Origin: a virus
Virus record (IMG/VR): IMGVR_UViG_3300032249_000447
Location: 1 to 30,851 of that record
Reading direction: 5' to 3' (one strand)
Length of the DNA stretch: 30,851 nt
The position numbers and the translations under genes were made by a program. Positions within the stretch are counted from its first letter, which is position 1. Each line of letters begins with the position of its first letter. This document shows positions 1-30,851 of the stretch, piece after piece. The notes beneath the pieces were generated by a model. It saw only the letters and a program-made list of their open reading frames with translations, made no database searches and was not told the DNA's origin.

Positions 1-2870
1 ACCTTGTGCGGCGTGCCGTGGTGTGCGGCAATGCTGTAGTTTGCTGGGCCGCTGATCGTGGCGTTGCTGGCGCGGATCGCCGGAGTATCAGTCGAAACTG
101 CGTTGGTTCGGGAGCCGATGGAAAAGTCCATGAGCATCTGCCCGCCATCGGTGATGATGTCTTTGCTGACCCTGTTGCTTGCGGTGTCCACACGCGCCTG
201 CTGGTTGAGGCCGACCGAGTCGGCGAGGAAGGATTCAAAGTTGGAGTCGATCTTGCCGGTAGCGAATGCGTCCTTGAGCTTGATGGCGCGGGCCATGGTC
301 TCTTTGAAGACTTGGAGCATGCGCTTGATGTAGTCCACAAAGGAGGCTGGAAGGGAGGTCTCCTCGATGCGGCCTGCGGCGTAGTCCATGCCCACTTTGG
401 CGATGTTCTCAATAATGTCGGTTTCGGTCTCGGTGGCGTAGGTTTCGCCGGTTGCCTCACTGGTTTGGTTGAGCCACCCGCGCAGGGAATCCAGATCGGT
501 GCGGCCCTCGGCGAGCGCCTTGCGGACGAAGACATGGTTGATCTCCTCAAAGGCATCCTCCGGGCGGGAATTCTCGCGGAGCTTGATGACGCCACGGAAG
601 ACGCCTTCGGCGGTCGTCTCGACATTGGCCTCGCCGAGGATGTTGTAGGTGGTGAGGTCGGAACCTTCGGGGATGCTGGCGAACCGGATGCGCTCGTTGA
701 GATTGGCGATGCCTTTGGAATCACCGGCCTCTGTCAGCCGGTCGAGTTCCTGCTGGACCGTGCGGGGCGCTTCGATGGTGGCAACATTGGCTGGGTCTTG
801 GGCGCGGAAGTAATCCACCATGTCGGCGACGGCATTGCGCTCGTTGATGAGTTGCGCCTCGTTGTGCTGACGCACGGCCTCCAGCGCGGCCTGCTCGCTC
901 TTGGTGCGGAGGAGTTCCCGGCCATCGGGTGAGGTGACGACGATGTCCTCGGACCCATCGGGTGCGGTGACTCGCTCTATGCGGGCGTCGAGTTCTCCGG
1001 GGGTGCGGGCTTTTTCAATGGTGTTGAGGACTTCCTGCTCGCCAGCCTTGATGTTTTCCGATGTTCGCTTTTCCCATTCCATCTGGATGCGGGCATCGTA
1101 TTCCTCGGGATTCTCCGCTCGCTGGATGAAGGTGACTTGATCCTTCCCAAATCCTGCCATGCGGAGCTTGGTGGCATTGAGTTCGGCGGAGGGGTTTTTG
1201 ATGTCGCGGTAGGTGGCGACTCCACCGCCGATGAGGGCAAGGGGGAGGGTGGCGAAGAAGGTTTCGGCCCGCTGGCCAGACCAGTCGTCCATGAGCTTGG
1301 TGAAATCCTTTTCGGGCATGTCCTCGCGGAGGGCGGCAACGGCGGTCTCCAGCACGGGGGCGATGAGGTCTTGAGCGCCTTCCTGCAAGTTCTGCTCCAC
1401 GACATTGGCCCCAATCTTGACGGTGCGGCGGACGCCATCGCTGGCGATGCGGTCGAGGTAGCGGCCAAACATGGGGAGTCGCCCGGAGATGCTGCTCAAC
1501 TGGACCCGGTCGATGGCGGCATTGGCCGCGCCTTCCACCAGGGCGAGACCTTGTGCGAACTGCGGATCGACATCCGGGTTCTCCAGCATGATGCGGTCGT
1601 ATTCCGTGGATTGGTAGGCGAGGACGCCGAGGAAGGGATTGACGGCAGTCGCGCCCATGAGCGGGATGCTGCCAGACAAACCGTAGGCTCCACGCTCGGC
1701 GGTTCCCCAGAAGGAGTTCTCCTCCAGCACGGGGCGGATGGGATCGACGCCGGTCTTGGCAACATTGCGGAGTTCGCGCACGACCTTGAAGGATTCGCGC
1801 ACATTCTGGCCACTCTGGATGAGTGTCTCGGCCTCCGGCACGGTAGCCTGCCGCCACGCATCGGACTCGGCTCCGGCGGGAGCGTTGCCGACCACAGCCT
1901 TGGTGAGGTCGCCATCGGCGGGAACCCAGATTTGCGTTCCGTTGCGGATGGACTCCAGCCAGTTGTTCACGCCTGCCTCTTGCATCTGGAGTGTTCCCTG
2001 TGGGACAAAGTCGAACCCACGGGTGAAGGCTTGCCCCATGTTGATGGCAAACTGCTCGATCCCGGCGCGGTCGATCTGACCGGCCTGCGCGGCGAGGGTC
2101 ACATATTTGTAGATTTTCTGGCGGTCTTCGGGTGGAGCGCCGACGAAATCGTTGGCGAGGCTTTGCATGTCCTCGTCGGTTGCGTTGCCTTGGGTGAACG
2201 AGGTGAGCGTGGAGAGCGCCTTGGATGCTTGCGGGCGAACGGTGTCGAGGTCGTTGATCGTGTCGTAGTAGAGTTTGTAGCCCTGCGAGAGGAAGGCGGC
2301 GTCATTCTGGCCGTCTACCAGTTCCGGGTATTTCTGCTGCCACTGGTTGAAGACCTCGGTCATGCCGTCCACGAAGGGACGATTCTGGCCGAGTTGGGAG
2401 TCGGTGATCGCTTTGCCGACTGCCTGCATCTGGAGGTCGTTGATGGCCTCGGTTTTCTTTTTCTGAGTATTGTATTCGCCGCTGATGAAATCGAAGAGTT
2501 GATTGTCATCGAGGTTTTTCTTCCCGTAGTTTGCCATCGCAAAGGCATCGCGCTCGACTTGGTAGGACATGGGGTCGATGGGCCTGCCGTTGTGATGCTC
2601 CAGCCATGCGCCAATGGCTGCGCTCTTTGCAGTTTGGTCGGGGTCGAGAGATTCCTGCACGGCGGCATTCGCCTGCTTCTCTTGCTCGAAATAGGCTTCG
2701 TCAGTGAATAGTTTGGAAAAGTGTTCGTCGGTCTGTTGGCGTCTTTTTTCAGCAAGGCCATCGGCGTATTTTTCTAAAGCATTCGCCATTTTCAGACGGT
2801 CATCACCAGTAACCTTGTCTATTTCTGTGAGGTATAAATCTGCTGTTGCGTCGTCGATGAGATCAGTCAT
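1..2870 (-). CDS. Large polyvalent ejected protein, partial (C-terminus beyond window)
   Basis: An uninterrupted minus-strand frame of 956 codons starts at ATG 2870 and is still open at base 1, so the C-terminus is missing. It follows the gp15-like gene with a stop/start gap of a few bases, the place of T7 gp16 (internal virion protein D), so it is probably a virion protein ejected with the DNA. Seen: an alpha-helical N-terminal half; a hydrophobic stretch at about residues 537-555; an EEINH motif at 775-779, which resembles the zincin HExxH motif but has Glu for the first His; and HHGTPHK at 950-956, the last residues visible. In PARP-like and polyvalent-protein ADP-ribosyltransferases the first catalytic strand carries H-G-T/S, so I infer that an ART-like domain begins here. 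The multi-domain layout fits the 'polyvalent protein' class of phages and mobile elements. The domain calls are from motifs only. Confidence 0.85.
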   Translation of the reverse strand, partial: MTDLIDDATADLYLTEIDKVTGDDRLKMANALEKYADGLAEKRRQQTDEHFSKLFTDEAYFEQEKQANAAVQESLDPDQTAKSAAIGAWLEHHNGRPIDPMSYQVERDAFAMANYGKKNLDDNQLFDFISGEYNTQKKKTEAINDLQMQAVGKAITDSQLGQNRPFVDGMTEVFNQWQQKYPELVDGQNDAAFLSQGYKLYYDTINDLDTVRPQASKALSTLTSFTQGNATDEDMQSLANDFVGAPPEDRQKIYKYVTLAAQAGQIDRAGIEQFAINMGQAFTRGFDFVPQGTLQMQEAGVNNWLESIRNGTQIWVPADGDLTKAVVGNAPAGAESDAWRQATVPEAETLIQSGQNVRESFKVVRELRNVAKTGVDPIRPVLEENSFWGTAERGAYGLSGSIPLMGATAVNPFLGVLAYQSTEYDRIMLENPDVDPQFAQGLALVEGAANAAIDRVQLSSISGRLPMFGRYLDRIASDGVRRTVKIGANVVEQNLQEGAQDLIAPVLETAVAALREDMPEKDFTKLMDDWSGQRAETFFATLPLALIGGGVATYRDIKNPSAELNATKLRMAGFGKDQVTFIQRAENPEEYDARIQMEWEKRTSENIKAGEQEVLNTIEKARTPGELDARIERVTAPDGSEDIVVTSPDGRELLRTKSEQAALEAVRQHNEAQLINERNAVADMVDYFRAQDPANVATIEAPRTVQQELDRLTEAGDSKGIANLNERIRFASIPEGSDLTTYNILGEANVETTAEGVFRGVIKLRENSRPEDAFEEINHVFVRKALAEGRTDLDSLRGWLNQTSEATGETYATETETDIIENIAKVGMDYAAGRIEETSLPASFVDYIKRMLQVFKETMARAIKLKDAFATGKIDSNFESFLADSVGLNQQARVDTASNRVSKDIITDGGQMLMDFSIGSRTNAVSTDTPAIRASNATISGPANYSIAAHHGTPHK
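85..99 (-). repeat. Copy of 16-bp dispersed element (variant, inside CDS)
   Basis: On the minus strand this reads AGTTTCGACTGATAC, matching 15 of 16 positions of the element found upstream of the head genes. It has the same T-to-C variant as the copy upstream of the capsid gene. It lies within the polyvalent protein gene, where it encodes V-S-T-D-T. Confidence 0.6.
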
Positions 2871-2876
2871 GGAAAG

Positions 2877-4844
2877 TTAGGCGTTGGTGGCTTTGCGGAA
2901 GGAAACGACAGCCATGCCATCGTTCTTCTGTTTGCCGCCGGGGCTGTGGAAATCGAAGCGTCCAGTGAGAGGCTTACCGAATTTTTTGATAGCCTGCGCG
3001 TCCTGCATGGTGCGGTCGTCCCAGTTGCGGATCACGGTGGACCCATCGGCGAGCGTGAGTTCCACAGGGTCGCCCTTACCGATCCCGGCGGCTTTGAATT
3101 TGCGCTCGATGTCGGGCGAGATGGCGAGGGAATTTTCGTCGAGGGTGTTGTTCCACGCGCCGATGCGGTTGCGGGAATTGGAGTCGGAATACGGATCGCC
3201 AGGGAAGTTGTAGTGTGTCACCTTACCTTCGGCTTTGGTGGACTGAGCCTTTTCTCGCATTTTTTGTTCACGCTCAAGCGATGGAGATGGAGGCGCGGCT
3301 GGGGCATCCACTCGATCCATCATGCGTGTTTGCCATCCAGAGCTTGGCAGAAACGAGGGCGGCGACTTCTGTTTGAACAACTCAAGGGCTTTACCCTTCA
3401 AGAGAGGCTCGATGAGGCTGTCTCGGTGTTGTTGGGCGTCCGCCGGAGTCTTGTCCTTGTTGGCCGGGTCGTCGAACCATTCGTCCATGCCTTGCATCAC
3501 CGAATAGACCTTGGCGTTGTATGTGTTGTTCTTGGACTGATCAACGATGGTCTTGCCGTCTTGGTCTAATCCGGTTTCTCCGAGGAGGCCACTATCGCCG
3601 ATGCGCTTGATGCCTTGGATGAAATCGGACCTGTAAACTTCGCGGGGGGCTTTTGGAGTTCCATCGAATGCTTTCTTCCAACCAGACTTCAACTCTTCAC
3701 TCAGTAGTTGAGCCTGCTCTTTGGGGAGGCGAGAAACGATCTCAGCGTTGAGTTCGTAGAATTTCGCGTCGTCCTTGTCAGCCCCATAATCAAATCCGGC
3801 GACCTTGGCCTTGAGATCACCTGCGATCTTTGGATCGAATGTGATATTTGAAGCTATTGCATTTTCAAGGCGCTTGTATTTCGACGGCTCAATCCCCATC
3901 CCTTTAGACTCCGTAGCAAGTTGCTCGGTGCTGGTGATGTCCTTGTTCTGGATTCTTTCAACGAGGGAATTCCAATTATCGGAATCCGTGGCGCGGATTT
4001 GGCGGTCTGCCTCGTAGAGGTGAATTTTGACTCGGCTGGGTTCAAGTTGGCCAAATTCTGTCACCTCGCCAGCCTTGGCTTTGGTGAGGATTTCCTTGGC
4101 GCGGCGAGGGTCGGTGAGGATTTCGGCAGCGATCTTCTCGCGCTGTTGCTCCTTGGCCTTGCGAAGGAAGTCATCCTGCAACATGGCATTTTTGAGTTTC
4201 CCTTCACTTTCGGAATATGTGCCGTCTTTGACGCCTTTGTTGATGACGGCGAATGCGCCTTCGATGTCTCCGTCTGCGATCTTCATCAAGGCGTTGGCTT
4301 CAAGGTCTTGCTGGTAGCCTTCGATGCGTTTCTTGTTGGCCTGCCCTTCGATTTGCACGCCGCTCATGGTGTTCCAACGGTCAAAAGCGGGCGAGAGCGA
4401 CTGGGCGGCGTTGTTGCTGATGCCGATCTCGCCGATGGCCTTCTTGGTTTCAGAGACATTGGCGAGCCACTTCTCCTGCCACTTGTCCACCGGCGTGTTC
4501 ATCTGGTCGTTCTGCTGCTTCTCAAATGCCGAGCGCATGAGAGTCTCGGCGCGGGCAAGGTCGGCGGTGTCTTTGGCCTTGGCCATCTTCTCGGAGTAGG
4601 CAAGTGCGACCTCGCCAATTTGGCCGATCTGGTAGGCGATCTTGCCCATCGCGGCGTCCTCCTTTGAGAAGGCGTCGAGCGCCAGCGTCTGATCCAGCAT
4701 CGACTTTGCGCCACGGGTTGCGATGGAGGAATCCACCATGGCGGCTCCGGTGAGCTTCGCGGCTTGCGGTGCGAGGATGCCGGTCGAGGGGCCGAGGGCT
4801 TGCGGGCCTGCGTTGGGAATGTCGGCGAGTCGGATGGTTGGCAT
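2877..4844 (-). CDS. Internal virion protein (gp15-like) with C-terminal RlpA/3D-like double-psi beta-barrel
   Basis: A 655-residue protein starting at ATG 4844, a few bases after the stop of the gp14-like gene. Residues 1 to about 530 are mostly helical and charged with coiled-coil character, as in ejection proteins that line the periplasmic conduit. The last 116 residues (about 540-655) look like a double-psi beta-barrel of the RlpA/3D/MltA type: a YSDSNS turn, an I-G-A-W-N-N-T-L segment, the conserved S-L-A-I-S-P-D, G-D-P-V-E-L-T-L, a W-D-D-R-T segment and T-G-R-F-D-F. Such domains bind or cleave peptidoglycan glycan strands, so the inferred role is local wall opening during DNA ejection. 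The T7 equivalent puts its transglycosylase in gp16, so the placement here differs. Catalysis is not proven. Confidence 0.8.
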   Translation of the reverse strand: MPTIRLADIPNAGPQALGPSTGILAPQAAKLTGAAMVDSSIATRGAKSMLDQTLALDAFSKEDAAMGKIAYQIGQIGEVALAYSEKMAKAKDTADLARAETLMRSAFEKQQNDQMNTPVDKWQEKWLANVSETKKAIGEIGISNNAAQSLSPAFDRWNTMSGVQIEGQANKKRIEGYQQDLEANALMKIADGDIEGAFAVINKGVKDGTYSESEGKLKNAMLQDDFLRKAKEQQREKIAAEILTDPRRAKEILTKAKAGEVTEFGQLEPSRVKIHLYEADRQIRATDSDNWNSLVERIQNKDITSTEQLATESKGMGIEPSKYKRLENAIASNITFDPKIAGDLKAKVAGFDYGADKDDAKFYELNAEIVSRLPKEQAQLLSEELKSGWKKAFDGTPKAPREVYRSDFIQGIKRIGDSGLLGETGLDQDGKTIVDQSKNNTYNAKVYSVMQGMDEWFDDPANKDKTPADAQQHRDSLIEPLLKGKALELFKQKSPPSFLPSSGWQTRMMDRVDAPAAPPSPSLEREQKMREKAQSTKAEGKVTHYNFPGDPYSDSNSRNRIGAWNNTLDENSLAISPDIERKFKAAGIGKGDPVELTLADGSTVIRNWDDRTMQDAQAIKKFGKPLTGRFDFHSPGGKQKNDGMAVVSFRKATNA

Positions 4845-4847
4845 GGG

Positions 4848-5672
4848 TTAGCTGGCTTTGTAGGTAGTTCCCGATCCTGTTGGATTTTTCGATTTCAAGC
4901 CTCCGTAGTAGGACAAACCGATCTGGCCCATCTGGGCGACTCCGGCGGCTCCGGCAGCGTAGCCACCGAGTTGGGTGGCGCGGGAGGTTGCGTAGCCTGC
5001 CTGCTGCTCGATGGCGGCTTGGCGCATATTGATTCGGTAGCCTGCGCCTGCGGCCTTCTCGGCGAACTGGGCATCGTTGAAAGAAATCTGGGCGCTCTTC
5101 TTGGCCATGGCGCTGGAGAAGAGGTCGGCATTCATGTTGAAATCGCCAACCAGGCTATTCATGTCCGCCTCGTAGCGTTTCTTGTTGCTCTCCAAGTTGG
5201 CGAGGAGCTTGGTGTCGGCTACCTGCATTTCGTATAGGTTGGCGGTATCAGCCAAAACAGCAAGAGGAGAACCTTCGGTGGTGACTCCACCCTTGGCGAA
5301 CTGGCTGCGCTGGAGACCGAGGATGCGGGCCTTCTCGGCGCGGATGCGGTCTGCCTGCTGGCGGGCTTGGGTATCGACGCCATCAGCTTGAGCGCGGAGT
5401 TGCTGCGCCTGCTGTTGGACGAGGATGTTGTTCATGTTCGCTTGGTCGCCTTGCGATTGCGCGTTGAACATGGCCATCTGCGAATTGAACTGCTCGGCCT
5501 GCGCGGCCCGCTCTGCGGCCATCCGTTGCCATGAGGCATTCTGCTCGTTGATCTGGCGGTTGTAGTCCGCGATGGCGGCTTGGGATTTTGCCTGCTGGCT
5601 GGCAGAATACATCGCGATGCCTGTCGAGGCGGCTGTGGCGACTATCATTAGTGGAACTGCGGCTTGAGGCAT
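4848..5672 (-). CDS. Internal virion protein (gp14-like)
   Basis: A 274-residue protein with a strong ribosome-binding site (AAAGGAGG at about 5683-5690) before ATG 5672; the start overlaps the preceding stop as TAATG. It begins with a hydrophobic segment (about residues 5-25), followed by a long Ala/Gln/Asn-rich helical region with the heptad-like pattern of podovirus DNA-ejection proteins such as T7 gp14. A conserved-looking G-G-V-T-T-E-G-S-P-L-A-V-L segment sits near the middle, and the C-terminus is Gly/Ala-rich and hydrophobic (about 235-258). Position between the GNAT-like and gp15-like genes supports the call. It should insert into the outer membrane or form part of the ejectosome. Confidence 0.8.
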   Translation of the reverse strand: MPQAAVPLMIVATAASTGIAMYSASQQAKSQAAIADYNRQINEQNASWQRMAAERAAQAEQFNSQMAMFNAQSQGDQANMNNILVQQQAQQLRAQADGVDTQARQQADRIRAEKARILGLQRSQFAKGGVTTEGSPLAVLADTANLYEMQVADTKLLANLESNKKRYEADMNSLVGDFNMNADLFSSAMAKKSAQISFNDAQFAEKAAGAGYRINMRQAAIEQQAGYATSRATQLGGYAAGAAGVAQMGQIGLSYYGGLKSKNPTGSGTTYKAS

Positions 5673-6088
5673 TAGTGTCCCTCCTCCTTTGAAAGTGATG
5701 AAATTAGAAAAACTTGATTGTCAGATATTTTTTGAAACCCCTGCCGTTCCAGAATACGAGCAATTCCGGGAGCGGTAAATACAGCCATGGTGTGGTAGCC
5801 GAAGCCGCGAGCGATTTTTTGCAGGCAGGTCATGCAATGCCGGAAAGCCTCCAATGCTGTTTTCAACGGGAGTCGCGGCCTGCTCACTGCGTGGTCGGCC
5901 ATGCACATGCCGGATGAGTTGTCCATGCACAGGAAAAGGGCGCTCACAGGCTCGCCTTCCATTTCGCAAATGACGCCACACTTTGGGAGCATCGGCAGAG
6001 GGCGCGGGTGCTTCCCGTGGAAGTAGCACCACTCGCTGATCATGTCGTGGTCGGAATCGGTGAATTCTCGTAAAGTGATGTTATTCAT
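5672..6088 (-). CDS. GNAT-like protein of the ejection module
   Basis: A 138-residue protein starting at ATG 6088 and overlapping the end of the nozzle gene by 8 bases. The pattern resembles a small GNAT N-acetyltransferase fold: N-terminal I-T-L-R-E-F-T-D-S-D, a central strand with hydrophobic residues and Met, and a C-terminal I-A-R-I-L-E-R-Q-G-F-Q motif typical of the last GNAT helix and strand. The canonical acetyl-CoA loop (Q/R-x-x-G-x-G/A) is not clearly seen, although R-G-F-G-Y lies near the expected place. GNAT-like proteins occur at this position in many T7-like and related podoviruses, between the tail nozzle and internal virion proteins. The role may be structural rather than enzymatic. 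Confidence 0.7.
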   Translation of the reverse strand: MNNITLREFTDSDHDMISEWCYFHGKHPRPLPMLPKCGVICEMEGEPVSALFLCMDNSSGMCMADHAVSRPRLPLKTALEAFRHCMTCLQKIARGFGYHTMAVFTAPGIARILERQGFQKISDNQVFLISSLSKEEGH

Positions 6089-9014
6089 TACCGAAAGTAT
6101 CCCACACAGGTTGAAGGGCGATGACGGCCATTGGATAAGGTGCAGTCTGCCTCAGAGTGACATCTGCGTCGAGACCGAACGCACCGGCGAGGATCATTTT
6201 CTGGTCGCCGGTGGTGATGGTGTCGGCGAGGGCATACCAGTCGCCGTTGTTCGTGCGAACCTCCCCTCCCCGGCTCTTGTAAAGGCGGGCGATGATTTTG
6301 TGGATGCGCTTCTTGCGGCCTTGGGAGGAACCGTCTTCCAAGTCCATGTCGAGCTTCATAGGCGTAAGGGTCGATGTGTAGGGCAGGCCGACATAGCCTG
6401 CGGCTGCGGCGGGAACGGTGATCGCGCCGCTGGCGACCGTGCGGGTCACGGGGGCTTGGCCGTCTTGCATGACGGTGACGGTCTTGCCGTTGAAGCGGTC
6501 GAGGCCAGAGATCGTGCGGCCTGCTGCGCCGGCGTCAATTTTGGACCACCCGTCGAGGTAGCGCCATGAGTTCGCGGTTTGGTTGTCGAGGTGGGTTCTC
6601 CAGAGGAGCGGGAACCGCTCAATGGTGCGGTAGTCCTGCCCGGAGACGGTGCGCTTGACGACCATCCAGACTTCGTCCTCGGTTTGGTTGCCGTAGATGG
6701 TGGCCACGGACTCGACATCGGCATTGTCGGCGATGACATGCCGGTGCCAGCCGACGACTTTTTGATCGCGCTCGTAGGTCATCGCGATGAGGGTTCCATC
6801 GCCGCGAGCGCACCAGAGGACGGCATCCGGTTGCTGCTGGTAGGCGACCTCCACGATTTCGCCGCTGGTGATGTGTTCGGCGAGGAGGGTCAAATCCGGC
6901 GCGACCCAACCGTCCTTGTTGAGTTCGTAAACGAGTTCGCGCACCTTGCGTCCGTTGCGCTGGACGAAGAGGAGGACATCGTTGACCAGCGCGGCCCGCA
7001 TGTATTTGCTGCCGTAGCTCGACTGGCGGCGTGCCTGCACATTGGTGGCCGAGAGCGAGGCCGAGGAGTCAGCGCTGCCGATGGTCCACTCGTCGCCGGA
7101 TGTGCCGATGAGGAGTTGACTTTGCGAATACATCCAGTTGATGCGGTTGCCTTCCGAGGCGGCGAGGGTGAACTGGACCGCATCGCTGGCAGTCGTGCCG
7201 GTCTTGAAGTTCTCGAAATTGTCAATCTGACTGCACCATATCGTATTTGGCTGGGAGCTTGTGCCGCCGAAGCAGAGGCGCTGTTCGTGCATGGCGACTG
7301 CGCGAGGGTAGCCGCGAGTGGAGGAGAATGAGCTAAATGCCCAAAATTTGGTGTTGCGCTGGAGGCGCGGTCCCTCTCCGAGCCACTTGTCCACATTGAT
7401 CTGCCCCGATCCGACGATGGTGGCGATGCCGCCCGTTATTTTTGTATCGGTCTCTAAACGAGCCTTCCGAACAATTGACCCGCTGCCGGAATCATAATCC
7501 AGAATGCGGATTTTTAGACCGCAGCGTGTGGACTCCGTTCCGCTAGTTATGATATTGCGGTCTGCGGACACGGAGTATTCCCGCACAATTTCCATTTTTG
7601 TGAGGTTCTCTGGGTAGATGTCGAGGTAGCCGGTCTGGGTATTGCCGGTCAGAGCGTAAGTGTAGGTGTGAGTGCCGGTGACGGTGATGGTCGTTCCGTG
7701 CGTGGCGTAGTTGTTTGTCGAAATGCCGTCTCCCACACAAATGCGGTCTCCATCGTTCCACCCATGGAAGGGGTGGTAGACGCTCACTACCGTGCCGCTT
7801 CGCGTGGCGGTGGCCACGATGCGCCCAGCCGAGAAGACATCCGAGGGAACGCGCAGAATTTGAATGGTTGCCGTCCATGTGCCGGAAGTGCTAAAATCCC
7901 ACCCACCTTCCACGGCCAGAGTCGAGGAAACATTGTTGCCATTGATGAGTTGCTCGGCGTAAAAATTTGGCTTTTGCCACTTGAGTTCCACTTGCGAGCC
8001 AATGGTCGAGGACGGGAAGAGACCGCTCCCAGCACTGACCGAGTATTTACCCATTTCGTTGAGCGGAATCGGGAATTGCGACCATTTGCCAGCGGCTTGA
8101 TCCACGCCGAAGTTCGATCCAGCGCGGTGGGCGCTCATGGCGTAGTAATAGAACGACTGGTTGGCTTGGTTTTGGGCGCTCCAATTGGCTGCGGTGAATG
8201 TGGCATCGGTGTTTGCCAAGATGCACTCGTAGGCGATGGTGCCATTCCGCACAATGTCACCTACTGCGTAGGCGGTGGATGCGGCCCATGCGGGAGGTTT
8301 GACATAGTCGCCGAGGATGTAGTTTGTGCCAGCGACCCAAGTGTCCGGGTTCGGGTAGATGTTCACGACCGTCTCCGTGGTGTTCTGCTCTTGCAGCGGG
8401 GGGTAGTCGAAGACGACCGAGGAGAAAGTCCAGTTGTTGTCTGCGAGGCGCGAGAGTTTGTAGGGGGGGTAGTTCGCGTGAGCGAAATACATGATGTCGT
8501 TGATCTGGGCGAACTGGACTTCGCGCAGGTGGGTGGCTGTGGCGTAGGGAGTGGGAATCTCAAAGATCGTCTGAGCCACCCACCGGCCTGCATCGAGATC
8601 GGTGTCGAATGTGCCTGCGGTGTGGGCGGTTCTGCAATAGTAGGTGACGCTGGATTCTCGCACATAGTTGCCGACCGAGTAGATGCTGCCGCTCGTCCAT
8701 GCGGCAGGAGTGGCCACGGTCACGGGTAAGCCTGTCGCCCCGCTCCAGAAGCGCAGGTAGCCTACGCCCATTTCGAGGATGAACCGGGTGGTGGTGGAAA
8801 AATTAAAGCCGATCAACCGGGTTTGCGTTGTGGCCGACTTGGTGGCTCCGCGAAACTCTGTGCCTGGTCGCCGGATGACGCCGCCGTAGGGCAGGATTTG
8901 GAAGTTCTCCAGCGTGCGGCAGGCGCTGCGGTATTTCTCCAAGCTCGTCCGGGCGTCGATGAAGGGCGAGACTTCACCGGCGTTGAAACTTGGATAGAAA
9001 TCGAACTTCGGCAT
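6081..9014 (-). CDS. Tail nozzle / tail tubular protein B-like, with CBM5/12-like modules
   Basis: A 977-residue protein starting at ATG 9014, one base after the stop of the upstream gene. The N-terminus (F-N-A-G-E-V-S-P near residue 10, then an R-R-P-G-T-E-F motif near 48-54) is the hallmark of podovirus nozzle proteins related to T7 gp12. The central H-E-Q-R-L-C-F-G-G and W-C-S-Q-I-D-N-F segments are also typical, leading into a beta-propeller-like region. Three W/Y-rich CBM5/12-like stretches are present: residues 106-145, and a pair at 225-311 in which one module (253-279) seems inserted within another. They could bind sugars on the host surface or serve as docking sites. The gene follows the adaptor and fibre block, as expected for late tail genes. 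Confidence 0.85.
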   Translation of the reverse strand: MPKFDFYPSFNAGEVSPFIDARTSLEKYRSACRTLENFQILPYGGVIRRPGTEFRGATKSATTQTRLIGFNFSTTTRFILEMGVGYLRFWSGATGLPVTVATPAAWTSGSIYSVGNYVRESSVTYYCRTAHTAGTFDTDLDAGRWVAQTIFEIPTPYATATHLREVQFAQINDIMYFAHANYPPYKLSRLADNNWTFSSVVFDYPPLQEQNTTETVVNIYPNPDTWVAGTNYILGDYVKPPAWAASTAYAVGDIVRNGTIAYECILANTDATFTAANWSAQNQANQSFYYYAMSAHRAGSNFGVDQAAGKWSQFPIPLNEMGKYSVSAGSGLFPSSTIGSQVELKWQKPNFYAEQLINGNNVSSTLAVEGGWDFSTSGTWTATIQILRVPSDVFSAGRIVATATRSGTVVSVYHPFHGWNDGDRICVGDGISTNNYATHGTTITVTGTHTYTYALTGNTQTGYLDIYPENLTKMEIVREYSVSADRNIITSGTESTRCGLKIRILDYDSGSGSIVRKARLETDTKITGGIATIVGSGQINVDKWLGEGPRLQRNTKFWAFSSFSSTRGYPRAVAMHEQRLCFGGTSSQPNTIWCSQIDNFENFKTGTTASDAVQFTLAASEGNRINWMYSQSQLLIGTSGDEWTIGSADSSASLSATNVQARRQSSYGSKYMRAALVNDVLLFVQRNGRKVRELVYELNKDGWVAPDLTLLAEHITSGEIVEVAYQQQPDAVLWCARGDGTLIAMTYERDQKVVGWHRHVIADNADVESVATIYGNQTEDEVWMVVKRTVSGQDYRTIERFPLLWRTHLDNQTANSWRYLDGWSKIDAGAAGRTISGLDRFNGKTVTVMQDGQAPVTRTVASGAITVPAAAAGYVGLPYTSTLTPMKLDMDLEDGSSQGRKKRIHKIIARLYKSRGGEVRTNNGDWYALADTITTGDQKMILAGAFGLDADVTLRQTAPYPMAVIALQPVWDTFGNE

Positions 9015-9015
9015 C

Positions 9016-9291
9016 TTATTTTAACTCCAGCTTTCGCTCGACCCGCTCGATCACGACCTTGGCGCTGGAGATGACATCGAGCATTTCCCGGTTGGCCGTG
9101 GTGAGGTGGGCGACGAAATCGGCGTTCTGCTTGTCCATGCGATCTTGGAGCGTGTCCAATCTCGCGGTGAAGTAGCGAAACAAGATGCCAATGGCCGAAA
9201 TCCCAATGACCAAAAGCGCCACGAAAAGCCAGCGGTCGGACTGAGCCGCCGCATGGCTGATCGTTTCGAGCATTGTGGAATCGGCGCTCAT
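9016..9291 (-). CDS. Small membrane protein with coiled-coil tail
   Basis: A 91-residue protein whose start ATG overlaps the preceding stop as TAATG. One transmembrane helix is visible at about residues 21-39 (L-F-V-A-L-L-V-I-G-I-S-A-I-G-I-L-F), followed by a charged helical C-terminus with coiled-coil periodicity. The size and single membrane span would suit a holin-like or spanin-like protein, and it lies in the tail module where some podoviruses keep lysis genes. No family-specific motif was seen, so the lysis role is only a possibility. Confidence 0.7.
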   Translation of the reverse strand: MSADSTMLETISHAAAQSDRWLFVALLVIGISAIGILFRYFTARLDTLQDRMDKQNADFVAHLTTANREMLDVISSAKVVIERVERKLELK

Positions 9292-9746
9292 TAGCTGTTG
9301 GCTTGAGCGAGGAGGTTGCCGAGGTGCGATAGGGTCGCGGTGTTGTTGACCCTGTCCAGATTCAGTCCATCTGTCTTGGCTTTGATCGCGGCGACATCAG
9401 AATTTGCTGGGGCGGTGTAGCCCGAGGATGCCAGGCGCGAGCTGGTCGCGGCGTCGAGGTTTTCGACTGCTGCGCGACCAAGCACCCAGAGGCTGGGAAT
9501 GTGTTGGCTGTCCACCGTGCTGTCGGTGGTCTTAAAAATGGCGGCGTATTCGCCCTCCGCGCTATTGTTGGTCGAGAGCGTGTAGCTATACAGCCCGCCG
9601 CCAATTGCAGTGGCGCTGCCGCCGGTAACGATCTGCGAACCCGAGGGATTGTAAATGTCGATTGTTACGGTGAGGCCGGTCTTGCCTTGTTTCGAGGCAG
9701 TAAAAAAAGCGAGGAATTTTACGGGGGTGGATACTTGTTCGATCAT
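9291..9746 (-). CDS. Phage structural protein with Ig-like strand pattern
   Basis: A 151-residue protein starting at ATG 9746. The first about 70 residues have the pattern of a beta-sandwich found in phage minor structural or baseplate/fibre proteins: a K-T-G-L-T-V-T-I-D-I-Y segment, then a G-G-G-L-Y-S-Y-T turn and strand. The C-terminal part is helical and carries a D-V-A-A-I-K-A-K-T-D segment like those linking fibre domains. It sits between fibre genes and the nozzle gene, so it is most likely a minor tail or fibre-associated protein. No enzymatic function is suggested. Confidence 0.65.
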   Translation of the reverse strand: MIEQVSTPVKFLAFFTASKQGKTGLTVTIDIYNPSGSQIVTGGSATAIGGGLYSYTLSTNNSAEGEYAAIFKTTDSTVDSQHIPSLWVLGRAAVENLDAATSSRLASSGYTAPANSDVAAIKAKTDGLNLDRVNNTATLSHLGNLLAQANS

Positions 9747-9760
9747 GTTTTTGGTTGGGT

Positions 9761-10075
9761 TTAGATTTCTTCAGCTTGCGGTAAAAGAGGGAGGACGGCA
9801 TTCATGGGGAGGACTTCGACCAGAGGGAAAAGCTCGCTGGGGAGATGCGCGAATCCTTGCGCGTAGAGTCCGCCGGGGCCGATTTCGGTGAGGAGGTCCG
9901 CACGGAGCATTTTGCGGCCATCGACGAGATCGACGGGGATTGCGACATGGCGAGGGTTGCCATGTTCGCTTTGCACGGCGGCGAGTTGCGCGGCGAGTTC
10001 GGAGTTAAAAACAAGAGCAAATTCTTTTGCCGTCTCGTAGCTGATAGGTTGGTTTATGAGGTCGGCGAGGGTCAT
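9761..10075 (-). CDS. Hypothetical tail-region protein
   Basis: A 104-residue protein whose start ATGA overlaps the stop of the receptor-binding gene. It is predicted to be soluble, with an N-terminal helical half and a C-terminal half rich in Leu, Pro and Glu. I do not recognise the family. Small genes directly after a receptor-binding protein often encode a chaperone or fibre-associated factor, which is only a contextual guess here. Confidence 0.6.
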   Translation of the reverse strand: MTLADLINQPISYETAKEFALVFNSELAAQLAAVQSEHGNPRHVAIPVDLVDGRKMLRADLLTEIGPGGLYAQGFAHLPSELFPLVEVLPMNAVLPLLPQAEEI

Positions 10076-10872
10076 ACGATTGCTGTAGTGAGTGCGTTCA
10101 TAAGCGTTGTGACTCGTGTATCAAGGGCGGCGAGGTCCATTGCTTCGCCTACTGAGTAAAAGGCAATTCGACCCGCCGAATTGTTTTGTCCGACTCCATT
10201 TGCAAAAATACGAAGAACTTGATTAAGTGGAGTTTGCGAAGTTGATGAAGAAGTTGTGCTTGTTCTGTTTCCTCTGGAAACAACTTGAGTCGAGTTACTT
10301 CTACTTGTTCCAATTAAGCCTGCAAAGTTTGTCGATAAAGTAGGGCCAGAATTTGTGTTTAATCTGTGAGTAATTCGCTCTGAATCTGATATGAATAATT
10401 GCGATGTGCCGCTTATTCCCGTGCCGCCCATATAAACTCTGTTAGTAACCCCATAAGTTTTAGTGACATAAACTGAAATATGTTTAGAATTTTGAGGGTC
10501 AGAGTTATTGTTTCGGTTGGTAATTAAATCTTTGTTTGTCGCGTCACCGATTAGCCCTGTTTTTCGGTTGTAGTCACCCGCAACAAAACTGTTATTTGTG
10601 GGAGCTGCCCCTACAAGCGGGACTAAAGCGCCGGGAAGTGTTCTCGCTCCTGCCAGAATACAGGAGGCTTTGATGGCAGACCAGATGCCGTCCGATTTGC
10701 AACCGACGACAAAATTGTCAATAGCCACTGCAACGGCATTTTCAATTGGCTGGAGGTCGGCAGCTTCAACTGCTAACAAATAAGCCTCGGCGTCAGCATC
10801 GGAGGCAGTTGACCGCCCGGATTTAGTCGGAATGCGTAAAGGAGAGAGTTGGCCGTAGAGGGGCGAAATCAT
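10072..10872 (-). CDS. Candidate receptor-binding tail protein
   Basis: A 266-residue protein. The start is set at ATG 10872, which overlaps the previous stop as ATGA; an upstream extension in the same frame would overlap the neighbouring gene. The N-terminal about 70 residues are helical; then come S-D-G-I-W-S-A-I-K-A, A-G-A-R-T-L-P-G-A-L-V-P-L-V-G and D-Y-N-R-K-T-G-L motifs that recur in phage tail and fibre proteins with a concanavalin/LamG-like domain. The middle (about residues 90-230) is Asn/Ser/Thr-rich. The DNA there is visibly more AT-rich than the neighbouring genes, a common sign of exchange in host-recognition modules. The C-terminus is a short helix. Receptor binding is inferred from position and composition. 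Confidence 0.7.
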   Translation of the reverse strand: MISPLYGQLSPLRIPTKSGRSTASDADAEAYLLAVEAADLQPIENAVAVAIDNFVVGCKSDGIWSAIKASCILAGARTLPGALVPLVGAAPTNNSFVAGDYNRKTGLIGDATNKDLITNRNNNSDPQNSKHISVYVTKTYGVTNRVYMGGTGISGTSQLFISDSERITHRLNTNSGPTLSTNFAGLIGTSRSNSTQVVSRGNRTSTTSSSTSQTPLNQVLRIFANGVGQNNSAGRIAFYSVGEAMDLAALDTRVTTLMNALTTAIV

Positions 10873-11237
10873 GCGAAGGTCAGGTTTTGCTTGTTTGACC
10901 ACGCGCCGGTGGCGCTGGATTCGGTGCTGGTGGTGCCTGCGGCGTTGAAAATGGTTTGGACGATCTCCCATCCTTCGGCGTCATAGACGCTGCCGGAATT
11001 TCCAAAATCTGCGTAGAGGAGGTAGCCCAAATAGGTGGTGTTGCCATCGAGGTCGAACATCCAAATGCGGTCGGGGGCTTCCTTTGCGCCTGCGATTTTA
11101 TAGGTCTCTCCAGTGGCAGGATTCCGAGTAAAAATCTTGCGGTTTGTGTGGTTTATAACCACTTCTCCGAAAACCAAATCAGTAGGAATGCTCCCATCGA
11201 CCGTGCTGTTTCTCAAAATTATTTTCGGATTTGCCAT
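10869..11237 (-). CDS. Short fibre protein with phage-fibre N-terminal motif
   Basis: A 122-residue protein with start chosen at ATG 11237. Its first residues (K-I-I-L-R-N-S, then G-E-V-V-I-N-H-T-N-R-K-I-F) match the pattern of the trimeric fibre N-terminal segment that also begins the next upstream gene (K-I-K-R-G ... G-E-L-A-I-D-T-L-N-K-S-L-F). The rest has beta-strand character with aromatic residues. No Shine-Dalgarno is obvious. It ends by overlapping the receptor-binding gene. It probably belongs to the adsorption apparatus. Confidence 0.65.
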   Translation of the reverse strand: MANPKIILRNSTVDGSIPTDLVFGEVVINHTNRKIFTRNPATGETYKIAGAKEAPDRIWMFDLDGNTTYLGYLLYADFGNSGSVYDAEGWEIVQTIFNAAGTTSTESSATGAWSNKQNLTFA

Positions 11238-11296
11238 GTAGAAGAGGGTTGCCGCCGGGGAGGATTGCCCCCCCCAGCGGACTTGGTTATTGAATA

Positions 11297-12238
11297 TCAA
11301 TAAGTTCCACCATCTATTTCCGTCTCCAAAGCGGTGATTCGATTGCCCAAGCTGGTATCAGCCGAAGCACGGGTCGAAGCCTCCGAAGAAACTGCGTTGG
11401 AGCGATTTGTGATCTCTGAGGCGAGGCCCGCTTCGACGGCATTGATATCGCTCTCGGCTGCGGTAACCCGCGAGGCCAAGGCTGTGGCTGCTGTCTCGAT
11501 GTCGGAAACATCACTGGCGAGCGCGGCTTCTGCGGCGGTGGCCCGTGAAACTTCCGAGGCGAGGGCGCTGGAGGTCGAGGAGGTGAGCGCGGAGATCGCG
11601 GAAGTGCGATTCGTGATCTCGGTCGCCAAATTGCCTGCGATGACTCCTTCGGCTGCGGTCGCCCGTGCTACCTCTGCGCTCAGTCCGGAGGAGGCGCTGG
11701 AGGCGAGGGAGGTGATGGCACCATTCAGCGTGCTGTCTGCGCTTTGGAAAGCGCTTACAACCTCTGTCAAGCTGTCCAGGGCTGCACCGTCCACATTGCT
11801 GAGGACATTGTCGATGCGTGTGCCGAGCGCTTGCTCCGCTGCGGTGGCGCGTGAAACCTCTCCTGCGAGGCTTGTGCTAAGAGCGCCTTCTGCGGCTTGC
11901 GCCCGTGAAACCTCGGTGGCGAGATTTTGGGTCAATGTGGCATCGGCGGCTTGTCTTGCGGCACTTTCCGTTGCGAGGTTGCTCGCGGCGGTGGAAACGG
12001 CGCTGGCCAGATTCGTGGTCAAGGTGGCGTCCGCTGCGGAGCGGAGTGCGGCTTCTGCTGCCACGGCTGCGTCAGCGTAAGTCTTTTTAGCAAAGACATT
12101 TTCACCGCCGATAACGAGCGGGCCGTCTGCTGTTCCTACGAACAGGCTCTTGTTGAGCGTGTCGATGGCGAGTTCACCAGCGGAAAGATTTTGTGGCGAA
12201 CCACTTCCGCGTTTGATTTTCAATATTGGATTGGGCAT
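11297..12238 (-). CDS. Coiled-coil tail fibre
   Basis: A 313-residue protein starting at ATG 12238. The N-terminal 40 residues carry the fibre-type segment (I-K-R-G-S-G then G-E-L-A-I-D-T-L and L-F-V-G). The remainder is a long repetitive helix with imperfect units such as E-V-S-R-A-T-A-A-E-x-A-L and A-x-D-A-T-L, at least seven in number, as in trimeric coiled-coil fibre shafts. The underlying DNA repeats are similar enough to be recombination-prone, so length variation between relatives is likely. There is no C-terminal tip domain; the tip may be supplied by the next genes. Confidence 0.8.
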   Translation of the reverse strand: MPNPILKIKRGSGSPQNLSAGELAIDTLNKSLFVGTADGPLVIGGENVFAKKTYADAAVAAEAALRSAADATLTTNLASAVSTAASNLATESAARQAADATLTQNLATEVSRAQAAEGALSTSLAGEVSRATAAEQALGTRIDNVLSNVDGAALDSLTEVVSAFQSADSTLNGAITSLASSASSGLSAEVARATAAEGVIAGNLATEITNRTSAISALTSSTSSALASEVSRATAAEAALASDVSDIETAATALASRVTAAESDINAVEAGLASEITNRSNAVSSEASTRASADTSLGNRITALETEIDGGTY

Positions 12239-12278
12239 TTGATTTATTTGGTTGTTGGTTTGGTGTTCATGGGGAAAG

Positions 12279-12518
12279 TTAAAAGGCTCCGCAGTCGATG
12301 GTTTCGAGCATGAGTCGGTAGGTGTTGGCGGCGTTGTCCCAAAGCCATTGCACATGGGTGTCCTGCGCGTGGTAGATGCGGGCCTCCTTGCCGGGCTGCG
12401 GGAAGTCGGCGGCGGTGGGGTAGATGACGAGCTGCTTAACGCTGTCCTCTGGCAGGACAATCGTGAACTGGGAGAGGTCCAGTTGCTGGGTGATGTTGGT
12501 CTCGGTGATCGTCGTCAT
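12279..12518 (-). CDS. Small tail-region protein
   Basis: A 79-residue protein whose start overlaps the stop of the adaptor-fibre gene as ATGA. It contains a strand-rich segment (Q-F-T-I-V-L-P-E-D-S-V-K-Q-L-V-I-Y) and W-L-W near the middle. I do not recognise a family. Its position between the adaptor-fibre fusion and the coiled-coil fibre suggests a small structural or assembly protein. Confidence 0.65.
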   Translation of the reverse strand: MTTITETNITQQLDLSQFTIVLPEDSVKQLVIYPTAADFPQPGKEARIYHAQDTHVQWLWDNAANTYRLMLETIDCGAF

Positions 12519-13993
12519 GCGTAGGTGGCGGTCTCCCGGTTAGTCCACGCGACATTGGTCGCCTTGGCGGTTGCAGTGACGGCTCCGGCGGCAGAGAGCG
12601 CGGAGCGGGTGATCGACCATTTGGCCACGACTGCGGGTGAGCCGGTGGCTGGGATGTCGGAATTGAGCAGTAGTCCGTAGTAGGAAAATGTGCCTGCGGT
12701 ATTGATGGCGAAGGCGTGGATGGAGTTGTCCGGGTCGCGTTGCGTAGTGGCTGAGTAGAGGCCGAGGGCAACGACAACGATTTTTGCGCCGTTTGGAATG
12801 GCTTGGGTGAAAGTGATCGTGCCGCTGCCTTGGTTGACGAGGTAGTCGGCGGTAGGTTCCTGTGTCACCCCGTTGATCGCCACGATGACATGGTTCGGAT
12901 CGCTGGAGCGAAGTCCATTGACCGGGAAGGTGCGGAGCGTGCCGTTGCCGGTGAGCGTGGTTTTGGCTGAGTCGAGGAGACCGGCTTGAGGCAGGCCGAA
13001 GTTGAGGACGGCAGTGTTGCCTGTGCCGGTGTTCGTGACGAAGGGTTGGACATTGCCAGAGACCGGGGAAACATTTCCGACTTGGACGAGGAGCGAAGGG
13101 TAGCTGACTCCGCCACCGGGTCCACTCGCCTTGGCTTGCGAGGCATCGATGCCATCGCCGCCGTTGCGGGAGGAGACGAGTTTCGAGGACATCCACGCTG
13201 GCTTGATCCGACCTTTGCGCTCGGTGGAGTCCCGGCGCATGGCAGGGCTTTTGCCGAGGATGTCGGTTTCCTTAGCAAGGAGCGCGGCCTTGGCGGCATC
13301 GCCGGTCAGCGGGACGGCCAGCTTGGCCGCGAGGCTGGCCGTGAGGAGGTCGATGAAAAGGGAATCGAAGAGGGTGACTTCGGTGACTTTGCGGACATAC
13401 TCCAGCGTGATCGCCGTGCCGAGCCAGACATCCCAGTCGGTGGTCCAGCCAGATGTCACGCCTGGTTGCTTGGCAGACCCAGTGACCATGCATCGGTAGA
13501 CCGCCGTGGCGCTGGTGACGACATTCCCGGCCTCGTAGTCGCGGCCTGCCACCCAATCGAAAGCGCCGGAATCGGAGTTGGAGAGGACAAAGTTGCCAGA
13601 GACCTCCCAAGCGGCATCGCCGGTCGAGTAATCTTGGTCGTTTACCCGGAAGACGCGCAGGCAGTCGGACGGGATCGCGTAGCGGTAAGCCCACTTGTAT
13701 TCCGGGCGGGGGACGGTCTCAACCACCGTGGTGGACTTCATCGCCCAAGTCCATGATCCGGCGAGGAGGAGCGCATCGCGCACCTGTGGGTAGAGGGACT
13801 TGGCGAGGAGCATCGCCTGCGAGGAGGGTCCGAACTGCTCGGCAGTGCCTACGCGCAGGATCGCTTGGCGGCAAAGTTCGTCCTCAGTGAGCGTGGACGA
13901 TGGGCGCGAGGAGGCGCGGGCCTCGACCGCATTTTTCAATGCGGGCTTGCCTGCGAGGAACTGGAGTTCCTTGAATAACTCCTCGCTTTTCAT
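12515..13993 (-). CDS. Tail adaptor (TTPA-like) domain fused to fibre-like module
   Basis: A 492-residue protein starting at ATG 13993, three bases after the preceding stop. It begins with K-S-E-E-L-F-K-E-L-Q-F-L, nearly the same start as the upstream gene. A tail-adaptor (gp11/TTPA-like) domain covers about residues 36-250 (C-R-Q-A-I-L-R-V-G-T, R-Y-A-I-P, V-F-R-V-N, A-W-E-V-S-G). A W/Y-rich CBM5/12-like insert at about 145-190 separates its strands. From about 290 the sequence changes to fibre-type modules: a collar-like repeat ending in L-N-F-G-L-P-Q-A-G, then a phage fibre domain with V-I-V-A-I-N-G-V-T-Q and I-P-N-G-A-K-I-V-V-V. In T7 the fibre docks on the gp11/gp12 interface; here the adaptor and a fibre element are covalently joined. 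Confidence 0.8.
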   Translation of the reverse strand: MKSEELFKELQFLAGKPALKNAVEARASSRPSSTLTEDELCRQAILRVGTAEQFGPSSQAMLLAKSLYPQVRDALLLAGSWTWAMKSTTVVETVPRPEYKWAYRYAIPSDCLRVFRVNDQDYSTGDAAWEVSGNFVLSNSDSGAFDWVAGRDYEAGNVVTSATAVYRCMVTGSAKQPGVTSGWTTDWDVWLGTAITLEYVRKVTEVTLFDSLFIDLLTASLAAKLAVPLTGDAAKAALLAKETDILGKSPAMRRDSTERKGRIKPAWMSSKLVSSRNGGDGIDASQAKASGPGGGVSYPSLLVQVGNVSPVSGNVQPFVTNTGTGNTAVLNFGLPQAGLLDSAKTTLTGNGTLRTFPVNGLRSSDPNHVIVAINGVTQEPTADYLVNQGSGTITFTQAIPNGAKIVVVALGLYSATTQRDPDNSIHAFAINTAGTFSYYGLLLNSDIPATGSPAVVAKWSITRSALSAAGAVTATAKATNVAWTNRETATYA

Positions 13994-13996
13994 GCG

Positions 13997-15655
13997 TTAT
14001 TGGCGAACGACCTGCGCGGGTTGGGATTCCATGAGTTGCGAGAGCTTCATGGCGAGTGTCACGGTGAGCATGTTTACAAAGACCGCCGGGAACTTGCTGG
14101 CATCAGTGACGATGGCGGTCGTCTCGATCTGAACCGTTGGCGTGACATCCGTGTGGAGGTAACCGCCGACGATCTCCCATTTGCCGAAGTTTTCATCCTC
14201 GTCCACGCCATTGACCCGAAGCACCTTGATGGTCGTGATCGGCAGCAGGTAGCGTTTGGCGTAACCGAAGGACGGGGCCACGGGATCGGCGGAAAGGGTT
14301 GTCTGGACCCGGGCGAACTGCCAGTCGAAGTCAGCAAGGAGTTCGTTACGGGTCTGGTCGAAGAGGGATGTCGCGATGGACATCGGCTCTCCGTAGGGTT
14401 TGAAGACATCGGCGCTTCCCACCCGGAGGATGGCTTGGCGGCAGATTTCCGAGACCGTGTTGGCCGAGGTGGTCGTGCGGGGTTTCGCAGACTTCTCGAT
14501 CTGGTTCTTGACTGAAGGGCGCTGCATGGTCTCTGCGGCCACTTGGACCATCGCGGTCACAATGTTTCCATCGGTCGTGAGCGGGAGGGCAATCTTGGCG
14601 GCGAGGCGGCAAATGAGCGCCTCGATGAACGGAGCCGGGAACAATGCCACATCGGTGACGAGTGAAGTGTAGTCCACGATGATGGGCGCTCCGATGTCGG
14701 TGTGCAGGAATCCACCGACAATTTCCCATTGGCCGAAGTTCTCGGTGGTGTCGATGTTGTTGACCCGAATGATTTGGATAAAATCCGTTGGCAGCGTGTA
14801 GCGTTTTGTGTGGCCCGAAGTCGGGTTGGTCGCGTTGACAACAAGCGATACCTGTTTTTTGGCAAACGCCCACGGGACATCTGAAAGCAGTTCCTCAAGC
14901 GTGTGGTCGTAGAAGCTATTGGCAAAGACCATCGGCTGGCTCTTGAGGGATTCCAAGGAACCGAGGCGCATGATCGCCTGTTTGCAAATCTGGGTGCGGG
15001 TCGTGATGTTGTTGCTTGTGCTGGCATCGGCGACCGAAACGATCTCGCGCTGGAGAGCGGGGCGCTGGATGATGAAATCAAATTCCTTCGCTGCGGCCAT
15101 TGCTTGGTCACCGGCTCCGAGCGCCATCGCGAGCTTGTAGGCAAGGCGAGCAACAACGAGTTCGATGAAGATCGCAGGATAGGAAGTATCACTAACTGGT
15201 GCGGCGATGTAATCGATGGAGATCGGCGTTACCAGATTAGTATGGACAAAGCTGCCAACCACCTCCCATGTGCCGAAGTTCTCTGAGGTATCAATGCCAT
15301 TGATGCGAAGCACCTTGATGGTCCCTGTTGGGACGGGGTAGCGGAAATCGTATCCGCTAACCGGAGCCGTGATATCCTTTGCGACATTGCCTGCCTGCTG
15401 GCGGGCAAAGCGCCAATCGTATTCCGAAAGAATCTCGTTGATGGTCTGGTTGTAGAACTTGGCCGCAAAAACAAACGGTTGCCCGTTTTGCTTGAATGCA
15501 TCGGCGCTGCCGACACGCATGACCGCTTGCCGGATGATCTCGCTGGCGTTTGCGGTGAGTGTGCCAGAGTAGTTAGCGACTGCCTCGACTGCCTCAAGAA
15601 GGGCAGGCTTGGACATGAGGAATTGGAGTTCTTTGAAGAGTTCTTCGGATTTCAT
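13997..15655 (-). CDS. Tail adaptor protein with three tandem TTPA-like domains
   Basis: A 552-residue protein; the start ATG 15655 overlaps the preceding stop as ATGA. Three homologous domains of about 155 residues follow a short K-S-E-E-L-F-K-E-L leader. Each opens with an I-C-R/K-Q-A-I/V-M/L-R-V/L-G-S signature (about residues 40, 208 and 395) and then has W-x-F-A-R/K, G-Y/H-x-K/R-R-Y, I-K/Q-V/I-L/I-R-V/I-N, F-G-x-W-E-I/V-V-G-x-F/Y-x-H-T and F-P-A-x-F. These match the tail tubular protein A (T7 gp11) fold, normally one domain per chain in a dodecameric ring under the portal. The tandem triplication is unusual. It lies directly between a two-domain and a one-domain paralogue. Confidence 0.85.
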   Translation of the reverse strand: MKSEELFKELQFLMSKPALLEAVEAVANYSGTLTANASEIIRQAVMRVGSADAFKQNGQPFVFAAKFYNQTINEILSEYDWRFARQQAGNVAKDITAPVSGYDFRYPVPTGTIKVLRINGIDTSENFGTWEVVGSFVHTNLVTPISIDYIAAPVSDTSYPAIFIELVVARLAYKLAMALGAGDQAMAAAKEFDFIIQRPALQREIVSVADASTSNNITTRTQICKQAIMRLGSLESLKSQPMVFANSFYDHTLEELLSDVPWAFAKKQVSLVVNATNPTSGHTKRYTLPTDFIQIIRVNNIDTTENFGQWEIVGGFLHTDIGAPIIVDYTSLVTDVALFPAPFIEALICRLAAKIALPLTTDGNIVTAMVQVAAETMQRPSVKNQIEKSAKPRTTTSANTVSEICRQAILRVGSADVFKPYGEPMSIATSLFDQTRNELLADFDWQFARVQTTLSADPVAPSFGYAKRYLLPITTIKVLRVNGVDEDENFGKWEIVGGYLHTDVTPTVQIETTAIVTDASKFPAVFVNMLTVTLAMKLSQLMESQPAQVVRQ

Positions 15656-16665
15656 TTGGATTGTTCGGATGTTGGGAATTCCACGATGGAGGCGAGTTTG
15701 AGAGCGAGAGTGGCGGTGAGGATTTCGACAAAGATGGGCGGAAACTTGGTCACATCGGTGACCGTGGCGGTGTGATCGAGAATGATCGGGGTCGCGAAGT
15801 TGGTGTGGATGAAGCTGCCGACAACTTCCCACTGCGCGTTGTTTTCTGAGTCGTCGATATTGTTGACCCGGATGATTTGCTTGCAGGCTACGGGGATCGC
15901 GTAGCGGAACGAGTAGCCGGTCGTGGGAGCGGCTGCGTCTTTGGCGATGGAGACTTGGGCGCGGGCGAACGACCATTGGAAGTCGGCCAGCAGGCTATCG
16001 CGAACCGACTCGTAAAGAGACTGGGCAATGACCATGGGTTCGCCATGCGGCTTGAACAGATCGGCAGAACCGACTCGCAAAATAGCCCTGCGGCAAATCT
16101 CGGCAACGCTGACAGGCACGGCGGATGTGCGAGCCGGGGCATAGGCTTCGGTGGCTTGGAAAAATGCAGGCTTCTGCATGGTGGCCGAGTAGAGTTGGAC
16201 GCACTGCGTGAACAAATCCTTGGAGCCGGTAAGAGGCATCGCGAGGACGGCTGCGAGCTTCATGGAGAGCGCCTCGATGAAGATGGCCGGGAACAGGGTG
16301 GTGGTCGTGACGAGCGCGATGTAGTCGAGCGAGGGAGTGCCTGTTAGGTTTGTGTGCAGGTTGGCTCCGAGGATTTCCCAAGTGCCAAAGTTTTCGCTCG
16401 CATCGATGTCTTCAAGCCGGATCGCCCGGATGAAATCGGCAGGCAAAGCATACCTTGTCGAGTAGCCGGTAATCGGTGCAGCACCGCTGGTGAGGTTGAC
16501 TTGCTTGCGGCAGAATTGCCAATTGAACTCGGCTTGGAGTTCCTCGACCGTCTGCGAGTAGAACAGAGTGCAATACTGCGCCTGCGCCGTTGAATCGGTC
16601 AGCGCGGTGATGCGGGAATCACCGAGTCGGGCGAGAGCGAGGTTGCAGATTTGGATGTCTGTCAT
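15652..16665 (-). CDS. Tail adaptor protein with two tandem TTPA-like domains
   Basis: A 337-residue protein starting at ATG 16665, the first gene after the terminator that follows the capsid gene. Two adaptor domains are visible: about residues 1-165 (I-C-N-L-A-L-A-R-L-G-D, F-N-W-Q-F-C-R, R-Y-A-L-P, F-G-T-W-E-I-L-G) and about 185-330 (I-C-R-R-A-I-L-R-V-G-S, F-Q-W-S-F-A-R, R-Y-A-I-P, W-E-V-V-G-S-F-I-H-T-N). The first domain looks most like a canonical gp4/TTPA adaptor start (M-T-D-I-Q-I-C-N-L-A-L-A-R-L-G). Together with the next two genes it makes an array of six adaptor domains. It joins the portal to the nozzle in the tail. Confidence 0.85.
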   Translation of the reverse strand: MTDIQICNLALARLGDSRITALTDSTAQAQYCTLFYSQTVEELQAEFNWQFCRKQVNLTSGAAPITGYSTRYALPADFIRAIRLEDIDASENFGTWEILGANLHTNLTGTPSLDYIALVTTTTLFPAIFIEALSMKLAAVLAMPLTGSKDLFTQCVQLYSATMQKPAFFQATEAYAPARTSAVPVSVAEICRRAILRVGSADLFKPHGEPMVIAQSLYESVRDSLLADFQWSFARAQVSIAKDAAAPTTGYSFRYAIPVACKQIIRVNNIDDSENNAQWEVVGSFIHTNFATPIILDHTATVTDVTKFPPIFVEILTATLALKLASIVEFPTSEQSK

Positions 16666-16689
16666 TTAGCAGTGTTCAGATCACAGATT

Positions 16690-16724
16690 GAAAAAATGGG
16701 TGGCAGACATTGCCCGGTCTGCCA
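16690..16724 (-). terminator. Rho-independent terminator after capsid gene
   Basis: On the minus strand, an 8-bp perfect stem TGGCAGAC/GTCTGCCA with an 8-base loop is followed by CCCA and six U residues. It lies 15 bases beyond the capsid stop and ahead of the adaptor genes. It should separate high-level capsid expression from tail genes, or allow partial read-through. Confidence 0.8.
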
Positions 16725-16739
16725 GCGGGGTGCGGGAAC

Positions 16740-17648
16740 TTAGAGGACTTCGTCGCAGGCGATCTCGACGACTTTCTTCTCTTCCATACGCACGGCAGCA
16801 AGGCTGGCCACGGAGCGGATTTGAAGGGAGTGCGAGAGGTCGGTGCGGATGTCCATGTGGGTCTTGAGGCCACGCTCGGCGAGGATGATGCCGCTCTTCA
16901 CATAGGCGAAGCAGGAGCGGATATCGGTCGCCAGCGGAAGCTGCTGGCTTCGGCGGAATTTGAAACCCATGAAGGTGTTCAAAGTGCCGTCCACAAGGGC
17001 GCGGACCGAGTTGTAGTCTGCCGAGGTTGCCTCGACCGTGCGGAGCAGGTCTTGGAGTTGCTTGGCGGACACAACCATGATGCGCTCCTCTTCCTCGTCA
17101 ACCTCGTTGGAGTCGAAGAGGAACTTCGCTGCGCGGAGCTTGGCGATGGTGAGGCCAGAGTTGGCGACTGCGCCGGACTCGACATAGTTGGCTGCGATCT
17201 TCTGGCCTGCGGGCAGGACGGTGGCCGTTGTGCCGGTCGTGCCGGTGAAGGCTGTGCCGCCGAGGGCATCGATGATGATCTTGTCGCAAGTGCGAGCGTA
17301 GGCTGCGGCATGGGACTGAATGATCGGGCTAGTGGGTAGAACGACTTCGCCGAGAAGCTGCTCATCGAACTCGTCAACGAGTTTGGCGCAGTCGTATTGA
17401 AGTGGGCGAATCCAACGCTTGGCCATCGCTTGGTTGCTGATCCGAGTGTCGCCAGAGCGATCCGTGATCTGAGCCATCGAGGTAGCGTCGAGTTGATTGT
17501 AGGATTTCTCCTTCCCTTCGATGGAATCGAGGGTGACATATTCTTTCAGCTTAGAATTCTTCTGCTGAACGAGGTGTTTCCAGTTGTTATCGAACTGGGT
17601 CGTGAAGTGATTGGGGATGTTCGTCAGAACTCCGTTTAGATCTGCCAT
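16740..17648 (-). CDS. Major capsid protein
   Basis: A 302-residue protein with a good ribosome-binding site (AAAGGAG at 17654-17660) before ATG 17648. It is HK97-fold-sized for a podovirus capsid and has a pattern of Phage_capsid_2-type proteins: an R-S-G-D-T segment near residue 66, an acidic D-E-F-D segment after K-L-V near 92-97, and a R-T-C-D-K-I-I-I-D-A-L-G-G segment in the middle. A short Gly/Thr-rich loop (about 132-140) follows. It lies between the scaffold/tRNA region and the adaptor genes, the expected place. It has a structured leader and its own terminator, which fits strong expression. Confidence 0.85.
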   Translation of the reverse strand: MADLNGVLTNIPNHFTTQFDNNWKHLVQQKNSKLKEYVTLDSIEGKEKSYNQLDATSMAQITDRSGDTRISNQAMAKRWIRPLQYDCAKLVDEFDEQLLGEVVLPTSPIIQSHAAAYARTCDKIIIDALGGTAFTGTTGTTATVLPAGQKIAANYVESGAVANSGLTIAKLRAAKFLFDSNEVDEEEERIMVVSAKQLQDLLRTVEATSADYNSVRALVDGTLNTFMGFKFRRSQQLPLATDIRSCFAYVKSGIILAERGLKTHMDIRTDLSHSLQIRSVASLAAVRMEEKKVVEIACDEVL

Positions 17649-17653
17649 TTGGT

Positions 17654-17660
17654 CTCCTTT
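17654..17660 (-). promoter_or_regulatory. Shine-Dalgarno site of capsid gene
   Basis: AAAGGAG on the minus strand, five bases from the ATG, is one of the best ribosome-binding sites in the window. It fits a highly translated capsid gene. Confidence 0.8.
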
Positions 17661-17674
17661 GGTTTGTGTGAGTT

Positions 17675-17690
17675 GGTATCAGTCGAAACT
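17675..17690 (-). repeat. 16-bp dispersed element upstream of capsid gene
   Basis: Reads AGTTTCGACTGATACC on the minus strand, 26 bases before the capsid ATG. It has one T-to-C change from the main form, shared with the copy at 85-99. It may act as a phage-specific promoter or other control element. Confidence 0.75.
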
Positions 17691-17697
17691 GATGGTT

Positions 17698-17756
17698 TGC
17701 TCCCTTCGCTTCCGAGTGTCCCGTGTGGGGTCTTCGACGGCGGGTATTAGGGAGCA
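17698..17756. other. Structured capsid leader bounded by an 8-bp inverted repeat
   Basis: TGCTCCCT at 17698-17705 pairs perfectly with AGGGAGCA at 17749-17756, enclosing 43 bases with further GC-rich complementarity. There is no good coding frame. It lies between the tRNA and capsid gene and could form a compact structured RNA in the capsid leader. It could also be an RNA-processing site or a small RNA. Confidence 0.45.
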
Positions 17757-17807
17757 GGCTCACAAAGGAGGTGTCTGCTCTGACGAAGTTGACATTACCG
17801 CTGATGC

Positions 17808-17823
17808 GGTATCAGTCAAAACT
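17808..17823 (-). repeat. 16-bp dispersed element downstream of tRNA
   Basis: A perfect AGTTTTGACTGATACC on the minus strand, directly after the tRNA and an A/T-rich run. It overlaps a 6-bp stem, TACCGC/GCGGTA with a TGAT loop (17796-17811). It lies in the capsid leader region. Confidence 0.75.
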
Positions 17824-17840
17824 TTTTTTAAAAAAAAATT

Positions 17841-17910
17841 AGCGGGGCCGAGACTCGAACTCGGAATTCCAGATTATGAAACTGGTGTTATGCCTTTTCA
17901 CTACCCCGCA
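17841..17910 (-). tRNA. tRNA-Met-like (CAT anticodon)
   Basis: On the minus strand a 70-base cloverleaf can be drawn. The acceptor has six G-C pairs (GCGGGG/CCCCGC) with a T-T mismatch at the first pair. The T arm is perfect (CCGAG, TTCGAGT, CTCGG). The anticodon loop is TTCATAA on a CCAG/CTGG stem, with a T-T mismatch closing the loop. The D arm (GTGA/TAAC) is weak, with one G-A mismatch. The CAT anticodon means methionine, or isoleucine if the C is lysidine-modified. No CCA is encoded. The imperfect stems suggest a phage tRNA that is diverging. It lies between the scaffold and capsid genes, both of which it could help translate. Confidence 0.8.
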
Positions 17911-17915
17911 GAAAT

Positions 17916-18794
17916 TCATCCCTGCTTGAGCAGGGAGGTGACGAGCGCAGCGGCCTCGCGGTCGCCTTCCATGTATCGCTTGTGCCAAGTGTTGTCGGGG
18001 TTCGACATGATGTCCTTGGCGCGGGCCGCGCCGGTCATAAACTCCGTGCCGCCCATCGAGCGACCGACCTTGTCCTCGCTCATCATTTGCACCATGCGAA
18101 CAAAGCCGCGCACGACCTCCGGGTCGCTGAACCCGTGTGAATTCGCATCCACGCCAGCGATTTTCGCGGCCTGCTTGGCAAGTCCGATGTTCTTTCCGAA
18201 ATCATTTCCCCACTCCTTTTGGAGCGTCTGCACGGCCTCGGTGCGTTGCTTCTCGTAGGTGGCTTGGATCGCCTCCATTTTGAACATTTCTGTCTTCGCG
18301 TGTTGCGTGACGAGTTCCTTCATGGCCGATGGCGGGATGCCGTGCTTGTGGGCGATCTCGGCATAGGGCTTCGCCATGTCGTCGCTCCATGTCATGCCCT
18401 CGGGGAGTGCCTCCGGAGCGAACTTGTATTCCTCCAGCGAATCGGGAACGCCCATCGCACGGCGGAAAGCGGCGTGTTCCTCGGGCGAGGATTTCTCGTT
18501 CGGCACGCCGAGTTTTTTCCCGATGAGTTGATTGGCGTTCGCGAGCGCCTTCGCCATGTCGGGAACGCTTTTGTATTTCGCGAGCGTGTCCTTGTAGGCG
18601 GCAGAATCCTCGGGGAGGTTGTTCGTCCATCCTTCCCCGAATGTGCCGTCCGGGTTGACCCAGCCGGTCGAGGGAGTTGAGGGTTGCGTGGTGGTGGTGG
18701 TCGTCTCCGAAGCGGCGGGCGCTGCGGCGTTGGTGCTGTCGGCTCCTGTGTCGAGCAGACTCTGCTCGGAGGAGGTATCGATGGTGTCTTCCAT
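17916..18794 (-). CDS. Scaffolding-like capsid assembly protein
   Basis: A 292-residue acidic protein starting at ATG 18794. The N-terminus (about 1-45) is Ser/Thr/Ala-rich and disordered. The central part has G-V-P (near 96) and E-E-H-A-A-F-R-R-A-M-G-V-P-D-S-L-E-E-Y-K-F, a pattern seen in phage capsid-assembly or scaffold proteins. A long helical region follows to the C-terminus. It lies between the portal group and the capsid gene, the usual scaffold place. The 16-bp element ends four bases before the start codon and no Shine-Dalgarno is seen there, so the element may also influence translation. Confidence 0.75.
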   Translation of the reverse strand: MEDTIDTSSEQSLLDTGADSTNAAAPAASETTTTTTQPSTPSTGWVNPDGTFGEGWTNNLPEDSAAYKDTLAKYKSVPDMAKALANANQLIGKKLGVPNEKSSPEEHAAFRRAMGVPDSLEEYKFAPEALPEGMTWSDDMAKPYAEIAHKHGIPPSAMKELVTQHAKTEMFKMEAIQATYEKQRTEAVQTLQKEWGNDFGKNIGLAKQAAKIAGVDANSHGFSDPEVVRGFVRMVQMMSEDKVGRSMGGTEFMTGAARAKDIMSNPDNTWHKRYMEGDREAAALVTSLLKQG

Positions 18795-18798
18795 AAAT

Positions 18799-18814
18799 GG
18801 TATCAGTCAAAACT
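18799..18814 (-). repeat. 16-bp dispersed element at scaffold start
   Basis: Perfect AGTTTTGACTGATACC on the minus strand, four bases before the scaffold ATG. It can also form a 9-bp stem (TCAAAACTG/CAGTTTTGA) with the 3' end of the preceding small gene, loop about 5 bases, at 18806-18829. Confidence 0.8.
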
Positions 18815-18819
18815 GCTCG

Positions 18820-18999
18820 TCAGTTTTGATGCGGGTGGTAACCGAGATGGGTGCGGCGTCCGGCGTAGCGGATCGCGAATTCCTGCGGGTGGTAGTCGCG
18901 CATCCACTCGACATAGGCGGGAGTCTTGTCGCCGAGCATCTGCTCCATTTCCGGTGCAGGCGGGATGTCTTTCTTGGGTTCGGATTTGGGCTTACTCAT
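18820..18999 (-). CDS. Small head-region protein
   Basis: A 59-residue protein starting at ATG 18999, overlapping the preceding stop as ATGA. It has a Lys/Pro-rich N-terminus, then a helical segment with E-W-M-R-D-Y-H-P-Q-E-F. The family is not known to me. Its last codons (C-A-A-A-A-C-T-G-A at the DNA level) form a stem with the 16-bp element next to it. Location between the Bbp19-like gene and the scaffold suggests a head assembly factor. Confidence 0.7.
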   Translation of the reverse strand: MSKPKSEPKKDIPPAPEMEQMLGDKTPAYVEWMRDYHPQEFAIRYAGRRTHLGYHPHQN

Positions 19000-19289
19000 T
19001 TTTTGACCTTGCGTTTGGGAGTCTCAATGTCGCCGTCCGCGATGACCGGCCTGCGGAGCATGGCTTCGATGTGGAGGATCACGCCTCGTTGACCGTCTCG
19101 CAGCGCGGCGACCACGGGGTTGAAATCATAACCAGGCAGGAAGACCTGCGAGTCGGTAGCGAACTGGTGCTTGAGGTCGGCGATGACCGCTTGGCCGTCC
19201 TTGCCTGCAAACAAGCGATGGTAGGCGTTGGTGACCTTCTGGCGCTCGCGCTCACGCCGAAGGGCAGCGGCTTTGTCTTCGGGAGCCAT
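18996..19289 (-). CDS. Bbp19-like phage protein
   Basis: A 97-residue protein; the start at ATG 19289 overlaps the portal stop as TGATG. A Y-H-R-L-F-A-G-K-D-G-Q-A-V-I-A-D-L core is typical of the Bbp19 family, named for Bordetella phage BPP-1, followed by an A-L-R-D-G-Q-R-G-V-I-L-H-I helix. The function of the family is not established; it is usually adjacent to the portal gene, as here. The Lys/Arg-rich C-terminus may contact DNA or the capsid. The longer upstream reading frame overlaps the portal gene and is not used. Confidence 0.8.
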   Translation of the reverse strand: MAPEDKAAALRRERERQKVTNAYHRLFAGKDGQAVIADLKHQFATDSQVFLPGYDFNPVVAALRDGQRGVILHIEAMLRRPVIADGDIETPKRKVKK

Positions 19290-20959
19290 CACGCTTGTCC
19301 CATCATGCCGGGGAGCATCCCGGCGAGTGCGGAGTCCTGCTTCACGCTGCCCGCCTTGCCAAGGGCGCTTGCGGCCTGCTCCATCTGCTGCGCCTGCATG
19401 GCTTGCTGTTGAGCTTGGGCGCGGGCGGCTCGTTGTTGCGCCACCATTTCCTCCTCCATGAGCCACCGGGCCGGGAGACCATCGTTGCGGGCCATGTCGC
19501 GGCAGATTTCATCGAAGTCGAAATTGTCAAGCATGTCGGGTTTGATCTGCACATAGGGCAGGAGCATCTCGCTGGTGCGAATAAATGCGGCGTTTTCGAG
19601 ACTTTTAATCGCGAGGGCGATTCGGCTGTTGTAGGCGACATCCGGCTCGGGGATGTAACCGACCATCGTGAGTTGTTGGGGTGGGGGAGGGAACTTGCCA
19701 GCGCGGGCGAGGATCGCAAAGACCCGGCGAAGGAGCGGGTTGAATAGCTCCGTGGTGAGGCGAGCAAAGGTCGGGGAAAATTGGATGAGCTTCTCACTCG
19801 CTCGCTCGGCGACTTCGCGGGCGGTCATCTGTTTTTGCAACTGCGCGAACATTTGGAACAAGTCCACATGGAAGGCTTCGTTGATCGCCTTGCGTTTCTG
19901 CTCGGCCCGCTCGACGCCGATGTCGTAGCGTCCGCCGGTTCCCCATTCCTTCGGGGTTGCGTTGGGGTTGTTCGGATCGAAGTAGGTCACGCCACCGGCG
20001 CGGAGATCGATGTCGCCATCAAACCCGGCTGGGATGAGGATGCGAGGGAACGCATGAATCTCGGCGAGGGAGTCGAGTTGCTTTTCAAGAAAGTTGAGTT
20101 GCTTGCATTCCGGCAGCGCGGTCCACGATGGCGAGTAGCCGTAGCACTCCGAGTTTTTCCACTTGAGGTAGCGGGTGACGAAAAATGGTTGCTCATCGAA
20201 GCCGCTGGACAAAAAGACATGCTTGCTCGCCTTGTCCACATACACGCTGGCATAGGGTTTGTTCTCGGCGTCTCGCTTGCCTTGTTCAATCTCGCCCGGG
20301 CCGCGAGGGGCGATGAGATGGACGCAGGCAAACTTGCGGTTGGAGTTGGGCTTCTCCAGTTCCTTCTTCATCGAGTCGGTGAGGTTCTCGACTCCGAACT
20401 TGAGCGCGGCCTGCCGTGCGGTCATCTCATACTCGCGGGAGAGTGTATCGACATAGCCCTCGTCATCCTCGGAGATCGCGAACGATCCGAGATCGAGCTT
20501 GGTGAAGTTGAGGGAATTGTTCTTCCCGCCTTCAACCAAGATCGCTGCCGTGCCGAACGCGCCCCGGTCGAGATAGAGTTCGTGAATCTCCGTGTAAAAG
20601 TTGGACCGGCTGAGTTCGGCCTGCATCACCTCGGTGCAACGCTTGAACCACTGCTCGATCTCGTCCTCGCTCTCCATCGCCTTCGGAGGTTCCAGACTGA
20701 ACCACCGGCTTTCGAGCGGCGTCATCCATGAGAGTTGACCATTGGCCAGAATCATGTTTGCCCGCACCGCAGTTGCGTCGAAGAGTTGCGCCTCGTCTTC
20801 GGTGGACGGCGAGGTCGTCTGCGTAAACATCGTCGCCTTCCGGGGCATCACATACTTCGCGATGTCCTCCCAGAGAGATTCCCATGTCGCCCGCTGATGC
20901 ACTAGTTCCGCATGGCGCTGCAAAACCTTGTCGGCGAGTTCGGGATTTTTGCCGGTCAT
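19289..20959 (-). CDS. Portal / head-to-tail connecting protein
   Basis: A 556-residue protein of the podovirus head-tail connector family. The N-terminus has W-E-S-L-W-E-D-I-A-K-Y-V-M-P-R-K, and a D-A-T-A-V-R-A segment and W-F-S-L-E-P follow within the first 100 residues. The middle portion has the W-x-A-L-P-E-C-K-Q-L-N (about 280) and the N-E-A-F-H-V-D-L-F-Q-M-F pattern of this family. The C-terminus is Gln/Ala-rich. ATG 20959 is only one base after the 16-bp element, with no Shine-Dalgarno. It is the DNA-entry channel of the capsid. Confidence 0.9.
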   Translation of the reverse strand: MTGKNPELADKVLQRHAELVHQRATWESLWEDIAKYVMPRKATMFTQTTSPSTEDEAQLFDATAVRANMILANGQLSWMTPLESRWFSLEPPKAMESEDEIEQWFKRCTEVMQAELSRSNFYTEIHELYLDRGAFGTAAILVEGGKNNSLNFTKLDLGSFAISEDDEGYVDTLSREYEMTARQAALKFGVENLTDSMKKELEKPNSNRKFACVHLIAPRGPGEIEQGKRDAENKPYASVYVDKASKHVFLSSGFDEQPFFVTRYLKWKNSECYGYSPSWTALPECKQLNFLEKQLDSLAEIHAFPRILIPAGFDGDIDLRAGGVTYFDPNNPNATPKEWGTGGRYDIGVERAEQKRKAINEAFHVDLFQMFAQLQKQMTAREVAERASEKLIQFSPTFARLTTELFNPLLRRVFAILARAGKFPPPPQQLTMVGYIPEPDVAYNSRIALAIKSLENAAFIRTSEMLLPYVQIKPDMLDNFDFDEICRDMARNDGLPARWLMEEEMVAQQRAARAQAQQQAMQAQQMEQAASALGKAGSVKQDSALAGMLPGMMGQA

Positions 20960-20960
20960 T

Positions 20961-20976
20961 GGTATCAGTCAAAACT
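20961..20976 (-). repeat. 16-bp dispersed element at portal start
   Basis: Perfect AGTTTTGACTGATACC on the minus strand, one base before the portal ATG. Such closeness would make a transcript starting at or after the element leaderless. Confidence 0.8.
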
Positions 20977-20979
20977 GAA

Positions 20980-21375
20980 TCAACCCAGCGTCGAGTAGCC
21001 GGTCGTCATGGGAGCCTGCGAGGATTCCCCGGCGAGGATCGACTTGCGGAGTCCCTTGCGCTTGGCCACTTCCGATGACATGTCAGCTTGCGGGTTGCCG
21101 GGGTCCACTTGCGCTGCGGGCGCTGGTTTGTTCGCCTCCATCTGCGCGATCATGTCAGCTTGCGCCTTGCGCTGGGCTTCAGCCTGCTGGCGTTGCATTT
21201 CCATCTGCTGGCGCTGCATAGCGGCTTGCTGATCGGCGGCTTGCTGCATGCGTTGCTGCTCGGCTTTGGCTGCTTGGTTTTCCTCTTCGGTTGGACCGAG
21301 CTTCCGCTTACCTCCTCCGAACCATGCTAAACAGGTGGAGAGAATGGGATTTTCTTGGTGGTCAGTGAGTCGCAT
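20980..21375 (-). CDS. Gln-rich phage protein between terminase and portal
   Basis: A 131-residue protein starting at ATG 21375. The middle (about 34-85) is a Gln/Ala/Met-rich helix with coiled-coil character (repeats of M-Q-R-Q-Q). The C-terminus has R-K-G-L-R-K-S-I-L-A, similar to the short basic tail of small podovirus proteins located next to the portal. Its function is unknown. Its start overlaps the end of the upstream gene by about 49 bases. Confidence 0.7.
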   Translation of the reverse strand: MRLTDHQENPILSTCLAWFGGGKRKLGPTEEENQAAKAEQQRMQQAADQQAAMQRQQMEMQRQQAEAQRKAQADMIAQMEANKPAPAAQVDPGNPQADMSSEVAKRKGLRKSILAGESSQAPMTTGYSTLG

Positions 21376-21722
21376 CGCGGTAGGAGTTTCGAGGTTTCGT
21401 AAATCCGGAGCGGGCGGTCTCGCCGACTCCATGCGATGTAGGGAAGACGATACGGAGCAAAGTTGCAAGGGTTATTTTGACTGATACCAATATATATAGT
21501 GATCAGCCAGCAGTTCTGACACAACCTGTGGTATGTGTGGGCGGCATCGCGCCAGCGTTCCTCGGGGTCGTGAATGTCCACCGGGCGGGCGAGCATGAAG
21601 AAGTCCTCGGTGTTGATGACCACGCCATTCCATGCGGTGAGTTCGACCTCCTCGGCGAAGGATCGTGGCTGCGGGTAGCGCCGGTAGAGGTCGAGGATTT
21701 GGAGTTCCAGTTCGCGTTTCAC
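21327..21722 (-). CDS. Hypothetical protein following terminase, possibly extended at C-terminus
   Basis: A 131-residue protein; ATG 21722 overlaps the terminase stop as ATGA. Residues 1-75 look well ordered (N-terminal helix, E-L-T-A-W-N-G-V-V-I, then W-R-D-A-A-H-T-Y-H-R-L and C-Q-N-C). Immediately after residue 78 a reversed copy of the 16-bp element is read in frame as G-I-S-Q-N. The remaining about 50 residues have unlike composition and overlap the next gene. This suggests an insertion or rearrangement that lengthened the protein. Function unknown. Confidence 0.65.
   Translation of the reverse strand: MKRELELQILDLYRRYPQPRSFAEEVELTAWNGVVINTEDFFMLARPVDIHDPEERWRDAAHTYHRLCQNCWLITIYIGISQNNPCNFAPYRLPYIAWSRRDRPLRIYETSKLLPRCDSLTTKKIPFSPPV
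21475..21488 (+). repeat. 16-bp dispersed element, reverse orientation (14 of 16)
   Basis: TTTTGACTGATACC on the plus strand, opposite to all other copies; the first two bases differ. It lies in the 3' part of a coding region and is followed by an A/T-rich run (ATATATATAG). Confidence 0.7.
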
Positions 21723-23041
21723 CGGCGCACCTTTCCGAATCCCCCACCTCGGAATCCTGCCATGACTCGGGTTGCTTCATGCCGCTCGGCCTTGCGCGGG
21801 ATCGCGCTGCGGTCGATCACCATCCCTCGCTTGATAGCCTGGTGCGAGAGCGAGAACGCATCGGCGAAGTGAGAGGACCAATCGTGGACCGGCACATCCT
21901 TGATGGTCACCCCATCGCGCTCTTCTTTGCTGTGGTAGGCGTCGAGCGCCTCGATGCCGTCCGCGCATCCGGCCTCGTTCATATGAATGCGCGGGAACGC
22001 ATCGTTCGCGAGATTGATGCCATCCCAAACGCTGATCTGCCGAGGCACAGGAACCACGCCGGTCAGTCCGCTGCGACCGAGCGCCTCCTGCCAGAGTCCG
22101 CCCACTTCCGCTGCGGCATCGTGTGGAATGAAATGCCCTCCGTAGCCGTATTGGCGATCTTTGAGCCGTGCCGCCCAATCCGCAGGCGTCTTGCACTCGT
22201 CGGACCCGGAGAGAGATTCCAGATAGTTGATGCGGTCGCCGACCATCTGCCAAATCCACACCTTTTGATTCAGCGGAGCGCCCACATCCCAGCTTGTGTA
22301 GACCGGGAGTTCTTTGAACCAGAGGATGTCGTTGGTGATGCGCTTCTCGGCTCGCGCCTTTTCGAGCGAGCGAACATAGATTGCGCCCGGGCGACCGATG
22401 TTGAAGCTGCACTCGTATTCCTGCTGGTAGGCATTCTCCGTGGTCCCGCGCCGGATGTCGGTGAGTTCATCCTGCGGGATGATGTTCGATTCGCTCGCTT
22501 TGAGCATGAGCGTGAACCAATCGTTGTCCGCACACGCCCGGTTCCACATTTTCCAGAAAATGTTTCGTCCCTTGGGTGTTCCCACCCATGTCGCCCACCC
22601 TTGGTAGTCGGTGAGCGTTGGCCGGATGACATTGTCCCACGCAGCCGGGTCGAGGTCAGCGGCCTCGTCCATCACCACGCCATCGAGGTAGATTCCGCGC
22701 AGGCGCTCGTAGGCTTCACCAGAGTAAAGCCGGATCGTGGCCTCATTGTGGAAGGTGATCGCGAGATCAGCCTTGTTGATCCCCACGCCGGGGATTTGCG
22801 AGGTGAACTGGACAAGGTATTTCCACGCGATGTCCTTCGCCTGCTCGCGGGTCGGAGCCACATAGGCGTAGCGGAGCGGTGGCCCGCTGCGGCGATGCGA
22901 GAGCGCCTTGGCGATCAAGTCTTGGATGCAGACGAAACTCTTCCCAGCACGCCGGTGCAGAACCATCACCGACCAGCGTTGCGTGCGGTGCAGGTAGCTT
23001 GCAAGCTGCGGTCGCGGGATGATGTCGATGTTAAGCGCCAC
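21719..23041 (-). CDS. terL: Terminase large subunit
   Basis: A 440-residue packaging ATPase-nuclease. The start is set at GTG 23041, which overlaps the small-subunit stop and gives a normal length; there is no better ATG. A Walker A-like L-H-R-R-A-G-K-S is near residue 28-35, Walker B V-V-M-D-E-A near 120-125, and the motor motif G-T-P-K-G-R follows at about 158. The nuclease domain has S-W-D-V-G (first acidic residue) and later H-F-A-D-A-F near residue 400. It cuts and packages concatemeric DNA into the prohead through the portal. Confidence 0.92.
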   Translation of the reverse strand: MALNIDIIPRPQLASYLHRTQRWSVMVLHRRAGKSFVCIQDLIAKALSHRRSGPPLRYAYVAPTREQAKDIAWKYLVQFTSQIPGVGINKADLAITFHNEATIRLYSGEAYERLRGIYLDGVVMDEAADLDPAAWDNVIRPTLTDYQGWATWVGTPKGRNIFWKMWNRACADNDWFTLMLKASESNIIPQDELTDIRRGTTENAYQQEYECSFNIGRPGAIYVRSLEKARAEKRITNDILWFKELPVYTSWDVGAPLNQKVWIWQMVGDRINYLESLSGSDECKTPADWAARLKDRQYGYGGHFIPHDAAAEVGGLWQEALGRSGLTGVVPVPRQISVWDGINLANDAFPRIHMNEAGCADGIEALDAYHSKEERDGVTIKDVPVHDWSSHFADAFSLSHQAIKRGMVIDRSAIPRKAERHEATRVMAGFRGGGFGKVRR

Positions 23042-23396
23042 CGATGCGGATGTTGATGTCCATGCCTCCAGCGACCTCGATCTTTTCCGGTTCGTTCCAT
23101 CCCATCGCCTTGGCGAGCATCTCACCATACTTCGCGCAGGTGGCCGATTCCGGCGGCATTTCCATGAACCGCTCGCGGAGTGTTTCAAGGTAGGTCTCGC
23201 GCTTGTAGGTCATCTTGGCTTCAACCTTGGCGCGAAGTTCGTCCACTCGTTGGCAGACCTTAACATTTTTTAACATTCTCGCCGCTCCTTGTGAAGCCGT
23301 GGATTCAGCGTAACCAGCGCGAACATAGGCTTGTGTCGGCGATAATCCGTTCGCGATACCTTGGCAAAACGCCTCTTGTTTCGGGTTGATTTTCAT
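23031..23396 (-). CDS. terS: Terminase small subunit
   Basis: A 121-residue protein starting at ATG 23396, typical of the TerS family: K-Q-E-A-F-C-Q-G-I-A-N-G near the start, then T-Q-A-Y-V-R-A-G-Y forming an HTH, and a K-V-x-x-R-V-D-E-L-R helix. The C-terminal half has R-E-T-Y-L-E-T-L for oligomerisation. It should recognise the packaging site. It overlaps the large subunit by 11 bases. The 16-bp element sits eight bases before the start. Confidence 0.9.
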   Translation of the reverse strand: MKINPKQEAFCQGIANGLSPTQAYVRAGYAESTASQGAARMLKNVKVCQRVDELRAKVEAKMTYKRETYLETLRERFMEMPPESATCAKYGEMLAKAMGWNEPEKIEVAGGMDINIRIGGA

Positions 23397-23404
23397 GTGG
23401 TAAT

Positions 23405-23420
23405 GGTATCAGTCAAAACT
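23405..23420 (-). repeat. 16-bp dispersed element upstream of terminase small subunit
   Basis: Perfect AGTTTTGACTGATACC on the minus strand in the short intergenic gap, eight bases before the terminase start. Confidence 0.8.
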
Positions 23421-23449
23421 TGTCTTGACAAGGATTCGGTTTTTCCCCC

Positions 23450-23845
23450 TTATAATCCCCCTGTTGTTGTTTGTCTGAAGGTAATTCGGATGGAGGTTCC
23501 TTCTTCGGCTTTTGTTTTGGCCTTAATTTGTCGGAACGAGATTTCAACTGACGCCGGATCGTCGTCTGGAATGAGTCCTCTTCTTCGGATGGCATCGATG
23601 AGGAATTTGCATCCGCCAGCAAGGTTATCAGCATCGAGTGGGTGGCAGGAGATGCGAGTAATGCGGAGTCCAAATGCTGGCTGGTCCGTTGCTTCTCCTT
23701 GGACAGAGTGGTCCAGTGTTTGCCGAGGACTCGATTGAGGCTTGGGGTGAGGAATTCCGGGAGCCACAGATTCAGTTCGTGCGAACGAGCCATCTGGTTT
23801 TTCGGTGTAGCCGAGTTGTCGGAGTTGTTCATGCGTCCAGTTCAT
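23450..23845 (-). CDS. RusA-like Holliday junction resolvase
   Basis: A 131-residue protein starting at ATG 23845 and overlapping the preceding gene end by 17 bases. The C-terminal half (about 63-131) has the RusA pattern: I-T-R-I-S-C-H-P-L-D-A-D-N-L, then C-K-F-L-I-D-A-I, then G-L-I-P-D-D-D-P and a terminal strand. The acidic residues (D-x-D-N-L and D-D-D) are as required for metal binding. The N-terminal half (N-W-T-H-E-Q-L, then G-Y-T-E-K-P-D-G-S and P-H-P-K-P-Q) is not the usual RusA first strand. A RusA-like first strand is instead seen in another frame (about 23793-23660). RusA enzymes resolve branched DNA before packaging. Confidence 0.7.
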   Translation of the reverse strand: MNWTHEQLRQLGYTEKPDGSFARTESVAPGIPHPKPQSSPRQTLDHSVQGEATDQPAFGLRITRISCHPLDADNLAGGCKFLIDAIRRRGLIPDDDPASVEISFRQIKAKTKAEEGTSIRITFRQTTTGGL

Positions 23846-24209
23846 TAGTTGATATTTTGAACCACCGGCTGAGAGCGGAGGTGATTTGATTGGGGTTTTT
23901 GTTTTCATGCCAGCCGAGGCAGTGACTGGCAGTCATCGCGAACTCGGAGGCGATCTCCTTTAGTTCGTCGCGCTCCTTGCGAACGGCGATGAGTTCCGAG
24001 AGCAGAAATTGGTTAAGGAGAGCCGTTTTGCTAATGCCTTTGCTGGCCGCTTTTGAAATCTCCAGCGCCTCGTCGCGCTCGCGCAATGCTTTGAGCCTTT
24101 CAACTTTTGCTTTAACCCATGATTCTTGAGTTATTTCCAAATTTGCGCCGCCCTCCTCCGTGTTCTCTGTGTCCTCTGTGGTTAAATTTTTCATATCATT
24201 ACCAATCAT
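23829..24209 (-). CDS. Hypothetical coiled-coil protein with repeat-derived N-terminus
   Basis: A 126-residue protein. ATG 24209 overlaps the previous stop by 11 bases; an in-frame ATG at 24194 is an alternative start. The N-terminal part (L-T-T-E-D-T-E-N-T-E-E) is the translation of a widespread dispersed repeat, so it may not be original. Residues about 40-105 are a charged helix (R-E-R-D-E-A-L, V-R-K-E-R-D-E-L-K) with coiled-coil pattern. The last part contains H-C-L-G-W-H-E-N-K-N. Function unknown. Confidence 0.65.
   Translation of the reverse strand: MIGNDMKNLTTEDTENTEEGGANLEITQESWVKAKVERLKALRERDEALEISKAASKGISKTALLNQFLLSELIAVRKERDELKEIASEFAMTASHCLGWHENKNPNQITSALSRWFKISTNELDA
24153..24191. 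repeat. Dispersed CCACAGAGGACACAGAGAAC-type repeat
   Basis: On the minus strand this reads TTTAACCACAGAGGACACAG followed by AGAACACGGAGGAGG, with the first 20 bases matching the frequent form. I recognise this family as a repeat found across many unrelated bacterial genomes, usually between genes and often translated as T-E-D-T-E-N-T-E. Here it lies at the start of a gene. It suggests acquisition from a host chromosome. Confidence 0.6.
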
Positions 24210-24390
24210 TTCGTTTTCGTTTGGCCTCAATTGCCCGGCGCTCTGGCGTTGCCACCCAGAACCGGTCGCGGGCTTCTTTGACCTGTCTTGAGAGCAAAAG
24301 CCACCACCGGTCCTCGCGGTCGGAGCCGCAGAATTGAGTTCCTGCGGCCCCTTGGGCGACTTTTTTTCGATTAGAACGAGATTTCGTCAT
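24199..24390 (-). CDS. Small basic hypothetical protein
   Basis: A 63-residue protein starting at ATG 24390, inside the last codons of the SSB-like gene (20-base overlap). It has a basic N-terminus (K-S-R-S-N-R-K-K), a W-W-L-L-L segment and a basic helix R-R-A-I-E-A-K-R-K-R. It may bind nucleic acid. No family recognised. Confidence 0.6.
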   Translation of the reverse strand: MTKSRSNRKKVAQGAAGTQFCGSDREDRWWLLLSRQVKEARDRFWVATPERRAIEAKRKRNDW

Positions 24391-24865
24391 CGGTCGGGGT
24401 TGCGTCAAAGGCGCGGGCCGCAAGGATGCGCTCGTTGAGAGTCGTGAGCCGGTCAGCCGGGAGCGGCTGCGAGGAGGTCATGGGGTTGAGCCATCGCACC
24501 TTCAGCCGCACCTTGCCGTCCTCTCCTTCCTCGGCCTCGATGGTGATCCGGCAGAGCTTGCCGACCCAAGGCGCTTTTCCAGCGTTGAGCGTTGGGATGT
24601 CCCACTCTCGGCCAAAAGCCTCGTCGAGCGTCTTCGCCGTGCGCTCTGCGGCCTTCTCCGAGAGCCAGCCCTGCCAGACGATTTCCCGTCCGTGCTGGTC
24701 GCTGGCCGGATCGTCGATGAGGAGCGGGATGCGGATGAAATGCGAGCCGGTCTTGCTGGTTCCAAGCCATCCGTTGCCGGGGGCTTTTACTTTCGCCGTG
24801 TATTTGCCTTCGGCGGTCACATAGCGGTTCTGTTGTTTGTCTGCGAGGTCGTGTGTTGTTGTCAT
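24371..24865 (-). CDS. SSB-like single-stranded DNA-binding protein
   Basis: A 164-residue protein with a beta-rich body that could form an OB fold (K-Y-T-A-K-V-K-A-P-G-N, then H-F-I-R-I-P-L-L-I-D, V-G-K-L-C-R-I-T-I-E-A). It ends in T-D-D-E-I-S-F, which resembles the acidic SSB tail (D-D-x-I-P-F) that recruits partner proteins. ATG 24865 overlaps the previous stop as ATGA. It is grouped with replication, recombination and resolvase genes. It is not a canonical SSB sequence, so the assignment is by context and tail. Confidence 0.6.
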   Translation of the reverse strand: MTTTHDLADKQQNRYVTAEGKYTAKVKAPGNGWLGTSKTGSHFIRIPLLIDDPASDQHGREIVWQGWLSEKAAERTAKTLDEAFGREWDIPTLNAGKAPWVGKLCRITIEAEEGEDGKVRLKVRWLNPMTSSQPLPADRLTTLNERILAARAFDATPTDDEISF

Positions 24866-25104
24866 GTTGTTTGGTTGTTGTTGTTCGGGAGGTTGGTATC
24901 AGTCAAAACTAAGCTTTTGTCCCTTATGCTTCCGCATTTTGTGCAAACGGCATTTTCATCTCCAAAAATCCATTTGCATTGATGCGTGCCTCCGACTTTG
25001 GCTTGGAATCTGCCGCGCTTTTGTTCGCCAACAGCAGCTAAGGATTGAGCGGTAATTGCCCCGGCTCCTACATTGTGGAGCCTTTGAAGACTTGTTGTTG
25101 TCAT
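24862..25104 (-). CDS. Small zinc-ribbon protein
   Basis: An 80-residue protein starting at ATG 25104, overlapping the loader stop as ATGA. A C-K-W-I-F-G ... C-T-K-C-G set suggests a zinc ribbon in the second half. The C-terminal residues (L-V-L-T-D-T-N) are encoded by a copy of the 16-bp element, followed by an Asn-rich end. It lies between the helicase loader and the SSB-like gene and may act with them. Confidence 0.65.
   Translation of the reverse strand: MTTTSLQRLHNVGAGAITAQSLAAVGEQKRGRFQAKVGGTHQCKWIFGDENAVCTKCGSIRDKSLVLTDTNLPNNNNQTT
24895..24910 (-). repeat. 16-bp dispersed element upstream of SSB-like gene
   Basis: Perfect AGTTTTGACTGATACC on the minus strand, inside the end of the zinc-ribbon gene and 29 bases before the SSB-like start. 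The leader that follows is an A/C-rich run (AACAACAACAACC). Confidence 0.8.
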
Positions 25105-25796
25105 GTGTTGATGATGTTGGTGAACTCCGATAACCGCCGGAGGATCGGCTCGCCCCTGTCGGACGAGAGCATTTTTCTGAGGTCGCCCTTGGCGGCGTTG
25201 GCCGTCCAAATGATGGGCAGTTCGTGAGAGGATCGGTGTTCCAACAGGTCGAAGAGTTCCAGTTCCGCCCGCTCGGTCATCTTGTTTTTGCCGAGGTCAT
25301 CGAGGAGGAGAACCTTCGTCCGGCGGCAGCGAGTGAGTGTGTCTTCGGCCATAGCTTTAGCCTGGTTGTTGTCGTGCCACTGGTCGGCGCAGGCTTTTGC
25401 AAATCCCGTGGAGGTGATGCCAAAGACTCGCAAGTTCTCAAAATGCAACCGCTTGAGCAGTATCCACGCCGCTCGCGTCTTGCCGCATCCCGCAGGACCG
25501 ACGAGACCGAGGCCGACCGGATTAAAGCGCCATGCCTCGCATTCGCGCAGGAAGGCCGCAGGAATGCGTTTTGGGTCGCTTTCGCGGTATAGTGGTGGAC
25601 AGAGGGTGTTGAACGCCTCCTGCCGCCTCTCCTGCTCCTCTGCGGCCTGCTCCTGTTTAAGCCTTTCGATCCGTTGGAGATCACACTCGTCGCAGAGGAT
25701 TTTGACATTTGGGAAAATCCGAAGCAGATCGTCCCCGGGGACCGGAACCGAGTTGTAGCACGACTCAGTCGCGCAGCATTGGACCGTGGCTACCAT
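25101..25796 (-). CDS. DnaC-like helicase loader ATPase
   Basis: A 231-residue AAA+ protein. The start at ATG 25796 just overlaps the end of the replication initiator-like gene; longer in-frame starts lie deep in that gene. The N-terminus has two Cys pairs (C-C-A-T-E-S-C and C-D-E-C, about 8-40), likely a zinc-binding unit. Walker A G-P-A-G-C-G-K-T is at about 115, Walker B V-L-L-L-D-D-L-G near 180, and a sensor-1-like I-W-T-A-N-A follows. C-terminal R-R-L-S-E-F could be the arginine finger region. It should load the replicative helicase at the origin. The helicase itself is not in the window and may come from the host. Confidence 0.8.
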   Translation of the reverse strand: MVATVQCCATESCYNSVPVPGDDLLRIFPNVKILCDECDLQRIERLKQEQAAEEQERRQEAFNTLCPPLYRESDPKRIPAAFLRECEAWRFNPVGLGLVGPAGCGKTRAAWILLKRLHFENLRVFGITSTGFAKACADQWHDNNQAKAMAEDTLTRCRRTKVLLLDDLGKNKMTERAELELFDLLEHRSSHELPIIWTANAAKGDLRKMLSSDRGEPILRRLSEFTNIINT

Positions 25797-26446
25797 TGCT
25801 CCACCTCCTTCGGTTTGTCGGGTTGCAGCTTGGGACTTGCCTTCTTGAGCCAGCCCACGAATCCGCTGCGGTTTGCCGATGTCCCCTTCCGCTGGCAGAA
25901 GGCCAAAAACGACACCCGCTCGCTGGCGACATCCCGGTCGGCAAATTGCCGCTGGAGTTCCGCCAACCACGCCTCGTCATCCGGTAGGCCGGTCGGCCCG
26001 CCACCGCCTACGACCTCGCCTCCGTCTCCGTCTTCGTCTCCGTCTCCGCCTCCGCCTCCGCCTACGGGTGCATATGCTTCGCGCCTGCTACTCGTCTGCG
26101 TAGCATCTGCTATGCAACTGCTAGGCGCTTGCGGCCATTTGCTATCCCTTGCTCGCACTTGCTGCCGGAAATCTAACATTTCCAGATACCGCTTTGTATC
26201 GACGGCGTAGAGAGCGATCAATCCGGCTGACTCAACCTCTGTGAGCCAACGGGAGATGTCGGCCTCGCGGACCTCATCGATTTTAAGCGGGTAGCAATGC
26301 GCCCGGAGCAACGCCGGATTCGCGCTATAGCGCCCGAAGTCGTCTACTATAGACATCAACCTGCGGAAAAACAACTCCGCTTGCGGTTTCAACGAATTGA
26401 TCCGCTCGCTGGTCAGAATCCCCTCGCGCAGGACGCGGTTAGGCAT
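25790..26446 (-). CDS. Replication initiator-like protein
   Basis: A 218-residue protein; ATG 26446 overlaps the previous stop by 8 bases. The N-terminus (I-L-T-S-E-R-I-N-S-L, A-E-L-F-F-R-R-L-M, D-D-F-G-R-Y) is a winged-helix replication-organiser pattern found in many phages. A Gly/Asp-rich linker (about 128-152) is encoded by a short tandem DNA repeat. The C-terminus has F-L-A-F-C-Q-R-K and G-F-V-G-W-L-K-K. Together with the DnaC-like gene it resembles a phage initiator/loader pair. Confidence 0.75.
   Translation of the reverse strand: MPNRVLREGILTSERINSLKPQAELFFRRLMSIVDDFGRYSANPALLRAHCYPLKIDEVREADISRWLTEVESAGLIALYAVDTKRYLEMLDFRQQVRARDSKWPQAPSSCIADATQTSSRREAYAPVGGGGGGDGDEDGDGGEVVGGGGPTGLPDDEAWLAELQRQFADRDVASERVSFLAFCQRKGTSANRSGFVGWLKKASPKLQPDKPKEVEQW
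26005..26070. repeat. Short tandem repeat of CCTCCG/TCTCCG units
   Basis: About ten imperfect six-base units (plus strand cctccg, tctccg, tcttcg, cctacg). It lies within the initiator-like gene and encodes a Gly/Asp/Glu linker. Copy number is likely variable. Confidence 0.6.
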
Positions 26447-26735
26447 GGACCGCCCCCCTGTAAACGGCCAGCACCCGGCAATGGGCGCTCGCCCGCTTTG
26501 CCTTGCGGTAGCAGAGGTGACGAATCACCCCTGCTTTGACTGCCGCCGCAAACCGGGCGCCCCACGCATTCGGATGGGGCGGCTCACCCACCCACGGGCG
26601 GACATCCTCCGCAGTAAATTCCGCGCCATTCCGGGCGAGCCATGAGATGACCCCATCGCAGGTCGCCTTCCAATCCTCCGGCGTGTTGGCATCCACCGCA
26701 AGGATACCACGGTCGCGTAGTTCTTCGCCGGTCAT
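26439..26735 (-). CDS. Hypothetical phage replication-region protein
   Basis: A 98-residue protein overlapping its neighbours at both ends (ATGA at the start; 8 bases at the end). The pattern W-K-A-T-C-D-G-V-I, then F-T-A-E-D-V-R-P-W-V and P-N-A-W-G-A-R-F-A-A-A-V-K-A-G-V-I, resembles a small conserved phage family next to replication genes (often ending in a basic C-terminus). Its function is not established. Confidence 0.65.
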   Translation of the reverse strand: MTGEELRDRGILAVDANTPEDWKATCDGVISWLARNGAEFTAEDVRPWVGEPPHPNAWGARFAAAVKAGVIRHLCYRKAKRASAHCRVLAVYRGAVHA

Positions 26736-27790
26736 TTGGATTTGCCCTTCTTCGGCTTGTCCACGACGAGCTTCACGATCTCCGCACCGCGCCCAGCCTG
26801 CTCTTCACGCACCGGCACACCCATCTTGGCGCACCACTCGCGGAATTTTTTGCCGCTCATTTTGCCGCCGAGGTTTGCCACAAGATCATCAAGGCCCGAC
26901 TTGCCAGACACCGCCGCACTGACGATGGCAATGCGGTCGAAGTATTCAAGCCCGCTTTGGCGCTGGATTTTCCATCCCGGAATCTCCGCGCCAGCCTCCA
27001 TATCCACCTTTGCCGCCGTCTTCACCTCATCGTAGAAATCCGAAAACAACGCCCCCGCTTGCAGGAATTTGCCAAGCCTTTCTGGGTTAGCCACGATCTG
27101 CGCCTTGAGCGCCTCCAGTGAGACACCAGTCGGTTGGGATTCCACCACTGCCAGCGTTTCCACAATCGGACCGGTGCGGGCTGCACAGCTATCGGCCTTC
27201 AAGCACCATGAGCAGTATTGACACGGAGTCGCCACGGCATTCGGATCGTTCACAGCCTCCAGCACCCCGTCCACCACGGCCTTCGCGGTCGCGTAGCTGA
27301 ACTCGATGCGTGTGAACTCCCGCTGGTCGCAGAAAAGCAGGCAGCAGGTCCAAGTCGATTCCTCCAGCCTCTGCGGGTCGAAATGCTCGTAGAACTGCCG
27401 CTCCAGGTTGCCCAGCGCATACGCCGCCATCTGCTCGTAGTAGGAGCGAATCTGTCCCGACTTTAGGTCGAAACTCATGTTCTCGTCCTCGCAGCGGGCA
27501 TCCTCCGTGCCGACATGGGAGAGACCCGGAGTGTTCACCTTTAGGTTAACCTCATCAGCCTCGATCTCGCCTCCGTCCGCCAGATCGCGCACCGTGTCCA
27601 CAGCCCACATCACATTCTCCTGCTCCTCGGTGGATAGCTCCACCGGCACAGGTTCACCCATGAGGAACGCCCGGAACGCCGCATCGAGGCGCGTTCCCCG
27701 CTCCGCATGCGGTCCTGCCACGGGGTTGGATTCGTATTTCGCGCACTGCGCCAGCTTGGGCAGCGAGGAATGGCGAATCGTCGCGTTCAT
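26732..27790 (-). CDS. PD-(D/E)XK (RecB/Cas4-like) exonuclease
   Basis: A 352-residue protein starting at ATG 27790 as a TAATG overlap with the RecT-like stop. The N-terminus has S-S-L-P-K-L-A-Q-C, typical of the DUF2800/RecB-like exonucleases. Nuclease residues: a G-T-R-L-D helix, E-D-E-N-M-S-F-D-L-K-S-G (the D-x-K pair) and Q-M-A-A-Y-A-L-G. A C-terminal Cys cluster (C-Q-Y-C-S-W-C ... C) resembles Cas4/AddB-like iron-sulphur cysteines, together with the N-terminal Cys. It pairs with the annealing protein as a recombination module like lambda Exo/Bet. Confidence 0.8.
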   Translation of the reverse strand: MNATIRHSSLPKLAQCAKYESNPVAGPHAERGTRLDAAFRAFLMGEPVPVELSTEEQENVMWAVDTVRDLADGGEIEADEVNLKVNTPGLSHVGTEDARCEDENMSFDLKSGQIRSYYEQMAAYALGNLERQFYEHFDPQRLEESTWTCCLLFCDQREFTRIEFSYATAKAVVDGVLEAVNDPNAVATPCQYCSWCLKADSCAARTGPIVETLAVVESQPTGVSLEALKAQIVANPERLGKFLQAGALFSDFYDEVKTAAKVDMEAGAEIPGWKIQRQSGLEYFDRIAIVSAAVSGKSGLDDLVANLGGKMSGKKFREWCAKMGVPVREEQAGRGAEIVKLVVDKPKKGKSK

Positions 27791-28635
27791 TATTTGACCT
27801 CCTTCACTTCTGCCAGCACGGTTTCGAGGAAGCGTGGAGTCGATGAGAGGATACGGTTGCGGTAGCCCTCGTCCGTCATGTCGCGGAATGTCTGCCCCGC
27901 CATGATCTGCCCCTTGGCAACGAGGAAGGCGTTGACCTTTGCCTCATGCTCGAAAATGCGCTTCTCCAGCGTGACCGCCCATTCCGGCTCCTCGGCTGCG
28001 GTATCAATTGATACCACCTCGGCCTCGATGGCCTTCGTCTCAGTCGCAGGAACTGCAACAGGCTCGACCACTGGTTCGGGCTTCACTTCCACGACCGGCT
28101 CCAGCTTCGCGGCCACCGAACGCACAGGGCGAGGCGCGTCGAATTCCTGCACCTCTTCGGGAGTATACATCCCATTGAGGACCGCAGGGAATGTCGCACG
28201 GACCCCCTCCGAGATCACCCGCGCCCGCAGCATCTGCCGAGGATAGGATTTCCAGTTGTCCTTGCCGCCCAACCCAGCCGCCTTGGCCCGCGCCATGTCC
28301 CAGTCGATCCGGAGCGATCCGCCCGCCGGATGCGTAAAGGTCGCGCTCACCTTCTCGTTCGTATGGTCGTGCCACTCGACACGCCCGCCGCTCTGCTGAA
28401 ATCTTGCCAGCATCGAATCCGCTTTCAGCGAGGCGCGGCCTTGGATGATGTGGTAGTCGCTCGCCACCGATCCGGGGTGACGCCCTTCGGCGGTCGCCAC
28501 GATCATCAGCGCCAGTGCCTGGTCTGGTGTCTTCATGCCGAAGAGACCGCTTTTCACGATGGCCGAGGCCATCACCTGCATGTCGCCAAGGGCGACTTGT
28601 GTGTTGACTTGTGTCAGTTGTGTATTATTACTCAT
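27790..28635 (-). CDS. RecT-like single-strand annealing protein
   Basis: A 281-residue protein. The start is ATG 28635, preceded by A/C-rich sequence, because the longer frame runs into an upstream hairpin. The core has A-L-A-L-M-I-V-A-T-A-E-G-R-H-P, Y-H-I-I-Q-G-R-A-S-L-K-A and P-R-Q-M-L-R-A-R-V-I-S-E-G-V-R, which are RecT/Bet-type annealing protein patterns. The C-terminus (from about 200) is a Pro/Val/Glu-rich linker plus a helical tail. The gene contains a perfect 16-bp palindrome. It should act with the adjacent exonuclease in recombination-dependent replication. Confidence 0.8.
   Translation of the reverse strand: MSNNTQLTQVNTQVALGDMQVMASAIVKSGLFGMKTPDQALALMIVATAEGRHPGSVASDYHIIQGRASLKADSMLARFQQSGGRVEWHDHTNEKVSATFTHPAGGSLRIDWDMARAKAAGLGGKDNWKSYPRQMLRARVISEGVRATFPAVLNGMYTPEEVQEFDAPRPVRSVAAKLEPVVEVKPEPVVEPVAVPATETKAIEAEVVSIDTAAEEPEWAVTLEKRIFEHEAKVNAFLVAKGQIMAGQTFRDMTDEGYRNRILSSTPRFLETVLAEVKEVK
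28000..28015. promoter_or_regulatory. Perfect 16-bp palindrome in RecT-like gene
   Basis: GGTATCAATTGATACC, exactly self-complementary, within the linker-coding part of the gene. It shares the GGTATCA half with the 16-bp dispersed element. It could be an operator or a coincidence of codons. Confidence 0.5.
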
Positions 28636-28649
28636 GTTGTTATTACTGC

Positions 28650-28711
28650 TTTTCTTGTGGTTTTGACTTGGCCCCTTCGGTTGCACCCGTCGGGGCCGTT
28701 TTTCTTGTGGT
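28650..28711 (+). terminator. Hairpin with T-run between direct repeats
   Basis: On the plus strand a GGCCCC/GGGGCC stem (28670-28697) with an inner CGG/CCG pairing is followed by GTTTTT, like a rho-independent terminator. It is flanked by direct repeats TTTTCTTGTGGT at 28650-28661 and 28700-28711. On the minus strand it lies in the leader of the RecT-like gene without a T-run, so it could act as a leader structure instead. Confidence 0.5.
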
Positions 28712-28719
28712 GAGGATGT

Positions 28720-28872
28720 TTAGTCCTCGAAATCTTCAAATTCTTCCCAACGCCTCCGGCGTTCGTCATGCCGACGAAATCTTGAAAGGATGTCCGCCTG
28801 TCCGAGCCGGTAGCTCGCGTAGCAGGAGCCGAGCGTGAGGAAGGCGAGGAGGATGGCGAATTCCGCGCTCAT
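28720..28872 (-). CDS. Small membrane protein
   Basis: A 50-residue protein with a good Shine-Dalgarno (GAGGGAG) before ATG 28872. The N-terminal half is hydrophobic (F-A-I-L-L-A-F-L-T-L-G-S-C-Y), with a basic and acidic C-terminus (R-R-H-D-E-R-R-R-R-W-E-E-F). It overlaps the previous small gene as ATGA. It could be a lipoprotein-like or spanin-like protein, with a Cys at about residue 15, but this is unproven. Confidence 0.6.
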   Translation of the reverse strand: MSAEFAILLAFLTLGSCYASYRLGQADILSRFRRHDERRRRWEEFEDFED

Positions 28873-28985
28873 TTTGCTCCCTCTGTCCAAGCCCATGTTA
28901 TTGCCAGCAGCACCGCCACCGGCCCCAGCGCCTTAATCGCCTCGATGCACGATTGCAAAATCCAGAGCGTTTCTTGGTGGTTCAT
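28869..28985 (-). CDS. Very small membrane protein
   Basis: A 38-residue protein with a strong Shine-Dalgarno (GGAGGGAAG) before ATG 28985. A hydrophobic helix covers about residues 19-32 (L-G-P-V-A-V-L-L-A-I-T-W-A-W). It is coupled to the next small membrane protein by ATGA. The pair could belong to lysis or superinfection functions. Confidence 0.55.
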   Translation of the reverse strand: MNHQETLWILQSCIEAIKALGPVAVLLAITWAWTEGAK

Positions 28986-29025
28986 TTCGACTTCCCTCCT
29001 TGCTTTCCGCCGTTAGCCTTCCGCG

Positions 29026-29283
29026 ATGATCCTGCCCGATTGGTTCGACCCAGACGCTCTTTACGAGTGCTTCCACACGCTGGCCCACGAAGGGCGCTCG
29101 CAAATGTGTCGATCCCCGCTCCAATACGACGAAGACCGCTTCTGGCTTGTGCTGGAGTGGCAAGACACGCACGACGGAGAAATCCCCTCACATCGCGTTC
29201 CTCTGGAACCCAAGTGGCTACAGCCGCCATTAGCTCCAGAACAACCGTGGGTGTATCAAGTGACCGTGGAACCGTCCCAATAA
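29026..29283 (+). CDS. Plus-strand hypothetical protein, W-rich
   Basis: An 85-residue protein on the plus strand, against the direction of most genes. It has a coherent soluble protein composition with several Trp and acidic residues (W-F-D-P-D, F-W-L-V-L-E-W-Q-D-T, P-W-V-Y-Q-V-T-V). By eye the third codon positions are much more GC-rich than the second, supporting coding on this strand. A minus-strand frame (28982-29290) with overlapping junctions covers the same DNA. No Shine-Dalgarno is seen. Function unknown. Confidence 0.6.
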   Translation: MILPDWFDPDALYECFHTLAHEGRSQMCRSPLQYDEDRFWLVLEWQDTHDGEIPSHRVPLEPKWLQPPLAPEQPWVYQVTVEPSQ

Positions 29284-29286
29284 CTT

Positions 29287-29496
29287 TCATTTCGCGGACC
29301 TCCGGCGGTTGGTGGTTTTGATTTTGCGAAGGCGATACCAGTTCTCCAGCACGGCCCGCGAAATGCGATGCCCGACTCGGTTGCCAAATGGCTTGCTCGC
29401 CTCGATGGCCCCCGATTCCAGCAGCCGATAGATCGTTTTTTTCGACACACCCATGAGCGCAGCCGCCTCGTCGGTTGTGATCTCGTCCGGGTTCAC
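29287..29496 (-). CDS. Excisionase-type HTH protein
   Basis: A 69-residue protein starting at GTG 29496 with a G-rich Shine-Dalgarno (GGAAGGGGGGG). The sequence T-D-E-A-A-A-L-M-G-V-S-K-K-T-I-Y-R-L-L-E-S-G-A is a winged HTH_17 (MerR/excisionase-like) DNA-binding motif. A basic tail follows (K-I-K-T-T-N-R-R-R). It may be an excisionase-like or transcriptional regulator. No integrase is visible in the window. Confidence 0.8.
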   Translation of the reverse strand: MNPDEITTDEAAALMGVSKKTIYRLLESGAIEASKPFGNRVGHRISRAVLENWYRLRKIKTTNRRRSAK

Positions 29497-29549
29497 GCCG
29501 CCCCCCCTTCCGCCTTGCCAGCGCCGGTCGAAAAAACCACGCTCCCGGC

Positions 29550-29777
29550 ATGTCCTTGTTTGAACGCCTCCAAACTCTTTCCGACGAGGAACTCGCCGCC
29601 GAGTTGGAGAATAAAAATTTGAGTCAATATGGTCATAGTCTTGTCCTTTCCGAGATCAACCGCCGTGCCCTGCAAAAATCCATCCAAGCGAACTTCCTAC
29701 CCCGCTGGACGGGGTGGGTTGTCCTCCTGGCATCAATTCTTGCCGCTCTATTTTCCTTGATAGGATTGCTGCGATAA
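29550..29777 (+). CDS. Plus-strand small membrane protein
   Basis: A 75-residue protein on the plus strand. The N-terminus is a helical charged region (L-S-D-E-E-L-A-A-E-L-E), and the C-terminus is one transmembrane helix (W-V-V-L-L-A-S-I-L-A-A-L-F-S-L-I-G-L-L). The 3' part overlaps the minus-strand gene ending at 29656 by 122 bases, tail to tail. A minus-strand frame (29493-29687) also covers part of it. Function unknown. Confidence 0.55.
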   Translation: MSLFERLQTLSDEELAAELENKNLSQYGHSLVLSEINRRALQKSIQANFLPRWTGWVVLLASILAALFSLIGLLR

Positions 29778-29910
29778 CCTGCCTCGCCTCCTCTGGGGAC
29801 AGGAGCAGCTCCCGCCCGCTCTTCAGCACCGCCCAGCTCGTCATCGTGTCCTCCCCGGCCCGCACCGCCTCCACGGCGTCGAGGTTCAACGCAAAATCAT
29901 TCTCAAACAT
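29656..29910 (-). CDS. Small hypothetical protein
   Basis: An 84-residue protein. ATG 29910 overlaps the preceding stop as TGATG, after a G-rich Shine-Dalgarno (GGAAAGGGGGG). The N-terminal half (N-L-D-A-V-E-A-V-R-A, then W-A-V-L-K-S-G-R-E-L-L-L-S-P-E-E-A) looks like a compact helix-strand fold, similar to small phage regulatory proteins. The C-terminal Gly/Pro-rich part is antisense to the plus-strand membrane protein and may be a non-conserved tail. Confidence 0.6.
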   Translation of the reverse strand: MFENDFALNLDAVEAVRAGEDTMTSWAVLKSGRELLLSPEEARQVIAAILSRKIERQELMPGGQPTPSSGVGSSLGWIFAGHGG

Positions 29911-30332
29911 CACGCCGCCCCCCTTTCCGTGTTGCCATTTCCCCGGTCTCGCAGGAAATTCCGCGAATCATGCCCGCACACTGGACAGACGCGCTCACCT
30001 GCTCCGAACCGATCTCCGTCACCCTTGGCGGCGCCACCCACACCGGCACCCTCCACCGCCACCCCTCCGGGCGCGGCGGATTTGTCGTATCCTTTCAGGC
30101 TTCCGAAAAATCCGACGGGTGCCGCCATTACAAGAGCCTCGATCACATCGAGGCCCAGGCACGCATCCTCCTCGCCGAGTTGGTTGCCGAGCATCTCCGA
30201 GAGCAGCCGCACCTGCCCAAGGTGCATCGATAGCACCTCCTGCGCTGCGTAATACTCCTCCCCCAGCATCTCCAGCCCGCGCATCCGCCCACGCGCCAAC
30301 TCCAACGCCCCAATCAGGTCGATGCTCTTCAT
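29910..30332 (-). CDS. Hypothetical protein with C-terminal zinc-ribbon-like motif
   Basis: A 140-residue protein with a good Shine-Dalgarno (AAAAGGAAGG) before ATG 30332, coupled to the RHH gene by ATGA. The first about 70 residues are a helical region (L-E-L-A-R-G-R-M-R-G-L-E-M-L-G). The C-terminus has C-P-V-C-G-H-D, half of a zinc ribbon. A plus-strand reading frame of 87 codons lies entirely opposite. GC by codon position is compatible with either strand, so one of the two may not be translated. Confidence 0.5.
   Translation of the reverse strand: MKSIDLIGALELARGRMRGLEMLGEEYYAAQEVLSMHLGQVRLLSEMLGNQLGEEDACLGLDVIEALVMAAPVGFFGSLKGYDKSAAPGGVAVEGAGVGGAAKGDGDRFGAGERVCPVCGHDSRNFLRDRGNGNTERGAA
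29970..30233 (+). CDS. Plus-strand hypothetical protein, antisense to minus gene
   Basis: An 87-residue reading frame starting at ATG 29970. It has a plausible soluble composition (W-T-D-A-L, T-L-G-G-A-T-H-T-G-T-L-H-R, G-G-F-V-V-S-F) and high GC at third codon positions. It is wholly opposite to the minus-strand gene 29910-30332. Its start lies about 60 bases from a G-rich junction like that beside the plus-strand membrane gene. Which strand is expressed cannot be decided here. Confidence 0.4.
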   Translation: MPAHWTDALTCSEPISVTLGGATHTGTLHRHPSGRGGFVVSFQASEKSDGCRHYKSLDHIEAQARILLAELVAEHLREQPHLPKVHR

Positions 30333-30511
30333 GCTGCCTTCCTTTTGGTTGCTGGTTTCACCTTATTTTGATAAGGGGTGCCTGACACCCTGTCTAAAAA
30401 AATAGTTGCCGCTTCCCTCATTACAAAAGCGAGGCTTCGTCGCTCTGCTTTGGCAATAGATTGAAGCTGCGCTTTCATGTTTTTGTCTATTGGGATCGTG
30501 ATCTTGGTCAT
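30329..30511 (-). CDS. Ribbon-helix-helix-like regulator 1
   Basis: A 60-residue protein starting at ATG 30511, coupled as ATGA to the upstream RHH gene. Strand I-T-I-P-I-D then helices (M-K-A-Q-L-Q-S-I-A-K-A-E, L-A-F-V-M-R-E-A-A) fit a CopG/Arc-type RHH DNA-binding fold. The C-terminal codons (V-S-G-T-P) coincide with a REP-like palindrome, so the tail may have been altered by it. It may autoregulate. Confidence 0.7.
   Translation of the reverse strand: MTKITIPIDKNMKAQLQSIAKAERRSLAFVMREAATIFLDRVSGTPYQNKVKPATKRKAA
30356..30390. repeat. REP-like palindrome, left copy of inverted pair
   Basis: Contains GGGTGCCTGACACCC (30376-30390) and TTTCACCTTATTTTG (30356-30370). Read on the minus strand it has the same elements in the same order as the sequence near 30704-30750: GGTGTCAGxCACCCC then AATAAGGTGA. 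This makes an inverted pair around the two RHH genes. Confidence 0.6.
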
Positions 30512-30687
30512 TGCTTTTTTGTCTTAGATTTTTTGGATTTTTCTTGGAGATATGAGTCGCACATGAGCTTCATGGCAGCGACCCGGTCGATTCCATTTTC
30601 ATCTGCGAATTTTTGTATCCGAGCAAGAAGAGTGTCCTCCATAGGAACCGTCACTCGGACTTTGTTTGCTGCTCGTTTATCTGGCAT
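30508..30687 (-). CDS. Ribbon-helix-helix-like regulator 2
   Basis: A 59-residue protein starting at ATG 30687. The strand V-R-V-T-V-P-M-E-D followed by helices (L-L-A-R-I-Q-K-F-A-D-E-N-G, V-A-A-M-K-L-M-C-D) matches an RHH/CopG pattern, with a Lys-rich C-terminus. It is the first gene of the minus-strand operon in this window and lies close to the palindromes upstream, so autoregulation or an antitoxin-like role is possible. No toxin partner is evident. Confidence 0.65.
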   Translation of the reverse strand: MPDKRAANKVRVTVPMEDTLLARIQKFADENGIDRVAAMKLMCDSYLQEKSKKSKTKKQ

Positions 30688-30703
30688 GAGGACAAGTTAA
30701 GAT

Positions 30704-30716
30704 GGTGTCAGACACC
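30704..30716. promoter_or_regulatory. Operator-like palindrome, right copy of inverted pair
   Basis: GGTGTCAGACACC is a perfect 13-bp palindrome with one central base, 16 bases before the RHH gene start. It resembles the palindrome at 30377-30389 and REP-type sequences. It may be an operator of the RHH proteins. Confidence 0.55.
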
Positions 30717-30738
30717 CCGCAACAATTATTTTTCAATA

Positions 30739-30750
30739 AGGTGATCACCT
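30739..30750. promoter_or_regulatory. 12-bp palindrome upstream of RHH operon
   Basis: AGGTGATCACCT is a perfect 12-bp palindrome about 50 bases upstream of the RHH start codon. It is well placed for an operator near a promoter. Confidence 0.5.
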
Positions 30751-30812
30751 ACCCAAATAAAACTATTGACATCCGCATGGGGATTGACTCCGCAGGCGAA
30801 AATAAATTTTTA

Positions 30813-30843
30813 CCCGCTTAAACACTCGCTCTGCGGGCTTTTC
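30813..30843 (+). terminator. Possible terminator at right edge
   Basis: CCCGC and GCGGG can pair across a 15-base loop on the plus strand, followed by CTTTTC. The stem is short. The remaining stretch 30688-30851 holds palindromes and AT-rich sequence with possible promoters but no gene that I can see. Confidence 0.35.
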
Positions 30844-30851
30844 ATATTTTC

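Follow-up and report, generated by a model that had tools for sequence, protein, structure and literature searches.

The tail barrel of phage phi-crAss001 consists of five stacked dodecameric rings, which are formed by the paralogous ring proteins R1-R5 and together span about 23 nm, and in the lowest of these rings residues 15-26 contact the nozzle (PMC10172136). In phage T7, the alpha1-alpha2 loop of gp11 contacts the nozzle in two alternating conformations bridging 12-fold to 6-fold symmetry, and the final helix serves as an embracing helix around the portal stem (PMC6702177). By analogy, residues 15-26 of phi-crAss001 are taken to be the same alpha1-alpha2 loop. No description of tandem or fused adaptor domains was found in a search that covered mainly openly accessible papers.

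The window analysed here is the whole of a 30,851-base IMG/VR virus record (IMGVR_UViG_3300032249_000447), which comes from an uncultured short-tailed phage. On its minus strand, the order of genes is terminase, portal (PF12236), major capsid protein (PF19821), three adaptor genes, fibre-like genes and nozzle. The three adaptor genes carry six adaptor units, called D1 to D6, and probably encode a tail barrel of several rings, one ring for each adaptor domain, stacked from portal to nozzle. The features on which the analysis draws are as follows.

19289..20959, minus strand: portal (PF12236), a Pfam match and the expected partner of D6
16740..17648, minus strand: major capsid protein (PF19821), a Pfam match directly upstream of the adaptor array
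15652..16665, minus strand: P0001, 337 aa, holding D1 and D2 without the last helix of D2
16114..16665, minus strand: unit D1, the first unit in all complete relatives and putatively the nozzle-proximal ring
16570..16620, minus strand: alpha1-alpha2 loop of D1, DSRITALTDSTAQAQYC, which matches the loop of single-domain adaptors and in T7 gp11 contacts the nozzle (PMC6702177)
15655..16113, minus strand: core of unit D2 without its last helix
15652..15655, minus strand: junction 1, an ATGA stop/start overlap within unit 2, from the junction comparison
13997..15655, minus strand: P0002, 552 aa, holding the last helix of D2, then D3, D4 and D5 without its last helix
15554..15655, minus strand: start of P0002, corresponding to the embracing helix of D2 together with a linker
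15005..15553, minus strand: unit D3, also covered by the P0002 model
14462..15004, minus strand: unit D4, where the match to the Carin-1 connector 8ck1_E lies
14000..14461, minus strand: core of unit D5 without its last helix
13994..13999, minus strand: junction 2, TAA CGC between P0002 and P0003, one stop codon with the frame unchanged
12515..13993, minus strand: P0003, 492 aa, holding the last helix of D5, then D6 and a fibre-like extension
13892..13993, minus strand: start of P0003, corresponding to the embracing helix of D5 together with a linker
13184..13891, minus strand: unit D6, the last unit in all complete relatives and putatively the portal-proximal ring
13412..13582, minus strand: insert of about 57 aa within the fibre dock, the beta part of D6, with a weak CBM_5_12-like match (E 0.0018, below the Pfam cut-off)
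12518..13183, minus strand: fibre-like C-terminal extension of P0003, with weak matches to phrog_2710 and phrog_18673 (tail fibre)
6081..9014, minus strand: tail nozzle, 977 aa, matching the Carin-1 nozzle 8ck1_A (E 1e-73) and phrog_376, the expected partner of D1

The three minus-strand open reading frames were confirmed at 15652-16665, 13997-15655 and 12515-13993. The six units, of about 184 aa each, are spread over these three coupled genes with unit-to-unit start spacings of 181-188 aa. Comparison of the array with itself, a check that the original prediction had proposed, gave pairwise identities of 27.5-52.4%, and a self-search of the contig recovered the other copies at E values between 1e-28 and 3e-69, which puts the repetition well beyond chance. 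PHROG family 394 (tail protein, 190 aa) matched P0001 at E 3e-72 in two stretches, P0002 at 3e-73 in three and P0003 at 2e-28 in one. The six tandem repeats that had been predicted over three genes are thus real, with the correction that units 2 and 5 lack their last helix within their own gene. Of the motifs said to be shared by each copy, R-Y-x-x-P and W-E-x-x-G occur in all six units, whereas the opening motif is degenerate (ICNLALARLG in D1, IIRQAVMRVG in D3, LCRQAILRVG in D6), and so is W-x-F-A-R (WQFCRK in D1, WAFAKK in D4, WTWAMK in D6). The fusion of the last copy to a fibre-like module was borne out by the weak tail fibre matches of P0003.

The nearest solved relative is the connector of phage Carin-1 (8ck1_E), which P0002 matches by sequence at E 3.4e-11 and which a profile search hit at E 1.9e-15. 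A model of P0002 matched the same chain with a Foldseek E value of 2.5e-9, and VIA Z scores were 16.7 for 8ck1_E, 14.7 for LME-1 orf17, about 11 for T7 gp11 and KP32 TTPA, and 7-8 for the barrel ring proteins of phi-crAss001 (7qog/7qoi/7qoj); the Foldseek and VIA structure matches include 8ck1, 9efk, 5mu4 and 6r21. Each unit of the model shows, in order, a helix bundle, a beta fibre dock and a last, embracing helix. In the AlphaFold2 model of P0002 the domains fold, but their placement on one another carries no confidence (pTM 0.40; linkers with pLDDT below 50). The P0003 model is poor (pLDDT 32.5), and D6 was therefore placed in the family by sequence only. The identification of the units as T7 gp11/TTPA-type adaptor domains, as originally proposed, is supported by sequence for all of them and, for the domains of P0002, also by the predicted fold. 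One domain per chain is the usual architecture of TTPA/gp11-type adaptors, though no feature of their fold; it is broken here, with two, three and one per chain and with split units.

If the units formed a stack, its two ends should differ. The test was fixed before scoring: a single-domain adaptor must contact both portal and nozzle; in a mixed ring every copy would meet both partners, and a stack would leave such contacts to its two end copies, with one partner each. The resemblance of the loop had already been spotted by eye before the test was fixed, and the role of the loop at the T7 nozzle was learned afterwards. A reference profile was derived from 15 single-domain adaptors and scored region by region, and unit classes were taken from a tree of 120 units, in which each class forms its own clade. 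The alpha1-alpha2 loop of D1 scored +21.4 bits (16.2 to 23.6), close to the held-out single-domain adaptors (average 20.5, 9.9 to 27.5), whereas all other classes reached at most 3.2 without overlap with D1; the loop is retained solely in D1. The last helix scored highest in D6 (18.9, versus 16.3 in single-domain adaptors), and that of D1 and D4 was positive too. In the tail after the last helix, D6 was least unlike the single-domain adaptors, a weak signal that 0-2.5% of shuffles equalled. Members specialised for the nozzle end and for the portal end thus appear to be present, more weakly on the D6 side. With the loop in D1 only and the best last helix in D6, the order nozzle-D1-...-D6-portal is suggested.

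A tree was also built from which the loop, last-helix and tail columns had been removed (about 126 columns, single-domain adaptors as outgroup, FastTree local supports). In this masked tree the first branch is D6 (support 0.92 for the remaining units), and D1 groups within the others, beside D3 and D4, at moderate support (0.81 and 0.70). As D1 is nested and does not form an outgroup, one ancestral loss is not a ready explanation of a loop found in D1 only, and a single loss in the common ancestor of D2-D6 is not favoured by these columns; nor can the pattern be put down simply to D1 having arisen before the other copies.

An unlikely alternative is that only a single domain, D6 or D1, makes up the true adaptor ring and that the others hang from it as flexible appendages, perhaps outside the neck as a collar that anchors fibres or binds the host. 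The linkers between domains are predicted to be flexible, D6 bears the fibre-like extension, and some middle units carry inserts, all of which would suit such a collar. Appendages would not need partner-facing features at opposite ends of the chain, however, and all classes keep the full adaptor signature, while P0001, P0002 and P0003 are all under purifying selection (dN/dS 0.04-0.30).

To follow the array among relatives, about 200 loci, many of them overlapping on one contig, were read with a unit profile and the class profiles. The number of adaptor units per relative was 2, 3, 4, 5, 6 or 7 in a fixed order. The arrangements were as follows, a slash marking a gene break.

Two units: D1-D6, in a single gene
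Three units: D1-D5/D6
Four units: D1-D4-D5/D6 and D1-Dx-D5/D6
Five units: D1-Dx-D4-D5/D6
Six units: D1-D2/D3-D4-D5/D6, the commonest arrangement and that of the window
Seven units: D1-Dx-D2/D3-D4-D5/D6, with D6 cut by the contig end in the sole contig that reaches D6

In all complete arrays D1 is first and D6 last, and gene breaks fall solely after D5 or after D2, the sister class of D5. Among the single-domain lineages surveyed (Baldr-like, BcepC6B-like and GenBank phages), 112 of 112 loci carry just one domain. The portal is 97.3-98.3% identical to that of the window in two-unit phages (L164; L170 over 414 aa), 97.5-98.4% in the four-unit phages L064 and L066, 97.5% in the five-unit L052, 99.3% in the six-unit L042 and about 80% in the seven-unit phage. 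With portals about 97-98% identical to that of the window in phages of two, four and five units, array length varies while the portal interface stays constant. Nozzle identity varies more (60-89%) and does not track the number of units.

These counts bear on the arrangement given in the original prediction, in which two each of the two-, three- and one-domain chains would supply the twelve domains of a single hetero-oligomeric ring. The portal and the known adaptors are 12-fold, (2+3+1) x 2 equals 12, and neighbours in a chain could sit side by side. Relatives with totals of five (portal 97.5% identical) and seven (about 80%) stand against it, as 5 and 7 do not divide 12 and one twelve-domain ring is thus not supported. 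Furthermore, a mixed ring would offer only the two loops of D1 to a six-fold nozzle, the best-scoring last helix lies in D6, and a closed ring would give no ground for an order that always starts with D1 and finishes with D6. The proposal did not hold up and is now considered improbable. For the two-unit relatives, one ring of six two-domain chains is possible.

Several further observations were made on relatives of the array. In one group of loci (L061, L065-L075, L078, L079 and L082), D4 exceeds that of the window by about 90 aa, owing to an insert inside the unit. The extension after D6 is variable, P0003 ranging from 438 to 969 aa among relatives (491-492 in most); it measures 220-700 aa and is missing in several two-unit relatives (L117-L119 and L121). 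This extension is likely a host-range hotspot. A scan of bacterial genomes with P0002 identified one Verrucomicrobia MAG contig, with a portal 81% identical. Adaptor relatives were found in 32 of 388 Verrucomicrobiota genomes, and those read were nearly all single-domain. The MAG contig and these genomes make Verrucomicrobiota the candidate host phylum. On one Verrucomicrobiota contig (L337, G334:C129:36500-39500), a 350-aa protein adjoining a nozzle-like open reading frame has a divergent, apparently helical adaptor repeat at aa 9-149, followed by a second adaptor domain at about 155-330, and by its sequence is possibly an independent two-unit tandem. A candidate on a 46.6-kb viral contig (L320, about 2212-3300) was rejected as a second tandem, being a single-domain adaptor with an insert of about 100 aa in the beta (fibre-dock) part.

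Both gene breaks in the window lie inside a unit, at the turn preceding its last ("embracing") helix. In unit 2, P0001 stops once the fourth helix is complete, as does P0002 in unit 5, so that in both cases the last helix opens the next protein. The last helices of units 2 and 5 at the start of the next gene are MKSEELFKELQFLMSKPAL and MKSEELFKELQFLAGKPAL, and the opening of the next protein at both breaks reads MKSEELFKELQFL(M/A)(S/G)KPAL. In the P0002 model the break site corresponds to the short turn leading from the helix after the beta domain (161-179 in D3) to the final one (182-196 in D3). At the same two sites, the junctions of relatives are an ATGA overlap (-4), -1, TAA directly followed by ATG (0), TAA-CGC-ATG (+3) and +5. 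The junction ATG is always at the same residue, with variable upstream tails and a conserved downstream helix. As the frame relation varies among relatives, frameshifting or read-through is not a general mechanism, and the simplest reading of these junction sequences would be coupled translation of separate genes. That the three frames make up a single gene encoding about 1,380 aa, either expressed through programmed frameshifting or read-through of stop codons or broken up by a sequencing error, is very improbable and was rejected in the junction comparison: the breaks do cut a domain and junction 2 is in frame with a single stop codon, but offsets of -4, -1, 0, +3 and +5 put relatives in differing frames with the ATG at a constant residue, variable upstream tails before a conserved downstream start fit separate coupled genes, and the same breaks in dozens of contigs exclude sequencing error.

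For the stacked barrel, we infer 12-fold rings, their stacking and polarity, helix pairing across the gene breaks, a fibre collar and the lengths given below; of these, the 12-fold rings, the helix pairing and the fibre collar, along with the downward assembly described below, are drawn by analogy from T7 and phi-crAss001. Each unit would form its own 12-fold ring, in the order nozzle-D1-D2-D3-D4-D5-D6-portal. The last helix of each ring would embrace the ring above and then pass through a short flexible linker into the domain of that ring, and because the embracing helix runs on into the next domain, neighbouring rings would be covalently tied. At the gene breaks, the embracing helix would be carried by the upper chain, and its pairing with the lower ring would be non-covalent. 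The barrel would be assembled downward from the portal. With its fibre-like extension and its fibre-dock insert, D6 would likely be the fibre collar. Gain or loss of middle domains would change the number of rings. At the roughly 4.6 nm per ring seen in phi-crAss001, two units would give about 9 nm, six about 28 nm and seven about 32 nm, a range of about 9-32 nm across two to seven units. The balance of the evidence leans slightly towards a wider proposal, that the length of the tail barrel is set by how many domains are fused and shifts in steps when phages near-identical at the portal recombine. In this proposal each break assigns a ring-joining helix to the upper ring, and the barrel would grow from the portal downward in covalently linked segments.

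Elsewhere in the window, the nozzle carries a CBM_5_12 carbohydrate-binding module at aa 242-282 (E 2.8e-9), and judging from sequence, both this module and the weakly CBM_5_12-like insert of D6 may contact host glycans. Between the fibre-like genes and the nozzle, positions 10072-10971 encode a 299-aa protein of phrog_17104, a phage family of unknown function (E 3e-75). A replication block at 24371-28686 comprises SSB, a DnaC-like loader, a replication initiator, an exonuclease and a RecT-like annealing protein; the last two could aid recombination of the array.

If the stacked barrel is correct, these phages would amount to a natural series of podovirus tail lengths graded by copy number, with 2, 4, 5 or 6 units beside 97-98% identical portals. 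The lengthening of a short tail, the match of its length to the host envelope and the assembly of 12-fold stacks could then be tested. The phrog_394 label "tail protein" hides the domain count, and a model of a podovirus with one adaptor ring would thus be unsafe when taken from annotation.

Among known systems, phrog_9239 and a 741-aa protein of Vibrio phage H1 resemble P0003 in combining an adaptor domain with a long extension; the Vibrio phage H1 protein has one adaptor domain only in the 656 aa examined. The connector gp37 of Cobetia phage Carin-1 (8ck1_E) is the closest solved adaptor by sequence and fold, but has one domain per chain and a single adaptor gene, and the Carin-1 nozzle gp36 (8ck1_A) is a clear homologue of the window nozzle. 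T7 gp11 and KP32 TTPA share the fold, the embracing last helix and the position of the alpha1-alpha2 loop, whereas they are single domains that contact portal and nozzle within one chain. With phi-crAss001, the likeness extends to several paralogous adaptor-fold units per podovirus genome, to some relatives with fewer ring genes and, in the proposed stack, to a special loop in the ring nearest the nozzle and fibres docked on the portal side. The multi-ring barrel is already known from phi-crAss001 and the adaptor fold from T7; here, most likely, the number of rings varies between close relatives. In phi-crAss001 the stacking is solved and each ring protein is one chain, whereas in the window group the stacking is proposed, up to four domains share a chain, the breaks fall inside domains, and the units are 27-52% identical and number 2 to 7 per relative.
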